Origin: a virus
DNA length: 64,000 bases
Direction: 5' to 3' (one strand)
Virus record (IMG/VR): IMGVR_UViG_3300042338_000192
Coordinates: 1-64,000 of that record
The notes beneath the pieces were generated by a model that made no database searches, was not told the origin of the DNA, and saw only the letters and a program-made list of their open reading frames with translations. Positions within the stretch are counted from its first letter, which is position 1, and each line of letters opens with the position of its first letter. A program made the position numbers and the translations under genes. This document shows, one piece after another, positions 1-64,000 of this stretch.

Positions 1-1269
1 AAATTAAGATACGCCGTAGTGTGTTGCGCGAGGGGTTGGGGTAAATCATATATGGCTGCTGTGTGTGCAGTTACAGCTGTATTTGAATTACTCGAGCTAG
101 CAGCTAAGGTGCCTAATAAGACAGTGTACATCATTGCTCCTACTTATGATCAAGTAAAGGATATTTATTTTCCTTTAATAGCATACGACTTGGGAATGGA
201 AGACTATTCTATCAAAATGTCCCGTGACTTAGGACGATTTTGGTTCGCTAATAATGTTGAATTAAGATTATTATCATATGAATCAGTAGAACGTATGCGT
301 GGCAAGGGTTCTTATTTTGTCGTATGGGATGAGATATCATCATGTACCAAAGGTCTTGGTGCTGAAGACGCATGGATGTCTGTAATACAGCCTACTATTG
401 CCACTAGATGGTCTAACAAAAGAGCATTAAGTTATGGTGCTAGAAGTCCTGGACGTTCATTAGTTATTAGTACACCCAAAGGATATAATTTCTTTCATAC
501 ACTATCTACATATCATGAATCAGACTCTGATTGGGGATTTTATCAGTATGATTATTTACAATCGCCATTCCTAGATCAACAAGAAATAGAAAAGATTAAA
601 GATAAGATTGACCCAGTAACATGGGCATCAGAATACTTAGCACAATTTGCTGAATCAGGCAACAGTGTATTCTACTGTTTTGATCGTAAGAAACATGTTG
701 ATGCTACATTAGAAGACCTTATGGAAGGTGAAGATGTTCATATATGTATTGACTTTAACGTCATGCGTCAGTGTTCTAGTGTCTTCACACTTAGAGGGCA
801 TCAAATGCAATTTATTGATGAGTTCCAAGGGCATCCTGATACAGAATCACTGGCTATTGCTATTAAAGAAAAATATAAAGGCCATAAGATATATGCATAT
901 CCAGATCCTTCTGGTCGTGCTAGAAAGACTTCTGCTCCAGTAGGCCGTACTGACTTTAGTATATTAGAGACATATGGCATTATATGTAGAGCACACAGGG
1001 CTGCACCACCTATTATTGATAGTGTAGCTGCTGTAAACCGTAAACTATTAACAGCTTCAGGTAAAATAGACCTGTATGTACATCCTAGATGTTCCGGTAC
1101 TATTTTATCCTTAGAAAGAACAAAATGGACAGACCGCAACTTAGATATCGCGACAATTGATAAGTCCGAAAATATAGAGCATTTTTCTGACGGTATTAGA
1201 TATGCCACAGAATATCTCTATCCAATACAAACGGGCGGGAAACGGGTTTCTCGTGGGTTTAATTTCTAA
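1..1269 (+). CDS. terL: Terminase large subunit (5' end cut by window)
   Basis: The packaging motor ATPase and headful or site-specific nuclease, which drives DNA into the prohead through the portal. The reading frame is already open at base 1, so the true start lies upstream. Counting from the first codon in the window, the Walker A motif CARGWGKS is at residues 9-16 and the Walker B VVWDE at 107-111. The RNase H-like nuclease domain shows acidic residues at D251 (CIDFN), D302 (YPDPSG) and D397 (FSDGIRY). About 422 residues are visible, so only a short N-terminal stretch is missing. Unusually, fibre genes rather than the portal follow; the portal lies 11 kb downstream. Identification rests on the motif order and is firm. 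Confidence 0.93.
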   Translation, partial: KLRYAVVCCARGWGKSYMAAVCAVTAVFELLELAAKVPNKTVYIIAPTYDQVKDIYFPLIAYDLGMEDYSIKMSRDLGRFWFANNVELRLLSYESVERMRGKGSYFVVWDEISSCTKGLGAEDAWMSVIQPTIATRWSNKRALSYGARSPGRSLVISTPKGYNFFHTLSTYHESDSDWGFYQYDYLQSPFLDQQEIEKIKDKIDPVTWASEYLAQFAESGNSVFYCFDRKKHVDATLEDLMEGEDVHICIDFNVMRQCSSVFTLRGHQMQFIDEFQGHPDTESLAIAIKEKYKGHKIYAYPDPSGRARKTSAPVGRTDFSILETYGIICRAHRAAPPIIDSVAAVNRKLLTASGKIDLYVHPRCSGTILSLERTKWTDRNLDIATIDKSENIEHFSDGIRYATEYLYPIQTGGKRVSRGFNF

Positions 1270-1279
1270 AGGATTGAAA

Positions 1280-1639
1280 ATGGATACACAAGACTGGGTA
1301 AACATAGTCTTAGGTATTGTTAGTTTCATTGCTACCTTAGGTGTAGCAAAATTAAATGGAATACAAACGAGCCTAGCAGACTCTGAGAAGGAAGTTAATG
1401 CTTTAAAATTATTAATCGCAAATGACTACGTTAAGCGCAGTGATATGCAACTACAGCTTACTGAAATATCTAAAAAGCTAGACAAACTAGAAGACCTAGA
1501 GTTGCAAATGGCAGACCATTATGCAAAGAAACAGGACTTGAAAGATCTAGGCGAGTCTTTAGGGAGGAAACTGGATCAAGTACTCAGTAAGTTAGATAAC
1601 AAGGCAGATAGGTCGGAGTTAAGAAATGGCAAGGTCTAA
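1280..1639 (+). CDS. Small membrane-anchored coiled-coil protein
   Basis: Predicted 119 residues. An N-terminal hydrophobic segment at about residues 7-25 (WVNIVLGIVSFIATLGVA) is followed by a long charged, heptad-rich region ending in a hydrophilic tail, the layout of a single-pass protein with an external or cytoplasmic coiled coil. The start at 1280 was chosen over an upstream in-frame ATG at 1202 because it has AAAGGA about 8 bases ahead and begins after the terminase stop. It overlaps the next gene by 14 bases. Spanin-like, head-associated and fibre-assembly roles are all possible; no family is recognised. Confidence 0.75.
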   Translation: MDTQDWVNIVLGIVSFIATLGVAKLNGIQTSLADSEKEVNALKLLIANDYVKRSDMQLQLTEISKKLDKLEDLELQMADHYAKKQDLKDLGESLGRKLDQVLSKLDNKADRSELRNGKV

Positions 1640-2222
1640 GCTAACAGATTTAAAAGACGACATTATAGATGACGGTGGCAGTATATTATGGTCATTTATT
1701 AAAGGTGAGCAATTAGAATTTCCTATAACATTATCATTTATTGAAGACGCTACTATTGCAGGATATAAATGGGAAGCTGTTGTTGTTGAAGCCGCAAATG
1801 AAATAGATCAAACATCACCACCAACTACGATAAAGAATGGTGGACATCAAGCGAAATTGGTAGTAAGAGTTCCAACTAATGCAGGAACGTGGAGTGCTGT
1901 AGCTGCATATAACAGAGAAGATGTCGTTCTCTATAATGGCTTATACTATAGACTACTTTATGGTGCCGCAAGAATTAGTGCGCTATTACCTAATGTTGAT
2001 CCGTTATGGGAAGTAACGACACTCAATATTATTTATGTACAATTTCCATCGACCCTAGGCTATGCATGGACAATACAACCAACTACAACATTTTCTAGTT
2101 ATGGATTCTTTGAGCTTAGAGTAACAGAGCCTACAATGTCGCTCTTTACAAGAACATGGAAACCTGTTAGAGGAATGGTAGAAATCTTGTTTAGTCCTAC
2201 AGACTTAGTGGCGGATGTCTAG
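1626..2222 (+). CDS. Structural protein with one carbohydrate-binding-like module
   Basis: A 198-residue protein. Residues about 95-130 contain WSAVAAYNREDVVLYNGLYY, the same aromatic pattern (W..xxAY..xDVV.Y.G..Y) as the repeated modules in the large fibre at 5336-8611, and reminiscent of chitin-binding family 5/12 modules. The rest looks beta-rich. It overlaps both neighbours by a few bases, in the operon style of tail appendage genes. Inferred to be a small tail or appendage protein; the exact role is unknown. Confidence 0.8.
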   Translation: MARSKLTDLKDDIIDDGGSILWSFIKGEQLEFPITLSFIEDATIAGYKWEAVVVEAANEIDQTSPPTTIKNGGHQAKLVVRVPTNAGTWSAVAAYNREDVVLYNGLYYRLLYGAARISALLPNVDPLWEVTTLNIIYVQFPSTLGYAWTIQPTTTFSSYGFFELRVTEPTMSLFTRTWKPVRGMVEILFSPTDLVADV

Positions 2223-4164
2223 AATATTTGTCCCATATAATGTAGATTTACCCGTTAAAGCCGAAGTGATTGCTAGGGTTTCTTCCCCTACATTAATTGC
2301 TACACAAACACAGAAGACAGTAGCAGAGGGTAAAGTTAATTCAAAGATGGTTTATGGTGATGCTCCTAAAATCCCTGTAGTCTCTTCGGTAGCAACCACG
2401 CCTGTTATTGCAATAGAAACTTTTAAAGATATAACAATAGCTCAATATGATTTAGGCAAATCTTCATTAGTCGATATAAGAGCATTCACTGGTGCATTAG
2501 ATTACTTTAAAAGTTCAGACGTCGTATATGTCGCAGCAACCTTTAATAGAGTTTTACTTAATACATTATCTTATCAAGAATTTATTTCCAATGCAATAGG
2601 TAAAAAGCTTGTAGATAATGCTAATGTAAGTCAAGATAAGCTTAATATAGAAGTTGAGAAACGCTTAGCTGATAATTTTAAATACAATGACTCTGTTATA
2701 TTACGATTAACAATAATTAGATTCTTTGAAGATATATATCAAACTGCTGAAGAGGCTATACTATCGTTTAATAAAGGCTTAATAGACAGTACTATACCTT
2801 CAGACACTATAGACTTACTTGCTGAATTTAAACGTACAACTCTCGACTTTATTAGTAATAGCGAACTTGTTGTATTTAATACTGAAAAAGAATTACAAGA
2901 AATACCTACGGCTACTGATATCTTAGATAGAATAGTTGAATATTATCGTAGTATTGAAGATACGATGCGAGGTAGTGATGATATATTCGGATTAGCCGAC
3001 ATAGATGATGCGCAATATGCATCTATGTTTAAAGTCACAAATGAAACTCTATTTGTACCAGAGGTATTATCTTTTGATGTCACTACAAAATTAATAGCAA
3101 TATATAATGCTAATGATAGTGCGGCTATAACTTTAGATAAGTCCTTTAGTAATTCAATTAAAGAAAACGATATAAGCTACATTACGTTTGATCAAGTACA
3201 TAATTCTAATATCAATTCATTGGATCCTCGATATCTTAAAATAGGTAAGACTGTTAGTGAGTTATTGACACATAGTCATGAATTATATTTTTATTCGGTA
3301 AAGGGTGTTAATACTCTCTATAGAAGTATTGAAGAGGCTTCATTTGATTTAGTAAAACCGATTCAGAATAATAGTTTACTTACTGATATTATATCATTAA
3401 AGTTTGATGCTTTACGTTTATTTATTGAATCTATTAGTTCGAAAGAAAGAATAACACTATCTGTTACAAAGAGTATTGAAAATACTTTTAACTCTATAGA
3501 TTTAATAACTATTCAATTAACATTAAATAGATACTTATCCGAAGTGTTCAATACCTCTGAATTATTATTATTTAGTGTTGATAAAGGTTTAATTGATATT
3601 GCAAAGAGCACTGATAGTATTACTATACAAATGGGTGTCGTAAGGTTATTATACACAGCGTTTGTTTATTCAGATACAGTATCATTGTCACCAAATAAAG
3701 CTGTCATCTCGTCTTTATCTTATTCAGAAGAATCTTTTAGAACGATAAATAAATCAATTATTGATACATTATTAGTTAGTGATAACATACTAGGTAATGA
3801 TGATCCTTTACAATCAGAGAGTTTTACCGTAGAAAAAGATTTTCCTAAGTTACTTGACACATTCTCAGCCGAATTTAATAAAATACTTTCAAGTCTTTTT
3901 ACTTACTCAGACCAATTCTTACTCGGCTTCAATAAAGGTGTTCATGACACTTCTCAAACAGCTGATATAACAGCTAAAACTTTTTATAAAGTTATTGTCG
4001 ATACTATTTATTCTATAGACATATTTACTGGTACCATTAGTCCAGAAAGAACACCAACAGACACCGGTAAAATCTCTGATAAAGTTATCATAAATGTACA
4101 ATCTTATTTTGTGGATGGATATGTAGAGCCAGGATTTATCGGTATAGATTATAACACTTATTAA
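2215..4164 (+). CDS. Repeat-rich appendage protein of unknown function
   Basis: A 649-residue protein starting inside the previous gene (ATG at 2215, previous stop at 2220-2222). After a short N-terminal beta-like region (residues 1-75), it is built of many degenerate units of roughly 17-45 residues with a recurring pattern of FNKGLIDS...SD.I, KSI.DT and SD.V..S.NK. There are no cysteines of note, signal peptide or membrane span. The C-terminus VDGYVEPGFIGIDYNTY is separate from the repeats and rich in aromatic residues. Position among fibre genes suggests a fibrous structural component. Family not recognised. Confidence 0.8.
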   Translation: MSRIFVPYNVDLPVKAEVIARVSSPTLIATQTQKTVAEGKVNSKMVYGDAPKIPVVSSVATTPVIAIETFKDITIAQYDLGKSSLVDIRAFTGALDYFKSSDVVYVAATFNRVLLNTLSYQEFISNAIGKKLVDNANVSQDKLNIEVEKRLADNFKYNDSVILRLTIIRFFEDIYQTAEEAILSFNKGLIDSTIPSDTIDLLAEFKRTTLDFISNSELVVFNTEKELQEIPTATDILDRIVEYYRSIEDTMRGSDDIFGLADIDDAQYASMFKVTNETLFVPEVLSFDVTTKLIAIYNANDSAAITLDKSFSNSIKENDISYITFDQVHNSNINSLDPRYLKIGKTVSELLTHSHELYFYSVKGVNTLYRSIEEASFDLVKPIQNNSLLTDIISLKFDALRLFIESISSKERITLSVTKSIENTFNSIDLITIQLTLNRYLSEVFNTSELLLFSVDKGLIDIAKSTDSITIQMGVVRLLYTAFVYSDTVSLSPNKAVISSLSYSEESFRTINKSIIDTLLVSDNILGNDDPLQSESFTVEKDFPKLLDTFSAEFNKILSSLFTYSDQFLLGFNKGVHDTSQTADITAKTFYKVIVDTIYSIDIFTGTISPERTPTDTGKISDKVIINVQSYFVDGYVEPGFIGIDYNTY

Positions 4165-4173
4165 GGATTAAAA

Positions 4174-4641
4174 ATGTTAAAAGATAATTTGAAGCCAGCT
4201 GGTATTGTTAATTTGGTATTAACAGATGAATTTGGCAATATTAAACAACAAGAAGAAACCAATCTAGTAGTAAACACTGGTTTAGCCTATATCACATCAC
4301 GTATGCTTAATGCAGACACAGCTGTAGTTTCACATATGCAAGTCGGAACTGATGTTACACCAACCCCTGTAGCTGCAACAGATACTGTTTTGGTTAACCC
4401 ATTGACACCTCGTGTAGGTCTCAGTTCCGCCGCAGTAAGAGTGCAAACAACTGTTTTAAATGACTCAGTACAGTATGTAGCGTCTTTCCCTGCAGGCAGC
4501 TCAACAGGTGCTATCGGTGAAGCAGGCTTATTCAATGACTTGACAGCAGGCTCTATGATTGCTCGCACTAAATTCCCAGTAATCAATAAAGGCGCGTTAG
4601 ATACTTTAGCGATCACTTGGAAAATTACTGTAGCACCATAA
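4174..4641 (+). CDS. Putative fibre-associated structural protein
   Basis: 155 residues, with an AAGGA-type ribosome site just upstream. It contains a conserved-looking core: VVNTGLAYITSRML near residue 32, VGTD...TP at 55, then GAIGEAGLFND near 115 and a final beta strand TLAITWKITV. The combination of 'VGTG' and 'EAGLFN' strands is common in small tail fibre or baseplate proteins of environmental phages. It lies in a tight run of appendage genes. No enzyme motifs are visible. Function is inferred from context only. Confidence 0.75.
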   Translation: MLKDNLKPAGIVNLVLTDEFGNIKQQEETNLVVNTGLAYITSRMLNADTAVVSHMQVGTDVTPTPVAATDTVLVNPLTPRVGLSSAAVRVQTTVLNDSVQYVASFPAGSSTGAIGEAGLFNDLTAGSMIARTKFPVINKGALDTLAITWKITVAP

Positions 4642-4642
4642 A

Positions 4643-4810
4643 ATGACTACGGTAGATATAACTACACGCGCGAGTCAAGAAGAACCTTTGACTATTGTAC
4701 AAATGGACACAAACTTAACTAATTTAAAAGCAGGTATAGAGGAACTCTCTGATTTGCTTCCACAGATTAGTACAGATGCTGCAATTGCAATGGCAATCGC
4801 ATTGGGGTAA
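4643..4810 (+). CDS. Small 55-residue protein in fibre operon
   Basis: A short frame from ATG at 4643, one base after the preceding stop, to the TAA ending at 4810, two bases before the next ATG. The peptide begins MTTVDITTRASQEEP and ends in an alanine-rich helix AAIAMAIALG. The exact packing between two real genes is the main support. A coiled-coil segment (NLKAGIEELSDLLPQI) suggests a small oligomerising structural protein. Confidence 0.6.
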   Translation: MTTVDITTRASQEEPLTIVQMDTNLTNLKAGIEELSDLLPQISTDAAIAMAIALG

Positions 4811-4812
4811 TT

Positions 4813-5127
4813 ATGGCTCAAAATTTTAAAAGAGTCAGTGCATCTAGTATCGGGACTGCCGCTACAACCATATATACTGCTACTTCTTCTGTAATATTGA
4901 TCGGCTGTAATATCTCAAATCTTACCAATTTCGACTTACCGATAAGTATTTGGATAACAAATTCTACTGATACTTATCTTCTAAAGAATTATAGATTAAA
5001 AGGTAATGACAGCAAAGAAGTCGTACAAGGTAAGATTGTGTTAGAGTCTGGAGACATAGTTAAAGCTATTAGCTCACTGGCTAACTCCATTGACGTACGT
5101 CTTGCTATGTTAACAGGAGTCGCATAA
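4813..5127 (+). CDS. Small beta-rich structural protein
   Basis: 104 residues. The sequence reads as a beta sandwich: ATTIYTATSS, VILIGCNISNLTN, LPISIWITNS, TYLLKNYRLK, GKIVLESGDIVKAISS, SIDVRLAMLTG. This type of small protein accompanies fibres in marine myo- and siphoviruses, where it may trimerise at fibre joints. Its stop overlaps the next start (TAATG at 5125-5129), so translation is coupled. No catalytic motif seen. Confidence 0.78.
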   Translation: MAQNFKRVSASSIGTAATTIYTATSSVILIGCNISNLTNFDLPISIWITNSTDTYLLKNYRLKGNDSKEVVQGKIVLESGDIVKAISSLANSIDVRLAMLTGVA

Positions 5128-5339
5128 TGTTTAATCACGTAGACGAAACATTTTATGGTTTTAGGGTAGAATCAAAAACTAGTTCATTGACTGTAGAAGT
5201 TATCTCAGGGGAATCTCCTGTCGTATTACCTCAAGAAGGTTTTATCGATAGTGAAGATTACAAACAATGGCTATGGTCTAGAAATGCTCACCAGTTTGAC
5301 TGGAGCGCTACAGGCCATTTAAGGGTAAAAGTAGTATGA
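5127..5339 (+). CDS. Small conserved-looking tail-region protein
   Basis: 70 residues. It begins MFNHVDETFYGFRVESK and contains a tryptophan-rich stretch KQWLWSRNAHQFDWSATGH. Its start overlaps the stop of the gene before, and its last bases overlap the start of the large fibre at 5336. Such coupling usually means equimolar structural partners. No family recognised. Confidence 0.72.
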   Translation: MFNHVDETFYGFRVESKTSSLTVEVISGESPVVLPQEGFIDSEDYKQWLWSRNAHQFDWSATGHLRVKVV

Positions 5340-8300
5340 CACAATATATAGATTTAGGAAAACTACGATTTCATTTTGCAGGCGACTGGGCAAATACCAC
5401 GGCTTACGAAACAAATGATGTCGTTAAATATGGTGGTAATGTGTATGTTTATACTCACGCATTGAAAACTGCAGGAAGTCTCCCAACAAATACCGCATAT
5501 TGGGCGTTAATGGTTGAAGGCTTTAAATTTAAAGGTGTATTTAGTACATCTGTCGCTTATAGAATAGGTGACGGTGTCGCGCACGGTGGTAAGATTTATG
5601 TAGCCGTTTTAGATAGCACAGGCTCAACACCTCCAAATACCACTTATTGGTCGCAGTTTGTCGATGGCATTCAATACGAAGGTGAGTACAGTTCTGTAAC
5701 ATCATATCAAAAGAATGACGTTGTAACTTACGGCGGTTCTATTTATATTGCTAAGCAAGATACCACAAACAATAATCCAGTAGCAACGGCATATTGGGAT
5801 AAGTTTGTAGAAGGTATTTCGCCATCTGGAATTTATAACGCTGCTACTGCTTATGCGCCTGGAGATTTAATTGCGTATGGCCCTAACTTATACAGAGCTA
5901 CTGCTAATACAACAGGTAATCTCCCCACTAATCAAACTTATTGGGAGTTATTCATTCAGGGGACTAGTTACCAGGGTATCTTTAATACTGTCACTACATA
6001 CTACGTAAATGATCTAGTATCCCATGGCGGTAATTTGTATCGCTCAAAAGTAACACAATCCAATGCAACACCTCCAGGGGTATCGTGGGATATTATTTCA
6101 CAAGGTTTCTCATTCCAAGGTGTATGGTCTTCAGCAACAGCTTATAAGATTGGCCAGACAGTAAGTTATGGCGGTTCACTTTTCCAAGTCAAGGTAGATA
6201 ACACTAATGTTAATCCTACCGATATTTCGAAGTGGGATAAGCTATTATCTGGCTTTAGAAATAAAGGAACTTGGACAACAGCGACAGCCTATGCTGTAGA
6301 TGATGTAGTTGGGCATGGTGGTAATACATATCTGTGTTTAACTCCGCATGCATCAGCAGTATTTGATACTGACTTATCAGCGAGTAAATGGCAAAAGTTT
6401 AATAGCGGTGTTGCGTGGCGCGGCGTGTGGAGTGCTAGCCAACTTTACCTAAAAGATGATTTAGTCAAAGACGCAGTAGGCTCGGTTTACATAGCTACTT
6501 CAGACCATACTTCTTCAGCTAGTATGAGTTCTGACAAGACAGCTGGCAAATGGTCTATATTTGTAGTTGGCGGCAGCGACGTATTACCAGCAGTTCCTTT
6601 AGCTCCTAATGGTAAATCTCTTACATTTAACAACAATGGTTCAGCATTAGATTGGATTGGCGCAACAGCATCAGCTAATATTATTTATGTAGCACCACAC
6701 GGTTCAGACAGCGTAAATAATGGTCAAAATTTAGCCACACCATACGCATCTATTAAATACGCGTGTCAGAATGCAGCTGTTGGAGCTACTATTTTTGTTA
6801 AAACAGGTACATATTCTGAACAATTGCCAATTACTGTACCCGAGCATGTAGCTATTGTTGGTGATAGCCAGCGTACAGTCATTGTACAACCTAAAGCAGG
6901 TAATGATGATTCAGGTTCAATACCTAATGCACAATCAACAATGTTCTACCTTAGCAACGGTTCTATCTTAAATAAGATGACCTTCAAAGGAATGACGGGC
7001 TGGGTTCCAGGTACTACAGCAGCAGATGTCACTACATCTACAATTAAAGGCGTAGTGGTTCGTTTCAATCCTGCATCTCCTATTCTTACAAAATCACCTT
7101 ATGTATTAGAATGCGCTGCTATTTGTAGTGGAGCTATTGGTGCGTTAATTGACGGCACTATTCATGCTTCTGGCGCTAAAACAATGATTTTCCATGGCTA
7201 CACTGTTATATCTGACAACGGTGTGGGATATTGGGTTAAGGATGGCGGTAAGGCTGAAATTGTCTCTTGTTTTACATATTACTGTTACTTTGGTTATACA
7301 GCTTCCGGTGGCGGATTTATTCGTGCCTTAAATGGTAATAATAGTTATGGAACGTGGGGCGCAACATCTCGTGGTTATAACACAAATGAATCAGCATTAA
7401 CAGGTGCTTTAGTAGGACAGCAATTAAATTTCCTTTATGGTGGTGGTACAATTAACGTAAACGACACAGTAACAGGCCCAACAGGAACAGGCGTTGTAAC
7501 AAATGTCCAATACTCTGCTAATAAGCTATACGTTAAAAATACCACAGGTACGTTTACATCTGGTCAAGCTTTGACGTTTACAAGCGGTGGCACTGGTACG
7601 GTTTCAAACGGTGCATTGGAAAACCAAAAAGGCTTTGTATTAATTGTCACAGGCCTAGCATCTAGCCCTAAACCAGGTTCTAGTATTTCTATAAATGGTG
7701 ATACCTACGCGTATGTAATCCAAAGCGTATCAGGTACATATGTAGATAATACTAGTACATTAGTCTTAGTATTGGCTCAGGAAAAGCCTACGGGTTCTGC
7801 AGCAGGATCTGCTGTCACTATTCGTACTATGTACAGTCAAATTCGTTTAACTGGTCATGACTTTTTAAGTATTGGAACAGGTGGTGTAACAACTACTAAT
7901 TATCCTAACACACCTACACAAGCGGCAGCGCAGGGTAATGAAACAGACGAAGCATACCCTGGTCGTGTATTTTATGTAAGTACCGATCAAGATGGTAATT
8001 TCAGAGTAGGTGAATATTTTAGAATTGATCAGGCAACAGGAAGGGCTACTTTGAATGCTAATGCATTCGATTTGGCCGGTTTGACATCACTAAAATTAGG
8101 TTCTATTGGTGCGCAATTAGGTGAAACAATTAATGAATTTTCAAGTGACGCAACATTATCTGGCAATTCTAATACAGCTGTACCAACAGAGTATGCCGTT
8201 AAAACATACGCAGATAATGCATTAGTTTCAAGAGTTCCTCAAACTGTTCCAACTGCTGTTGGTAATACCGCTAAGTTTTTACAAAGCCAAGGGACTTCCT

Positions 8301-8611
8301 TAGTTTGGGCAACTGTATCTGTTACGCCAGAATGGTCTGTAAAATCTGCGAACTATACAGCTGTGGCAAGTGATAATTTATTTTGTGATACCAGCATAGG
8401 TGCTTTTACTATTACATTACCTTCAAGTGCTGTATTAAACGATACAATTCGAATTGTCGATGTGGGTAGCGCTTTTTCACGGTATAATTTAACAGTAGCG
8501 AATAATGGCTTGAAAATTGAGGGAATGCTTGACAACCTTGTGTGTGATATTGCAAACACCTCGATAAGTTTAACATACTCAGGCAGCACCTACGGTTGGT
8601 GTATTGTTTAA
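5336..8611 (+). CDS. Tail fibre with eight carbohydrate-binding-like modules and a beta-helix
   Basis: 1091 residues. Residues about 10-420 hold eight tandem modules of about 48 residues, each with the pattern G.(W/F)...T.Y...D.V.(Y/H)GG..Y, ending in YW..(F/M)V.G; this resembles chitin-binding 5/12 modules. From about residue 440 there is a right-handed beta-helix start (IYVAPHGSDSVNNGQNLATP, then IFVKTGTYSE) of the pectate-lyase or DUF1565 type. Near residue 880 is VFYVSTDQDGNFRVGEYF followed by TLNANAFDLAGL and IGAQLGETINEFSSD, a block typical of marine phage fibres. The C-terminus is a compact beta domain. Likely role: a host-receptor fibre binding a surface polysaccharide. Confidence 0.88.
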   Translation: MTQYIDLGKLRFHFAGDWANTTAYETNDVVKYGGNVYVYTHALKTAGSLPTNTAYWALMVEGFKFKGVFSTSVAYRIGDGVAHGGKIYVAVLDSTGSTPPNTTYWSQFVDGIQYEGEYSSVTSYQKNDVVTYGGSIYIAKQDTTNNNPVATAYWDKFVEGISPSGIYNAATAYAPGDLIAYGPNLYRATANTTGNLPTNQTYWELFIQGTSYQGIFNTVTTYYVNDLVSHGGNLYRSKVTQSNATPPGVSWDIISQGFSFQGVWSSATAYKIGQTVSYGGSLFQVKVDNTNVNPTDISKWDKLLSGFRNKGTWTTATAYAVDDVVGHGGNTYLCLTPHASAVFDTDLSASKWQKFNSGVAWRGVWSASQLYLKDDLVKDAVGSVYIATSDHTSSASMSSDKTAGKWSIFVVGGSDVLPAVPLAPNGKSLTFNNNGSALDWIGATASANIIYVAPHGSDSVNNGQNLATPYASIKYACQNAAVGATIFVKTGTYSEQLPITVPEHVAIVGDSQRTVIVQPKAGNDDSGSIPNAQSTMFYLSNGSILNKMTFKGMTGWVPGTTAADVTTSTIKGVVVRFNPASPILTKSPYVLECAAICSGAIGALIDGTIHASGAKTMIFHGYTVISDNGVGYWVKDGGKAEIVSCFTYYCYFGYTASGGGFIRALNGNNSYGTWGATSRGYNTNESALTGALVGQQLNFLYGGGTINVNDTVTGPTGTGVVTNVQYSANKLYVKNTTGTFTSGQALTFTSGGTGTVSNGALENQKGFVLIVTGLASSPKPGSSISINGDTYAYVIQSVSGTYVDNTSTLVLVLAQEKPTGSAAGSAVTIRTMYSQIRLTGHDFLSIGTGGVTTTNYPNTPTQAAAQGNETDEAYPGRVFYVSTDQDGNFRVGEYFRIDQATGRATLNANAFDLAGLTSLKLGSIGAQLGETINEFSSDATLSGNSNTAVPTEYAVKTYADNALVSRVPQTVPTAVGNTAKFLQSQGTSLVWATVSVTPEWSVKSANYTAVASDNLFCDTSIGAFTITLPSSAVLNDTIRIVDVGSAFSRYNLTVANNGLKIEGMLDNLVCDIANTSISLTYSGSTYGWCIV

Positions 8612-8632
8612 TAACACAACAGGAATTTAATA

Positions 8633-10057
8633 ATGGCTTTTCTTTCTCAAATAACAACAGGCACGCAAAATACTATTGGTGCCTATAATCCAATGTCCGC
8701 GCAAGCAATGCCCAGGGCATCGTATGTAATTGCTTCACATAATACCTCAAGTACCTTTTATGGCGCTATATTTTTAGACGCAGAATTTCGTAGAATTGGA
8801 AGACCTGGAAATCAGTTTGCCAATACGTATGCAAATGGTTTTACAAATGACATGGATCAAACAGACGGTTCATATGTTACTCCGAGTGGTCAGATGTTTA
8901 ACAACAGTCTAAGTCCGAATACGCAAACGTCTATGTCAAGCTCTGGCTACTCACTTCCGATGTGCGGTACTGCGTCAATGGGCGAATATGGACAAGGCGC
9001 ATTTATGGGCTCTGAACGCGGAATTATTATGAGCTCTAATATGCGGTTTCTATCTAGTACGGGTACAGCGCCCATTAGAGCTAACCGCGCGTTTGTAAAT
9101 AGCGATCATGCAAATAAAAAGTTAACCATGCAATTTTCAGGTGGATACTTAACAGTTTGCCCGATCCAAACTCCGATTTGTTATACAATAGCTTCTACAG
9201 ATCCTTTTCCACGTCCTAAGTTTAATGCGCAATCGCTCTTTAATACGTATGATTCAGGTAGCCAAACAACTAGCATGTATGGTTCTGCGTCGTATAATGC
9301 AGTGCGTAAGGAACTTATGATTGCAACAACTAGCAATACTGCCGCAGGCCGTGTGAATATTGCAATATGGAAGAATTTCGATTTTGATGCAGTTAGGGGA
9401 GATGTTGCAACACTATCCGCAGCGCCTACTGTTTTGTTGAATACAACTTTAGCCTCTTTTATTGACTCCTCCGAAGCTCGTTTTAATTCTAAATGGACAT
9501 TAGTTGATGATGGTAGTATATTTGTTTCAACAATGAATGAAGGAAGTAACAGTACTTATTTATGGAAGATTACAAGAGCTGCGCTTGACGCAAGTTTAAG
9601 CAATACTCAGGTAGGCACTCAGAGTACGACAACAGCGTATGGTCTTGCCAACGGCGAGTCTTATGGTCAACGTCAGATGCAAACTCGTTCAGGAAATATG
9701 ACTTGTAGTTGGGTGCCATATTATTATTACCAATGCGGTATTAGAAGCTGGGTAATTGATAAGCGTAATAGTTCGTGGACTTACGGGTATAGTGACAACA
9801 ACAGCACTTGTGGAACATACCCTATGAAATACAGAGATAATGGCTTTGTATTTGCGTTTACATCTAACTATTACGCAGGCAATTGGACTGGGATGTATAA
9901 TGCAGGAACTTGTTTTCCAAGTCTTACTGTAAATGCAGCGCCTATTGTGTATAATATGGCGTGGTATTATCCTTCTGCGCCAGGCCCTAATACAACTAAC
10001 TATCCCGGTATAAGTCATGTATGGGAATTTGACTTACAATCTCAATTACCTTATTAA
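8633..10057 (+). CDS. Tail fibre or host-recognition protein
   Basis: 474 residues with AGGAATTTAATAATG at the start. The protein is rich in S, T, N, Y and aromatic residues, and has repeated WxxxxF/DxG strands suggesting a beta propeller (for example KWTLVDDGSIFVS and TYLWKIT). The N-terminus MAFLSQITTGTQNTIGAYNP could be the attachment segment and the C-terminus ISHVWEFDLQSQLPY a terminal strand. It lies directly after the modular fibre and before a small partner protein, the usual place for a receptor-binding tip. No enzymatic motif seen. Role inferred. Confidence 0.75.
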   Translation: MAFLSQITTGTQNTIGAYNPMSAQAMPRASYVIASHNTSSTFYGAIFLDAEFRRIGRPGNQFANTYANGFTNDMDQTDGSYVTPSGQMFNNSLSPNTQTSMSSSGYSLPMCGTASMGEYGQGAFMGSERGIIMSSNMRFLSSTGTAPIRANRAFVNSDHANKKLTMQFSGGYLTVCPIQTPICYTIASTDPFPRPKFNAQSLFNTYDSGSQTTSMYGSASYNAVRKELMIATTSNTAAGRVNIAIWKNFDFDAVRGDVATLSAAPTVLLNTTLASFIDSSEARFNSKWTLVDDGSIFVSTMNEGSNSTYLWKITRAALDASLSNTQVGTQSTTTAYGLANGESYGQRQMQTRSGNMTCSWVPYYYYQCGIRSWVIDKRNSSWTYGYSDNNSTCGTYPMKYRDNGFVFAFTSNYYAGNWTGMYNAGTCFPSLTVNAAPIVYNMAWYYPSAPGPNTTNYPGISHVWEFDLQSQLPY

Positions 10058-10066
10058 GAGGCTAAA

Positions 10067-10321
10067 ATGGTAAATAAATTAAAATTTAATCTCCTTGGTG
10101 ATTTGGAAAATAACCCAAGATTGCTTGAAGTAGTAGATGGTGAATACGAAGCACCTACAGAAGGGCAGTTACCTCATAGGTTTAAATATGATGTTACAAC
10201 TGACTCTATTTTAGATGTTTACGGTGATATCTCTGACTTTGAAGTTAGACAAAAAGATCATGAAGCCGCAATTGCTTTGGCAACTGAGCTAGGTATGCCC
10301 TTACCACCTCCATTGGTATGA
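10067..10321 (+). CDS. Small protein following the fibre gene
   Basis: 84 residues. It has mixed alpha/beta character with an acidic middle (DYGDISDFEVRQ-like) and a proline-rich tail (MPLPPPLV). Position suggests a fibre-assembly helper, but nothing in the sequence proves it. Its stop codon overlaps the heme oxygenase start (ATGA at 10318-10321), so the bilin genes are translated from the fibre message. Confidence 0.7.
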   Translation: MVNKLKFNLLGDLENNPRLLEVVDGEYEAPTEGQLPHRFKYDVTTDSILDVYGDISDFEVRQKDHEAAIALATELGMPLPPPLV

Positions 10322-10854
10322 GCCTACGGGAGCTAACCCACGATAAACATAGTGAGGCGGAAAATCACCGCTTCACTAAATTATTGTTAAGTGGAACAAT
10401 ACCAAAAGAAATATATGCAGACTATCTATATTCACAATTCAGATGCTATGCTATTCTAGAAGAAAGAGCCAGGTCTCTCGGATTACTTGATAACCTTGAA
10501 GCGATAGAACGTTCCATTAAAATATTTCAAGACTTTGATGAATTAGATTATGATGCACTCAATTACGATTCTGTTGAAAAGTACTCACAACATATACTAG
10601 CACTAGATAAGGAGCAACTCTTAGCTCATATTTATGTTAGACATTTCGGAGATATGTATGGTGGCCAAATGATTAAAAAGGTCATTCCAGGCTCCGGTAA
10701 AATGTATGAATTCGAAGATAGACAAGGATTAATCGATAAGATCAGACCTTTGCTATCAGATGACTTAGCTAATGAAGCTAATAAATGTTTTGATTTCGTA
10801 TTAAAATTATTTGACGAGATTTCAGATGAGCACGATATACAAAAAGTTCAATGA
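10318..10854 (+). CDS. hemO: Heme oxygenase
   Basis: 178 residues, the size of bacterial and phage heme oxygenases. It opens heme with electrons from ferredoxin to give biliverdin, CO and free iron. The proximal-helix motif LTHDKHSEAEN places the heme ligand at His11 (compare H in the family motif H..AEN). The distal helix YVRHFGDMYGGQMIKK at residues 107-121 matches the family signature with its glycine hinge, G111, G115 and G116. It starts on an ATGA overlap with the gene before and is followed, through a tiny coupled frame, by a bilin reductase. That pairing indicates a two-step pigment pathway. Heme oxygenases occur in cyanophages and other marine phages; assignment is strong. Confidence 0.93.
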   Translation: MSLRELTHDKHSEAENHRFTKLLLSGTIPKEIYADYLYSQFRCYAILEERARSLGLLDNLEAIERSIKIFQDFDELDYDALNYDSVEKYSQHILALDKEQLLAHIYVRHFGDMYGGQMIKKVIPGSGKMYEFEDRQGLIDKIRPLLSDDLANEANKCFDFVLKLFDEISDEHDIQKVQ

Positions 10855-10897
10855 GTTAATAGATTATTTATATGACCTTGCACAGCACACTGTATGA
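10826..10897 (+). CDS. Possible 23-residue coupling peptide
   Basis: A tiny frame starting inside the end of heme oxygenase and ending with TGA at 10895-10897, overlapping the reductase ATG at 10894 (ATGA). The peptide MSTIYKKFNELIDYLYDLAQ then HTV is helix-like. It may only serve to carry ribosomes across the 39-base gap between the two enzymes. It could also be chance; support is the ATGA overlap alone. Confidence 0.3.
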   Translation: MSTIYKKFNELIDYLYDLAQHTV

Positions 10898-11685
10898 GTG
10901 AAATCTTTGAAAGATTAACAGTTCAGGCTGAACAATTCAAAGTATTACTAGATAACTATGCTGAAGATACGAATGAAGAGCATGATTTCGGTTGGGAAAA
11001 TAGAGTGTATAGTAACCATTATATACGTAGAGCTCATTTAGATATTATTGACCTTCGGGACACTAAGAAAATCTATATGATGCATCTCTGTATATTCCCA
11101 AAGATTACCTCTAATTCTCCTATCTTCGGTGTAGATATTGTGGCTGGCCCTAATAAAGTAACGGGCGCATTTCTTGATTACTCTCCTGTGTCTGAAGATA
11201 GTCATCCATTAACTAGTTGGTTTGCTTCAGAGACGAAGAAGTATAGTTGGAAGAGAGAGCGCGAGTTGCCTGAATGGGCACGCGCTATATTCAGTAAAGA
11301 TATGGTAGCTGCGAGTAATATAAACACTATAACCGAATTAGATGCATTTTTAAAGCTAGCACACGATTCACTTTCGTGTTATTTAACAAATGTAAATTAT
11401 TCTTCTAGCGAAGATTTATATATAGATCAACAAAATTTTTACTGTAAGATGCAAAAACAAAATCCTCATACGCCAAGAGTTTTAGAATCGTTAGGCTTTG
11501 AGAAAGAACTAGTAGTTAATTTTATTAATACAGGATTATTTCCGGAGATTGGTATGTCATTTTTAGATGATTTAAAAGATTCAGTAGAAGAGGTTGTTGA
11601 AGTACTAGTTCCTATTGTACCTCACAGCATTGTAGAAGATGTTGTCGACGTAACTGTTGACACAATTGTAGAGGTTGTATCATGA
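10894..11685 (+). CDS. pcyX: Ferredoxin-dependent bilin reductase, PcyA/PebS/PcyX family
   Basis: 263 residues. Enzymes of this family reduce biliverdin to phycobilins using ferredoxin. Family features seen: HLCIFPKITSNSPIFGVDIV (residues 64-83), the hallmark 'FP...PIFG.D' strand, then GAFLDYSPVS, where Asp95 aligns with the catalytic Asp105 of PcyA. The C-terminal helix QNFYCKMQKQNPHTPRVLE (181-199) and NFINTGLFPE (209-218) match the family's ending. Asp178 is a candidate for a second proton donor. The heme oxygenase next door supplies biliverdin. The exact product (phycoerythrobilin in known PcyX) cannot be read from sequence, and the PcyX label is by context. Residues 221-263 are an unusual valine- and acid-rich extension beyond the normal end. 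Confidence 0.85.
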   Translation: MSEIFERLTVQAEQFKVLLDNYAEDTNEEHDFGWENRVYSNHYIRRAHLDIIDLRDTKKIYMMHLCIFPKITSNSPIFGVDIVAGPNKVTGAFLDYSPVSEDSHPLTSWFASETKKYSWKRERELPEWARAIFSKDMVAASNINTITELDAFLKLAHDSLSCYLTNVNYSSSEDLYIDQQNFYCKMQKQNPHTPRVLESLGFEKELVVNFINTGLFPEIGMSFLDDLKDSVEEVVEVLVPIVPHSIVEDVVDVTVDTIVEVVS

Positions 11686-11840
11686 CAAACAGTTTAGATA
11701 AAGCATTTAAAGATGCAGGAAAAGCTATTAATCACACTGTACACGAAGCAGCAGATGTTGCAGAAAAAGTTGTGACTAATCCTGATGTACAAGAAGTAGC
11801 AAAAGAAGTTGCTATTGGCGTTATTGTTGCAGCGGTATAA
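11682..11840 (+). CDS. Small 52-residue helical protein
   Basis: Starts on an ATGA overlap with the reductase stop. The peptide MTNSLDKAFKDAGKAINHTV continues with an amphipathic helix and ends in a hydrophobic AIGVIVAAV. Its character (repeated D/E-V-V and A-V) resembles the odd extension of the reductase just upstream. It immediately precedes the lysozyme, so a role in lysis or membrane targeting is conceivable but unproven. Confidence 0.6.
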   Translation: MTNSLDKAFKDAGKAINHTVHEAADVAEKVVTNPDVQEVAKEVAIGVIVAAV

Positions 11841-11842
11841 TT

Positions 11843-12292
11843 ATGGAACTTAGCGATAAAGGCGCAGAAGACTTAAAAGGTTCTGAAGGGTTTAGATCGC
11901 AACCGTATCCAGATGGTGAGGGCGTCCCTACTATTGGCTTTGGTAGTACTTTCTATGAGAATGGTACTAGAGTCACATTAAAGGATGCTCCCATTACTAA
12001 GGAGCGAGCGTTACAACTTTTCAAAGTTACCCTTAAGCAATACACAAGTGCAGTTGATAAAAACGTAACTGTACCGTTAACACAAAACGAATTTGATGCA
12101 TTAGTAGAATTTACATATAATGTAGGTGTAGCCGCTTTTAAAGGTTCTACATTATTGAAGCGACTCAATGCAGGGGCACCTAAAGATCAAGTAGCTGCTC
12201 AATTCCTTAGATGGAATAAAGATGAAGGTAAAGTCGTTCCAGGCTTAACCAATAGACGTAAACGTGAATCAACTAAATTTTTAGGAAAATAA
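11843..12292 (+). CDS. Endolysin, T4-type lysozyme (GH24)
   Basis: 149 residues. This muramidase cuts the glycan of peptidoglycan to release progeny. The catalytic triad is intact and spaced exactly as in T4 lysozyme: Glu15 (SEGFR), Asp24 (YPDGEG) and Thr30 (PTIGFG). Downstream helices FDALVEFTYNVG and FLRWNKDEG are also family-typical, and the length is close to T4 lysozyme (164) and shorter P22/lambdoid forms. There is no signal peptide or SAR-like N-terminal span, so it needs a holin; the best holin candidate is far away at 50952-51134. It is embedded in the late operon between the bilin genes and the portal. Confidence 0.93.
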   Translation: MELSDKGAEDLKGSEGFRSQPYPDGEGVPTIGFGSTFYENGTRVTLKDAPITKERALQLFKVTLKQYTSAVDKNVTVPLTQNEFDALVEFTYNVGVAAFKGSTLLKRLNAGAPKDQVAAQFLRWNKDEGKVVPGLTNRRKRESTKFLGK

Positions 12293-12293
12293 A

Positions 12294-12494
12294 ATGGCAG
12301 ATCAGCAAGAAACATTAACCGTAGCCCCTAAAGTTATGGCAAAGGTACAACCAAAAGAATTTGTAAATAAAATTACATCTAACTGGAATATTACACCTAC
12401 TGAAGTTGAAGAGGAAATCACAGCTTTGAATAGCGTGACAAATGAATATTTTGAAGGCACTATTGTTGAATTTAATAGACTATTAGAGGCTTAG
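12294..12494 (+). CDS. Small 66-residue protein upstream of portal
   Basis: Starts one base after the lysozyme stop and ends one base before the portal ATG. The sequence has a charged helical C-terminal half (TPTEVEEEITALNSVTNEYF) and no cysteines. Its tight spacing between two well-identified late genes supports reality. Function unknown. Confidence 0.72.
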   Translation: MADQQETLTVAPKVMAKVQPKEFVNKITSNWNITPTEVEEEITALNSVTNEYFEGTIVEFNRLLEA

Positions 12495-12495
12495 T

Positions 12496-14094
12496 ATGAC
12501 ATACGGCCCTACTAAGACAGTTGCGGATCCTTGTCAAGCGTATGAGTATCTTAAACCTTCGTGGAATAAGGCACGTGCTGTATGCAATGGGGAACGTACT
12601 GTAAAAGAGTTGGATCAGTATATTGATCTAATTAGATTTAGCAATTTGCTGATACCCTTCTCTACAACAATGAGCCAAGCTCAATATGACTTTTATAAGT
12701 CAGAAGCTGAATTACCAGGCATTACTGCACAATTTGCTAAGATGCTTGTTGGGGGTTTATTAAGAAAAGCTCCTATATTGACATTACCAGATGAAGTTCC
12801 TGAAGAAGCTAAAGATTGGCTTATCAACAATATCGGACGTGATGACTCTACACTAGTGGCATTTCTTGATGAACTATTGTGGGAAGAGATCAATACATCC
12901 CGTGCATGGGTATTTGTAGACCACCCATCCGTTAATGATGTTGAGAACTTAGATAAAGAAACTAGAGATATGATTAAACCATATCCTATTTTGCAAAAAG
13001 CTGAAACAATTGTTAATTGGGCAACAACTGTAGATGTATTTGGTAAAACAGTTTTAAAATATGTAATTGTTAAAGGTTACTCAGAAGATTATACTACTAA
13101 TGAATTCCATGCTCTGAGAGTCCCTACGGTATGGGTGCATGAGTTAAACGAACAAGGTAATTACCAAATCCGCAAGTTCATGGGCACAACTAAAGATAAT
13201 GGTGATCAAACTCTTAAAATAGGGGGTATTGGTGAGAAAGCGCAGCAATTACTACCTTCAGGCCATTTTGAATTAATAGAAACATTTGACAATATACTTA
13301 ATAACGGGGAACCGCTAAAGCATATTCCTGCATGGCCTGTTAATGGTAATATAGAACCTATTATGCCATTATTAATGCCTATCGTAGATAAAGAGATTAG
13401 CCTATATAATAAAATTAGTAGACGAAATCATTTACTATACGGTGCAGCTACTTATACACCTGTTATTATGTCAGATATGCCTGATGAACAATTTGATGAA
13501 ATTGTAGACGCTGGATTAGGGTCTTGGATAAGATTACGCCAAGATGATAAAGCAGATGTCTTAAAAACACCCACAGACGCATTACAAGATATGCAAAAAG
13601 CTATTGAAGCATCTATTGATGAAATGGCTAAACTTGGCATTAGAATGCTTACAACTGAAAATGAACAATCAGGTATTGCATTAGAAATTCGTAATGCTGC
13701 TCAAACGGCACAATTAAGTGTGTTGAGTACAAAAATCTCTAGTACATTAAAGCAAGTAATAGGCTTAATGGTTAACTGGAGATATGGCCTGCAAATTGAT
13801 TCATGTGATATTGTGTTTAATTTATCCGCAGATTTTGATCCAGTGCCTTTAGGTGCTGATTGGTTGAATCTTGTTACTCAATGGTATCAATCAGGTTTAT
13901 TACCAAGAAGCGTGTGGTTACAGATGTTAAAAGCAAATGATATTCTTGATTCTGAATATGATGATGAAGCCGCATTACAAGAAGTAAACGCTGATGAATT
14001 AATCATTCCTGCTGCAACAAAATATAATGATCAATATGCTATGCAGTCAGAAGCGGCTGCTGCAGGTAGTAAACCAAAACCTATGAAGGAATAA
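12496..14094 (+). CDS. Portal protein (DUF4055-like)
   Basis: 532 residues. The portal forms the dodecameric ring at the capsid vertex through which terminase pumps DNA. Features consistent with the DUF4055 group: an N-terminal WNKARAVCNGERTVK segment, FSNLLIPFSTTMSQAQYDFY, then GGLLRKAPILTLP, and in the C-terminal half ISRRNHLLYGAATYTPVI and GSWIRLRQDDKADVL followed by the long helix TENEQSGIALEIRNAAQTAQ. Directly followed by a MuF protein, the standard portal partner. Assignment is by pattern and context, not alignment. Confidence 0.85.
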   Translation: MTYGPTKTVADPCQAYEYLKPSWNKARAVCNGERTVKELDQYIDLIRFSNLLIPFSTTMSQAQYDFYKSEAELPGITAQFAKMLVGGLLRKAPILTLPDEVPEEAKDWLINNIGRDDSTLVAFLDELLWEEINTSRAWVFVDHPSVNDVENLDKETRDMIKPYPILQKAETIVNWATTVDVFGKTVLKYVIVKGYSEDYTTNEFHALRVPTVWVHELNEQGNYQIRKFMGTTKDNGDQTLKIGGIGEKAQQLLPSGHFELIETFDNILNNGEPLKHIPAWPVNGNIEPIMPLLMPIVDKEISLYNKISRRNHLLYGAATYTPVIMSDMPDEQFDEIVDAGLGSWIRLRQDDKADVLKTPTDALQDMQKAIEASIDEMAKLGIRMLTTENEQSGIALEIRNAAQTAQLSVLSTKISSTLKQVIGLMVNWRYGLQIDSCDIVFNLSADFDPVPLGADWLNLVTQWYQSGLLPRSVWLQMLKANDILDSEYDDEAALQEVNADELIIPAATKYNDQYAMQSEAAAAGSKPKPMKE

Positions 14095-14113
14095 TTTAAT
14101 CTAGGAATACCAA

Positions 14114-17100
14114 ATGACCATTAATAGTAATACACAAATATACGACAAAACACTAGATCGCGCAGCAATGATCCGTCTGTATGAGAGAAGAGTCTCTGGT
14201 AAAGTTGATTTAGTAATTGATGGTCATGTTGTTAGACTAGATAAATTAATTAAAGATGCTGAACTATCAGGCAGGGGTTTTGAAAGATTCAGAGAAGCAG
14301 TTGATCAAGAGTTAAGAAAGACTTATAAGTCAATTAATAATTCTGTTCAAAAAGATCTTTCATCACTTGTCTCAGATCAACTCTCATATGCTTATCAAAA
14401 AGTTGAAGTGGCAATGGGTAAAATATGGCGTACTGAAAGACCTAAAAATAGAATCTCTGAAGAAATTGTACTTAAAAATCCATTAAGCGAAAATGGTACA
14501 ATGGAACAGGGATGGTCAGGTATTGCCAAGAATGAAAAAATTAGATTAGAAGCAGTTATACGTAAGGGTATAGCTGACGGAAAAAGCGTAGATGAAATAG
14601 CTCTACAAGTACGTGCAGGAAATGTACATAATATAACTCGCATGCAGTCGAAAGGTCTGGTAATAACAGCCATTACAGCTGTATCCTCTCAGGCTGATCA
14701 TGCTATTTATAAAGCAAATGAAAAAGCGTTACAAGGATGGCAATATGTTGCTGTCCTTGACGCACGAACAACCCCAGTATGTGCCCATAGAGATGGTGAA
14801 ATTTATCCGATTAGCGATACAACACATCTCCCACCAGCACATTGGCATTGTAGATCTACAACAGTTCCTGTATTTAAATCATGGAGCGATATAGCAGATT
14901 TAGAAAGCGTAGCACAAGTAAGACGTAGAAATATTGAGAACTTAACTGATGCTCAAAAGGCTTTTTATGACGGTAATACACCACTTAGAGAATCATACAA
15001 TGATTGGCTAAAGCGTCAGCCACAAGATGTACAATTAAGGCATTTAGGTGATTATAAAAAAGTTAGTATGTTCCAAAGCGGGCAGCTTACCTTAGATCAG
15101 TTTACTAATCCCGAAGGTAATTCTATTGGGATTAAAGAATTAAGACGGATGACCGATCCCACATATACACTGCCAAATGATACAAAAAAGTTTGCTAATG
15201 CTAAAGCTAAACTTGATGCTATGCAACTTCCAATCATGACACCTGATGATTTAATTGGCAACACTAAGCTTATACAAACACTTAAAGATTATTATTTACT
15301 GCAATCAGGTGAATTAGACGGTACATTATCACTCACTAATTATAGGGGTGGTCTTATTCATACTAAGAAATCTGCCAAGGCAAGAGTACTTAATAGTCTT
15401 CCAACAGAAGATCAACTCATTTTTAATCCTGTCACAGGTCGATACGAAGATACAAGACTATACCAACCCAATCCGTCCGTACTAAATAATAACTTAAGAT
15501 TGACAGAACAAAGTAATGTTCTAAAGCCTAAAGATAAGGAATTTATTAAGGAATTTAATGAATTACTTAGTGAGAAAATGGGATCTAATGAAAGGGCAGT
15601 CGTGGTAGATAACCTGCGTATATTATTTACTAGATTTAGAAATAATGGTGAACAGTGGAATAATTTTAAAGCTGTAGTACAAGGTCAAATTAAATTTGAT
15701 GTAATGAATGTTTCTGATGCTATTGAAACTCAGATACGTAGTGATATCAACGTATTGAAGAAACTCAAACAAGATAATTATATTGATCCAGTATTAGGTC
15801 CAACTCAATTACAAGACTTACATGATAATTTCATTGATAATATTCGTGCTAAGAATAACTGGGAAGACACTATATCACCTAAAATAGCTAGAGAGTTACG
15901 TAATACATTTGATTACAAAATTCCTTTAGTATTAAAAAGAATGCCTAACGGTAAAGAACGTTTAACTGAATCTGCATTACAGCAATTTTATCTAAAGTTT
16001 GCTCACAGGCTAAGTATGGCAGATATGCCTGATAGAGACCAGTTTGCTATTGCATTAGGAAGAGATTTATATAATCTTGCTAATATGAACGGCACTAGAC
16101 GTAAATGGTATGAAACAGGTATGAAGCTACTTGAAGCTAAAAATGTTAATAATTTCTTTGAAGTTGAAACATATGGTGTTCAAAAAAGAAGAATGAAAAG
16201 TAGACTTAGTGGTTCTTTATTTGGTCCCTATTATGACACCTTATCATATAATATACGTGTTACTGATCCGCGTGTACAAAAATACTCACAGCTCACACGG
16301 AAAGTGGATGTCGGCCTTCGTGTCGGTGTAACAACGGATAAGAATAAGTTATTATTTCGCGAGGGTTATAAAACGTATTTTATTGATAATGGTGTCCTCG
16401 GTTTAGAAGATACTAGAATACCTATTACATCAACAAATAGTTTTTCAGATTTTCCTGTAGAATTTGTTGACAAGAATATGGCAGATGCACTTAACTGGGC
16501 ATCCAAATCCAAGTATAAAATTGATAATGACTTTTACGACTTTACTCAGAAATTACTATACTTTGAAGATGATCGTGGTAATGCTAAAAAGTATAATGAT
16601 TTAAACGAGTATAAACATTATATTTCTTCTCGTGGTGATGCATATGAGCGATTTAAATCTATGGATTGGCTTAGAAATAATGGTTACGCTTTCAGTAATC
16701 ATGCTTTTGTCGATCATCGGGCTAGGATCTATGATCGTGGCCTTATTAGTCCGCAATCGGGAGAGTCATTTAGACCTTTCTTAAATACTGAAGTAGAAAA
16801 GGTTCTTGGCGAAGATGGATATAGAAACTTCAGAGATCAGATAGGTGCCTTTATGGGGGGTCTAAATGATGTATTTGAAGGTAGATATAATTCATTGTCA
16901 TTTACTGGACGCCAAAAGATTGCTGATAAATTGTGGCCAGATATGGTAGACCTTGGTAATAAAATGCTAAGAGCCAGACCTGCAGATTTACGTGCCATTC
17001 TGGAATCAGATATGGTGCAATTAATTGAAGGTGAGGAACTTGGTAAGTTCATGAGATTTGCTATGGAAGCTGCTAAGATAGATAATCATCTTAAAGCCGG

Positions 17101-19441
17101 CGGCTCTATGAATGCATACAAAACAGCTTTAGCTTTAGAACAAGATGCTTCATCATCAGGTGCTCAGATTATTGCGTTAACTACGAAGAACAAACAGTTA
17201 GCCTCGTTATCTAATGTCATACCTACAAATCAGAAACGCAGGCTATATGATGAAATTGCTGCTGCAACTTTTAATGATCCTCGGTTTAAAGTTTTAAATG
17301 AGAGATTAGGTTTAAATGAGAAAGATTTACGTAAAGCTGCAAAAGCTCAAAATATGGTTACGTTTTATGGTGCTGGAGAAAGAACTGGAATTCTTAATGT
17401 TGAAGGTAAACTTGCAAAAGTATTGGAAAAGAAACCTGCAAAACCTGTTGAAACAAAAGTAACAGAAGGTTTATTATCCGAGCGTCAAGATTCTGCAGGA
17501 TTGTTAAGAGTATTAGGTGTTGATAATAAAACAGATCCTAATTATGTAGGCACAGTAGATGAGATTATTAAATCGCAAGGTGAGTTAATTTCAAAGGCTA
17601 TGAAAGGTCAGTTGTCTCCTGCAGAATTAAAAAATACGTTTAAATGGCTACATACTTCTGATATTGAATTAACAGATGAAAGAAAAGAGCGTGCTACATA
17701 TAAAACATTTGATCATAAGACTGGTGAAAAATTTTCTAAAGAAAAGATAGCTGAAAATAAAGCTAAATTTGAACAGCGCTCAAAAGGCGATACTAAGAAA
17801 TATATTGCTATGCAAGTTGTTGAAGAACTCGGTGAATTTTTAGATGAGCATTTAAAATCTTTAAATGTCCCTTCCGATTCAAGAGCCTTTAAATTATTAG
17901 AAGCTCAAAAACGTATTTTAAAGTCAAACAGGTTTGGTGAAGACACTATCATTAAAGATGAAGCGAGTGTTTATAATTTAAAGACAAATAAACAAGCTGC
18001 TGAAATGGCTTTAGAAGATGCAGGATTTACACCTGCTACTGCAAACACAGAAAAGACTATAGCAGATCTTAGTTCAGCATTACAAGAAGAATTGATTAAT
18101 GTAACTAAAAAGCCTGAAACATTTGCACCTACATTAGTAGTTAGAGCTAGTGATAGAGACAAAGTATTAAATGAAATATCGGCACGTGCAGCAAGATATG
18201 AAAAGTTTGATCCTGAAACAACTGCAGAACTTAAGCAATTAAGAGAAAATGTAAAAGACATCTTTAATAAAGGACTAGACCCTGGTGATGAGATAATGGA
18301 ACAATTATACTTCCTTGATCCAGCTACTAAAGACCTAGTAGAAAAGATGACACGTTCATATGATATGGTTGTCACTCCAAAAGACTTCCAAGCTATTGCT
18401 AAATTAATGTCTGAACATTTAGGTGAGCAGGTTCCTATTCTTAAAGATTTTACTAAATTCTTTGGTAGGCTAGCTGAAGATTATTTAACTAATGCTAAGC
18501 CTTCACAAGCTGCATTAGATTGGAAATCTATAGGCGCTACTAGTATATTAGGTACCCGTAAAAAGGGTTATGTATTACCTGATAGAGTTAGTGAAATATT
18601 AGGATTAAGGCCTGGAGAAGCTTTGTCTGAAAAGTTTTTAAAGAGATTTGATGGTTGGAAACCTGACGGAACCTTGGCTGATCTTATTTATGGTGTAAAA
18701 GGCCCAAAAGATCGTAGAACTGGATTTAAAGTATTTAAAGTAGAGCCTATAGAAAAATTAAATATCTCTAAAGGTTTTGAAATATTTTATGCTAATAAGC
18801 TGCCCAAGTCTTGGACTAATGTCCCATGGGTTAATTTTGATGGAAAAGTTATTGAGCAAAACTTTACCCAGTCATTTGAAGAAAGATTAGTCTATAAAGA
18901 TAAAGATGGTAATTGGGTTAATAATTTAGTTCAAGTGCAACAGAAAACAGAAGCCACTTGGTGGGAACAAGTAGTAAATGCTGAAGGAAAGATAAATGAC
19001 ATTGCAGACGCGACTAAAGCACGAACAGCATATGCCGTTAACGGGAATCACTCAAACGATGCTACGTTGGTCAAGAATTTCCATTTATGGGGACGAGACA
19101 ATAAGATTGCCACAAGCACCATTCACGATGCGTTTTTCGCCAATGCAGCCGATATGCTGGAGGCCCGGAAGGGTATAAGAAAGCTATATGCTAACGTACT
19201 AGATAAGAACCCTGTCAAGGTTACTTTAGATGAAATGTTAGCTAGAGGTTTTCCAAAAGAATTATATGATCAATATTTAGAAGAAGCTATTGATAAAGGA
19301 TTAATTCCAGTTGCTGGTAAATCAGTTGTCGGTGGTAAAACATTAACAGAAGCAGACATCTTAACAAAGAAAGATGTATTAAGCGATATTCCTGATCCTA
19401 CTAAATTTGAGGATGATTGGGGATTTTACGGTATAGGCTAA
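14114..19441 (+). CDS. MuF minor head protein fused to single-subunit RNA polymerase
   Basis: 1775 residues. Residues 1-260 look like a MuF head protein: helical N-terminus, then DARTTPVCAHRDG (216-228) and PPAHWHCRSTT (240-250), the classic MuF cysteine/histidine motif. The C-terminal half carries a full RNA polymerase palm: DHRARIY (867-873, R871 aligning with T7 R425), LEQDASSSGAQ (D1011, T7 D537), R1073, K1077 and Y1085-G1086 (T7 R627, K631, Y639, spacing identical), then NHSNDATLVKNFHLWG and IHDAF (H1671, D1672; T7 H811-D812). The Y-to-D gap is 587 residues, far longer than in T7 (173), so a large insertion splits fingers from palm. MuF proteins are carried in virions, so this is probably an N4-like virion RNA polymerase injected with the DNA. 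Polymerase activity is inferred. Confidence 0.85.
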   Translation: MTINSNTQIYDKTLDRAAMIRLYERRVSGKVDLVIDGHVVRLDKLIKDAELSGRGFERFREAVDQELRKTYKSINNSVQKDLSSLVSDQLSYAYQKVEVAMGKIWRTERPKNRISEEIVLKNPLSENGTMEQGWSGIAKNEKIRLEAVIRKGIADGKSVDEIALQVRAGNVHNITRMQSKGLVITAITAVSSQADHAIYKANEKALQGWQYVAVLDARTTPVCAHRDGEIYPISDTTHLPPAHWHCRSTTVPVFKSWSDIADLESVAQVRRRNIENLTDAQKAFYDGNTPLRESYNDWLKRQPQDVQLRHLGDYKKVSMFQSGQLTLDQFTNPEGNSIGIKELRRMTDPTYTLPNDTKKFANAKAKLDAMQLPIMTPDDLIGNTKLIQTLKDYYLLQSGELDGTLSLTNYRGGLIHTKKSAKARVLNSLPTEDQLIFNPVTGRYEDTRLYQPNPSVLNNNLRLTEQSNVLKPKDKEFIKEFNELLSEKMGSNERAVVVDNLRILFTRFRNNGEQWNNFKAVVQGQIKFDVMNVSDAIETQIRSDINVLKKLKQDNYIDPVLGPTQLQDLHDNFIDNIRAKNNWEDTISPKIARELRNTFDYKIPLVLKRMPNGKERLTESALQQFYLKFAHRLSMADMPDRDQFAIALGRDLYNLANMNGTRRKWYETGMKLLEAKNVNNFFEVETYGVQKRRMKSRLSGSLFGPYYDTLSYNIRVTDPRVQKYSQLTRKVDVGLRVGVTTDKNKLLFREGYKTYFIDNGVLGLEDTRIPITSTNSFSDFPVEFVDKNMADALNWASKSKYKIDNDFYDFTQKLLYFEDDRGNAKKYNDLNEYKHYISSRGDAYERFKSMDWLRNNGYAFSNHAFVDHRARIYDRGLISPQSGESFRPFLNTEVEKVLGEDGYRNFRDQIGAFMGGLNDVFEGRYNSLSFTGRQKIADKLWPDMVDLGNKMLRARPADLRAILESDMVQLIEGEELGKFMRFAMEAAKIDNHLKAGGSMNAYKTALALEQDASSSGAQIIALTTKNKQLASLSNVIPTNQKRRLYDEIAAATFNDPRFKVLNERLGLNEKDLRKAAKAQNMVTFYGAGERTGILNVEGKLAKVLEKKPAKPVETKVTEGLLSERQDSAGLLRVLGVDNKTDPNYVGTVDEIIKSQGELISKAMKGQLSPAELKNTFKWLHTSDIELTDERKERATYKTFDHKTGEKFSKEKIAENKAKFEQRSKGDTKKYIAMQVVEELGEFLDEHLKSLNVPSDSRAFKLLEAQKRILKSNRFGEDTIIKDEASVYNLKTNKQAAEMALEDAGFTPATANTEKTIADLSSALQEELINVTKKPETFAPTLVVRASDRDKVLNEISARAARYEKFDPETTAELKQLRENVKDIFNKGLDPGDEIMEQLYFLDPATKDLVEKMTRSYDMVVTPKDFQAIAKLMSEHLGEQVPILKDFTKFFGRLAEDYLTNAKPSQAALDWKSIGATSILGTRKKGYVLPDRVSEILGLRPGEALSEKFLKRFDGWKPDGTLADLIYGVKGPKDRRTGFKVFKVEPIEKLNISKGFEIFYANKLPKSWTNVPWVNFDGKVIEQNFTQSFEERLVYKDKDGNWVNNLVQVQQKTEATWWEQVVNAEGKINDIADATKARTAYAVNGNHSNDATLVKNFHLWGRDNKIATSTIHDAFFANAADMLEARKGIRKLYANVLDKNPVKVTLDEMLARGFPKELYDQYLEEAIDKGLIPVAGKSVVGGKTLTEADILTKKDVLSDIPDPTKFEDDWGFYGIG

Positions 19442-19444
19442 AAT

Positions 19445-19579
19445 ATGAACGCAGAAATTAAAAGATGTACATGCCAACATCCTAATCAGGATAAACTTCA
19501 TGGTAATGGAATGAGAGTGATGAATCCAGATCAGAAGAAAGGATTTACATGTACGGTATGCGGGGCTAAACATAAATGA
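19445..19579 (+). CDS. Small zinc-ribbon protein
   Basis: A 44-residue frame beginning three bases after the MuF-polymerase stop. The sequence MNAEIKRCTCQHPNQDKLHG and FTCTVCGAKHK has a C-x-C-x-H ... C-x-x-C arrangement typical of a zinc ribbon. Small proteins of this kind with HPNQDKLHG and MNPDQKKGF motifs are common next to head genes of phages. Role unknown; possibly a nucleic-acid or head protein cofactor. Confidence 0.72.
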   Translation: MNAEIKRCTCQHPNQDKLHGNGMRVMNPDQKKGFTCTVCGAKHK

Positions 19580-19598
19580 TAATGCACAGGTTCTTTAC

Positions 19599-19623
19599 AG
19601 AGACCCCGTTAAATTAACCCTAA
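19599..19623 (+). repeat. Intergenic repeat, copy 1 (core CCCGTTAAATTAACCCT)
   Basis: Twenty-five bases identical to the copy at 59777-59801, starting AGAGACC and ending CCCTAA. The sequence is found only between genes in this window. It is a candidate promoter for a phage-coded RNA polymerase, or a transcript-end or processing site. Confidence 0.65.
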
Positions 19624-19714
19624 AGCGGTCCCCCTTTATTTAATCCCTTTAGTTAATCAGTCTATTATCTATCCCTTAGAAATATACTAATAGATAATTA
19701 TCTTAAGGGATTAT

Positions 19715-19738
19715 AGAACCCGTTAAATTAACCCTAAA
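19715..19738 (+). repeat. Intergenic repeat, copy 2
   Basis: AGAACCCGTTAAATTAACCC followed by TAAA, 116 bases after copy 1 and about 75 bases before the scaffold start. It shares the 17-base core CCCGTTAAATTAACCCT exactly with copies 1 and 4. Confidence 0.65.
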
Positions 19739-19813
19739 TACTAAAAACAAATATCCTATAGGGTGAATTGTATTCACTTTATAACACTGAGTTGTACTCA
19801 AAGGAAACATAAA

Positions 19814-20452
19814 ATGACCGAAAATGTCGAAGAAAAAGAAACTGATAATATTACTCCGGATACTACTGCTACCAATTCTCCTGTGGATGATATGGACACG
19901 AAGATCCAAGAAGCTCTTAAACCAATCAAAGAAAAACTCGATAAAGCGTACAGCGAAAGAGACAATGCGTTAAAGAAAGCTGCTGAGTATGAACAAAAAG
20001 AGAAAGAAGCTGAAATAAAAAGACTTCAAGAAGAAGGAAAACATAAAGAAGTTTATGAACTTCAGTTAGCGGAAGCCAATGCTAAATTGGAAACGATAAC
20101 AAAACGTAACATAGAACTCGCTAGGGATTTAGAAGTAAAATCTGTTCTTAGTGGATATACGTTTAGAAGTGATAAAGCTGCGGATATGGCATATATGGAT
20201 GTGGCATCGCAACTTGTACAAAATGAAAATGGAGTATGGGTGCATAAATCAGGAACTGATCTAAGAACCTTTATAAAACAATTTTCTGAAGACGATAACA
20301 ATTCTTTCTTATTCAAACCAAAAGTTTCGACAGGGGCCGGTCAGACAAGTTCTAGCAGTACTTCTCAAGATACTTCGAATAAATCTTTATTCCAGTTATC
20401 ACAAGATGAAGTGCTTAAACGTGCTGCTGAAGGATCACTTCGCAGGAAATAA
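19814..20452 (+). CDS. Capsid scaffold protein
   Basis: 212 residues from the ATG at 19814, which has AAGGAAAC upstream; an in-frame ATG further upstream lies in the control region and was not used. Highly charged: acidic, low-complexity N-terminus, then a long coiled coil (DKAYSERDNALKKAAEYEQK through about residue 120), a less charged middle, and a serine/threonine-rich linker followed by a basic helix at the C-terminus (EVLKRAAEGSLRRK). This is the profile of scaffold proteins that bind capsid subunits through a basic C-terminal helix and leave before packaging. Its place just before the capsid gene supports the call. No protease motif visible. Confidence 0.85.
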   Translation: MTENVEEKETDNITPDTTATNSPVDDMDTKIQEALKPIKEKLDKAYSERDNALKKAAEYEQKEKEAEIKRLQEEGKHKEVYELQLAEANAKLETITKRNIELARDLEVKSVLSGYTFRSDKAADMAYMDVASQLVQNENGVWVHKSGTDLRTFIKQFSEDDNNSFLFKPKVSTGAGQTSSSSTSQDTSNKSLFQLSQDEVLKRAAEGSLRRK

Positions 20453-20472
20453 ATACTTTAAGGAAAATTAAA

Positions 20473-21714
20473 ATGGGCGTTACAACAAGTACCTTGCCTA
20501 CAGGTATGCAGGCTGGCTTAACAAATAACTATGTATTACAAGAAGCAATTGGTGCTTACAGCGATGAAGCTTATACCAATGCAAGAAAATTATCTGGCAC
20601 AGGTATTACTTCTTCTAATCCACAAATTGATACTAGCACAGAAACCTTTATTGGTCAAATGCGTTGGATGAAACCGTTAAACCCAACTATTAACGTTGCG
20701 TCATTAACTGAATCTGCAGACGGCGTCAAAACCAATTACGACACTGACTACAGCACATATATTAAAACTGTGCGTACACACGGTGCCGAAAAAGTTAACA
20801 TGCAACAAATTGTTACACAACAAGACGGCTTAGCTAAAATTGGTCGTGACTTCGGTGAAACCCGCGCTCAAGACGAACACAATGCTATTCTTTCTGTATT
20901 GAAAGGTGTTGCTGTAGCTGAAGCATTAAACGGTGCTGCTACAGGTTCAGGTTCAACCGGTCTTGGCGGTCAAACATTCTCTAACGATCCTACAGATAAG
21001 AAATATGGTTTCTACGTAGATCTTGGTTCTGAGAAAATCGTTACTGCTAATGGTGTGGCTCCTGGTGCGGTTACTAACTATGCATATCAAGGTGCTTCAC
21101 GTGCTGAAGGTTTCTTAAATGCATTTGGTATGGCATTTAAAGATTATGAACCAGAATGGGCGTACTTAATTGTATCTCCTGAAACTATGGCTTCATTTCG
21201 TTCAGCTAACTTTGTCGATGAAACAACTATTGTTGATGGTAACATTAACTTTAACACAATCTTCAATGGTAAATTCCGTCTAATCACTACACGTGCTGCT
21301 CAGTCGCTTTCTGCTGCTGAATTAACAATGTTACGTACTGGTGCTGGCGTTGGTGCTGCAACTACTTTTGCTGCTAATAAGAAAACTTCATTCATTGTAT
21401 TGCCAGGTGCGATTGCAATGGAACAGTTGACGGTTCCTGATTCAGTTGAAGTTTACCGTGACGCTAACAAATACAAAGGTGGTGGTACAACTTCTATTTG
21501 GAATCGTTGGGGTTATGTATTATCTCCTGCTGGTTACGATTGGAATGGTGCTAAAACTGAATTCCCATCTGATGCAAATTACATGGGTGTTGTTGAAAGC
21601 GGTACTTCTAAAGCATTGACTGCAACTGGTACTATTGCTAACGCACGTGGTACATGGACACGTAAAACAGCTTCTGCATTATCATTAGGTATCTTACCTG
21701 TATTCCATTCTTAA
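20473..21714 (+). CDS. Major capsid protein (HK97 fold)
   Basis: 413 residues with a good ribosome site (AAGGAAAATTAAAATG). The order N-terminal arm, EETFIGQMRW-like E-loop region, spine helix with QDEHNAILSVLKGVAVAEAL (about 140), P-domain and A-domain strands (EWAYLIVSPETMASFRSANF; KKTSFIVLPGAIAMEQLTVP; GYVLSPAGYDW) fits the HK97-type capsid protein of the N4/T7-like and siphovirus relatives annotated as P22 coat-like. It has alanine/glycine-rich, regularly coded composition typical of very highly expressed genes. Position between scaffold and connector is diagnostic. Confidence 0.9.
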   Translation: MGVTTSTLPTGMQAGLTNNYVLQEAIGAYSDEAYTNARKLSGTGITSSNPQIDTSTETFIGQMRWMKPLNPTINVASLTESADGVKTNYDTDYSTYIKTVRTHGAEKVNMQQIVTQQDGLAKIGRDFGETRAQDEHNAILSVLKGVAVAEALNGAATGSGSTGLGGQTFSNDPTDKKYGFYVDLGSEKIVTANGVAPGAVTNYAYQGASRAEGFLNAFGMAFKDYEPEWAYLIVSPETMASFRSANFVDETTIVDGNINFNTIFNGKFRLITTRAAQSLSAAELTMLRTGAGVGAATTFAANKKTSFIVLPGAIAMEQLTVPDSVEVYRDANKYKGGGTTSIWNRWGYVLSPAGYDWNGAKTEFPSDANYMGVVESGTSKALTATGTIANARGTWTRKTASALSLGILPVFHS

Positions 21715-21724
21715 GGAGTAGGTT

Positions 21725-22207
21725 ATGGCACTAGTTAAAGGTGTTAATTCAAATGCTACCGTAACTGAGGCCAGTACTTATTTTGAGAACAGACTAGATG
21801 TAGCGGCATGGACTGATGCTCCTGCTCTTCAGAAAGAACAAGCCCTATGCACTGCTACTTTTATGTTGGATGAATTGGATTGGATCGGAGTAGCTACAGA
21901 TTCAGCTCAGTCACTTGCTCATCCCCGTAAAGATGGTGAATATTTTGATCCTAAGCTTGGTATACTTGTTTCTTTAGTTTCTACTGTTGTTGATCAAAGA
22001 GTCATTAAAGCTACTTATGAGTTAGCTTATCATTTATTAAATAATGACGGACTCTTAGACAATACAGGCTTAATTAAAGATTTAGAACTTAGTGGCATTA
22101 AACTTAGTGTGATTAGACCTGCGGATAAAATCCCCATGGTTGCAAAGACACTCATCAAACCATTACTCCGGAATAGTGGTAAGAGAACATGGTGGAGGGC
22201 TAATTAA
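21725..22207 (+). CDS. Head-tail connector (DnaT-like/gp6-like)
   Basis: 160 residues. The pattern MALVKGVNSNATVTEASTYF, then WTDAPALQKEQALCTATFML and LAYHLLNND is that of the small helical connector family often annotated as 'putative DnaT-like ssDNA-binding protein', which plugs onto the portal. In phages this family follows the capsid gene, as here. It overlaps the next start by one base (TAATGG). DNA binding is not implied by the family name. Confidence 0.8.
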   Translation: MALVKGVNSNATVTEASTYFENRLDVAAWTDAPALQKEQALCTATFMLDELDWIGVATDSAQSLAHPRKDGEYFDPKLGILVSLVSTVVDQRVIKATYELAYHLLNNDGLLDNTGLIKDLELSGIKLSVIRPADKIPMVAKTLIKPLLRNSGKRTWWRAN

Positions 22208-22551
22208 TGGCTTATAATTCATTAATTGGTGTCCAGCTAAATAAAGCATTTAATGCAGCTAAGGACTTGGCTATTGAAGCAGTGTTTACAAAAACAGTTA
22301 ATTCTGAATTTGACTTTAGCACTGGTGAAGTTAATGATACGACTATACCTTCAATAACGACAAAAATAATTATTACAAAAACGTCTAAAACTACAGAAGC
22401 GAAAACGATGACTATTATGTTTAAAACAAAAGAAGTTGGGCCGTTTTCGATGACAGACCATGTGTATATAGGTAGTGATAAATGGCATCTTGGTAATGTG
22501 ATTACTTCAAACAATCATATTTCAGTTGTTGAACTTTATCATGAGGTATAA
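22207..22551 (+). CDS. Head closure (neck) protein
   Basis: 114 residues, mostly beta strands: NDTTIPSITTKIIITKTSKT, KTMTIMFKTKEVGPFSMTDH, KWHLGNVITSNNHISVVELY. Size, fold character and place between connector and tail terminator match head-closure proteins (lambda FII/SPP1 gp16 class). Assigned by gene order; no diagnostic motif. Confidence 0.65.
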   Translation: MAYNSLIGVQLNKAFNAAKDLAIEAVFTKTVNSEFDFSTGEVNDTTIPSITTKIIITKTSKTTEAKTMTIMFKTKEVGPFSMTDHVYIGSDKWHLGNVITSNNHISVVELYHEV

Positions 22552-22553
22552 TT

Positions 22554-22964
22554 ATGGGCAAATATGAATTATTAGAAAAAGACGTTTACTCAGTATTTTC
22601 GTCTAATGGATGGAAAGCTGAAAATATAAAAACATTCCCGACAAATTTTGTAGTTATGAATACTACTAATGATGAATTTATTCGTGTATCAGTGATACCT
22701 AGTGGAAAACCTATAAATAGATACTCATTAGCAGGCATTCTCATAATTGATATTTTTATAGCTGCAGGCTCTGGCACAAGACGTGCTATGGTAATAGCAG
22801 ATGTCTTAGATAAATACTTAGTAAACAAATCTAAGACTACAGGTTCTGGCGTTACACAATTTGGTATAAGCAGTCTTACGCATGTAGGCCCTGATAAAGC
22901 TTTACCAGTTATTCACAAAAGTACCTACACAATTACTTTCAACTTCTTCGGAAGTTCTACTTAA
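22554..22964 (+). CDS. Tail terminator-like protein
   Basis: 136 residues. It begins with a helix (YELLEKDVYSVFSSNGWKAEN), then NFVVMNTTNDEFIRVSVIPSG, and ends with beta strands, an alpha/beta layout similar to tail terminators (lambda gpU class, DUF4128-like). It is directly upstream of the tail tube gene. Terminators cap the tail tube and join it to the head. Assignment by fold character and order. Confidence 0.7.
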   Translation: MGKYELLEKDVYSVFSSNGWKAENIKTFPTNFVVMNTTNDEFIRVSVIPSGKPINRYSLAGILIIDIFIAAGSGTRRAMVIADVLDKYLVNKSKTTGSGVTQFGISSLTHVGPDKALPVIHKSTYTITFNFFGSST

Positions 22965-22982
22965 ATTTAAAGGAATTAAAAA

Positions 22983-23618
22983 ATGGCACACATTTCTTCT
23001 ATTGGCGCTGCAATGTTCACAGATTTGTCTGTGAGTTCTATGGCAAAAACTACCGCAAACCTTACAGCTATTGTTGATGGCCCAGTTACACATTTTGCCA
23101 CAGAAGCCGGACCTACTGATGTTGGTACACCTGCTGCAGGTCAATTTATTCGCATTACGCACATCAAAGAATTTCCAGCTATTGGTACACCAGCTAACGT
23201 CGTTAAAGTACCTGAATATGGTGCTAAAACTTCTAAACAAATTCAAGGTCAAGCAGACTCTCCTACAATGGAAATCACCTTGAACTATGTTCCAGGCTTA
23301 TGGGCTGATTCATTTTTATCTATTGAAGGCGCTACTGCTGGTACCTTTGCTAAATCAAAAATATATATTAATGATGGTAATATTTATCTATTCAGATTCT
23401 CTTTATTAGCATTAGAACCAGAAGGTTACTTATCAGTTGCTAACGCTACCGGTGATGACAACTCTATTGGTTCAGTAGGTAACTCTTCTTACTACTTCTT
23501 AGGTAAATTTGAAGCGTTAGAAGTAACTCCAAGTTTGACTGATGCATTGTCTGCTAAATTGACAATCACAGTACAATCTGATATTCGCGGTGCATACACT
23601 GTAGGCGCTGCCGCGTAA
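22983..23618 (+). CDS. Major tail tube protein
   Basis: 211 residues with AAAGGAATTAAAAAATG. Beta-rich with a repeated strand-turn pattern (SMAKTTANLTAIVDGPVTHF; DSPTMEITLNYVPG; EALEVTPSLTDALSAKLTIT), ending in IRGAYTVGAAA. It is followed at once by a strong terminator (23633-23660), typical for a very highly expressed tube subunit, and then by the frameshifted chaperone pair. Gene order makes the call solid. Confidence 0.85.
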   Translation: MAHISSIGAAMFTDLSVSSMAKTTANLTAIVDGPVTHFATEAGPTDVGTPAAGQFIRITHIKEFPAIGTPANVVKVPEYGAKTSKQIQGQADSPTMEITLNYVPGLWADSFLSIEGATAGTFAKSKIYINDGNIYLFRFSLLALEPEGYLSVANATGDDNSIGSVGNSSYYFLGKFEALEVTPSLTDALSAKLTITVQSDIRGAYTVGAAA

Positions 23619-23632
23619 GCGATATTAATTAT

Positions 23633-23660
23633 GCAAGGGAGTTAGCGCTCCCTTGCTTTA
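23633..23660 (+). terminator. Rho-independent terminator after tail tube gene
   Basis: Perfect 9-bp stem GCAAGGGAG / CTCCCTTGC with a six-base loop TTAGCG, followed by TTTATAT. It probably reduces, rather than stops, read-through into the chaperone genes. Confidence 0.85.
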
Positions 23661-23679
23661 TATAACATTAGGAATAAAA

Positions 23680-23895
23680 ATGGCTCAGGATAAACCATTC
23701 AGCTTGGAGTATGTTATTGGCATCACTGTCAAACATATGCTCAAAAGCATCGATATTAGTATTAATAAAACATTCGAAAGAACAAAAGATGCTTCGTTAT
23801 CTCCAGACAAGAAGACTGAAGCTTTCGAAGCACTTTCAATTTTACATCAAATGCGAGCACAACTAGATGAACGCAAAATTAATCAAGGTAAGTAA
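23680..23895 (+). CDS. Small helical protein before tail chaperones
   Basis: 71 residues from the ATG at 23680, which has AGGAATAAAA upstream. Helical throughout, with SLEYVIGITVKHMLKSIDIS and a charged C-terminal helix MRAQLDERKINQGK. It lies one base before the gpG-like gene. Possibly a tail-tube partner or an extra chaperone; family not recognised. Confidence 0.7.
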   Translation: MAQDKPFSLEYVIGITVKHMLKSIDISINKTFERTKDASLSPDKKTEAFEALSILHQMRAQLDERKINQGK

Positions 23896-23896
23896 T

Positions 23897-24214
23897 ATGT
23901 CAGAAGCAAAAGGTATCAAAAACTTAGTTGGCCAACGTATGACCAAAACAGTTAAATTCTTAAACAGTGATGTTAAGATTTCTAAGCTTACTGTTGCAGA
24001 AGTGCTAGAAATTCAGTCTAAAGCTGCTAATATCGAAAAAGATGATTCAGCTGGTTTAGAACTCTTAAAGACTGTTATTCGTTCTGCTGTTGAAGGCGGT
24101 TCGGACCTTGATGATTCAGAATTCGATAATTTCCCGATGGATGAATTGTCTAAATTATCTAATGAAATTATGAAGTATTCAGGCCTAGGTCAAGGCTCTG
24201 ACGCGGGAAAGTAA
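23897..24214 (+). CDS. Tail assembly chaperone G-like protein
   Basis: 105 residues. Contains VKFLNSDVKISKLTVAEVLE and ELLKTVIRSAVEGGSDLDDS, in keeping with the short tail chaperones that coat the tape measure before tube polymerisation. The last codons GCG-GGA-AAG-TAA contain the slippery heptamer G-GGA-AAG. Ribosomes that do not slip stop here; the fraction that slip make the G-T fusion. The ATG at 23897 was preferred over a frame extending upstream through the previous gene. Confidence 0.85.
   Translation: MSEAKGIKNLVGQRMTKTVKFLNSDVKISKLTVAEVLEIQSKAANIEKDDSAGLELLKTVIRSAVEGGSDLDDSEFDNFPMDELSKLSNEIMKYSGLGQGSDAGK
24205..24211 (+). promoter_or_regulatory. Programmed -1 frameshift site GGGAAAG
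   Basis: The heptamer X-XXY-YYZ form G GGA AAG sits two codons before the G stop codon. It is the same heptamer used in lambda gpG-gpT. After slippage the ribosome reads GGG-AAA-GTA into the -1 frame, which is open to 24555. Confidence 0.88.
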
Positions 24215-24555
24215 AACTAAGTGATAATGATTTACCTATCTATGAAATAGCTTTTCATTTAAAGATGCCTGTGTATAAAATGGTAGATGAAATGCCTTAT
24301 GATGAATTCTTAGGGTGGCTTAACTACTTTGAGCGTAGGCCATATGAATGGAGGGCAGATGATAGAGCGGCTAAATTAATACAAGCACAGGGCGTTAAAG
24401 AGAAGCCTTGGAATTTGTTTTCTTCATTGGATGCAATTTATAATAGTAAATCAGAAGATAGACAAGATAATGCACTCAGCCCTAGTAACTTTAAACGTTC
24501 TGGATTCTTCCAGAAAATAGCTGGAGCAGTTGGTGGGGAGACTCTTAAATTATGA
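24211..24555 (+). CDS. T part of G-T tail chaperone (read by -1 frameshift)
   Basis: Read only by slippage at 24205-24211, giving a fusion of the 105-residue G part (minus its stop) to 114 further residues; the coordinates cover the second frame. The segment starts VKLSDNDLPIYEIAFHLK and continues with EFLGWLNYFERRPYEWRADD, the usual signature of the T domain (short-helix tail chaperones whose WLNYFE..P.EW residues bind the tail tube subunit). An ATG at 24265 lies within it, but the codons upstream back to the slip site are open and conserved-looking, so independent initiation is less likely. Confidence 0.87.
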   Translation, partial: VKLSDNDLPIYEIAFHLKMPVYKMVDEMPYDEFLGWLNYFERRPYEWRADDRAAKLIQAQGVKEKPWNLFSSLDAIYNSKSEDRQDNALSPSNFKRSGFFQKIAGAVGGETLKL

Positions 24556-24845
24556 CTGTAAAAATAAATCTTGATTTTAGAGCCGAACTAGCAAAAAGAT
24601 CTAAAACTATCTTAGAGCGTGAATCTTTAAAATTAATAGAAGCGTTAAAAGAAGCAACTCCAGTAGACACGGGAAGAGCACGTGATGGTTGGAAACTTCA
24701 AGATGGAAAAATAGTTAATGAAGTTGAATATATAGAGGAGTTGAATGCTGGCTCAAGTAAACAAGCACCTTCTCATTTTATTGAGAGAACTTTGTTAGCT
24801 AATGGAAACGTTAACGCGAATGGTGTTATCGTAACACCTAATTAA
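24552..24845 (+). CDS. HK97 gp10-like tail component
   Basis: 97 residues overlapping the chaperone stop by four bases (ATGA). Contains ATPVDTGRARDGWKL and EYIEELNAGSSKQAPSHFIE, the standard 'TPVDTGRAR.GW....Y...LN.G.S..AP..F' motif of the HK97 gp10 family. Such proteins are normally neck or tail-completion components placed between head closure and tail terminator; here the gene stands after the chaperones, a rearranged order. A strong terminator follows. Confidence 0.85.
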   Translation: MTVKINLDFRAELAKRSKTILERESLKLIEALKEATPVDTGRARDGWKLQDGKIVNEVEYIEELNAGSSKQAPSHFIERTLLANGNVNANGVIVTPN

Positions 24846-24849
24846 TAAC

Positions 24850-24893
24850 ACCCCTTTATTATTACCTTTATGGTATTAGTGGAGGGGTTTTTT
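24850..24893 (+). terminator. Rho-independent terminator before tape measure
   Basis: Outer stem ACCCCT / AGGGGT with an imperfect inner stem and a run of six T at 24888-24893. It sits between the gp10-like gene and the tape measure, 14 bases before the latter's ATG. Confidence 0.8.
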
Positions 24894-24906
24894 ATGGAGA
24901 AAACAA

Positions 24907-27900
24907 ATGACAGGTATCGTAATTGATATCGAGGCTAAAGTTGACAAGGCACAGGGTAGTATTGATGCTTTAGCAAGATCTCTGGCCAAGATATCTCAGA
25001 ACACAAATAATATAGAAAAAGCGCTAACTGAAGGTTCTTTATCAAAAGAAATTGGTAAAAAGCCTACAGAAAGTATTAGTAAATTAAATAAAGAATCTAG
25101 TAATTTTAAAGATACGTTAACTAAGACAGATAAAACATTTACTGGTTCATTTTTAAATAAATCAAGTGATTTAAAAGTAAACAAATCTTTAGATAAAACT
25201 GGTGATTCATTAAGAAGTATTAATGATCTCGCAGTAGGTCTTGCTGGTAATTTAAAAGCTGCATTTGGTGCAGTTGCGTTTGGCGGAGCCTTTGCAGGAC
25301 TCACTAAAGTGTCTTCTGATTTTCAAGATTTAGAAAACCAAATTGCTAATGTTGTAGGACGTTCTGAACAACTTGCAGCAACGATGCTTAGCCTTAATGA
25401 TGTAGCATTGCGTACAAGAACGCTATACGCATCGACAACTACTGTATTTACAGGCTTTGGCAGAGCAATGAAAGACACTAGAGTCTCTATGGAGACTTTA
25501 CTAGGTGTTACTGAAACTATTCAGAAAGCTGTAGCAGTGTCTGGTGCATCTACTGATAGTGCTAATGCTGCACTATTCCAATTAAACCAAGGATTATCTG
25601 CTGGTGCATTACGCGGTGAAGAGTTAAATTCAGTGATGGAACAAACTCCTCGTATTGCTAAGGCTATCGCTGATAATTTAGATGTGAGTTTAGGTAAACT
25701 AAGAGAATTAGCCTCCACAGGACAAGTAACAACAGCAGTTGTAATGAAAGCCTTGTTAGATCAAGCTAAGCAAATTAATAAAGAATTTGCTGTAATGAAA
25801 CCTACAATGGCGCAGGGTGTTAGTAAATTAGGCGAAATGATTAAGTCTATTGCATCTGAATTTGAAAAAGGGTTAGGATTATCAGACTTCTTTGGGGAAT
25901 TTCTTTCAGATGCTATTCATGCATTAAGTGAAGTTTCTAAAAATGCTTTTGAAATGGGTGTCAATTTTGGTAGAGTAATAACTAACATAAAAGAGAGAAT
26001 GAAAGATTTTGCAGAACCAATCATTTTTGGTTTTGAGAAAATTGTCTTAAAAGTTAAATTATTACTTGGCGCATTAGGCATTTCAACTTTTGTTAAGAAA
26101 GAGATTGGCGAAGCCAAATATATCTTTGATGCATATATTAAAACTGCAGTACGCTCATATGAAGCATATGGTGCTGTATTACGTACACTTGGTAAAAGAG
26201 GTGTAGGTAAGGGTATTTGGTCTGTAGATGACTCTCCTATGATTATTACAGCATTTAAAAATACTTTCCTTGTGTATAAATCACAACTGAGTGTATTAGG
26301 CTCTAGAATGCTTTCAAGCGGTAGAGTACTTAAAGAGAATTTAAAATCTGTATTTGCAATGTTACCTCAAATGCTTGGGGAAGTTTTAATTGCAAAGAAA
26401 ACAGGATATCTCTTAAAAACATATATGTCAGATATTCTTGACTTTCGTGCAGAAATTCCTCGTGTTATTGGTAGAATGGGAGTGTATCTTTTTGATGCGC
26501 TTTCTAGTATGTTTTCTAGAATTGCAAAAGGCCTTGTAGTAAGCGATTTGTTTAGCAGTTTTATTGCCAGATCCTCTGATAATAGAAAAGTTGCTAAAAT
26601 ATTAAATGATATATTCTATTTTATTGCTTCTAAATTATCAGAAGGCTTTAACTATCTTTCTGATAAAACAAAAGAATTGACTGACTGGTCTTTCTTAGAT
26701 TACATTACAAATCGTTCACAAACTATTACTGGGCGTTTAAGAGATAGTTTTGCTTCTCTATTCCAAATGAAAGGCCCTTCGTTATCTTTTAGAAAAGTAT
26801 TTAATATTGTTGTTATACAATTAGACGAATTTTATAACAAATCAATTATAGTATTTGATAAGATTCAAAAAGCATTTAATAAATTTGGTGTAACAACTAA
26901 GTTTGCAAAAATGTTTAGCGGTGTAACACAAGACACCAATAAAGCTTTAGCTGGAATTAAGAGTTACTTTAGATCTTTACAAAATGAATTAGTAATTAAA
27001 TTTGAGAGTGACACTTTTGCTAAGAATATTGGTAAAGTATTTAAGAGTTTGCAAGGCACTGGTACAATCCTAAAAGTATTAGCTAAGACTCTATACCAAG
27101 CATTTGTTACAATTAAAAGTACTTTAAGCTCTATTAATGAAGCTTTTGACACAGCTGGCGTTTACAATAGACTTCTTCAAGGTCTTAGATTCATTGAAAA
27201 ACTTTTTGGAAACTTTATCAAAGGAATTCGTGGTAAACTAAAAGATCTTGAGAGTTCAACTAATATAAGCTTCAGCGCAAAAGATTTAGCTAAGAGTATA
27301 AATAAATTATTTGACGGTATTGAGAATCAAACCAATAAATTAGAAAAGGCCTTTGGCGCTATTTCTAAATTTGGTGAAAATGTAATAGAAGTATTCTTTA
27401 AAATATATGATGCTGTTATCGGTAATTCATGGTGGACAGATACCATTGATTCAATAATCAGTACAGTTAGAAGTCTTAAAAATAATACTGACGGTGGTTT
27501 GAAACAATTTGCAGGAAATACTATTCGTGTATTCCAAGCAATTTATGAAGTTGTTATAAGCATATTTAAAAGAATTTCTACAGTAGATATTTCTAGCAAT
27601 CTCCAGAAAATGTTGGAAGCTGTTAAAACTATTTCACCAATGGCTGCAAATGTATTGTCAAGTATTGGTGACGGTGTTGTAAGTAGCTTTAGAAAAATTA
27701 GAAGCATAGTCGCAGATACCTTACGTAGTGATTTTGTAATCAGCATCTCAACAGGCAATTTTAGAAAATCTATTGAAATAGCTAAAGACTTTGCTAAAAA
27801 CTTATTTGATGGGTTGCCAGAAGAATTAAAACATTCATTAACAGCTTTTGCTAATGTTTTTGGATTAGCTTTTGTATCGCTATTACTGCCAGAAAATAGA

Positions 27901-30900
27901 ATTACTTCTATGCTTGGTGGCTTATTCTTAAGAGCCGCTATTGCTGCAGGGCTAGCATTTGCTAACGTATTTGCTGATGTAAGATTTGGTGTTAGCTTCT
28001 CTGTAGAAGCTGGCAAAGTGGCAGGCAAAGTAGCTGGAACAGTTTTATTAGGAATATTAGCGGACTTGCCTGCAATTATATCTAATCTGTTAGGATTCAT
28101 TGGCGGTGCTGTTGAAGGCTTCTTGAAGAGTATCCCAATTGTAGGTACTGTTGCGAGCATGGTATATGGGATACTGGATCTATTTCAGTTTAGTACAGCT
28201 GGTGGCTTGATTGGTGCATTACTATTTGGCGGACCCGCTCTTAAAATGTTATCTACATTAGGAATATTTGAAAAGCAAATTTCTAGAATATTCAAAGTAA
28301 CAGGCTCTATTGGTTCATTCTTTGGTGGAACAATGGCAAATACTGCTGTTGCTGGCCACAATATGACACGTTTAATGACTAACCCTGCACACGTAGGAAT
28401 GGGGCCACCATTACCTCCTGGAGTTGGATACCAGTCTAGACCACAAACTGCAATGAGTCGTGCGTCATCCTCATTCTTTAGTTCAGGCAATGTAGTAAGT
28501 TCTAGTGCAATGGTCGCATTGGTTGCTGATCAATTAGGGATGTTTGATCAAGTATTCTATGATAGTCCTTTAGGGCATGCATATATGCAAGGCGGTTTAA
28601 TTGCATTAGCGTTAATGGGGCCAAGCGGTATTGATGCAATTAGATCTAAAATTATATATCCGGTAATGCGCGAATTATCTATGCTATTTCCAGAGGGTAC
28701 TATAAGAGGCAATCTTGTAAGAATGTTTGGAATGCTAGGCAGCATGGTAAGAGATCCTTCTATACTTGCTAATTTATTTGCAGGTATGAGAGAACGTTTT
28801 GCTTCTGCATTTACTGGCACTGGTACGGGAACATTCTTTTCTAGATTACTTTTTGGACCAACAGGAATACCCGCAACTTCATTAGGAGCTTTTTATAATT
28901 CTATTGAAAGTGCCTATAACTATGCAACAACAAGATTTGCAGCGGTATCACCACTTCTTGCATCCGCGTTTGGGCATCCTATTGTAAAATGGATTATGTT
29001 AGCTGTAGCAGCACTTGGTGCATTAACATTTTCTAATATGTCAAGCGCTGATACAATGACACCTTCATTGAATGGTGAGACATTTTACAGAGGTATTCAA
29101 GAAGCTCCACAAGGGCCACCTACAGACTTAATAAACAAACCTCGTGCTGAAACTGTAAAACCGTATCATAGAATTCCTGTTCCTAGTTTCAGAGAAATGA
29201 CAGGTCGTGGTACAGGCCATACTGTATTACAAAAGATTGCAGATGAAGTAGGATACGGATATGACAGATTATCACTATCTATTACTAATGGTCTTAAAAA
29301 TCTTATTCAAAATATTTCAGATATCTTACCAACAAGTTTAAAAGGCATGTGGGACAGTCTCACACCTAGCCAAGTAGCTATTGGCGGTATTGCACTACTA
29401 GCTGGGGCGTTAACAGCTCTATATAAACCTCTGATTAATTTGCAATTAGCATTAAGCCCTATTACATTATTTAGAGCAGCATTAGCAGCTTTAGGTAATC
29501 AATTACTTGCATTTCAAGGTATTGCAGCTACATCAGGATTAAAGTCTGTTGGCTTAAACATGAAGTCTTATACAGGTCTCTATGTAAGTGCGTTGTGGGA
29601 TACGATGCGTCAAGCATCTCCTATTCTAGATAAGCTAGCAAGTAAGATCGGTGGTAGTAGTATAGTCAAGAACTTAGGCGCTAATATCAGTAAATATAGC
29701 TCTGAATTAAAACAAGGCATGTCCGATAGAACTATGGCAGAAGCAGTTGCTGCAGATCTTAGAAATAGAAAAAGAACTTATAAAGAAGAACGAACATCTC
29801 GTTTTGATAGGTTCAGAAGCGCTTTTGAGCCTAATCCAAGTAAAGGTCCAGAAACTAAAGGCCAAACAGCAGTTAGAGGGTTTGCTAGATTCTTACAAGA
29901 AAGCTCAGCGCCTATTACAAGCGGAGCAGGAACTGTATTGCAGCAAGGATTCCAAAAGTTTCCTAATTTAACAAAAGTATTTGATACTGTAAAAGAAAAA
30001 GGTGAAATACTTGCCAGAACTAGTCCAGACAAATTTGTTCCAAGACTTAAACTATATACAGCTGAATTATATGCAATGGCACGTGCAACAGCTATTTTAA
30101 GAGAAACAATGGGGGGTAAGTTTGTATCCCTATGGTTAGCAGAAGTAGCAGGCGCAATGGGAGGCCTTACTGGTCTAACAAATAGAATAACATTGATGAC
30201 CAAAGCTTTAGCCCTGATGGTTAATACTCTGAAATTTATATCTACTTGGCGGGCAGCCATAGTCAGTGTTGGCGCTGCAGTTTTATTTCGTATACCATTC
30301 TTAGAAAGTACTGACGAGTTTAAGAAGGCCGGTGAACGCGGAAGAAAAGCCTTTATGGGTTCTTTCGAACTGGGTGGTTCTCACGTGGACGTAGCAGCTA
30401 CACTCTTTGGTGGATTAATTCCAGCAATTGCAGCAGGTGTTGTTGGTGTACAACGTAGTAGATTTAATGCAGCAAAAGAACTTGCTAATAACGTATTAGA
30501 TACAAAGATTTCACAAGGATTGACTCCTGCTAATGTTGATAGAAGTTTATATACTAGTAATGCTGCCATAAAGAAGCAATTATTGCAAAAAGATCTTGAA
30601 GCGCAATATGCAGGAATGACTCCAGCAGATAGACGCAAAGATTTTAACCGCATGGGAAGTTATGGCGGATTGCCAATGAACCAAGCAAGCTACATGCAAT
30701 ATTATATGGCAAATCCTAATAGAGCATTGCTAGGTGCTAAGGGCGCATTAACTAAAGGTATTGCAGGTGCTGGAGCAACCGCTACCACTCTCGTTGCAGC
30801 AGGGGCGGCAGGTGCTTATGTAGGAAATAAGATTGGTGGAGAAACAGGTGCAGGTATTGGCGCTGGATTAGCCATGATGTTCAGTTCAATGGTTATCCCT

Positions 30901-33900
30901 AAAATTACTTCATTCTTTATCACTATTGCAAAATTTATTCCAAGATTATTTTTAGGCTTTAATATATTTGCGCTTACAGGCGGCATTCTTGCAATGTATT
31001 TAATGGGTAGTAACGGCACATTAATGGGAGCCTTGGATGATATATACGAAAAAGTTAAAAAGATACTTGGGATCCATTCAGCAGCAAAAGATAAAAAGAC
31101 TGGATTACTAAAAAGTGAAGCTGACACTGCTACTCAATATGGAATTTCTCTTAAGTATGATGCAAGGCTAATTGATGAGTCTAATATTGAAGATCCTCAG
31201 ATATTTGAGAGATACACCAAGGCTCAAGAAACATTTAAATCTTCTATGGAAGCTTTAAAGAATGCTGAGGATAAAGGCGGTTCTGGTGATAAATCAGCTT
31301 TACAAAAAGATGCAGAGAAAGCAGCTGAAGTATTAAATAAGAAAGCTGCAGAAGCAATGCGAGCATCTAGGTTCAATATGCAGAAAACTGTAGATCTTTT
31401 TAAGAATTTTACAGTGGAGCGGTCAACTCGTCTTGATGAAGTGTTTGGTGGCGCAGACTCATTATCTCTACCTACGCGGAAAGGTTCAAAAGCAAGCGGA
31501 ACAATTTCTGCACGTGAAATGACTATGAGTACTGCGTACTTGACACCTGAGCAAGATGCAGTAAAAGCACGTATTTTTGAACTTAAGGCAATGGCGGATG
31601 AAGCTGTTAAATTAGGTGAATTGCCCGGTCTTGATGAAAATTTCAAAATGAGTCTTGCAGTTGCAAGTAATGATGTATATAAATATACAACAAAGATAAA
31701 TGAAGATCTGAGTTCTATGTCTATGCAGAATCTTTTAGGCAGTCCAGATTTAAAAGTTGATATCTCTTATTTTGAAAAATCAGTAGATGCCTTAGGCAAA
31801 TTCGTATCACGTGCAAAAGAAATTGCAAAAGCGCTTGCAGATGAACAAATATACACTAATCTTGTAAGTTCATTAGTAGGTAATTTAAAAGATGCTAATG
31901 TAAGTATAACCGCTAATGATATATTACCTGAATCTGAAAATAATGCTGCAATTTCAAGATTGCAACAATTAGGGTTAGAAGCTAAAAGATTAAAAGACCA
32001 TCTCGATCATACGTTCAGTACTAAAGATCGAAACGCAACTTTATCTACATTAAGAGCTGTTGAAAGAGAAGCTAAACTTGCACAAGAAATGGCAGCTGAT
32101 ACTGCAACAATTGGTCCAGTAGCTTTAGCCAAAAATATAGAGAAGCTTGGAATTAGAGGTGTAGAAGCATTACGTTTTGTAAATGAAAAAGCAACTCTTG
32201 ATATCAAGCAGGCTACTTACGGGCAGATGATGACTACATCACCTGAAAGAATTAGTCGTGCGCTTGTGGGTAATGATTTAAGGACTAATGTGCAAAGAGG
32301 TGTCCAAAGTCCTCCTCGTGATTTAAATATAAAAGAAGTAAATGCTCCTGAGCAAGTTCCATTTAAATCTGTAAACCCTGCATTTATCAAAACGCCTTCA
32401 ATATATGATATCCCTGCATTAAATATGTTAGGGGCGCCTAATAAATTTTCTCTTTTACCTAAGGCTACTACAAGAGATTTGAGTTCATTTTTACCACCTG
32501 CACTTAAAGAGCCTCTTATTATCCCTATTGATGATAAGGTTACTGCAGAATCGTTGAATAGGTTTGCATTAAAAGTAGTAGCAGCTAGGGCAAATATAGA
32601 AGCTACTTTAACCAAACCTGAAGATAAACCTAATCCATTTTTAAAAGATACTGCTGAATGGATTAAGGTTGAAAGAGAAAATGCAACGGCAGCTGATAAT
32701 TATAATAAACGTCTTGAAGAGCGAAAATACGATTTAGAGAATATAGATTTATGGATGGTTCAACTTGCTGCCGATACTAAAAGATTTCAAGATACTGATC
32801 CATTTGCCAAAGCTTTGCAAGGTTTAAAAGATATTGAAACATCAGGCATTAACTATCAACAAGTGTTTAAAGATTTTGGAAGAGCCGACGCTGATAAGGC
32901 GGCTACTAACATTGCTAGACTTAAGAATGCTATTCAAGATCTTAGAGATGGTAAATATAAAATTGCAGGTGGAGATCCACAAGGATTAATAAATAATTAT
33001 GAAGATGAATTAGCTCGAGCAGAAGCTGCGATAGCGCACAGAGAGATTCAATTCCCAGAATTTGGGCTAGATGCTCCTCGTAAGTTTAGGGCAGTCAGTG
33101 TAGACTTGTTGAAAGAAATTGATAGTGTTGATAAGCAAATCTTTAATCTAAACTCTGATATTAAACTAGCAGGTAATGATACTGGTAAAATTAAAACACT
33201 TAGCATAGAATTAGCTAAAGCTGAGAAACGCAGAGAAGAGATCAAAGCAGGTTTTGCAGATCTTACTTCGAAAACTTCTACAGTAAATGAAGTTTTTGGC
33301 TCTAATATGTCTACAGCGTTGATGGCAGGGTTGCCCTCTAAATTATGGGCACAATTATCAGGTACTGCTACACAATATAAAACTGCATTAGAAGAAGCTA
33401 TGAAAGAGTCTGATATGACTTCTTCAACTGAAGCACTTGCAACTAGCTTTGAAAATCTAAAATCTCATACGTCATTCTTAGGTTTCTTCGTAGATATGAA
33501 GACGCGCCTTAAGGAGACTATAACAGACGGGTTTACTTCTTCATTTGAGAAAATCAAATCGGGATTACCTGATTTAAATATCAATGCATCTCAATATGCT
33601 GCATTACCAACTACACAAAAGGTAGAGCTTAAGAATCGTGCAGATACAATTTATTTTGCTGAAGCATTGCAAAAGATGGACTCTATGTCAGGTGAAATGT
33701 ATAATTTTGCAACAGATAAACTTAAAGGTGGTATGCCGATTAAGGATATCCTATCTGGAATGGAATCGCGATTTGGTAAAGAGTTTGCTAATTTAAACAT
33801 TGCTGGCAAATTGACACCACCTCAAAGTTTCTCTGAAATGCTTCTCACAGCTGGCGCAGATATCAAGTCAGGTGCCTCAGAATTTCGTGGGGCTGTCACT

Positions 33901-36900
33901 GACCTAATTGCAGGAAAGCCGGCCACAGGCGGTACCGCAGAGTCCCCACAAACAGCTATTCCGCAGTCAGAGCTGGCACCGATGCCAAAAGCGTCAAGCA
34001 TGGCAGTCCCAGAAGGATTCAGTGCCAAAGAACTAAATAATTCAACATATGATGCAATCTTCAAAGAAGCGGCAACTAAATACAATGTTGATTGGATAGC
34101 TTTAAAAGCATTAGGAATTGTTGAAAGCAGATTAAAGAAAGATGCTGTAAGTGATAAAGGTGCTATTGGTGTTATGCAATTAGTGCCTAGATGGCATAAG
34201 CTTAATGACTATACAGATGCTCGTGAAAATATATTTGCAGGTGCTAAATACTATAAGTCAGGATTGAAAAGAAATAACGAAGATCTTGCAATGACTGCAG
34301 GCGGTTATAATGTAGGCTTTGGCAATAGCTATAATAATACAGAGACCCAAAATCAAATTTCCAGATTTAGGGATGTGTATGGGTATCTTAAGGGCGCTCC
34401 TGTTGCTGATACATCTGCCCCAGTAACTAAAGTTGATGGAACATTAAATACTGTTGCATTAAAAGCTAATACAGTAAAAGATGAAATGGCTTCTGCGTTT
34501 CAATTATGGATTGAAACATATAAGATAGCGGCTAATAATCAAGAAACATTAAACACTGCTAATGCTGATTTAGTTAAAGCAGGTGGCGCATTAGGTCGTG
34601 AAACACAAAAGACTTTAATAACTGAAGCTGGCTTTACTGAAGACGCATTCTTAGGTATGAATACTGAGCTTAAGAATTATGCATTAACTGTTGCCGGTAA
34701 AATTAATCAATTAAAAGCTGATATAGATGCTGCAATTAAAGCTGGTAAACCTACTGAGCAGTTTCTCCAAGATAGACTAAATGCATCTGCAGGTGTCGAA
34801 GGTACTAATAAAGGTCTGGCTGCAAACACAATGCCTACTACCTTAAAAGAAATGGATGCATTCCGTAAAGCTTCTACAGGAAATATTACAGCATTCCTTA
34901 GAGAATATAGCGGATTAAGCGCTGAAAATATTGATCTTATGACAGAAGAAGATAAGGTTAAAACAGGCATATTAGTCCATCAACAAGCTGATTTAGAATA
35001 TCAAATGGCTGTTGACGCAAAAGCAGGTAAATCAACTGTTGATACAGCAGGTAAAATTCTTAGTCTTGGCGATGATATCAAGGATATGGGGGACAAGTCA
35101 GAAGTTGCAGCGGCTAGTATTAGAGCAGCAAGAGACGCTGGAAAGGCCTTTTCTAGCACATTAACTACTGGCTTTACAGACGCATTTAAAGGGTTGTTAC
35201 GTGGCGAAAAAGATAGTGGACAAAATGCATTCCAAACCTTTGCTTCTAAACTCAAACAAAATTTAATCGACTCTACTATTAACTCTTTTTCTACTGGTGT
35301 AACTAATTCATTAGGCTTTGGTAAAGGCGGTGCTGTTGAAAACATGGCATCAGGCCTTGGTGAAGGCATCTTTAAGATGTTTGATAAGGGTATTAATTCT
35401 ATTCCAGGAGTTACTACTGCTTCTGCTGCAACTAGTAATTTCTCTAAGAGTGTCGGCAGTTTCTTTAAAAATGATGTTGGTAATTTCTTTGGCTTTGCAG
35501 AGGGCGGTCCGATAGTAGGCCCGGGAACTGGTACATCTGATTCGATAATGGCTAAATTATCCAATGGTGAATTTGTTATAAATGCTAAATCAACTGCTAA
35601 ATATGGTAATTTGATTAATGCTATTAATAATGATAAACTTCCTAAGTTTGCATTAGGTGGTATGGTAAATAAGATTGCTAATGCAGAAACAAGAAGTCCT
35701 TTATTCTCTAATATCCCTGTCTTAGAAAAACCTACTCAAACCAATGTAACTATTGATACCGAAATTCTAGATACTTCTGCATTTAAATTAAATAAGTCAG
35801 CAACTGATTTATCTGATTCAGCAGCTAAAGGGTCAAGTCTTTGGGATAAGTTAGCTGCAGCCGCAGGCGGTAGTACCCCTGTTACATCTTTAACTGGTGT
35901 TGGTGTTGATGTCGGTAAGCAAGTTCTTAAATTCTTTTCAGATACCGGGAAATGGGCATGGAACGGTCTTATTGATGTTGGCTCTAAAGTCGGTACATTC
36001 TTTTCGGACAGTGCTAAATGGGCATGGAATGGCATCGTTGATGTTAGTACTGCAATTGGAGATTTCATTTCGAAGAATGCAAAGTGGGCTTGGAATGGTA
36101 TCGTTGATGTCGGTTCTAAGGTTGAAGATTTCTTCTCAGATACCACTAAATGGGCATGGAGCGGTCTTGTTGACGTAAGTACTAAAGTCGGTGCATTCTT
36201 TGCAAACGCAGGAAAGTGGGCATGGAATGGTTTAATTGACGTAAGTACTAAAGTCGGTGCATTCTTTACAGACAGTGCTAAATGGGCATGGAATAGCTTA
36301 ATTGATGTTGGATCGAAAGTTGGTACATTCTTTGCAGACGCTAGAAAGTGGGCATGGACTAATCTTGTAGATGTCGGCTCTAAGGTTGGAGATTTCTTCT
36401 CAGATACCACTAAATGGGCATGGGATGGTATTGTAGATGTCGGTAAAAAGGTCGGTACATTCTTTGCGGATACTGGAAAGTGGGCATGGAGTGGCATTAT
36501 AGATGTCGGTAAGAAGGTTGGAGATTTCTTTTTAGACACCACTAAATGGGCATGGAGTGGCATTATTGATGTTGGTGCTGCACTTGGAGACTCTATTTCG
36601 AAAAATGCAAAATTAGTATGGGACGGTGTTATCGATGTTGGTAAGAAGGTTGGGGATTTCTTTACAGACACCACTAAATGGGTATGGACCGGTATTGTAG
36701 ATGTTGGCAAAAAGGTTGGGAATTTCTTTACAGACACCACTAAATGGGCATGGGATGGTATTATAGATGTCGGTAAGAAGGTTGGGAATTTCTTTACAGA
36801 CACCACTAAATGGGCATGGACCGGTATTGTAGATGTTGGCGCTAAGGTTGGCGGGTTCTTTACAGATAATGCTAAATGGGCATGGAATACTGCTGTAGAT

Positions 36901-39900
36901 ATTAGCGCCAGTATTGGTACTTGGGTCACTACAAACGCTGCAACGCTTTGGAAAGGTACTGTAAATCTTGGTGCCGATATTGGTAAAGGAATCACATGGG
37001 CGTGGACAAGTGCTATTGATTTGGCTGACAGCGCAAAAACTTGGATAGAAACAGCCGCAAATAACTTTTGGAAAGGCTCTATAGATTTAGGTACGAAAGC
37101 TGGAGATTGGATAGGTACAACCACTAGTAAATTCTGGACAGGTACTGTAGCATTAGGTACAAAAGTTGGGGATTGGATAGGTACAAGTGCCAATAACTTT
37201 TGGGGAGGTACTGTAGCTTTAGGTACGAAAGCTGGAGATTGGATTACCACAAAAGCTTCTGACTTTTGGACAGGGACAGTAGCAGTAGGTACAAAAATCG
37301 GTGACTGGATAGACACAACAAGTAGCAAGTTTTGGACAGGCACCGTAGATATTGGAACAAAACTAGGGAGCTGGATCAGTACTAATGCATCAACTCTCTT
37401 TACAAATGCTGGGCAAGTGTTAACTGATACAGGAGCAACACTAGCTGAGACTGGAAAAGTCGCATGGTCAGGTATTGTAGATATCAGCTCAAGTCTTACA
37501 GCATGGTTAAAAGAGACAGCAAATATAACATGGTCAGGTATTGCAGATGTTAGTTCAAGCATTGGTACTTGGATAGGTACTGCAGGTAATTGGACATGGA
37601 CAAAAGCTGTAGATGTAAGTAAAAGTGTCACCGACTGGTTAGGAACTGCTGCCAATATTACATGGTCAGGTCTTGCTGATATTTCTACAAGCCTTAGTGC
37701 GTGGTTTACAACAAAGGCCGGTAGTTTTATTACTGGTACTTTAGATGTCGGTTCACAAGTTGTAAATACAGTCGGTTCAACGTTAGCTGAAACTGGGAAA
37801 ATTGCATGGTCAGGAATTGTTGATATTAGCGCCAATTTAAAAACATGGCTAGGCACTGCATCTAATATCGTTTGGTCTGGAGCTGCAGAGATAGGGGAAA
37901 GTCTCAAAACTTATTTATCGAAAGCAGGTAATTGGGTTTGGAATACAGGTGCAGATATTTCTGTAAGTGTAGGTACATATCTTAAAACTGCAGGAAATTG
38001 GTTATGGTCAACAGCAGTAGATATAGGTGATAGCGTTAGTAAGGCTGTTCCAACTATTGCAAAATGGGCATGGACTAGTACTGTAGATATAAGTAAAAGT
38101 GTTACAAGCTGGCTAGGCACTGCGGCTAATATAACATGGTCAGGTATTGCAGATATTTCCAGCAGTCTTGGTTCATGGTTTACAACAAAGGCCGGTAGCT
38201 TTATAACTGGGACTTTGGATGTAGGTAAGCAGGTTGTCAGCAGCACTGCTGCGGTCATCTCAGATACAAGTAAAATAATCTGGAACGGTACTGCAGACAT
38301 TGGAACAAGCTTAAAAACTTATCTTAGCAAAGCTGCAAATTGGACATGGACAACAGCAACAGACCTTGGTGCGGGTATTACTGCGTTTATTGATAAGTCT
38401 GCAAACTGGGCATGGGCAAAGGCAATAGATGTTGGCGCGAATATTAAAGCATTCTTAGCCAAAGGTGCTAATTGGGTTTGGACAAATGCTGTGGATATTG
38501 GGACAGCTCTTACAAGTTTTGTCACCACAAAAGGTAATTGGTTGTGGTCAACAGCTACAGATCTTTCGGCAACGGTAGGAAGTAAAATTAAAGATTTAGC
38601 CACATTCACATGGGGTGGTGTTGTCGACATGGGCACTACAGTAGGCGATAGCCTAACCCAGTGGTTTAGAGACTTTGAGATGCCAGCTTTCGAACCTAGT
38701 AGTTGGGTGAACCAAGCTAAAGTTGTCGGTGGCGCTGTGTGGGATTGGGTTGCAGCTGGGTTTAAAAGCTTAGATAAATTAGATTTTAGTAAATTTATTT
38801 CAAGTATCTTTAAAACAGGTGGTGTAACAGGTACGCCTAACGCTGATGCAAAAATAGGTGGTGGTATATTCCAAGGCTCAGGGACAGGTACCTCTGATTC
38901 TAATGTTATTAGAATTTCGAATGGTGAGTATATTATTCCTGCTAAGCAAACTGCTGAGTATGCTGATGTACTGAATCAAATTAGAGCTGGTACTTTTGGG
39001 AAAGGAATGCCAGAAGGTGTTAATCTAGGTGATTATGCGAAAGGTATTGAAACTGGAAAATATTCTACGACTAGTAACAAAGGTTTCTTTGATGCAATTG
39101 GTAAACTAAAGACCTATGATGCTGCTGGAAATCCAACAGGACATTACTGGAAATCTGAATATGCGCCTATAATGGATTCATTAGGTTCTGCATTTACATC
39201 AGGATTGCCTTCAAATTCTTCTGTTGCTTATAATGGTAAGAGTTATAATATAGCTGCTTTCAATAAATTAATGATGAAGGGCATTAGTGGTGCAGGCCAA
39301 TTAGTTAGGACAGCGCTAGGGAAATACTCTTGGGATAATACTGGAGAAATGTCTGATTGGACTCCTGATATTTCTGAAACGCCTATAGCTGGCACATCTC
39401 AGTATACTATGGAGCAGTTAAGGTATACTTTTGGAAAGCAAGGCGAAGCTATCGGATACTCGGATATAAAACCTACTGATATGACTACTAAGTTCATATT
39501 AAGTGATAATGGCGCTAGACAAGTTCCTAATCTCTTAAATGATGATAGTAATTGGTTTGGTACAGGTATTCTGTTGCCTAATGATCCTTCTATGTCAGTA
39601 GAAGATATGGCTGCAATTAGAGCGCATAACTATTTAAACCTTAGACGATTTGATTCTATTGCTGATAAGCAAACAGGTAAAGGTTTACTGCGTGTATTCA
39701 ATCAAAATCCTAAAACTAAAGCTTTTGAACCTGCCAAAGGTTCTTTAGGACCTTGGAGAACTCAATCAGAAGTAAATAAGTTAATTGAAAATTCAGGCTA
39801 TTTAGGGAATACACAATTCTTTGATAACACAACAGTTGCACAAATGGATGCTGTCAGAGAAGCTTCCTTTCCTGTGATAAGTGCGTATAATGAAGAATCC

Positions 39901-42594
39901 CAAAATACGCTTAAAAAGTTTAAACCAAATTTAGGTACATTAGGCATTTTTGCAGGAACAGGTGCATCATCATTATTCAATTTGAATGACAGCATTGATG
40001 GATATGTATGGCCAGCTGGTATGAATAATGCCACTGCATTAGCTAAAATAGGATTACAAAATAAGCAATATTCTGAATTATTAGCAAAAAGTGAAAATCC
40101 GTTAGCAGATGCAGCAGTTTTCTGGCAAAACACCAAAGGTTCAACTCATTATGAAAAAGAACTTGCAAAAACTTCAAGTGTATCTGGTCATTCTTCTATA
40201 AACTATTGGGAAGATTATTTCGGACAAAAGGCTTTAGATTTAATCAATACATACCATCCTGACGCTTCTAATAATTATTTAGGCACAGCAGTACAACCTA
40301 AGCCTAACGCTCAAGTTCAAAAAATATTAGAAGCTACAGAAAAAGCTTTTGAGTTACCTTTGAAAGCAGATGGATCTCCATATTCAGATGATGATATCAA
40401 AGCAATTCACCAAGGATTAGTCGATTCTAATATTCTAAGTAAAGTTGTTGCGGGATCTACTAAAAGTGCTGTAGGCTTAAATGGGTTCCAAATTCCTTCT
40501 AATGTTATGGCCAGTTTGCTTAAAGACGGCCAACTAGGTACAGGTAGTTGGGCATTAGAGAAAAACAGTGGAATGTACAATTACACTGAAGAAGCTGTAG
40601 CAAATGGTACAAAGATGCGTGAGACTGTCTTAGGCCTTACTAGTGCTGCAGGTGATCTCGTAACAGAGAGAATTCCTACAGATAAGCCTATGTTAGAGTT
40701 GAATAAAGCAGGCAAGTGGGAATTACCAAAAATAAAGGTATCAGAAGACACCACCAACCGTTTAACAGCTAAATTGATTTCAAATGTAGCTACTGGAAAA
40801 TCTAAAGTCAGTGATTGGATGCAACCTAAAACATCAGATTTAGTAGATTACTCAAAAGCTGTCAAAATTGATTTATCAAAATTTGGTACTAATAAGCCAA
40901 ATACCAGTATAATGGATACAATCACTAAGAATTTAACTCCTGCTGGTATTAAAAAGTTTGGTACAGATGGCAGTCAACTAATAGCAGATCTTGCAAGTAA
41001 GATTTATAAGTCAGGTGTTGATGTTGCAATTACAATGCAAGACTATTATAAAAGTTTAACTGCAGATGGGTATGCTCAATCTATCGCTGTCAACAGTATT
41101 CCGGATGTAATGGCAGCATTGCCTAATATTCCTGTTAACAGTTTTCCTTTTGGCGTAGATGAGCTAGCCGGCGATTTTAGTAGTTCAATTGGGAAGCAGT
41201 TTACTCTAAAGAATCTTACTAACCAGCCTTTAAATACTGGATATTTTCCAAATGATTCTAAAATTGGTTTATCAGATTTTGACGCAAAGATGGCTCAAAG
41301 CCAATTAAATAATCTTATGCAGTATGTTAGATCTGGGAAGCCTATGACAGAAGCTCAGAGACTTGGTGCTGAATGGGTATTACAACAAAATGGTCAAGAT
41401 TTTAATAAATTAGCACCTCCTTCGATGTTTGACAAAGCTTTGAATTGGATCATTCCAAATGCAGGCGCTAATGCAGATGTTCCGCCTGTATTGAACTTCT
41501 TAACTTCTCCATCTAAAGATGTATTATCAAAATTTTATCCAAAAGTATTTTCAGACCCTGTGGTATCAAATAAGATCATTGATGATTTAGCGCCAGATAA
41601 TGTACTAGATAGTACTACAACAAGTGCGTTATTAGAGAATATTGATTTTTCAAGTCTTGCAAAATCCTTAAATGGCAAGTTAGTAAGCGACTGGGGCAAG
41701 GATATGATAGCACCAATGCTATCAGGCGTAGAAGTATTAGACCAATCTACATACCCTAATCCTGAATTCGGTATTTGGGATCGTATGTTAAGCTGGGTAG
41801 GATTATCTGATAAGCCTGAAATTTTAACAGCAGAACAACATGATGATTATGAAACTTTCAAAGGTTACAAACCATTAGCTATTTCTAAACCAGTAACACC
41901 TTCGTTATTTAATTTTGGAAATGATCCTATTACTAAAGTTCCAATGTTGTCTATAGGTTCTGGTAAGTTATTAAAAGATTGGGAAGCAGATGAAAATCCA
42001 CTAATTACTCTTGCTAAGGATTCGCAAGGACAGGGGTTATCATCTAACTGGGATGCTGGATGGAAAAATGATTTTGGATTTAGTGATAACCAAATGACAG
42101 ATATCACTCCAATGGTTGAGGCAATATTCTCAGCATTTACCAATGACCCTGTTGGAACCATCGCATCTATTGTTACTCCAGCTGCTCAACAGACAGTAAC
42201 AAGTTTGTTAACTGGATGGTTATTCAGCTCAGTTATGGGCATGGCTACAGGCGGTTTAGTTAAAGGGCCGGGAACAGGAACTTCTGATTCTATTCCTACA
42301 ATGTTATCTAACGGTGAGTTTGTAATTAATGCAGCATCGACTGCAAGAAATAGACAATTACTTGAAGCTATTAATTCAGGTGCAACTATTTCATCTGCAG
42401 CTTCTCCTATTATGGCCGTACCAACTGCATCAAAAGCTAATAGTACGACAAATACTATTACTAATAATAGTGTTATTAATATGAATATAACAGGCGATAT
42501 TTCTCGCCAAACACGTGCTGAGATTTCACAAATGCTACCGCAAATCGCGGCTGGTGTGAATCAGTACAATCGTGAGCGTAATTATAGAGGTTAA
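24907..42594 (+). CDS. Giant tape measure protein
   Basis: 5895 residues in one open frame, among the longest tape measures one would expect. Tape measures set tail length at about 0.15 nm per residue, predicting a tail near 880 nm. Visible domains: the tape-measure N-terminal domain with FQLNQGLSAGALRGEELNSV and EQTPRIAKAIADNLDVS (about 220-260); several hydrophobic helical segments between about 960 and 1250 and again near 1930-2050; an SLT transglycosylase domain at about 3045-3160 (catalytic Glu3073 in GIVESRL, then GAIGVMQLVP and AGGYNVGFGNSY); a 22-residue repeat region (3670-4590); and three copies of a G.GTGTSDS...SNGE module (about 3535, 4653 and 5782). It may be cut or membrane-inserted during DNA entry. 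Codon use and G+C are even except for a linker before the SLT domain. Confidence 0.92.
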   Translation: MTGIVIDIEAKVDKAQGSIDALARSLAKISQNTNNIEKALTEGSLSKEIGKKPTESISKLNKESSNFKDTLTKTDKTFTGSFLNKSSDLKVNKSLDKTGDSLRSINDLAVGLAGNLKAAFGAVAFGGAFAGLTKVSSDFQDLENQIANVVGRSEQLAATMLSLNDVALRTRTLYASTTTVFTGFGRAMKDTRVSMETLLGVTETIQKAVAVSGASTDSANAALFQLNQGLSAGALRGEELNSVMEQTPRIAKAIADNLDVSLGKLRELASTGQVTTAVVMKALLDQAKQINKEFAVMKPTMAQGVSKLGEMIKSIASEFEKGLGLSDFFGEFLSDAIHALSEVSKNAFEMGVNFGRVITNIKERMKDFAEPIIFGFEKIVLKVKLLLGALGISTFVKKEIGEAKYIFDAYIKTAVRSYEAYGAVLRTLGKRGVGKGIWSVDDSPMIITAFKNTFLVYKSQLSVLGSRMLSSGRVLKENLKSVFAMLPQMLGEVLIAKKTGYLLKTYMSDILDFRAEIPRVIGRMGVYLFDALSSMFSRIAKGLVVSDLFSSFIARSSDNRKVAKILNDIFYFIASKLSEGFNYLSDKTKELTDWSFLDYITNRSQTITGRLRDSFASLFQMKGPSLSFRKVFNIVVIQLDEFYNKSIIVFDKIQKAFNKFGVTTKFAKMFSGVTQDTNKALAGIKSYFRSLQNELVIKFESDTFAKNIGKVFKSLQGTGTILKVLAKTLYQAFVTIKSTLSSINEAFDTAGVYNRLLQGLRFIEKLFGNFIKGIRGKLKDLESSTNISFSAKDLAKSINKLFDGIENQTNKLEKAFGAISKFGENVIEVFFKIYDAVIGNSWWTDTIDSIISTVRSLKNNTDGGLKQFAGNTIRVFQAIYEVVISIFKRISTVDISSNLQKMLEAVKTISPMAANVLSSIGDGVVSSFRKIRSIVADTLRSDFVISISTGNFRKSIEIAKDFAKNLFDGLPEELKHSLTAFANVFGLAFVSLLLPENRITSMLGGLFLRAAIAAGLAFANVFADVRFGVSFSVEAGKVAGKVAGTVLLGILADLPAIISNLLGFIGGAVEGFLKSIPIVGTVASMVYGILDLFQFSTAGGLIGALLFGGPALKMLSTLGIFEKQISRIFKVTGSIGSFFGGTMANTAVAGHNMTRLMTNPAHVGMGPPLPPGVGYQSRPQTAMSRASSSFFSSGNVVSSSAMVALVADQLGMFDQVFYDSPLGHAYMQGGLIALALMGPSGIDAIRSKIIYPVMRELSMLFPEGTIRGNLVRMFGMLGSMVRDPSILANLFAGMRERFASAFTGTGTGTFFSRLLFGPTGIPATSLGAFYNSIESAYNYATTRFAAVSPLLASAFGHPIVKWIMLAVAALGALTFSNMSSADTMTPSLNGETFYRGIQEAPQGPPTDLINKPRAETVKPYHRIPVPSFREMTGRGTGHTVLQKIADEVGYGYDRLSLSITNGLKNLIQNISDILPTSLKGMWDSLTPSQVAIGGIALLAGALTALYKPLINLQLALSPITLFRAALAALGNQLLAFQGIAATSGLKSVGLNMKSYTGLYVSALWDTMRQASPILDKLASKIGGSSIVKNLGANISKYSSELKQGMSDRTMAEAVAADLRNRKRTYKEERTSRFDRFRSAFEPNPSKGPETKGQTAVRGFARFLQESSAPITSGAGTVLQQGFQKFPNLTKVFDTVKEKGEILARTSPDKFVPRLKLYTAELYAMARATAILRETMGGKFVSLWLAEVAGAMGGLTGLTNRITLMTKALALMVNTLKFISTWRAAIVSVGAAVLFRIPFLESTDEFKKAGERGRKAFMGSFELGGSHVDVAATLFGGLIPAIAAGVVGVQRSRFNAAKELANNVLDTKISQGLTPANVDRSLYTSNAAIKKQLLQKDLEAQYAGMTPADRRKDFNRMGSYGGLPMNQASYMQYYMANPNRALLGAKGALTKGIAGAGATATTLVAAGAAGAYVGNKIGGETGAGIGAGLAMMFSSMVIPKITSFFITIAKFIPRLFLGFNIFALTGGILAMYLMGSNGTLMGALDDIYEKVKKILGIHSAAKDKKTGLLKSEADTATQYGISLKYDARLIDESNIEDPQIFERYTKAQETFKSSMEALKNAEDKGGSGDKSALQKDAEKAAEVLNKKAAEAMRASRFNMQKTVDLFKNFTVERSTRLDEVFGGADSLSLPTRKGSKASGTISAREMTMSTAYLTPEQDAVKARIFELKAMADEAVKLGELPGLDENFKMSLAVASNDVYKYTTKINEDLSSMSMQNLLGSPDLKVDISYFEKSVDALGKFVSRAKEIAKALADEQIYTNLVSSLVGNLKDANVSITANDILPESENNAAISRLQQLGLEAKRLKDHLDHTFSTKDRNATLSTLRAVEREAKLAQEMAADTATIGPVALAKNIEKLGIRGVEALRFVNEKATLDIKQATYGQMMTTSPERISRALVGNDLRTNVQRGVQSPPRDLNIKEVNAPEQVPFKSVNPAFIKTPSIYDIPALNMLGAPNKFSLLPKATTRDLSSFLPPALKEPLIIPIDDKVTAESLNRFALKVVAARANIEATLTKPEDKPNPFLKDTAEWIKVERENATAADNYNKRLEERKYDLENIDLWMVQLAADTKRFQDTDPFAKALQGLKDIETSGINYQQVFKDFGRADADKAATNIARLKNAIQDLRDGKYKIAGGDPQGLINNYEDELARAEAAIAHREIQFPEFGLDAPRKFRAVSVDLLKEIDSVDKQIFNLNSDIKLAGNDTGKIKTLSIELAKAEKRREEIKAGFADLTSKTSTVNEVFGSNMSTALMAGLPSKLWAQLSGTATQYKTALEEAMKESDMTSSTEALATSFENLKSHTSFLGFFVDMKTRLKETITDGFTSSFEKIKSGLPDLNINASQYAALPTTQKVELKNRADTIYFAEALQKMDSMSGEMYNFATDKLKGGMPIKDILSGMESRFGKEFANLNIAGKLTPPQSFSEMLLTAGADIKSGASEFRGAVTDLIAGKPATGGTAESPQTAIPQSELAPMPKASSMAVPEGFSAKELNNSTYDAIFKEAATKYNVDWIALKALGIVESRLKKDAVSDKGAIGVMQLVPRWHKLNDYTDARENIFAGAKYYKSGLKRNNEDLAMTAGGYNVGFGNSYNNTETQNQISRFRDVYGYLKGAPVADTSAPVTKVDGTLNTVALKANTVKDEMASAFQLWIETYKIAANNQETLNTANADLVKAGGALGRETQKTLITEAGFTEDAFLGMNTELKNYALTVAGKINQLKADIDAAIKAGKPTEQFLQDRLNASAGVEGTNKGLAANTMPTTLKEMDAFRKASTGNITAFLREYSGLSAENIDLMTEEDKVKTGILVHQQADLEYQMAVDAKAGKSTVDTAGKILSLGDDIKDMGDKSEVAAASIRAARDAGKAFSSTLTTGFTDAFKGLLRGEKDSGQNAFQTFASKLKQNLIDSTINSFSTGVTNSLGFGKGGAVENMASGLGEGIFKMFDKGINSIPGVTTASAATSNFSKSVGSFFKNDVGNFFGFAEGGPIVGPGTGTSDSIMAKLSNGEFVINAKSTAKYGNLINAINNDKLPKFALGGMVNKIANAETRSPLFSNIPVLEKPTQTNVTIDTEILDTSAFKLNKSATDLSDSAAKGSSLWDKLAAAAGGSTPVTSLTGVGVDVGKQVLKFFSDTGKWAWNGLIDVGSKVGTFFSDSAKWAWNGIVDVSTAIGDFISKNAKWAWNGIVDVGSKVEDFFSDTTKWAWSGLVDVSTKVGAFFANAGKWAWNGLIDVSTKVGAFFTDSAKWAWNSLIDVGSKVGTFFADARKWAWTNLVDVGSKVGDFFSDTTKWAWDGIVDVGKKVGTFFADTGKWAWSGIIDVGKKVGDFFLDTTKWAWSGIIDVGAALGDSISKNAKLVWDGVIDVGKKVGDFFTDTTKWVWTGIVDVGKKVGNFFTDTTKWAWDGIIDVGKKVGNFFTDTTKWAWTGIVDVGAKVGGFFTDNAKWAWNTAVDISASIGTWVTTNAATLWKGTVNLGADIGKGITWAWTSAIDLADSAKTWIETAANNFWKGSIDLGTKAGDWIGTTTSKFWTGTVALGTKVGDWIGTSANNFWGGTVALGTKAGDWITTKASDFWTGTVAVGTKIGDWIDTTSSKFWTGTVDIGTKLGSWISTNASTLFTNAGQVLTDTGATLAETGKVAWSGIVDISSSLTAWLKETANITWSGIADVSSSIGTWIGTAGNWTWTKAVDVSKSVTDWLGTAANITWSGLADISTSLSAWFTTKAGSFITGTLDVGSQVVNTVGSTLAETGKIAWSGIVDISANLKTWLGTASNIVWSGAAEIGESLKTYLSKAGNWVWNTGADISVSVGTYLKTAGNWLWSTAVDIGDSVSKAVPTIAKWAWTSTVDISKSVTSWLGTAANITWSGIADISSSLGSWFTTKAGSFITGTLDVGKQVVSSTAAVISDTSKIIWNGTADIGTSLKTYLSKAANWTWTTATDLGAGITAFIDKSANWAWAKAIDVGANIKAFLAKGANWVWTNAVDIGTALTSFVTTKGNWLWSTATDLSATVGSKIKDLATFTWGGVVDMGTTVGDSLTQWFRDFEMPAFEPSSWVNQAKVVGGAVWDWVAAGFKSLDKLDFSKFISSIFKTGGVTGTPNADAKIGGGIFQGSGTGTSDSNVIRISNGEYIIPAKQTAEYADVLNQIRAGTFGKGMPEGVNLGDYAKGIETGKYSTTSNKGFFDAIGKLKTYDAAGNPTGHYWKSEYAPIMDSLGSAFTSGLPSNSSVAYNGKSYNIAAFNKLMMKGISGAGQLVRTALGKYSWDNTGEMSDWTPDISETPIAGTSQYTMEQLRYTFGKQGEAIGYSDIKPTDMTTKFILSDNGARQVPNLLNDDSNWFGTGILLPNDPSMSVEDMAAIRAHNYLNLRRFDSIADKQTGKGLLRVFNQNPKTKAFEPAKGSLGPWRTQSEVNKLIENSGYLGNTQFFDNTTVAQMDAVREASFPVISAYNEESQNTLKKFKPNLGTLGIFAGTGASSLFNLNDSIDGYVWPAGMNNATALAKIGLQNKQYSELLAKSENPLADAAVFWQNTKGSTHYEKELAKTSSVSGHSSINYWEDYFGQKALDLINTYHPDASNNYLGTAVQPKPNAQVQKILEATEKAFELPLKADGSPYSDDDIKAIHQGLVDSNILSKVVAGSTKSAVGLNGFQIPSNVMASLLKDGQLGTGSWALEKNSGMYNYTEEAVANGTKMRETVLGLTSAAGDLVTERIPTDKPMLELNKAGKWELPKIKVSEDTTNRLTAKLISNVATGKSKVSDWMQPKTSDLVDYSKAVKIDLSKFGTNKPNTSIMDTITKNLTPAGIKKFGTDGSQLIADLASKIYKSGVDVAITMQDYYKSLTADGYAQSIAVNSIPDVMAALPNIPVNSFPFGVDELAGDFSSSIGKQFTLKNLTNQPLNTGYFPNDSKIGLSDFDAKMAQSQLNNLMQYVRSGKPMTEAQRLGAEWVLQQNGQDFNKLAPPSMFDKALNWIIPNAGANADVPPVLNFLTSPSKDVLSKFYPKVFSDPVVSNKIIDDLAPDNVLDSTTTSALLENIDFSSLAKSLNGKLVSDWGKDMIAPMLSGVEVLDQSTYPNPEFGIWDRMLSWVGLSDKPEILTAEQHDDYETFKGYKPLAISKPVTPSLFNFGNDPITKVPMLSIGSGKLLKDWEADENPLITLAKDSQGQGLSSNWDAGWKNDFGFSDNQMTDITPMVEAIFSAFTNDPVGTIASIVTPAAQQTVTSLLTGWLFSSVMGMATGGLVKGPGTGTSDSIPTMLSNGEFVINAASTARNRQLLEAINSGATISSAASPIMAVPTASKANSTTNTITNNSVINMNITGDISRQTRAEISQMLPQIAAGVNQYNRERNYRG
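35947..36900 (+). repeat. Fifteen tandem 66-bp repeats inside tape measure
   Basis: Units coding KWAWNGLIDVGSKVGTFFSD-like 22-mers. The codon for the first W of WAW recurs every 66 bases exactly from 35953 to 36877 (fourteen intervals). Related but looser units continue to about 38650. The 22-residue period is twice the 11-residue aromatic period known in tape measure helices. Bases differ between units mainly at third positions. Confidence 0.9.
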
Positions 42595-42595
42595 T

Positions 42596-43402
42596 ATGTC
42601 ATACGGTATCCTGAACGGTACTGCATTGATTGCTAAATTTATTGCACCATTAACAGTTAAAAGTAATCAACCAGTATTTAGTTCGGATACCCTTTCATTA
42701 TCTAGAGTTTCGGTAAAACGTAATGTCCAACGTTGGGAGATAGATGCAAATCTTGAACCCCTCGTTGGTACTGCTAACGATTTATTTGCACATCTAGTAA
42801 CTAAAGGGTCATCCGAAAGTTTTAAAATTAAAATGCCTCAGAATTATGGGGCACAATTACAAATAGAAAAACCATTAGAAATAACAGCAACACTAAATAA
42901 AGAAAATGGTAATGTGTTTACAGTAGTAACCCCATCTAATTTTAATTATGTAAGTGTCCTTAATAAAAGTATAATTGGTGTTGGAATAATAACATCTACA
43001 GATGCAGTAGCAAAGACATTAACTGTTACAACTTTAATTCCTGGGAATCCTGGACATAGTGAACCTAAGTCTTATTTTATTGACTCAGAAACGGAATTGA
43101 CAGTTGGCGCAGCGCTTGCTGGTGTAACTAGTCTACCAATTGTTTCTAATACTAATAAAAAATTGCCAGTAGGTCTCTTTATAACTTTCGGTATTGATCC
43201 AAAGGTTTATATGGTGGTTAGCCATACGACTTCTTTGGTAATATTTCCAGAGTTACGATTGCCAATAACTACTACAACGGCTGTAAAATATACAGAAGTA
43301 GAAATGAATGCCAAGTACGATACAGATGTTATCTCAGGCATGGTGTACAGCGATGGTATTATGATGACCACAGGCCAAGTTAAATTGATAGAGGCGTTAT
43401 GA
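42596..43402 (+). CDS. Distal tail/minor tail protein
   Basis: 268 residues from the ATG at 42596, with AGAGGTTAAT just ahead; an in-frame start upstream in the tape measure is less likely. Opening strands MSYGILNGTALIAKFIAPLT and KRNVQRWEIDANLEPL, later SKSYFIDSETELTVGAALAG-like beta hairpins and a closing VYSDGIMMTTGQVKLIEAL. Size, beta content and place after the tape measure match a minor tail or distal tail ring protein. It overlaps the next gene by four bases. Confidence 0.72.
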   Translation: MSYGILNGTALIAKFIAPLTVKSNQPVFSSDTLSLSRVSVKRNVQRWEIDANLEPLVGTANDLFAHLVTKGSSESFKIKMPQNYGAQLQIEKPLEITATLNKENGNVFTVVTPSNFNYVSVLNKSIIGVGIITSTDAVAKTLTVTTLIPGNPGHSEPKSYFIDSETELTVGAALAGVTSLPIVSNTNKKLPVGLFITFGIDPKVYMVVSHTTSLVIFPELRLPITTTTAVKYTEVEMNAKYDTDVISGMVYSDGIMMTTGQVKLIEAL

Positions 43403-43896
43403 GAAATTTTGCGACAGGAACATTAAAAGATATGTTCGTTATTGCAACCATAGGAAGTATAAATACGACTTCTAGTTATAAAAATGAGACGGTAGAGGGT
43501 GTTGTTTACCTTGCTGATTCTCGACTAGTTTCTGTATCACCTATAGTTGTTTCAGATATAAAACAGGTTACATACGGGATAGAGTTAGCTAACTCTTCTT
43601 TAAGCAGTTTCTCAAATGGAATGCCGGTAACTGTTAAAAATGTATATGTCACTGATAGTGATGTAACAATTGTAATTGCATATAAAGGTGTTATCTCAGG
43701 AATTGATTCCTATTTGAAAACAGATGCTATTGGAGAATCCTTAATTAAACTCACATGCGCAAGTCCTATGTATGTCCTTGATTCAGTTGCGGGATGGCAC
43801 ATTAGCAAGGACTATCCACCTGCAGTAGGCGACACTTGCTTTGAAAGATCGCAAGATGATGTTTCTAAACTAATGCTTCAATGGGGTAAGAAATAA
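43399..43896 (+). CDS. Minor tail protein (tail tip assembly)
   Basis: 165 residues starting on an ATGA overlap. A mixed beta protein ending in PMYVLDSVAGWHISKDYPPA and GDTCFERSQ. The final cysteine-containing stretch recalls small tip proteins (DUF2163-like or lambda gpL-like) that join the tape measure end to the tail tip. It overlaps the J-like gene by one base. Function from context. Confidence 0.65.
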   Translation: MRNFATGTLKDMFVIATIGSINTTSSYKNETVEGVVYLADSRLVSVSPIVVSDIKQVTYGIELANSSLSSFSNGMPVTVKNVYVTDSDVTIVIAYKGVISGIDSYLKTDAIGESLIKLTCASPMYVLDSVAGWHISKDYPPAVGDTCFERSQDDVSKLMLQWGKK

Positions 43897-46800
43897 TGAT
43901 AACATTTTCTGATATTGTTAAAACAGGTCTTATACTTTGGGCAATCTATGAAGAATGGACTAAGCCTGAGCCGCCTGAAAAGACAACTGGTATAACACCT
44001 GAAGCTAAGATGGTAACAGGATACTTACCTTTAGTATATGGTAGAGGTCTTGTCGAAGGGACATTAGTATATGCAGACACTACAAAGAAATTTACAATGA
44101 CAGGTGTCACAGTTAATAGTCAACAAACTTTTCAAGCTGGTCCGTCTGCCATTCCAGCATCTTCGTTATCTGTCGTAACTATAGATCCAACAGATGCTAC
44201 AAAAACAATCACATCATCTCTAATAGTGCCTGCACAATCGGCACTTAAATTAGACACTACATATCCAACTGATGCAGTATCAGATTTACTATATGCACAG
44301 TATACTATCGCAAGGGGTGATATCAACCGTGTTGTAGAATGTCTTGTTGATGATAAATACATCTCATCTCCCGACTTAGGAGGTAGCGCAAGAAGTAAAT
44401 GGGATAGCAAACATTCTAATCAGTCTGCTCTTAGGATTGATATACATACAAATGGCGGGACAGACGCAGTCATGACTGCAAATCAACCTAGACGTAAGGC
44501 AGCAGCATTTACTAATATTGCGTATGCTTCTTGTGCGTTTAAATTGAATGCAATGAATCCACAGTTCACTTCCGTTCCAAAGGTTAAGTTTCTTATCGAA
44601 GGTCGAAAAATAAGAACAACATTGAACCCGGGCAATACAGCAATTTTGCCTACTAGGGTGTATTCTAATAACCCAGCTTGGGTGCTATTGGATTATTTGC
44701 TAGATTGTGGCAGCTTGGACGATTCTTTGAGAATAACAGAATCTATGTTAGATTTGAATTCATTTAGAGAGACTGCAGCTGTTTGTGATCAAGTCATTGC
44801 AAATGCTGATATGAAAGTCATGTCTGCAAGAAGTGGCAAATTTTACAACCCTACTCAACTAGGTAATACTTTAGTTGCTCCTTATAATGCGGCACCGTCA
44901 GTTACAGAACCCTTACGTAAGTATGAATGTAATATTGTACTAGATACTTCTAAATCTATTTCAGAAAATGTAAAGTCTATTTTGCTATCTATGCCGGAAG
45001 CTTCTTTAGTCTGGTCTGGGGGTAAATATAAACTACTCTTAGATAATCCTACAGGTGTCACAATAACAGATAGCGATTTAGTGCTATCACAAGAAGTGCT
45101 TAAATCCTTTCCACCGTCATCTTCTAAATATAACTATTGTACAGTCACTTTTAAAAATGAATCAGCAGAATTTGTAGAAGAGAAAGTATCATGGCCACCT
45201 AAAATTACCGATTCAGCGCCCTATAGAGGTGTTGGACCTTTTAGATACAGTCGATCCACCCGCACTAACTGGGGTGAGGAAAATAATGGTGCAAACGTAG
45301 GGCCAACTCTTTTAAACAATTATGCCGTATGGTCTGGCGAATCCGCTGGGTTTACATTTGTTTACAAGATTTATATACCTACAGCGTTGGCTGATGATTA
45401 TAGATTGAGAATTGCATCTGGAGACTCCAATCACCGTGTAAGGATGGTGAATCTCGAAACCAGTGTCATGATTGTCGATGGATACGCTTCAAATGGGTTG
45501 TATACAAGTAGCGTGAAGGCTTTGACCGCAGGCAGATATTCCATAACAGTCGAATGTACGGGTGCTGCTTTATTTGGCATGGCAGGTACGTTATCACAAG
45601 CTACGAGCGGTGCCCAGATTTGGAACAGTGCAGATGAAACTTATACCGATTTCATTGCAGTGCCGAGTGACTCAGGGAAATACAATACACTCCTTTCGCA
45701 AGACGGTTATATACTATCTTCAAATGAAATATCGGCTTCAGGTATAACTGACTACTACCATGCAGCGTTATTAGCTAAGTACACTGTTGAGAAAAGTAGA
45801 GACACTTATGCAATATCTTTTAGTTATATTATAACTAATAAGCTATTAGAGCCTGGAGATATTGTAACGCTTACAAGTAAAACAATAACTAATTCAGTTC
45901 CGACTAGGCTAAGAATTTTACAAGTTGAAATTGATATTAATAATATATGTAAAGTATCTGCTGTATATGCGCCTGTCTTAAATTCAGATATTACTGAATT
46001 TTTAGCGCCTACTGTCAGTGTCCCTGTAACGAGCACTGTTGTACCTACCCCTTCTAAGCCTGTTTATACGCCTTATTATGATCCAAAAAGTACTGCACTG
46101 GGCGAAGTAAAATGGACTACAAATGATTCATTAACAGTGAGTTATGACTTATATTATGCTAGATACGAAACACAGGGTGTGGCCACTTTTGTATTACTCG
46201 CATCAGACATTAAAGCGACAACATATAGCATTAACCAAATTATTCCATACATTAGTACTGTTTTTGCAGTTAGGGGTTATAGAGCTGACGGGACGTATTC
46301 TGATCTTGTTGAAAGTGATCTAGTATTAAATTTAAATACATTTAATACAAAAATGATAACGGCTAGTGTTTCTAAAATAGAACGCAGTGAAATCGGAGTA
46401 TTGGTACCTACAACAATAACTTTTAGCACTCCTTACGCATCGGCGACTCACCAGTGGACAATAGCTGGCGTTGTGCAGACAGATACGAGCAACTCGATTA
46501 CAGTATCAACTACGAATGCTTCAATGGCTACGAGTGTAAAAGTTGTAGACGCGACGACATTTTCAATAATGAGCGATTCATTAACAATTCCGTTCACTCA
46601 ATTAAAAACAACTTCATTTACCAGTACTATATTTAAACGTAGTATTTTAAAACCTGATACACCAACAGACGGCTCTTTCTTACTACCTGTACCTTCCGGC
46701 TGGTCTGATGGCATACCGGAAGACAATGGCACCAACCTGACAGTATGGATGAGTAGTCGTTTATTTACAAGTGATGGAGAATCACCTCAAGCGCTAGTAT

Positions 46801-49130
46801 GGAAAACACCTACTGAATTGGTCTCTACATCAGATACAAAACTAGAGTTTAGTGTAGACGGTTCTACAAACTGGCATCCAATTGGTGTACCATTAGATCA
46901 ATACATGCGAACCACCGTCACAGCAAATGGTGAAGCAACAGTATCAATTGTTAAGATAAGAGGAGAGAATGGTTCTCCAGGTGCAGTAGGGCAAGGCCAA
47001 GTTAATGGGATATGCTTCAACCGAAGTGCAACCCCATTGGTTGATAGACCTGCAGGTGGTACATTTAGCAGTCCAGCTGCTACAGGTTGGTCGGATGGGG
47101 TGCCTGCTGGTACCGATCAATTATATATGGCAACCAGAATCTTCACTAGTGATGGCTTACCTCCGCATTCAGCTGTATGGTCATTTCCTGTTGCAATCTC
47201 AAAAGATGGCACTAGTGGTACTATACGCTTTACTTATAGTTCTGCTACAAATGCTCCAACGCTTCCAGCATCATCTACGCAGACTGCCACAGGGTGGGGG
47301 CCTATTCCTGATACAACGACAATTTGGATGAGCCAGCAAGTGAATACTTTAAGTGCCACAGGAGTTGTATTATCATATGGTACATGGTCTACCCCTTCTA
47401 AAATTAAAGGCGAGAAAGGAGATCAAGGCTTATCTATAAAAGGCGATACAGGCGATTCAGTAGATATTATTTTTAGACGAAGTGCAGCAGCGCCCTCTGT
47501 TGTAGGCGCACCGGCTAATTGGTATTCTAATGTCGATCTAGTGCCTGATAGCACAGAGCCGATGTGGTCATCCGTTGGCTATAAACTATTAGGCGCGAGT
47601 AGTTTTACATGGAATACTCCAATTAAGATTGAAGGATCAAGTATTGCGGAAATTACCATTTATACAAGAGGGGCGCCATCTACTACTCCTTCCGGAGGTT
47701 TATACAGTTTTAGTAGTGGGAATACTCTGGTGACCATGCCAACTTCGACGGGAGCGACATGGAGTTACGCAATACCCGCAGGAACTACCCCAGTTTATAC
47801 CTCAAGGGCGGTTGTATCTGCGCGTGCAGGCTATGTAGGTAATATTGCAGTTACAGGATGGACAACACCTGTAGTCAGTATGAAAGATGGTATCGATGGT
47901 AGTCCTTCTACAGTTCCAGGTCCATCAGGTAAAACTGCAAAAAGGTTATACTACAAACAACTATATACTGGTTATGAGCCTCAAACACCTATGGCGTCTA
48001 CAGATGGCGCATTGCCAGCAATAGCCTACGATTTGTTTTGGAATATTATAACTTGGTCAGAAACACCTTATACTGTAGCTACTGGGGAGAAGCAATGGCA
48101 GACTGATGCGATATATCAGCCAAATGGAGACTACCAAAATACAGTGTGGGGTGTACCTTATCTTAGTTTATTTAAAGTTGGCAGCCTAGAGGCCATAACA
48201 ACATTTACAGGAGAGTTAAAATCTACATCTGGAACGGGAGAACGGTTAACTATTAATGAAGATAGAACTAGTCATGAGTTTAGAACGTATTCAAATACTA
48301 ATAACTTATTATTTTCCGCCGGAGATAGCGTTATTGGCGACTATACAGTTGTATACGCAAATCCAGCAGGGTCTGCTGAACAACCTGTTAGGATAGCTTA
48401 CCAAGCAAAGATAAGGCACCCGAGTGATTTCGTAAATAGAGCGGGTGTAGGTATGGAAACGATGTTTTGGGGTCATAATGGGAAACCGGACGTCAACGGC
48501 AGTACTTTAATACGTATGGGCGAAACAGGTTATTATCTAAATAATGAGTTTTGTAGAGCTTTTAACGTAACTTACAGTTCAGAGGCTGGAAATAATGCTT
48601 TCCAAGTTAGTTTAGGTTCACATGCTTCTTACGGCACCAGTGGAGCGGATACCGCTCAGTACGCAGGATACTTTGCCAGTCAGTTTAATATGTCACCTGG
48701 CTCTACTCGAACTTCAGTTTATATATGCGACCCCTCATATGCGCTCAGAGCCTCTGGGAATGTATATGTAACTGGAAATATAACTGCTACTGCGAATATA
48801 ACGGCATACAATGGTTCAGATAAAAGATTGAAACATAATATTGTATTAATTTCAAATCCCATTGAAAAACTATCTAAAATAAATGGATATACTTTCACCT
48901 GGAATGATGACTATTACGCTAAGCAAAATCAAGACCTATTCAAGCGAAATGATATAGGTGTAATTGCTCAGGAAATAATGGAAGTTATTCCGGAAGCTGT
49001 TCATGAAAAAGATGATGGATTTCTTGGTGTAGATTACCAGAAGATTATACCATTATTAATTGAAGCTATAAAAGAGCAACAATTGCAAATAGAGGAGCTA
49101 CGTAATGACATTACCCGTCTCTCCGAATAG
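43896..49130 (+). CDS. J-like tail tip protein with S74 intramolecular chaperone
   Basis: 1744 residues. N-terminal hub region TGITPEAKMVTGYLPLVYGR then tip-attachment strands to about 430; an inserted domain at about 440-590 of different base composition; fibronectin-like beta domains to about 1000; short collagen-like stretches GSPGAVGQG, GEKGDQGLSIKGDTGDS and GIDGSPSTVPGPSG (about 1030, 1170, 1345); then a beta stalk. The C-terminus has a peptidase S74 chaperone: SDKRLKHNI places the self-cleaving Ser1641 and Lys1646, with YTFTWND, IGVIAQEIMEVIPEAV and GVDYQKIIPLLIEAIKEQQ. Autocleavage would release the last 104 residues after trimer folding. This protein forms the tail hub and receptor-binding tip. 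Confidence 0.88.
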   Translation: MITFSDIVKTGLILWAIYEEWTKPEPPEKTTGITPEAKMVTGYLPLVYGRGLVEGTLVYADTTKKFTMTGVTVNSQQTFQAGPSAIPASSLSVVTIDPTDATKTITSSLIVPAQSALKLDTTYPTDAVSDLLYAQYTIARGDINRVVECLVDDKYISSPDLGGSARSKWDSKHSNQSALRIDIHTNGGTDAVMTANQPRRKAAAFTNIAYASCAFKLNAMNPQFTSVPKVKFLIEGRKIRTTLNPGNTAILPTRVYSNNPAWVLLDYLLDCGSLDDSLRITESMLDLNSFRETAAVCDQVIANADMKVMSARSGKFYNPTQLGNTLVAPYNAAPSVTEPLRKYECNIVLDTSKSISENVKSILLSMPEASLVWSGGKYKLLLDNPTGVTITDSDLVLSQEVLKSFPPSSSKYNYCTVTFKNESAEFVEEKVSWPPKITDSAPYRGVGPFRYSRSTRTNWGEENNGANVGPTLLNNYAVWSGESAGFTFVYKIYIPTALADDYRLRIASGDSNHRVRMVNLETSVMIVDGYASNGLYTSSVKALTAGRYSITVECTGAALFGMAGTLSQATSGAQIWNSADETYTDFIAVPSDSGKYNTLLSQDGYILSSNEISASGITDYYHAALLAKYTVEKSRDTYAISFSYIITNKLLEPGDIVTLTSKTITNSVPTRLRILQVEIDINNICKVSAVYAPVLNSDITEFLAPTVSVPVTSTVVPTPSKPVYTPYYDPKSTALGEVKWTTNDSLTVSYDLYYARYETQGVATFVLLASDIKATTYSINQIIPYISTVFAVRGYRADGTYSDLVESDLVLNLNTFNTKMITASVSKIERSEIGVLVPTTITFSTPYASATHQWTIAGVVQTDTSNSITVSTTNASMATSVKVVDATTFSIMSDSLTIPFTQLKTTSFTSTIFKRSILKPDTPTDGSFLLPVPSGWSDGIPEDNGTNLTVWMSSRLFTSDGESPQALVWKTPTELVSTSDTKLEFSVDGSTNWHPIGVPLDQYMRTTVTANGEATVSIVKIRGENGSPGAVGQGQVNGICFNRSATPLVDRPAGGTFSSPAATGWSDGVPAGTDQLYMATRIFTSDGLPPHSAVWSFPVAISKDGTSGTIRFTYSSATNAPTLPASSTQTATGWGPIPDTTTIWMSQQVNTLSATGVVLSYGTWSTPSKIKGEKGDQGLSIKGDTGDSVDIIFRRSAAAPSVVGAPANWYSNVDLVPDSTEPMWSSVGYKLLGASSFTWNTPIKIEGSSIAEITIYTRGAPSTTPSGGLYSFSSGNTLVTMPTSTGATWSYAIPAGTTPVYTSRAVVSARAGYVGNIAVTGWTTPVVSMKDGIDGSPSTVPGPSGKTAKRLYYKQLYTGYEPQTPMASTDGALPAIAYDLFWNIITWSETPYTVATGEKQWQTDAIYQPNGDYQNTVWGVPYLSLFKVGSLEAITTFTGELKSTSGTGERLTINEDRTSHEFRTYSNTNNLLFSAGDSVIGDYTVVYANPAGSAEQPVRIAYQAKIRHPSDFVNRAGVGMETMFWGHNGKPDVNGSTLIRMGETGYYLNNEFCRAFNVTYSSEAGNNAFQVSLGSHASYGTSGADTAQYAGYFASQFNMSPGSTRTSVYICDPSYALRASGNVYVTGNITATANITAYNGSDKRLKHNIVLISNPIEKLSKINGYTFTWNDDYYAKQNQDLFKRNDIGVIAQEIMEVIPEAVHEKDDGFLGVDYQKIIPLLIEAIKEQQLQIEELRNDITRLSE

Positions 49131-50943
49131 TATCTCATTATCACAGGTTAATATAGAGTTAGGTCTTACAAGTAATACAGCTATCAATATGAATGATACA
49201 GCAGTCAGGGCTCTCTTTGGAAGAACTTCAGGGACAATTTCTATGTCTGATGGGTGGGGAAAGAGTAGTGTTGTAAAACTTGGGACACCTACATTTACGG
49301 CGGCTACGGGTGGCGCAGGTACTGTTTCGTTTACATGGAATGCGATTACTAGCGCCACAAGTTATGATGTTACATTCAACGGCACTACCACAAATCAAAC
49401 AAGCACGACATTTGCTAGAACAAGTGGAGTCAATGCCGGTTTATATGCCTTATCTGTAGTGGCTAAAGCAACTGGCTTCACGAGTTCAGATGCCGGTGTA
49501 TCCACCACTGTCAATGTAACCTCACCTAAATTAGCGACCCCGCTATATTCAGTAGTAGCTGGTGGTGTTAACTCGGTATCTTTCGCATGGACTGCAGTCT
49601 CTAATGCTACAAGTTATGATGTGACGTTTAATGGCAATACTACAACTCAAACTGGTCTTACATTTAACATCGCATCGGGCGTTGCCGCAGGGACTTACTC
49701 TTTGAGTGTTGTGGCCAAGGCCGCAAACTACACTAACTCAGATGCTGCTACATCTGGTAATATAATCGTAACAAATGCTAAACTCTCTACACCTTCGTTT
49801 ACGGCGGCCACCGGTTCAGTCAATCAAGTATCATTTACATGGAGTGCAGTTACAAACGCTACAAGTTATGATGTGACGTTTAATAGTGTAACAACTACTC
49901 AGACTAGCACAACATTTACAAGCGTTAATACTTTGACCCCGGGCACATATTATCTTTTTGTTAAAGCGAAAGCAGCCAACTATCCCGATTCAGATGTCGG
50001 TACCAGTTCTGCCGTTGCAACCGCAACGAACGTCCTAGGTACTCTAAATGTATCAGTCAGTGGCATAAATTCAGGTTCTGCCACGGTCTCTTTGACCTAT
50101 ACAGGGACGTATTCTATAGGTACTTACTACATTGATTTATTCCCTTCATTATCTAATACGGGAACACCGCTCGCCAGTTATAGCGGCGCAAGCTCAACAC
50201 ACGTATTTTCTGGCCTAGCTGCTTCCACAAAATATTATGTCGATGTAGCGGCACAATTCAGTACAGGGGGTGGCTTTAACAAAGGAATGAATGAGACCGA
50301 TACTTTCACAACGATCGCGTCAGCCACGCCTCCCTCAGCCACTGTAATCACAGCGGGAACACGTACCGCACGTGCTACTGGGAATGCCTTCCCAACATGG
50401 TATTCATTCACCCCAACCACGAGTGGAAGTTATACATTTGTATTAACATCTGCAGTAGATCCTTTTGTTGAAATTTATGATAGTAGTGGTATGACCATCC
50501 AATTTAGTGATGATGATTCGGCTTACCTTAATAACTCGCAAGCGACCGGCACCTTAGCCGCTAACACCACGTATCTCATAAAGGCAAGGGCATTTAGTCC
50601 GCCCAACAGCGGTGCGCACGCGTTATCGATTTATGGTGGAAGTTGTACAGCTATTACGACCACAGGCACGACTCAAGGCGCTGTTGCCGTAGCCACTTCG
50701 AACGTGACTTACAGATTCACCCCAGCTGTCGGGAAGACGTATCAATTTGCTTTGACCGGTGCAATCGGAGATAACTTTATGCTGATGTATGATTACACGG
50801 GCACTTTGCTAATTCAAGACGACGATTCAGGTGGCGCAGGTTCCGCGCTATTCTCGTACGGTTGCTTAGCTGGTCAAGATTATTATATAAAATGTATGGG
50901 TTACAGCAGTCAAACAGGTGTATTTAATTTAACAATAACATAG
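49105..50943 (+). CDS. Fibre protein with fibronectin-like repeats and PPC-like domains
   Basis: 612 residues, starting inside the end of the J-like gene (26-base overlap). The N-terminus LPVSPNSISLSQVNIELGL and GTISMSDGWGK is a common small phage structural domain. Three near-identical fibronectin III-like modules follow at about 55-310 (FTAATGGAGTVSFTWNAITS, ATSYDVTFN, AGTYSLSVVAKA), then a fourth Ig-like domain and two PPC-like beta domains (SGSYTFVLTSAVDPFVEIYD near 450; KTYQFALTGAIGDNF near 540). The gene is visibly richer in G+C (around half in its second part) than neighbours, suggesting recent acquisition. Probably an adhesive fibre. Confidence 0.85.
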   Translation: MTLPVSPNSISLSQVNIELGLTSNTAINMNDTAVRALFGRTSGTISMSDGWGKSSVVKLGTPTFTAATGGAGTVSFTWNAITSATSYDVTFNGTTTNQTSTTFARTSGVNAGLYALSVVAKATGFTSSDAGVSTTVNVTSPKLATPLYSVVAGGVNSVSFAWTAVSNATSYDVTFNGNTTTQTGLTFNIASGVAAGTYSLSVVAKAANYTNSDAATSGNIIVTNAKLSTPSFTAATGSVNQVSFTWSAVTNATSYDVTFNSVTTTQTSTTFTSVNTLTPGTYYLFVKAKAANYPDSDVGTSSAVATATNVLGTLNVSVSGINSGSATVSLTYTGTYSIGTYYIDLFPSLSNTGTPLASYSGASSTHVFSGLAASTKYYVDVAAQFSTGGGFNKGMNETDTFTTIASATPPSATVITAGTRTARATGNAFPTWYSFTPTTSGSYTFVLTSAVDPFVEIYDSSGMTIQFSDDDSAYLNNSQATGTLAANTTYLIKARAFSPPNSGAHALSIYGGSCTAITTTGTTQGAVAVATSNVTYRFTPAVGKTYQFALTGAIGDNFMLMYDYTGTLLIQDDDSGGAGSALFSYGCLAGQDYYIKCMGYSSQTGVFNLTIT

Positions 50944-50951
50944 GAAAAATT

Positions 50952-51134
50952 ATGAGTTATATCACATCCAGATTAAGAGAGCCATCTACATGGTTCGGTA
51001 TTATTTCAGCTACATTAGCTATCTTAAGTTCATTTAAAGTGTTAGTATTAACACCTGAAGAAATGGATAGTTTACTCGCGCTGTCGGTTGCCGTTTTGGG
51101 TGGCGGCAGTATCACGTCTAAAGATCCTGAATAA
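50952..51134 (+). CDS. Holin candidate
   Basis: 60 residues. One strong hydrophobic span (TWFGIISATLAILSSFKVLV), then an acidic turn LTPEEMDS and a second moderately hydrophobic stretch LLALSVAVLGGGS. The opening LREPSTWFG resembles small two-span holins of T7-like and marine phages. It follows the last fibre gene, a usual place for lysis genes, though the lysozyme itself is 39 kb away. The call is by size, topology and that opening. Confidence 0.6.
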   Translation: MSYITSRLREPSTWFGIISATLAILSSFKVLVLTPEEMDSLLALSVAVLGGGSITSKDPE

Positions 51135-51149
51135 AAAGGGAAAAAACAC

Positions 51150-51818
51150 ATGGCGAAAAAATCTAGACGTACTGAAGAAAACGTTGTAGAACCCACTACT
51201 GAAAAGGACTTACAGCTTTTAACAGATGCACAGAAAAGATATTTAAATTCCATCAAATCAAATATAATAACATTTGGTGTTGGGGTTGCTGGTACAGGTA
51301 AATCATATGTAGCATTATCATATGCTGCTCAATTACTACAGAACAAACGAATATCAAAGATCATTGTTACAAGGCCTGCGGTAGAAGCCGGTGAATCATT
51401 TGGATACTTACCAGGAGAGCTTGAGGAAAAATATGCTCCCTACATTGATCCAATAAAAGATATATTAAACAAAAGATTAGGTCATTCATTTACAGATTAC
51501 TTATTTAAACGTAAAGTAATTGAAGCAAGACCATTGGCATTTATCAGAGGAAGTACATTTGAAAATACATTCGTATTATTAGATGAAGCTCAAAATTGTA
51601 CTCCTGCTCAAATGAAAATGTTCTTAACTAGAATTGGTGAGAATACTAAAGTAGTTATTGATGGTGATATACAACAGAAAGATATTAAAGGTAATTCAGG
51701 ATTAGCTGATGCTATTACTAGATTACATGGTATTAATAAAGTTGGTATAGTTACTTTTGATGTTGATGATATTGTACGTAGTGGTATCTGTAAAGAAATT
51801 GTGAAAGCCTATTTGTAA
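51150..51818 (+). CDS. phoH: PhoH-like P-loop ATPase
   Basis: 222 residues. Walker A GVAGTGKS at 45-52 and Walker B VLLDEAQN at 142-149, with IIVTRPAVEAGESFGYLPGE and VIDGDIQQKD all in the PhoH pattern. PhoH is an RNA- or phosphate-starvation-associated ATPase of unclear role, carried by very many marine phages. It has its own ribosome site (AAAGGGAAAAAA) and is followed by a short hairpin at 51827-51850, so it ends a transcript. Confidence 0.95.
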   Translation: MAKKSRRTEENVVEPTTEKDLQLLTDAQKRYLNSIKSNIITFGVGVAGTGKSYVALSYAAQLLQNKRISKIIVTRPAVEAGESFGYLPGELEEKYAPYIDPIKDILNKRLGHSFTDYLFKRKVIEARPLAFIRGSTFENTFVLLDEAQNCTPAQMKMFLTRIGENTKVVIDGDIQQKDIKGNSGLADAITRLHGINKVGIVTFDVDDIVRSGICKEIVKAYL

Positions 51819-51826
51819 AATTTGAG

Positions 51827-51855
51827 ATGCCCTGACTACGGTTGGGGCATTTATT
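51827..51855 (+). terminator. Hairpin after phoH
   Basis: ATGCCC (51827-51832) pairs with GGGCAT (51845-51850) around a 12-base loop, followed by TTATT. A weak terminator or processing hairpin at the end of the structural-phoH block. Confidence 0.5.
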
Positions 51856-52090
51856 CGCACAGGAACGGGGGTAGACGTGGCGACTGAGTGGCCAGCTATA
51901 CGACAGGCATGGGGCAGCCTCAGCGTGGCAGAGACGGGCAGATTTCACACCTCTCAAAGTTGGGCGTGTGTGGGCCGCCTGAGACGGGGGCATCACTGAG
52001 GGGGCAGCGTGCCGTCCGCGTGCCGTGTAGGGCAGTTTCTGGTCGCAGAACTGGCACTCTCAGTGCGGGGCGTGTCGCAGTTTTCAGCAC
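51856..52090. ncRNA. GC-rich non-coding island, candidate structured RNA
   Basis: About 235 bases without a credible gene, in a genome near one third G+C. Hand counts give 60% G+C for 51901-51960, 75% for 51961-52020 and 63% for 52021-52080. It holds four GGGCAG copies (51912, 51936, 52002, 52030), two GAGACGGG copies, an 11-base tandem GCGTGCCGT repeat near 52007-52028, and adjoining hairpins: CAGTTTCTG-GTCG-CAGAACTG (52033-52053, one bulge) and GCACT-CTC-AGTGC (52054-52066). Frames across it are short and of odd composition. It may be a structured RNA, an origin, a packaging or genome-end site, or the entry-side promoter region. Strand not known. Confidence 0.55.
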
Positions 52091-52142
52091 CGAACCCGTT
52101 GAATTAACCCTTCAGACGTCCCCCCTCAATTAACCCTTTAGT
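52091..52142 (+). promoter_or_regulatory. Control element, paired repeat (copy 3)
   Basis: CGAACCCGTTGAATTAACCC at 52091 begins a 52-base stretch that aligns without gaps to 19601-19652: both have the CCCGTTRAATTAACCCT core, then GTCCCCC, then a second TTAA(C/T)CCCTTTAGT. One base differs within the core (G for A). It ends 90 bases before the first early-type gene. Confidence 0.6.
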
Positions 52143-52171
52143 CATTATCCATTAATTGTTAATTCCTAATA

Positions 52172-52195
52172 CGGAAATAATGGTATCTTATATGA
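52172..52195 (+). promoter_or_regulatory. Promoter-like motif, copy 1 (GGTATCTTATATGA)
   Basis: CGGAAA, five variable bases, then GGTATCTTATATGA (52182-52195), 36 bases before the gene at 52232. A second copy with the same CGGAAA and spacing stands before 52783. A following inverted repeat ATAATC/GATTAT is also present. Candidate early promoter. Confidence 0.55.
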
Positions 52196-52231
52196 TAATC
52201 AATATCGATTATTATAACTAAGGAGTATATC

Positions 52232-52375
52232 ATGAAACACAATAGAGTAACACCTATCCAACAATTAGCGCTAATAAACTCTAAGGGTGTGCCATTCCCT
52301 TTCCGTAAAAAGAAAGAGAAAAACTCAGAAGCCTTTGATACCTTTCTTAAGGCAGCTTTGAAGGAGCAAAAATGA
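52232..52375 (+). CDS. Small 47-residue basic protein
   Basis: First gene after the GC-rich island, with a near-perfect ribosome site TAAGGAGTATATC. It encodes MKHNRVTPIQQLALINSKGV, then a basic FRKKKEKN patch and a helix KAALKEQ. Its stop overlaps the next start (ATGA at 52372). Basic small proteins in early regions often modify host functions. Unknown family. Confidence 0.7.
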   Translation: MKHNRVTPIQQLALINSKGVPFPFRKKKEKNSEAFDTFLKAALKEQK

Positions 52376-52674
52376 AAAGTACAGTAATGTTTGTAATTGA
52401 AAACAATTTAGATATCGATATCCGACACCACGTCCCCTGGGACTATGAAGAAGTCGATGCAGAGGATTACTCTGCAGTGATTAATATCTTAGATGCGGCT
52501 AATACGCGCGTGCGTATTGGCAATGTTGTCCAGTACACGTGGGACAACGTCACGTGGGTAGGTAGAGATGTTGATAGTCTAGCAGCTATGCTAGAGAAGT
52601 TGAATGGAGATGACTTCAAACTATGTGTCTTAACGGAAGGGCATATTTACCAGCAGGGGGTGCTGGTGCTTTAA
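52372..52674 (+). CDS. Hypothetical early-region protein, 100 residues
   Basis: An alpha/beta, acidic protein: MKSTVMFVIENNLDIDIRHH, then YEEVDAEDYSAVINIL and VQYTWDNVTWVGRDVDSLAAM. It is translationally coupled to the gene before and is followed at once by a strong terminator, so the two form a short transcript of their own. No motif recognised. Confidence 0.75.
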   Translation: MKSTVMFVIENNLDIDIRHHVPWDYEEVDAEDYSAVINILDAANTRVRIGNVVQYTWDNVTWVGRDVDSLAAMLEKLNGDDFKLCVLTEGHIYQQGVLVL

Positions 52675-52678
52675 CACA

Positions 52679-52704
52679 GGGATGGTCTTCGGACTATCCC
52701 TTTT
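52679..52704 (+). terminator. Rho-independent terminator with TTCG loop
   Basis: Nine-pair stem GGGATGGTC / GACTATCCC (one G-T pair) closed by the very stable tetraloop TTCG and followed by TTTT. Confidence 0.92.
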
Positions 52705-52709
52705 AAACG

Positions 52710-52751
52710 CGGAAAAAGAGGTATCTTATATGAAGTACAATAAGGTACCTC
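52710..52751 (+). promoter_or_regulatory. Promoter-like motif, copy 2, within a hairpin
   Basis: CGGAAA, then GGTATCTTATATGA at 52720-52733, the same as before 52232. In this copy GAGGTATCTTAT (52718-52729) can pair with ATAAGGTACCTC (52740-52751) around a ten-base loop. It lies directly after a terminator, so it probably starts the next transcript. Confidence 0.55.
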
Positions 52752-52782
52752 AACTAACTTAATTAAAATCAAAGGTAATAAA

Positions 52783-52935
52783 ATGAACTCAATTCAACAA
52801 GCAAAAGCAGCAGTCTATTCTGAATTAGAAGCAATGAAAATTGCTCATGATGAAAGTATCAAAGCTCTAGACAACAATGTAGAAGATCAAATGGCCGCAA
52901 TCATGGCTACAATCGCAGCAATGCAATCTAACTAA
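52783..52935 (+). CDS. Small 50-residue helical protein
   Basis: From ATG at 52783 (AAAGGTAATAAA upstream) to TAA at 52935. Entirely helical, alanine- and methionine-rich: MNSIQQAKAAVYSELEAMKI and DQMAAIMATIAAMQSN. Coiled-coil potential. Unknown function. Confidence 0.65.
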   Translation: MNSIQQAKAAVYSELEAMKIAHDESIKALDNNVEDQMAAIMATIAAMQSN

Positions 52936-52948
52936 AAGGTAAATCAAA

Positions 52949-53200
52949 ATGAAATTAATTAAAATTGCATGTGTAATAGTAGAATTAAATCTTCTTAATG
53001 ACTCTGAATTAACAGGTCAAGTTTATGAAGGAAAAAGAAATAACTCTGAAGTAACAGCAATATATCCGCCTGATGGAAATCCCTGGGCTATTGTTAGCAC
53101 ACTCGACGTAGGAGAAGCTGGCTATCTTATTTGGATGCATGAAGGCTCAGACCTACGTATATCTGAAAAAGGCATTTATTCATTCAAAATTAATCTTTAA
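52949..53200 (+). CDS. Hypothetical 83-residue protein
   Basis: Small beta-rich protein beginning MKLIKIACVIVELNLLNDSE. It includes a compact hydrophobic N-terminus, not long enough for a clear signal peptide, and a segment WAIVSTLDVGEAGYLIWMHE. An AAAGGTAAATCAAA site lies before its start. Unknown function. Confidence 0.68.
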   Translation: MKLIKIACVIVELNLLNDSELTGQVYEGKRNNSEVTAIYPPDGNPWAIVSTLDVGEAGYLIWMHEGSDLRISEKGIYSFKINL

Positions 53201-53229
53201 TAACTTCACATTCCAAGAGGAAGCTTACA

Positions 53230-53511
53230 ATGAGCGAACTAAGCAAAGTTTTAGATGTAGTGGCCCCAGTATCAGCTGGATATCTCGCAGGCTCTTACGT
53301 AGCTGCGCAAGCGCCAATAATAATTGCAGAAGTAGCTTCTGTAGTTGTTACACGAACAGCCTTACAAGTAGGTGCACAAACGATTGTTACACCGTTTGCG
53401 ACAGCTGCTGCAACAGGAACAGCTGTTGTATTAAACCCTATTGTAGCAGGGGTAGTTGTTGGCTTTGCTGTATACACTTTATTTGATGCATTATTTGGAG
53501 AAAAGAAATGA
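53230..53511 (+). CDS. Membrane protein, 93 residues
   Basis: Mostly hydrophobic, with long spans LDVVAPVSAGYLAGSYVAAQ, IIIAEVASVVV and NPIVAGVVVGFAVYTLFDAL, and a short basic C-terminus GEKK, which should stay in the cytoplasm. The ribosome site AAGAGGAAGC precedes it. Another forward frame across the same bases (53139-53486) is cysteine-rich nonsense and was not called. It forms a small membrane-gene group with the next two genes. Function unknown. Confidence 0.7.
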   Translation: MSELSKVLDVVAPVSAGYLAGSYVAAQAPIIIAEVASVVVTRTALQVGAQTIVTPFATAAATGTAVVLNPIVAGVVVGFAVYTLFDALFGEKK

Positions 53512-53783
53512 TACCATTAGTATTACTTGTTGGTTTGGGTGCCTTAGTTTTAAACAAACTAGAAGACTCAAGAACACCTGCTGAGACCGCTATTGAGGCT
53601 CAAGTGGAAATTGTAACATCAACTATAGCTGCTACAGCAGTTGTAATTGGAGCTGTTGCAGTTGTAACAATGCCAGTTGGAATCAACAGCTGGTATATGT
53701 ATCACTATTTGCTTAATATCGGGAGGCTAGTGTTTGACATTATACTCATTGTACCATTCCTTTTAGGAGGGTTGTTACTATGA
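53508..53783 (+). CDS. Membrane protein, 91 residues
   Basis: Starts on an ATGA overlap with its predecessor. Three likely spans: IPLVLLVGLGALVL at the N-terminus, STIAATAVVIGAVAVVTMPV in the middle and VFDIILIVPFLLGGLLL at the C-terminus. The genes 53230-54172 are linked by overlapping codons, so the proteins may form one membrane complex. Unknown function. Confidence 0.7.
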   Translation: MIPLVLLVGLGALVLNKLEDSRTPAETAIEAQVEIVTSTIAATAVVIGAVAVVTMPVGINSWYMYHYLLNIGRLVFDIILIVPFLLGGLLL

Positions 53784-54172
53784 ACCCTCTTTGGATTGTG
53801 GCAATTGCAGTTGGGATCTTCTTTACTAAAGACTGTCAAGACTTCATAAAAGAAGCTGATGAGGATTTTAAGAAGAAGAAAAAACTTGAAGCTATAAAAG
53901 CTAAACGTGAATTAAGACGTTTAGCAAAGGAGGCTAAGTGGAATGGTTATATTGTTCTAGAAGGTCACTATCCAGTGGACAAAAAAGATAAACCACCGGA
54001 ATATACTTTCAGTGCTAAAAAGTTAGATGTTGAAGATATCTATCTTTTAAAGGAATTTGTAAAAGATGGAATAAGTGTTTATCCAGTTGTAAATTTAAAA
54101 GGGTCCCTCAACCCGATCTATATAGGCAAAAAGGATTACGAACTACTTAAAGAGCTTCGAACACTGCCATAG
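53780..54172 (+). CDS. Membrane-anchored basic protein, 130 residues
   Basis: Starts on an ATGA overlap. A short N-terminal span (NPLWIVAIAVGIFFT) is followed by a strongly charged helix rich in lysine (EDFKKKKKLEAIKAKRELRR) and a soluble alpha/beta domain ending YELLKELRTLP. Likely anchored at the inner membrane with the domain in the cytoplasm. Last gene before the strong terminator at 54210. Confidence 0.72.
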   Translation: MNPLWIVAIAVGIFFTKDCQDFIKEADEDFKKKKKLEAIKAKRELRRLAKEAKWNGYIVLEGHYPVDKKDKPPEYTFSAKKLDVEDIYLLKEFVKDGISVYPVVNLKGSLNPIYIGKKDYELLKELRTLP

Positions 54173-54209
54173 AAAGTCAGAGTCTGTTGACTCTGTAAGT
54201 AAGAATATC

Positions 54210-54287
54210 CCCTCCCACATCCCTAATACATTCCCTTAATTGGGGGTGTATTAGGGATGTGGGAGGGTTAACCCTTATTTTTTTCTT
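54210..54287 (+). terminator. Very long Rho-independent terminator
   Basis: A 21-base perfect arm from 54210 to 54230 pairs with 54247-54267; five further inner pairs bring it to about 26 pairs with a six-base loop. It is followed by TTATTTTTTT. A short hairpin AGAGTC-TGTT-GACTCT stands just before (54179-54194). The strongest terminator in the window, isolating the early membrane genes from the RNA polymerase gene. Confidence 0.93.
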
Positions 54288-54290
54288 TCT

Positions 54291-54419
54291 ATGACTAATA
54301 CATTAAATTATGCGGCAACAGTATGGTTAGCTTCCGTATTATTCGGATTGACTACACCTGTAGTAATTATGGCAACAGTAGTACATTTAGTAAATAGTGG
54401 TGACAATGCCGATATTTAA
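54291..54419 (+). CDS. Possible 42-residue membrane peptide
   Basis: ATG directly after the terminator T-run. One hydrophobic span, WLASVLFGLTTPVVIMATVV. No clear ribosome site, since the terminator tail precedes it. It overlaps the next small frame by 14 bases. Could be real or chance. Confidence 0.4.
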   Translation: MTNTLNYAATVWLASVLFGLTTPVVIMATVVHLVNSGDNADI

Positions 54420-54558
54420 TTTATTACTACTATGTGCGTTCTCCAGTATTTTAAACAGCAAAGGATCAGATGAGAATACAACTATTGAAGTCATTAAAAA
54501 GAAGGATGCAATTAGAAATAGCTCCTCAAAGTCCGCTAAAATTTCTAAAAGAAATTGA
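54406..54558 (+). CDS. Possible 50-residue nested frame with lipobox-like start
   Basis: Starts at ATG 54406 (GGTGACA just upstream) and runs 89 bases into the RNA polymerase gene in another frame. The peptide MPIFNLLLLCAFSSILNSKG has a hydrophobic start with a cysteine, like a small lipoprotein, followed by a lysine- and serine-rich tail. Nested position makes it uncertain. Confidence 0.25.
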   Translation: MPIFNLLLLCAFSSILNSKGSDENTTIEVIKKKDAIRNSSSKSAKISKRN

Positions 54559-56689
54559 CTTAGAAAGCGTATTAGATGTAATAATATCTAACGTATACTT
54601 ATACACTCGTCCAAAGAGAGGTGCTGTAAACAAACAAATATTAATGGTAGAAGTCATTAGCATTATTGGGCATTCAGTAAGACGAGGTTTAAAGAAAGAT
54701 TCATCTGTTGCGGCTAAGACTGGTGCATTCATACTATACTCATTTGAAGAGCTTGGAATGCTTAGAGCAGTACTAGGTTCTGCTGGTAATGGTCATGCAA
54801 CATATATTGTAGAAGTCTTAGATGATGCGACAATACAATTACTATGGGAAAGTGTAAGCAGAGAAGGTGCCAAGGGTAAATTACCTTCAGTAACACCATA
54901 TGAATCTTATACAGAATTCAAACACCCTACTGGACAAGTATTAGTCAAGACGGGTAATAAAGATGTTCCAACAAAATTAACACCTGCAACACATCCTATA
55001 GTATTTGATTCAGTAAATAAGAGCTTAAATACGGGTTGGCAAATAAACAAAGAAGTTTATAATGTTTCTAAATGGGCATTGAATAACCATACTGATGCAT
55101 TTAGTGATATATGGGAGCAGCAAAATCCTCAAGCTAAGACTACTAAATTAAGGGAAACAAAAGCTATTCTATCTATAGCAGATAAGTTCATGGATACTGT
55201 ATTTTACCATATGTATTACCTTGATTTCCGTGGAAGGAAATATCCAACAACGGCATATCTCCATGAACAATCTAGTGATATTGCTAAAGGTCTTTTAATG
55301 CGTCAAGATAAGAAAGTAATTGGTGAAGAGGGTTTCTTTTGGCTATGTGTATCTATCGCCAGTAACTGGGCAGGTTCATCAGGACGTGAAGATGGTGCAA
55401 AGACGGATAAGATCAATCTCAAAGACCGATATCAGTGGGTATTAGACAATCAAGAGATTTTATTATCATATGCAGAAAGTCCAAAAGTAAATCAAGGATG
55501 GATGTCAGGAGATAAGCCATGGCAATTCTTAAGTGCATGTATTGAATTAAGAAATGCTTTAAAATTGGGACCAAGATATTTAGAGTATGAGTCACATGTT
55601 GAATGTTTTATTGACGGATCAACGAACGGCTCACAACATTTATCTGCATTAACAAGAGATGAAATAACAGCTCCATATGTTAATTTAATTCCATTAGAAC
55701 TTCCAGGTGATTTATATGCATATGTTGCCGAACATGTATGGAATAAAATATCTAATGACATAGCAAGAATGCCAGCGGATTTAATCTTTCAATGTGAAGA
55801 TTTTATAGATGGCTTAATTAAATTAAAGAAAAAGATTACTGCATCCGAACCTAAGTCTGAAATTAGGAATCAACTAGTAGCTCAAATTAAAGCCTATAAA
55901 CAACAATGGGCTGATATTGGCTCTGTTGCAGCACCTGTATTTTGGAATCGTATAAAGGATTTGAAACAAAGAAGGAAGATAGTTAAAAGAAACACTATGA
56001 CTCTTCCTTATGGAGGTAGCAGCTATGGATTGGGAGAGCAACAAATCCTTGATGCAAAAAAGCATGGAATAGACTTGCTACTTCATATGGAGCATAAATG
56101 GGGAGCTTGGCTGGGCAGATTAGTATTTGAAGATTGTAAAGCTTCATTAGAGAAGCCAATGAGGCTGTTAAATATATTTGAGAATGCCGGAAGAAACTGT
56201 GAGAAAATTGAAGAATTTTTATCATGGAATGTTCCAATAGTAAACTTTCCTGTGGTACAAAATTATACAGAAGGTAAAGTTAAAAAGATTTATGTACAGT
56301 ATGGGCCACCAGTTGGGTCACGTAAATCTACAGGTTATTATGAAAACACTTTTCAATTAGCAATATGTTTTATTGAAGATGTGGTTCCTAGTAAAGGTAA
56401 GCAGTCTCAAGGAGCAGCACCTAACGTTATTCATAGTTTAGATGCAGCACACTTAGCACTTACTACACACCGTTGTGATTTTACAATTACAACAATTCAT
56501 GACAGCTATGGTTGTTTATTTGCTGACATGCCAAATCTCTTTAGAATAGTTCGCGAGACATTTGTAGAACTTTATAAAGATAATCCATTGTTTCCAATAA
56601 TGGATGATATTGACGGAGATCTTACTTATCTTGAGATGGGTGATCTTGATATTAATTTAATTCTAGAAAGCGAATACGCTTTCGCATAG
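54470..56689 (+). CDS. T7-like single-subunit RNA polymerase
   Basis: 739 residues, shorter than T7 gp1 (883) because the N-terminal domain is reduced. All catalytic motifs are present: DFRGRKY (D252-Y258; R256 = T7 R425), FIDGSTNGSQH (D382 = D537), KRNTMTLPYG (K506, Y514 = K631, Y639) and TIHDSYG (H677, D678 = H811, D812). The start at 54470 has AAAGGA seven bases upstream. It transcribes phage genes, probably from the repeated intergenic elements. It lies downstream of a strong terminator with little room for its own promoter, so it is likely made from a short leader transcript. The window also codes for a second, MuF-fused polymerase. Confidence 0.97.
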   Translation: MRIQLLKSLKRRMQLEIAPQSPLKFLKEIDLESVLDVIISNVYLYTRPKRGAVNKQILMVEVISIIGHSVRRGLKKDSSVAAKTGAFILYSFEELGMLRAVLGSAGNGHATYIVEVLDDATIQLLWESVSREGAKGKLPSVTPYESYTEFKHPTGQVLVKTGNKDVPTKLTPATHPIVFDSVNKSLNTGWQINKEVYNVSKWALNNHTDAFSDIWEQQNPQAKTTKLRETKAILSIADKFMDTVFYHMYYLDFRGRKYPTTAYLHEQSSDIAKGLLMRQDKKVIGEEGFFWLCVSIASNWAGSSGREDGAKTDKINLKDRYQWVLDNQEILLSYAESPKVNQGWMSGDKPWQFLSACIELRNALKLGPRYLEYESHVECFIDGSTNGSQHLSALTRDEITAPYVNLIPLELPGDLYAYVAEHVWNKISNDIARMPADLIFQCEDFIDGLIKLKKKITASEPKSEIRNQLVAQIKAYKQQWADIGSVAAPVFWNRIKDLKQRRKIVKRNTMTLPYGGSSYGLGEQQILDAKKHGIDLLLHMEHKWGAWLGRLVFEDCKASLEKPMRLLNIFENAGRNCEKIEEFLSWNVPIVNFPVVQNYTEGKVKKIYVQYGPPVGSRKSTGYYENTFQLAICFIEDVVPSKGKQSQGAAPNVIHSLDAAHLALTTHRCDFTITTIHDSYGCLFADMPNLFRIVRETFVELYKDNPLFPIMDDIDGDLTYLEMGDLDINLILESEYAFA

Positions 56690-56697
56690 GAGTTTAT

Positions 56698-56982
56698 ATG
56701 ACACAGCCACAAAGATTTACAATACATGAATACGCAGAATTGACTGGAACAACACCTAATACTGTTCGTACACGTATCGTAAAAAGTCAAGCAGATCCAG
56801 TAGATTCTATACGTAATAAAAACGGTAGCATAACTTATGTTTATAGTGGTGTTGATTTAAAAGCATGTATGCATAACTTAAGAAAGAAAGAGAGAGAAGC
56901 CATTGAGATCACAAATCCGATGTGCAAGTTTCTTGCTAACCCGATAATGCCTGTTGGCAAATGGTATGGATTTGCGGTATGA
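56698..56982 (+). CDS. Small helix-turn-helix DNA-binding protein
   Basis: 94 residues. FTIHEYAELTGTTPNTVRTR is a clear MerR/excisionase-like helix-turn-helix, followed by a wing (GSITYVYSGVDLKACMHNLR) and a basic helix. The ribosome site is AGGAGTTTAT. It is directly after the RNA polymerase and overlaps the next gene by four bases, so it could regulate the early-middle switch. No dimerisation domain beyond the wing. Confidence 0.75.
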   Translation: MTQPQRFTIHEYAELTGTTPNTVRTRIVKSQADPVDSIRNKNGSITYVYSGVDLKACMHNLRKKEREAIEITNPMCKFLANPIMPVGKWYGFAV

Positions 56983-57182
56983 GCAATGTAATAGGTTTAA
57001 CACAACCAAAGAAGAAACACGAAGTAAAGATACTAAACATTGCTGTTGGCCATAAAGCTGACTACTCTGAACTACAAGCATTAATGGAATCTGAATATGA
57101 ATTAACAGATGTAATTACAACAGGTGGTACAGAAGGTTACCACGGATCTTACACAATTTTTATCTTACAAAAATGGGGTTAA
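56979..57182 (+). CDS. Hypothetical 67-residue protein
   Basis: Begins MSNVIGLTQPKKKHEVKILN from the ATG overlapping the previous stop (ATGA at 56979). Ends GSYTIFILQKWG. A beta-alpha-beta layout similar to many single-domain phage proteins; charged lysine patch near the start. Family not recognised. Confidence 0.7.
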   Translation: MSNVIGLTQPKKKHEVKILNIAVGHKADYSELQALMESEYELTDVITTGGTEGYHGSYTIFILQKWG

Positions 57183-57183
57183 T

Positions 57184-57501
57184 ATGTTTATTTCAAAAGA
57201 AGAATCCAATGCTTTTTTGTTGAATAATTGCCTTGGGAAAAAGCTTTATGCACATGTTATTTGGAATTGTAATGGCGTTGTCGAAGTTGTTTCAACATTT
57301 ACAGAAAATGACATTAAAGATGTTTTTGAAGATTTTAACGGACGTGTGGAAGACTTCATGAAAGTGTGTCGTAGCTGCGACCCGAATTCTTTTTGTCAGC
57401 GAGTAGATCAAGAAGAGATTGATCCAGGATGTAATTTTGAAATCTTCATCGTCAAAGGCGATGATTGGTCTTATCAAATTAATTTCGTGGAGGTTTACTG
57501 A
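57184..57501 (+). CDS. Hypothetical 105-residue protein
   Basis: Begins MFISKEESNAFLLNNCLGKK at 57184, after the previous stop. It has a cysteine group (VCRSCDPNSFCQ) that could bind a metal, and an acidic C-terminal strand. An in-frame upstream ATG inside the earlier gene was rejected. Unknown function. Confidence 0.68.
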   Translation: MFISKEESNAFLLNNCLGKKLYAHVIWNCNGVVEVVSTFTENDIKDVFEDFNGRVEDFMKVCRSCDPNSFCQRVDQEEIDPGCNFEIFIVKGDDWSYQINFVEVY

Positions 57502-57502
57502 T

Positions 57503-57850
57503 ATGCCGACAACGATTGCAGAGTTACTTGTGGCAGCTTACGAGAAAATAGGCTACTTGACACTGACCGATGAAGATGCTGTATCAGGTCCAAAGGAAGT
57601 ATATACCCTGGGTTTGCATGCGCGAGTCTATTATCAAAATAAAGCTGCGCATGAGGTAAGTGGCCCTGTGTATGATATGATAAACACGATTATGGTTAAT
57701 CCAGTAACTGATGAAGTAGAGGTTTCTTTTGAGACAGCTAGTAGCTGTTGTGGTATTTCGGCTTGTGTGAATACCGAGGTAAATCCCTTACAGCTGTATT
57801 CACCAATTCCTCCGCGACTCATTGTTAAATTCTACAAAGAGCTGGAATAG
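57503..57850 (+). CDS. Hypothetical 115-residue protein
   Basis: Start at 57503 follows TTTACTGAT and has GGAGG 12 bases ahead. It begins MPTTIAELLVAAYEKIGYLT, has a cysteine cluster (SSCCGISACVNTE) and ends PPRLIVKFYKELE. Size and spacing as in neighbouring middle genes. Unknown. Confidence 0.68.
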   Translation: MPTTIAELLVAAYEKIGYLTLTDEDAVSGPKEVYTLGLHARVYYQNKAAHEVSGPVYDMINTIMVNPVTDEVEVSFETASSCCGISACVNTEVNPLQLYSPIPPRLIVKFYKELE

Positions 57851-57903
57851 CTAATAAAAGCCTGAGTATGCTTTAACTGCTCAAAACAAAAATGGAGGAA
57901 AGT

Positions 57904-58278
57904 ATGTTAACATCAATAGGTTGTCTCGTAGCTGTAATGTATTTCGAGGCAAGAAACCAACCAGTTGATACTATGTTAGGTGTAGGTCAAGTATTAATTG
58001 AACACGCACGTCCAGGAGAAAATCTATGTCATGTTATTCAACGTGATCCAGGTTTGTTTACATGGGCACGACATGGTATGAAAACACCCCACCCTAAAGG
58101 TAAAGCCGATAGAGATGTGTTGGATAAGCAATATGAATTGGCGCGAAAAATGTTATTCAGAAATCTCAGAACTACTAAATTAACAGAAGGCTATACGCAT
58201 TTTAATAATGTGCCTTTAGGCAAGCGCTTCAGAACAAATGTTAAAATGGTAAAAATTGGCGATTTATTATTTTTCTAA
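57904..58278 (+). CDS. SleB-like cell wall hydrolase
   Basis: 124 residues from the ATG at 57904, with GGAGGAAAGT right before it. Contains AVMYFEARNQPVDTMLGVGQ, with the catalytic glutamate of the hydrolase_2/SleB family at Glu15, then HVIQRDPGLFTWARHG (FTW..H is family-typical) and THFNNVPLGKRF. The family cuts peptidoglycan as a lytic transglycosylase. No signal peptide. The gene sits in the early-middle region, away from the lysozyme, so it may remodel the wall or help lysis. Confidence 0.85.
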   Translation: MLTSIGCLVAVMYFEARNQPVDTMLGVGQVLIEHARPGENLCHVIQRDPGLFTWARHGMKTPHPKGKADRDVLDKQYELARKMLFRNLRTTKLTEGYTHFNNVPLGKRFRTNVKMVKIGDLLFF

Positions 58279-58288
58279 GGAGAACCAA

Positions 58289-58555
58289 ATGGATAATATT
58301 CTGAGTACGATTAACTATGTTTTAAATTTAGAGATAGACGCATTTGAGGAATACGTCTGTGACCAGTGGAATGATGAAACATTCACACCACGAAATAAAC
58401 ATATGCTTGATAGAGCATTACTAGATAGTAATATTGATCATATGTATAAAACCGCTTACTTAGCTGGAGAAGAATATGTTACATTAGTAGCATTTGAGAA
58501 TAAAGTCAAGAGTCTGACTTTGAATCAACAACAACAATCGGCAATGTGGAAATAA
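58289..58555 (+). CDS. Hypothetical 88-residue protein
   Basis: Start at 58289 preceded by AAGGAGAACCAA. An acidic helical protein: MDNILSTINYVLNLEIDAFE, RNKHMLDRALLDSNIDHMYK and a glutamine-rich end LNQQQQSAMWK. Unknown function. Confidence 0.68.
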   Translation: MDNILSTINYVLNLEIDAFEEYVCDQWNDETFTPRNKHMLDRALLDSNIDHMYKTAYLAGEEYVTLVAFENKVKSLTLNQQQQSAMWK

Positions 58556-58557
58556 TT

Positions 58558-58707
58558 ATGTTTAAAGATATTTGTCAAGCCATGTTTTCATTGGCGGTGG
58601 TAATACCATTATTTGTATTGCTATTCATTTTTTATATTCCTCTTAGAATCTTTGGAATTGATATATTAAAAATTATAGAGGTAAAAATAGATGATGTCTT
58701 ACGGTGA
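58558..58707 (+). CDS. Small 49-residue membrane protein
   Basis: From ATG 58558 to TGA 58707. Central hydrophobic span LAVVIPLFVLLFIFYIPLRI. It overlaps the next gene by 17 bases. Could be a holin-like or accessory inner-membrane peptide. Confidence 0.6.
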   Translation: MFKDICQAMFSLAVVIPLFVLLFIFYIPLRIFGIDILKIIEVKIDDVLR

Positions 58708-58870
58708 TATAGCACTATGGTGCTCATTACTTTTTGTAATGTATAAGAATATTCATTGGTATAAGGTTGCGCGTACACAATCTGAACTGAATGAAAAACT
58801 TCAAGATAAGATTGCTGAACTTGAAACGATTATAATTATTCATGGAATCAAAAATGAGAGTAAGCACTAG
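58691..58870 (+). CDS. Small 59-residue membrane-anchored coiled coil
   Basis: From ATG 58691 to TAG 58870. N-terminal hydrophobic segment IALWCSLLFVMY, then a charged helix QSELNEKLQDKIAELETIII of coiled-coil type, an arrangement shared with spanin-like inner-membrane subunits. Next to another small membrane protein. Function not shown. Confidence 0.55.
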   Translation: MMSYGDIALWCSLLFVMYKNIHWYKVARTQSELNEKLQDKIAELETIIIIHGIKNESKH

Positions 58871-59048
58871 AGATGTAATGATTAGATTAGGTATCAACCA
58901 GATGCAACTAGGTATGGCATTGTATTCAGGACGATTACCTAATCATGGAGCAGATGCCACATGGGATAAAGAATCCATTGAACCATATTTAGTTAATTGG
59001 GAAAGACAACTTAAAGCTAAAGAAAGAACAGGTATAAGAAATGATTAG
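58842..59048 (+). CDS. Small DNA-binding-like protein
   Basis: 68 residues; the second ATG at 58854 is an equally likely start. TRDVMIRLGINQMQLGMALY looks like a helix-turn-helix and the C-terminus VNWERQLKAKERTGI is basic. It overlaps both neighbours. Perhaps a small regulator. Confidence 0.6.
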   Translation: MESKMRVSTRDVMIRLGINQMQLGMALYSGRLPNHGADATWDKESIEPYLVNWERQLKAKERTGIRND

Positions 59049-59220
59049 TCAAATGCAATATCAATTATTAGAAGCTGTAAGCTGTAAACTTTTAGAAAAC
59101 ATGGTAGTAGAGCTATTGCACCAAGGTTGGATGCCACTGGGCGGAGTTGCAGCATGCGCACCTCCCGATGTTACTCCACTTTATGTTCAAGCTATGGTAC
59201 GAGATAATGCTAGTGCTTAA
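59041..59220 (+). CDS. DUF1737-like small protein
   Basis: A 59-residue frame from ATG 59041. VVELLHQGWMPLGGVAACAP matches the DUF1737 pattern 'V...L..GW.P.GG', a short family of unknown role found in bacteria and phages. It overlaps its neighbours at both ends. Confidence 0.72.
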   Translation: MISQMQYQLLEAVSCKLLENMVVELLHQGWMPLGGVAACAPPDVTPLYVQAMVRDNASA

Positions 59221-59356
59221 AGAAGAAGTAATTGAAGTACTTAGTTTGCTTAAGCTATTAAGAGCAATGCTAGGTGAAGGCAAAAGTGGATACGAGGATT
59301 CTGTAGCAACAGTTGATCGTTATATTAATTTATTTTCAGAATGGTTAAAAGCATGA
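59207..59356 (+). CDS. Small 49-residue helical protein
   Basis: From ATG 59207, inside the end of the DUF1737-like gene, to TGA 59356, overlapping the next ATG. MLVLKEEVIEVLSLLKLLRA then YINLFSEWLKA: two amphipathic helices. Only position supports it. Confidence 0.5.
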   Translation: MLVLKEEVIEVLSLLKLLRAMLGEGKSGYEDSVATVDRYINLFSEWLKA

Positions 59357-59751
59357 TTACATTTAGACAAAACTCACATGTACGCGACTTCTTTTATGGA
59401 AAAGAAGATCATCCGCATTGGAAACCACTGTGGCAACACTTTTCAAACATCTTAATGAGCACACATGATGCTGCAGGTTACATTCATGAATTTGGCGGTA
59501 ATCTTCATATTCTAGAATCTTTTGGAGATTTCTTGCATGTAACATTTATGGGCATGGATGATAATGGTGTATTTAGAGAAACTAATCTTGCGTTAGATCC
59601 TGGTTCATTTGATATTGCTCGAAAAATCGAAGACTCTGACTGGTATGAGTTTCATTTCATCACTACAAATGCAGGCGGTCCGGTTTGGTTCATTCCAGAA
59701 GAACTTGCTAAAGTAAATGAAAACGTGCAAGAATCAGTAAATATTTCCTAA
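59353..59751 (+). CDS. Hypothetical 132-residue protein
   Basis: Starts on the ATGA overlap at 59353. Aromatic- and histidine-rich: DHPHWKPLWQHFSNILMSTH, YIHEFGGNLHILESFGDF and WYEFHFITTNAGGPVWFIPE. Resembles a small beta-barrel of the cupin type in its histidine pattern, but this is not diagnostic. It ends the middle cluster, just before a hairpin and the repeated element that precede the SSB gene. Confidence 0.65.
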   Translation: MITFRQNSHVRDFFYGKEDHPHWKPLWQHFSNILMSTHDAAGYIHEFGGNLHILESFGDFLHVTFMGMDDNGVFRETNLALDPGSFDIARKIEDSDWYEFHFITTNAGGPVWFIPEELAKVNENVQESVNIS

Positions 59752-59758
59752 TAAATGT

Positions 59759-59784
59759 GGGTCTCTATAAATGCTTAGAGACCC
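59759..59784 (+). terminator. Hairpin upstream of SSB gene
   Basis: Nine-pair perfect stem GGGTCTCTA / TAGAGACCC with an eight-base loop. There is no T-run; instead the 3' arm runs into the repeated element (59777-59801). It may be a transcript-end or RNase processing hairpin joined to a promoter. Confidence 0.6.
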
Positions 59785-59801
59785 CGTTAAATTAACCCTA
59801 A
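59777..59801 (+). repeat. Intergenic repeat, copy 4
   Basis: Twenty-five bases identical to 19599-19623 (AGAGACCCC-core to CCCTAA). Ends 26 bases before the SSB start. Supports a shared regulatory role for copies 40 kb apart. Confidence 0.68.
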
Positions 59802-59827
59802 TTCAGAAATCAAAAGAGAGAACAGCA

Positions 59828-60319
59828 ATGGCAAAGTTATATGACGTAGAAATTTATTTCGCTAAACTTGGTAAACCAAACGGCAAGTTTAATAAAGAAA
59901 ATCCTACATGGGAACTCCAAATTCGGACTACCGACAAAGAGAAAAAGAAAGAATGGGAAGCTATTGGATTGACTGTCAAGGCTATCGTTCCAGATGATGG
60001 TGATACATATTTCAGAGCTAATCTGAAAAAGAAGTCTATTAAATCAGACGGTACACCAAATGAACCTGTGAAATTGATTGATGGTAAATTAAGACCTATT
60101 GATCCCAACACGATTGGAAATGGATCCATCGGTAATATTCGTGTATTTGAATACGAATATAAAGATCCAATGGGGGTTACAAAGAAAGGCTTTACCCTTA
60201 TGACAGTACAATTAACAAAGCATATAGTATATACTCCACGTATCAGCGAAGATGATTTCGGTGAGACAGAATATGAACGTGAATTCAGCAGTAATGAAAC
60301 TGACGATGACGTATTCTAA
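59828..60319 (+). CDS. Single-stranded DNA-binding protein (T7 gp2.5-like)
   Basis: 163 residues from the ATG at 59828. It has an OB-fold-like beta barrel (KLYDVEIYFAKLG, KVEWEAIGLTVKAIVP-type strands, NIRVFEYEYKDPMGVTKKGF) and the diagnostic acidic tail ending TDDDVF with a final phenylalanine, as in T7 gp2.5, which contacts DNA polymerase and helicase. It starts the replication module after a hairpin and repeat copy 4. An in-frame upstream ATG inside the repeat was not used. Confidence 0.88.
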   Translation: MAKLYDVEIYFAKLGKPNGKFNKENPTWELQIRTTDKEKKKEWEAIGLTVKAIVPDDGDTYFRANLKKKSIKSDGTPNEPVKLIDGKLRPIDPNTIGNGSIGNIRVFEYEYKDPMGVTKKGFTLMTVQLTKHIVYTPRISEDDFGETEYEREFSSNETDDDVF

Positions 60320-60323
60320 ATAT

Positions 60324-61028
60324 ATGATAAATTATACATACAAAATACTTAATAAAGATCACCAATTTGTAGCTTTTATTAGAGAATGTGAATTAGATAG
60401 TATGATTTCTAATTTTAAAGACGGATATTTTATAAAAGCAGAAACAAATAATATGCCGCTTCAAAGAATTTCTTTTATTAGAAATGTTGATGAACTTGAT
60501 GCGTGGTATGAACAAATAGATCGAAGACATTGGAAAAAGAAAGAGCGTACAATTTCATTTTTATATGATCTTCAAATAGTATATAAAGCAACTATTAATG
60601 AATATTTAAATGAGAATATTCGTGATGTTACTGAGTATAATTTAAACAATGACCATTTAACCGCAGTAATTACAGAAAGTAATGGAAACGAAATTGTATT
60701 CCATGACGAAGAAGCTTTAGATAATTATCTAATGAATTATCGTAAAAAAACTCAAGAAGTAAATAATGCAGTAGACCCTAAGCATTATAAGGGATATGTA
60801 GATGAATTACAATGGTTAGACACAATGAGTAGAATACCTACACTGCGTGATCCAGTGAAATTCGAAGCAGCAGTTGAATTACAAATAAGAAAATACCTTG
60901 ACCGTAATGGTCAAAAGGATGATTCTCTACAAGAACTCCAAAAAGCTTTATGGTACTTAAAGTACCTAATCGCCTATAAAAAGGCCGGCAGACCGATAAA
61001 GGTTGGAGAAGTAGAAAGCATCCTATAA
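60324..61028 (+). CDS. DUF3310-containing protein
   Basis: About 234 residues from ATG 60324; an ATG at 60252 overlapping SSB is less likely. The first 150 residues are a charged alpha/beta domain not recognised. The C-terminus has the DUF3310 (SaV-like) motif VDPKHYKGYVDELQWLD, then FEAAVELQIRKYLDRNGQKD and LQKALWYLKYLIAYKK. DUF3310 is common beside phage replication genes and is sometimes annotated as a nucleotide kinase without proof. A terminator follows. Confidence 0.82.
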   Translation: MINYTYKILNKDHQFVAFIRECELDSMISNFKDGYFIKAETNNMPLQRISFIRNVDELDAWYEQIDRRHWKKKERTISFLYDLQIVYKATINEYLNENIRDVTEYNLNNDHLTAVITESNGNEIVFHDEEALDNYLMNYRKKTQEVNNAVDPKHYKGYVDELQWLDTMSRIPTLRDPVKFEAAVELQIRKYLDRNGQKDDSLQELQKALWYLKYLIAYKKAGRPIKVGEVESIL

Positions 61029-61035
61029 CAAAATC

Positions 61036-61068
61036 GGCACCTCACTAATACTGGGGTGCCTTTTATTT
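61036..61068 (+). terminator. Rho-independent terminator
   Basis: GGCACC (61036-61041) pairs with GGTGCC (61055-61060) around a 13-base loop; followed by TTTTATTT. It separates DUF3310 from DNA polymerase. Confidence 0.82.
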
Positions 61069-61079
61069 GGAAATTATAT

Positions 61080-62948
61080 ATGAATTATGTATTCGACATT
61101 GAAACCGATGGACTATTAAAAGACGTAACACAAATGTGGATCATGGTTGTTCATGATGTAAGTGCTAATAAGCGAATGCAATTTTTGCAAGGAGATATGA
61201 ATTGGATACAACTATTCAATAATGCTAGACAAGTTATGGGCCATAATATTATTGGATATGACTTAGCTGTATTAAAGAAGCTATTCAACTATGAATTACC
61301 TAAGAGCGTAAAAGCTGTAGATACACTTATTCTTTCACAAGTATTAGACTATAGGAGGTTCGGTAATGATGGGCATGGTTTAAAACGTTGGGGTGAATAT
61401 TTAGAGTTTCCTAAACAAGAGTTTGAAGACTGGTCTGGATATTCTGAACAAATGGGTGAATACTGTAATAACGACGTTTCATTAAATGTCAAGGTATTAG
61501 AGATATTAAAGCAGGAATTGATTGAAGTGTCTGAAAAGAATCCTAAAGTCAAAGAGTATATTAAAGTAGAACATGCAGTAAGTAAGTGGTGTGCCGAAGC
61601 TAACTTAGGTGGATGGCCATTTAATTTAGATAAAGCACATATACTTTATGACAGATTACAAGTTGAAATGGATAAGACGTATACTGCACTAAATTCAAAA
61701 CTTGGCTTAAAGATAGTCGCTGTAGATAAGAAACTTGGTATTGTAGAAGTAAAGAGACCTAAATATAGAAAGGATGGATGTTATGATGCGCATACTGCTC
61801 GGTGGTTTGATGTGGATCCTTGGAGTGGGTTCGATCCTGATGATCGCATTGTCGATGGTGAGTATTGCCGTATTCAAGTCGAACCTCTTAGTCTGGACTC
61901 GGTAACAGATGTAAAGATATTTCTATATAGACATGGTTGGGTTCCTAATGATTGGAATTATAAAGCTGATCCTATTACAGGAAGAAAAGCGAAAACTACA
62001 CCTAAGATTACAGAAGATAGTTTAGAATTCTTAGGTGGTGATGGTAAGCTCTATAAAGATTTCTTAACTGCAAAGGCTAGGCAAGGCATTTTAACAACAT
62101 GGTTAAAGAACGTAGATGCTCAAGGCAATCTGCACGGTGATTGTATGACAATCGGTACACCAAGTATGCGTGCTAGACACTCTATTATTGTTAACGTACC
62201 GTCAGGAGATTCACCATGGGGTAGAGAAATGCGGGAATTGTTCTCATGTAAGCCTGGCTGGAAGCTTGTAGGCTGTGATTCATCAGGTAATCAAGCTAGA
62301 GGCTTAGCACATTATTTGAATAATGCTACATTTATTGATACATTACTTAATGGTGATATCCATCAATTTAATGCTGATATTCTTACTGAGATCTTAAAGA
62401 AAGATTTAAAGATGAATTATGTAGTACCAAGAGCGAATGCCAAAAGAATTCTATACGCATTCTTATTCGGAGCCAGTGGTGGAAAGCTTTGGTCATATAT
62501 CTTTGGCTCGCATGATGATGTTAAAGGTAAGAAATTGAAATCAGGCTTTATTAAAGCTGTTCCAGGGTTTAAAGACTTAAGTGAAAAGTTGGAGAAAATA
62601 TATGGAAACACAAAGAAAAAGGGAGATGGTTATATACCTAGCTTGGCTGGTACTCGTGTGTATGTTGACAGTTTCCATAAGCTTCTTGTCTATCTACTGC
62701 AATCGGCAGAGAAAATTACTTGCGGAGCAGCATGTATGCTTGCAATGGAGCGACTCGAATCTGCAGGAATTCCGTACCAACCCTTAATTATGATGCATGA
62801 TGAAATTGACTTTATGGTGCCTGAAGAGTTTGCTGAACAAGCAGCAGAAATAGGTAAACAAGCTTTTGCAGACGGCCCAAAACTATTCGGTGTTGAGATT
62901 ATGGATGGTAGCGGAAAAATTGGCAATGACTGGTATGAGATTCACTAA
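61080..62948 (+). CDS. DNA polymerase, family A (T7 gp5-like)
   Basis: 622 residues from ATG 61080. The 3'-5' exonuclease motifs are intact: DIETDG (D6, E8), HNIIGYD (D61) and YCNND (Y128, D132). The polymerase motifs are A: GCDSSGNQARGLAHY (D400, R407); B: RANAKRILYAFLFG (R451, K455, Y459); C: MHDEID (H573, D574, E575). In motif A the residue two before the R (usually Glu, next to the sugar-selecting position) is Gln405. The length is near T7 gp5 (704) with a reduced thumb region. It replicates the phage genome with SSB. Strong assignment. Confidence 0.96.
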   Translation: MNYVFDIETDGLLKDVTQMWIMVVHDVSANKRMQFLQGDMNWIQLFNNARQVMGHNIIGYDLAVLKKLFNYELPKSVKAVDTLILSQVLDYRRFGNDGHGLKRWGEYLEFPKQEFEDWSGYSEQMGEYCNNDVSLNVKVLEILKQELIEVSEKNPKVKEYIKVEHAVSKWCAEANLGGWPFNLDKAHILYDRLQVEMDKTYTALNSKLGLKIVAVDKKLGIVEVKRPKYRKDGCYDAHTARWFDVDPWSGFDPDDRIVDGEYCRIQVEPLSLDSVTDVKIFLYRHGWVPNDWNYKADPITGRKAKTTPKITEDSLEFLGGDGKLYKDFLTAKARQGILTTWLKNVDAQGNLHGDCMTIGTPSMRARHSIIVNVPSGDSPWGREMRELFSCKPGWKLVGCDSSGNQARGLAHYLNNATFIDTLLNGDIHQFNADILTEILKKDLKMNYVVPRANAKRILYAFLFGASGGKLWSYIFGSHDDVKGKKLKSGFIKAVPGFKDLSEKLEKIYGNTKKKGDGYIPSLAGTRVYVDSFHKLLVYLLQSAEKITCGAACMLAMERLESAGIPYQPLIMMHDEIDFMVPEEFAEQAAEIGKQAFADGPKLFGVEIMDGSGKIGNDWYEIH

Positions 62949-63253
62949 TGAATAAAGAACAATATCTACTTGTATGTTTAATGGAAGAACTCTCAGAAGC
63001 CGCACAGGAAGCGTCTAAATGTTTAAGATTCACACTTGATCATAAATATGAATTGTATGAAAAGACTAACAAAGAAAAGCTTAAATCAGAGCTATCTGAT
63101 GTACAAGCTATTTTAATACTTCTTTCATCAGAGTGTAATATTAGATTGAATTGCGAAAGAGTGCCTGATATCAGAGATAAGATTGATCGCACATTGCTAA
63201 GAATGAAATTGTCTCAGGAAATGGGAGTTTTAGATGCTGATAGCACTGATTGA
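62948..63253 (+). CDS. MazG-like nucleotide pyrophosphohydrolase
   Basis: 101 residues overlapping the polymerase stop by one base. MEELSEAAQEASKCLRF supplies E13, E14 and E17, and KSELSDVQAIL supplies E48 and D51: the EExxE...ExxD metal site of all-alpha NTP pyrophosphatases. This family hydrolyses NTPs or dNTPs, and may adjust nucleotide pools or (p)ppGpp in phage-infected hosts. The small size matches the single-domain phage form. Confidence 0.82.
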   Translation: MNKEQYLLVCLMEELSEAAQEASKCLRFTLDHKYELYEKTNKEKLKSELSDVQAILILLSSECNIRLNCERVPDIRDKIDRTLLRMKLSQEMGVLDADSTD

Positions 63254-64000
63254 TGGCGATATACTTGCCCACAACTGCTGTTACAACCGTACTGATGGTG
63301 TCACATATCTTGATGATGAGGGTAACGTAATACCTCAAGTATTCACTAAAGAAGAAGATACAGAGTATCGTAAAGCAATATGGCGTAACTTTGAAAGTAT
63401 GTTAGAAGTGATTATGGAGGAGACATTTGCAAGTGATTACTGTATGGCTGTTAAGGGTGAAGGCAACTATAGAGACGAAATATTTGTAGACTATAAGAAG
63501 CATCGTACAGCTGGTCCACCTAATCTTTTTGTACCATTTGTAAGAAAGCTAGCAGTAATGCACGAGATCGCTATAGCTGCAGATGGACGCGAAGCTGATG
63601 ATTTATTACGTATATGGGCAAATGAATGTAGGTCTCATAATATAGATTATGTTATATGCTCAATAGATAAGGATCTATTAATGATCCCTGGAAAGCACTA
63701 TAATATAAAGCATAAAACAATTACAGAAGTCTCAGAGCTTGATGCTAAAAGAAACTTCTACGAACAAGTATTAAAAGGCGATGCCACGGATAATATACCT
63801 GGCATTTGGAAAATGGGGCCAGTGAAAGCATCAAAAGCTTTAGCACATTGCACAACAGATGAGGAATTCCAAGAGGCAGTAATTGAACAATATATAAAAG
63901 CTAATGGTGATGAATGGCCTGAATATCTATTAGCTAATGCAAAGCTTATCAACATACAGAATACATATGATGATTATTTCTGTTTTGATAACTGGCCATT
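63234..64000 (+). CDS. 5'-3' exonuclease, FEN family (3' end cut by window)
   Basis: At least 255 residues from ATG 63234, which overlaps MazG by 20 bases; the frame is open at the window end. Metal-binding acids follow the FEN pattern: IDGDIL (D7, D9), READDLL (E120, D122, D123), SIDKDLLM (D145, D147) and KGDATDNIPGIWKMGPVKA (D183, D186) which is the helix-three-turn motif. It corresponds to T7 gp6, which removes RNA primers and degrades host DNA for nucleotide reuse. The C-terminus is not seen. Confidence 0.9.
   Translation, partial: MLIALIDGDILAHNCCYNRTDGVTYLDDEGNVIPQVFTKEEDTEYRKAIWRNFESMLEVIMEETFASDYCMAVKGEGNYRDEIFVDYKKHRTAGPPNLFVPFVRKLAVMHEIAIAADGREADDLLRIWANECRSHNIDYVICSIDKDLLMIPGKHYNIKHKTITEVSELDAKRNFYEQVLKGDATDNIPGIWKMGPVKASKALAHCTTDEEFQEAVIEQYIKANGDEWPEYLLANAKLINIQNTYDDYFCFDNWP

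Follow-up and report, generated by a model that had tools for sequence, protein, structure and literature searches.

We describe here a phage-borne gene pair, hemO and pcyX, encoding a heme oxygenase and a PcyX-type ferredoxin-dependent bilin reductase within a 64,000-base stretch of viral DNA (the window, which is most of a virus record of 66,324 bases). We are fairly confident that the two genes form a working haem-to-bilin pathway and serve as an auxiliary metabolic cassette, whose activity, product, timing, host and benefit we infer here. HemO-PcyX pairs as such are already known from metagenomes, from the cultured pelagiphage Mosig and from the literature (PMC11480375; Nat Commun 2024). 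What is new is this carrier, a long-tailed, Naomviridae-like phage, and the seat of the pair at the end of a foreign block with a tail fibre. The pair probably arrived in the phage not long ago, together with that fibre, on a block of roughly 7 kb whose downstream end it forms; at the right-hand join, pcyX was fused to a mini-ORF already resident there. The features discussed are as follows, all on the plus strand:

1..1269, +, large subunit of the terminase, truncated at the edge of the window
4643..10321, +, remainder of the foreign block, lying ahead of the cassette: 55-aa, 104-aa and 70-aa ORFs, tail fibre, 474-aa and 84-aa ORFs; syntenic in contig G046
5336..8611, +, tail fibre (phrog_9851) with CBM5/12 repeats, a member of the clade that goes with bilin cassettes
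10318..10854, +, hemO, encoding a 178-aa heme oxygenase with proximal His11 and the distal helix HFGDMYGGQ (109-117)
10894..11553, +, core of pcyX, encoding residues 1-220 of the ferredoxin-dependent bilin reductase with Asp50, His64 and Asp81
11544..11547, +, GGAG at the end of pcyX (Pro-Glu-Ile), 6 bases before the ATG at 11554; probably also the ribosome-binding site for the mini-ORF
11554..11685, +, resident 43-aa phage mini-ORF, in-frame C-terminal tail of PcyX with its own ATG kept; free-standing in loci L104 and L121
11682..11840, +, resident 52-aa ORF that precedes the endolysin and is also conserved in cassette-less relatives
11843..12292, +, endolysin (phage lysozyme)
12496..14094, +, portal protein
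14114..19441, +, fusion of a MuF head-morphogenesis protein with a single-subunit RNA polymerase
20473..21714, +, major head protein, the query for phage relatives
24907..42594, +, tail tape measure protein, 5895 aa

The heme oxygenase and the bilin reductase

The two ORFs lie next to each other on the plus strand, exactly where a preliminary description made from the letters of the window had placed them, and the start of hemO overlaps the stop of the preceding ORF in an ATGA. The hemO product matches the Pfam profile PF01126 (Heme_oxygenase) above its cut-off with an E-value of 2.8e-16, and its AlphaFold model (pLDDT 94) has HO-1, HO-2 and HmuO as nearest structures, with a Z score of 21.6 to HO-1. 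His11, Gly111, Asp112, Gly115 and Gly116 are invariant among the 27 viral heme oxygenases aligned. The protein combines the fold, the proximal histidine and the GDxxGG distal helix of HO-1-type enzymes, and its earlier reading as a heme oxygenase with an intact His11 and glycine hinge is borne out by profile, invariant residues and fold alike.

The reductase ORF matches the PF05996 profile (Fe_bilin_red), likewise above its cut-off, with an E-value of 1.9e-22, and its best solved relative by sequence is a phage PcyX, PDB 5owg (E 6.8e-59), followed by PcyA (E 2.3e-17). Superposition of the model on 5owg gives an rmsd of 1.2 over 171 residues at 43% identity, and the Z score to PcyA is 25.1. Fold and catalytic residues are thus shared with PcyX_EBK42635, the protein of entry 5owg, although that match leaves out a 43-residue C-terminal extension of the window protein. 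PcyA requires Glu76, His88 and Asp105, while PcyX does without Glu76 (PMC10151467) and has Asp55 as its specific residue (PMC11480375). Aligned position by position, Glu76, His88 and Asp105 of PcyA correspond to Asp50, His64 and Asp81 (within PIFGVD) of the window protein; as Asp50 takes the place of Glu76 and the other two are kept, the protein carries the PcyX signature. His64 and Asp81 are invariant in both reductase alignments (A1, A2), and the PcyX-type Asp is present in 61 of 61 distinct viral cassette reductases examined, with Glu in its place in three cyanophage PcyA. Asp95, which had been taken for the catalytic aspartate, sits in FLDYSP, 14 residues past Asp81; it is conserved, yet the equivalent of Asp105 is Asp81. 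As a separate observation, Asp or Asn replaces the PcyA His74 equivalent (RRADLD, RRANLD) in cassette reductases of two separate groups (L044, L061, L066, L070, L079, L042, L076; L014, L015).

In the phylogenetic tree the reductase falls inside phage PcyX, where it belongs to a supported group (95/86) of 11 rows, and it stands apart from the other families included, PebS and the PcyA of cyanophages; alphaproteobacterial PcyA was absent, so the boundary to PcyA* lies outside the scope of the tree. A placement outside the reductase family is what the preliminary description had named as speaking against it; its PcyX-type assignment agrees with the tree, the 5owg match and Asp50. A freshwater phage enzyme, CB_2, labelled PcyA/X, did prove to be a true PcyA (PMC11480375), and the window reductase might by analogy be a PcyA yielding phycocyanobilin instead of phycoerythrobilin. 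However, CB_2 lacks the PcyX Asp that the window protein has as Asp50, and PcyX is the nearest solved relative by sequence, which makes this reading very unlikely. Going by their families, the heme oxygenase would open host haem to biliverdin IXalpha, freeing iron and CO, and the PcyX-type reductase would draw four electrons from host ferredoxin to give the pink phycoerythrobilin, the conversion of biliverdin to phycoerythrobilin being the PcyX reaction (PMC11480375).

Both hemO and pcyX are under purifying selection among relatives, with dN/dS mostly between 0.04 and 0.25 for either gene in 17 pairs. The comparison of the window heme oxygenase with its nearest relative, that of contig G001 (96% identical), gives 0.53 on about 30 changes, which are too few to judge this copy. 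Profiles, folds and selection exclude chance or spurious ORFs as an explanation for the two genes, the scores lying far beyond chance.

The ORFs from 4643 to 12494 follow each other on one strand with overlaps or short gaps and include structural and lysis genes. From this gap-poor array, and thus from gene order only, HemO and PcyX are probably made late in infection; the earlier placement of the pair in a late structural operon fits, as it lies within a late same-strand array of structural genes. Promoter-like sites are no commoner than in shuffled sequence, giving no sign of a promoter of the cassette's own, and the single terminator-like hairpin (10350-10378) is located inside hemO. Profile searches of the phage genome found no bilin-binding protein, for which a search had been suggested in the preliminary description, and neither ferredoxin nor 5-aminolevulinate synthase (AlaS). 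Patterns for ferredoxin and for CXRD bilin sites gave just weak matches in frames not taken as genes, and TIGR01821 (AlaS) has no match in the 66-kb record or in its 79-kb relative. A 5-aminolevulinate synthase is encoded in G053, G056 and G059 (loci L039, L054 and L075), which are large HemO-PcyX phage contigs of up to 318 kb.

The carrier phage and the foreign block

PHROGs profiles name a terminase, portal, MuF protein, scaffold, head protein, head-tail connector, tail terminator and tail tube, as well as the 5895-aa tape measure, tail fibres, PhoH, an RNA polymerase, a DNA polymerase and an exonuclease. As the tape measure has this length and a tail sheath finds no match in G001, the fuller relative of the window phage, the gene content gives good support to a long tail of the siphovirus type, in line with the long-tailed phage proposed earlier; the tape measure predicts that the tail would be extremely long. 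The tape measure gene (24907-42594) also encodes lytic-type domains, and that of roseophage DSS3_VP1 is far shorter (4968 bases).

The closest named phages by body are the Naomviridae roseophages DSS3_VP1/PM1 (DSS3_VP1 is labelled a roseophage in PMC12697855) and EBPR siphovirus 1, with 39-48% identity in the head protein and 31-58% in the MuF-RNA polymerase fusion; Pelagibacter siphophages stand farther off. Unlike the window, the records of DSS3_VP1/PM1 and EBPR siphovirus 1 contain no reductase match and have different genes from the tail genes to the endolysin or portal. A host search for the window phage found none; the named relatives infect roseobacters or Pelagibacter, one having no stated host, and we infer that the carrier infects water bacteria.

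The 1775-aa product of 14114-19441 keeps the RNA polymerase motif A (QDASSSGAQ, 1010), motif B (K1077...Y1085) and HD (1671-1672), and a second RNA polymerase is encoded at 54470-56689. The MuF-polymerase fusion, which also occurs in DSS3_VP1/PM1 and EBPR siphovirus 1, suggests that the polymerase may be packaged in the virion, by analogy with P23-45, where a polymerase is fused to the tape measure (PMC10770324). Late genes are interrupted in two relatives: in locus L183 (G013 34500-54400, reverse strand) a 225-aa ORF divides the terminase gene in two, and in EBPR siphovirus 1 an HNH endonuclease gene interrupts the MuF-polymerase gene. These insertions are possible homing elements.

The head protein identifies 35 related contigs, many of which are fragments, and among them only G001 has hemO or pcyX. 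The large relatives G013, G014 and G018 (75-78 kb) lack both genes. In the interval that runs from the homologue of 4174-4641 to the small ORFs preceding the endolysin, they have genes unrelated to those of the window, with weak partial fibre matches in G014. Since unrelated genes occupy the same place in these three contigs, the region from about 4643 to 11553 is, by this comparison, a foreign block with an approximate left edge, and hemO-pcyX is its downstream end, the tail fibre being part of the same block. Contig G046, whose portal and head protein come from other families, has the same order: 104-aa ORF (38%), 70-aa ORF (43%), fibre (53%), a 458-aa ORF weakly similar to 8633-10057 (23%), another ORF, 84-aa ORF (39%), heme oxygenase (51%) and reductase (53%). 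A search for plasmid relatives found none. For a bacterial origin, a single-pattern scan of GTDB genomes, which says little, found two MAG contigs only: L178 and L179, binned as Flavobacteriaceae and Pirellulales, carry HemO-PcyX with phage-like neighbours and are probably misbinned.

At its right-hand end the block runs into resident phage sequence. The reductase frame is 263 aa long, while the majority of PcyX relatives stop around residue 220-230, and residues 221-263 match (about 70%) a free-standing ORF just upstream of the endolysin region in the cassette-less loci L104 (371-499) and L121 (1307-1435). The 263-aa protein had been taken for one enzyme; the actual reductase stops at about residue 220, and the remainder is the resident mini-ORF. 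A pcyX stop codon is absent: CCGGAGATT (Pro-Glu-Ile) continues via GGT into the ATG at 11554. As GGAG precedes this ATG by 6 bases, the same spacing as in L121 (GGAGACAATTATG), the end of pcyX seems to double as the ribosome-binding site of the mini-ORF. An assembly artefact is excluded by three other contigs, from three metagenomes, in which the fusion DNA is identical. The predicted structure is confident for the reductase core and low for the tail (blocks of 43-66), and the tail might impair the reductase. As far as could be checked, a fused tail of PcyX has not been described.

Linkage to one clade of tail fibres

The fibre is present in the cassette loci nearest to that of the window wherever at least 6 kb of upstream sequence is available. 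As these loci had been found through the heme oxygenase, the converse search was run with the fibre alone, and heme oxygenase and/or reductase occur in 24 of its best 80 loci. In a fibre tree of 34 non-redundant loci among the matches listed, the cassette is found in 23 of 23 members of one clade (92/85, inner 96/92) and in 1 of 11 elsewhere. Mapped onto this tree, and again among the matches listed, the cassette label requires 2 changes, whereas shuffled labels need 8.8 on average and none of 500 shuffles is as low. A hand count of the fibre-found loci among the best 80 with at least 7.5 kb downstream gives the cassette in 12/12 inside the clade, two of them showing the heme oxygenase only as the stretch ends there, and in 0/10 outside; the clade was delimited after the data were seen, and loci too short to judge were excluded. 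Separately, in L232 and L244 a distant fibre homologue is accompanied, at 6-7 kb and on the opposite strand, by a bilin reductase, and the stretch has no heme oxygenase.

The carriers of fibre and cassette span virion types: sheathed phages (G067, G078), the type of the window, G046 and the 267-kb contig G079. Pelagibacter phage Mosig EXVC030M resembles the window in gene order, strand, PcyX signature and adjoining structural genes, and has a homologue of the same fibre (34%) about 6 kb upstream of its cassette. It differs in being a 141-kb myovirus (Kyanoviridae), in the Fe(II) oxygenases and ferrochelatase around its cassette, and in its proteins, the reductase being 43% and the heme oxygenase 35% identical to those of the window and the Mosig reductase having 227 aa without a fused tail. 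With this cultured Pelagibacter phage at hand, the earlier view that the host of such pairs is generally unclear is outdated. An implied rarity of the pairing does not hold either, as a reductase accompanies the heme oxygenase on the same stretch in 79 of the 80 viral loci retrieved for that enzyme. The hemO-pcyA/X(-alaS) cassettes of marine and freshwater phages (PMC11480375) comprise the same enzymes and are likewise phage-borne and aquatic; the window lacks alaS, and its siphovirus-type carrier contrasts with the marine contigs of that paper, which were assigned to pelagimyophages.

We put forward, tentatively and at somewhat less than even chances, that the fibre clade and hemO-pcyX form a single module exchanged across unrelated virion types, in which the fibre picks hosts where bilin or haem iron pays. 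The linkage may also reflect descent plus a shared recombination hot spot rather than function. The steady physical linkage to one fibre clade and the lack of the cassette in near relatives would also suit a neutral passenger, hitch-hiking on a host-range fibre module without any benefit of its own; given that key residues and low dN/dS are kept in both genes across most pairs and that some cassette phages show no such fibre within the stretch covered, we regard this as quite improbable. Under the functional reading, so steady an association with a single fibre clade suggests a payoff from the cassette in the hosts reached by this fibre. A literature search for phage work joining heme oxygenase and bilin reductase with a tail fibre, in which subscription journals were thinly covered, returned no title or abstract on such a link, which as far as could be checked is undescribed.

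What the pathway may provide

Two further readings shift the benefit away from the pigment as such or give it a particular target. The gain could lie in the iron released and the haem removed by the heme oxygenase, with the reductase merely clearing biliverdin to keep the reaction running. An iron-supply role has been discussed (PMC11480375), and the Mosig pair adjoins several predicted 2OG-Fe(II) oxygenases besides the ferrochelatase. The PcyX-specific Asp in every distinct viral cassette reductase examined and the strong purifying selection nevertheless exceed the apparent needs of biliverdin disposal, and the fibres of the window phage have no HxH iron-site motif; we therefore rate iron salvage as unlikely, if worth keeping in view. 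More improbable still is a change of host light signalling through loading of the bilin onto a phytochrome or bilin-binding globin of the host. Phytochrome adducts of phycoerythrobilin are usually photoinactive, and the search for a receptor gene in the phage found none. In favour of such reprogramming, a phage PcyA product is able to charge phytochrome (PMC11480375), and non-photosynthetic bacteria have bilin-binding globins (PMC10151467).

The haem-to-bilin pathway bears on the question of why phages of non-cyanobacterial hosts synthesize phycobilins. The clean gain of the cassette relative to close cassette-less relatives, together with the tight link to the fibre, makes this question testable: fibre type should predict the cassette, and the receptors of the fibre should point to the hosts in which pigment or iron matters.
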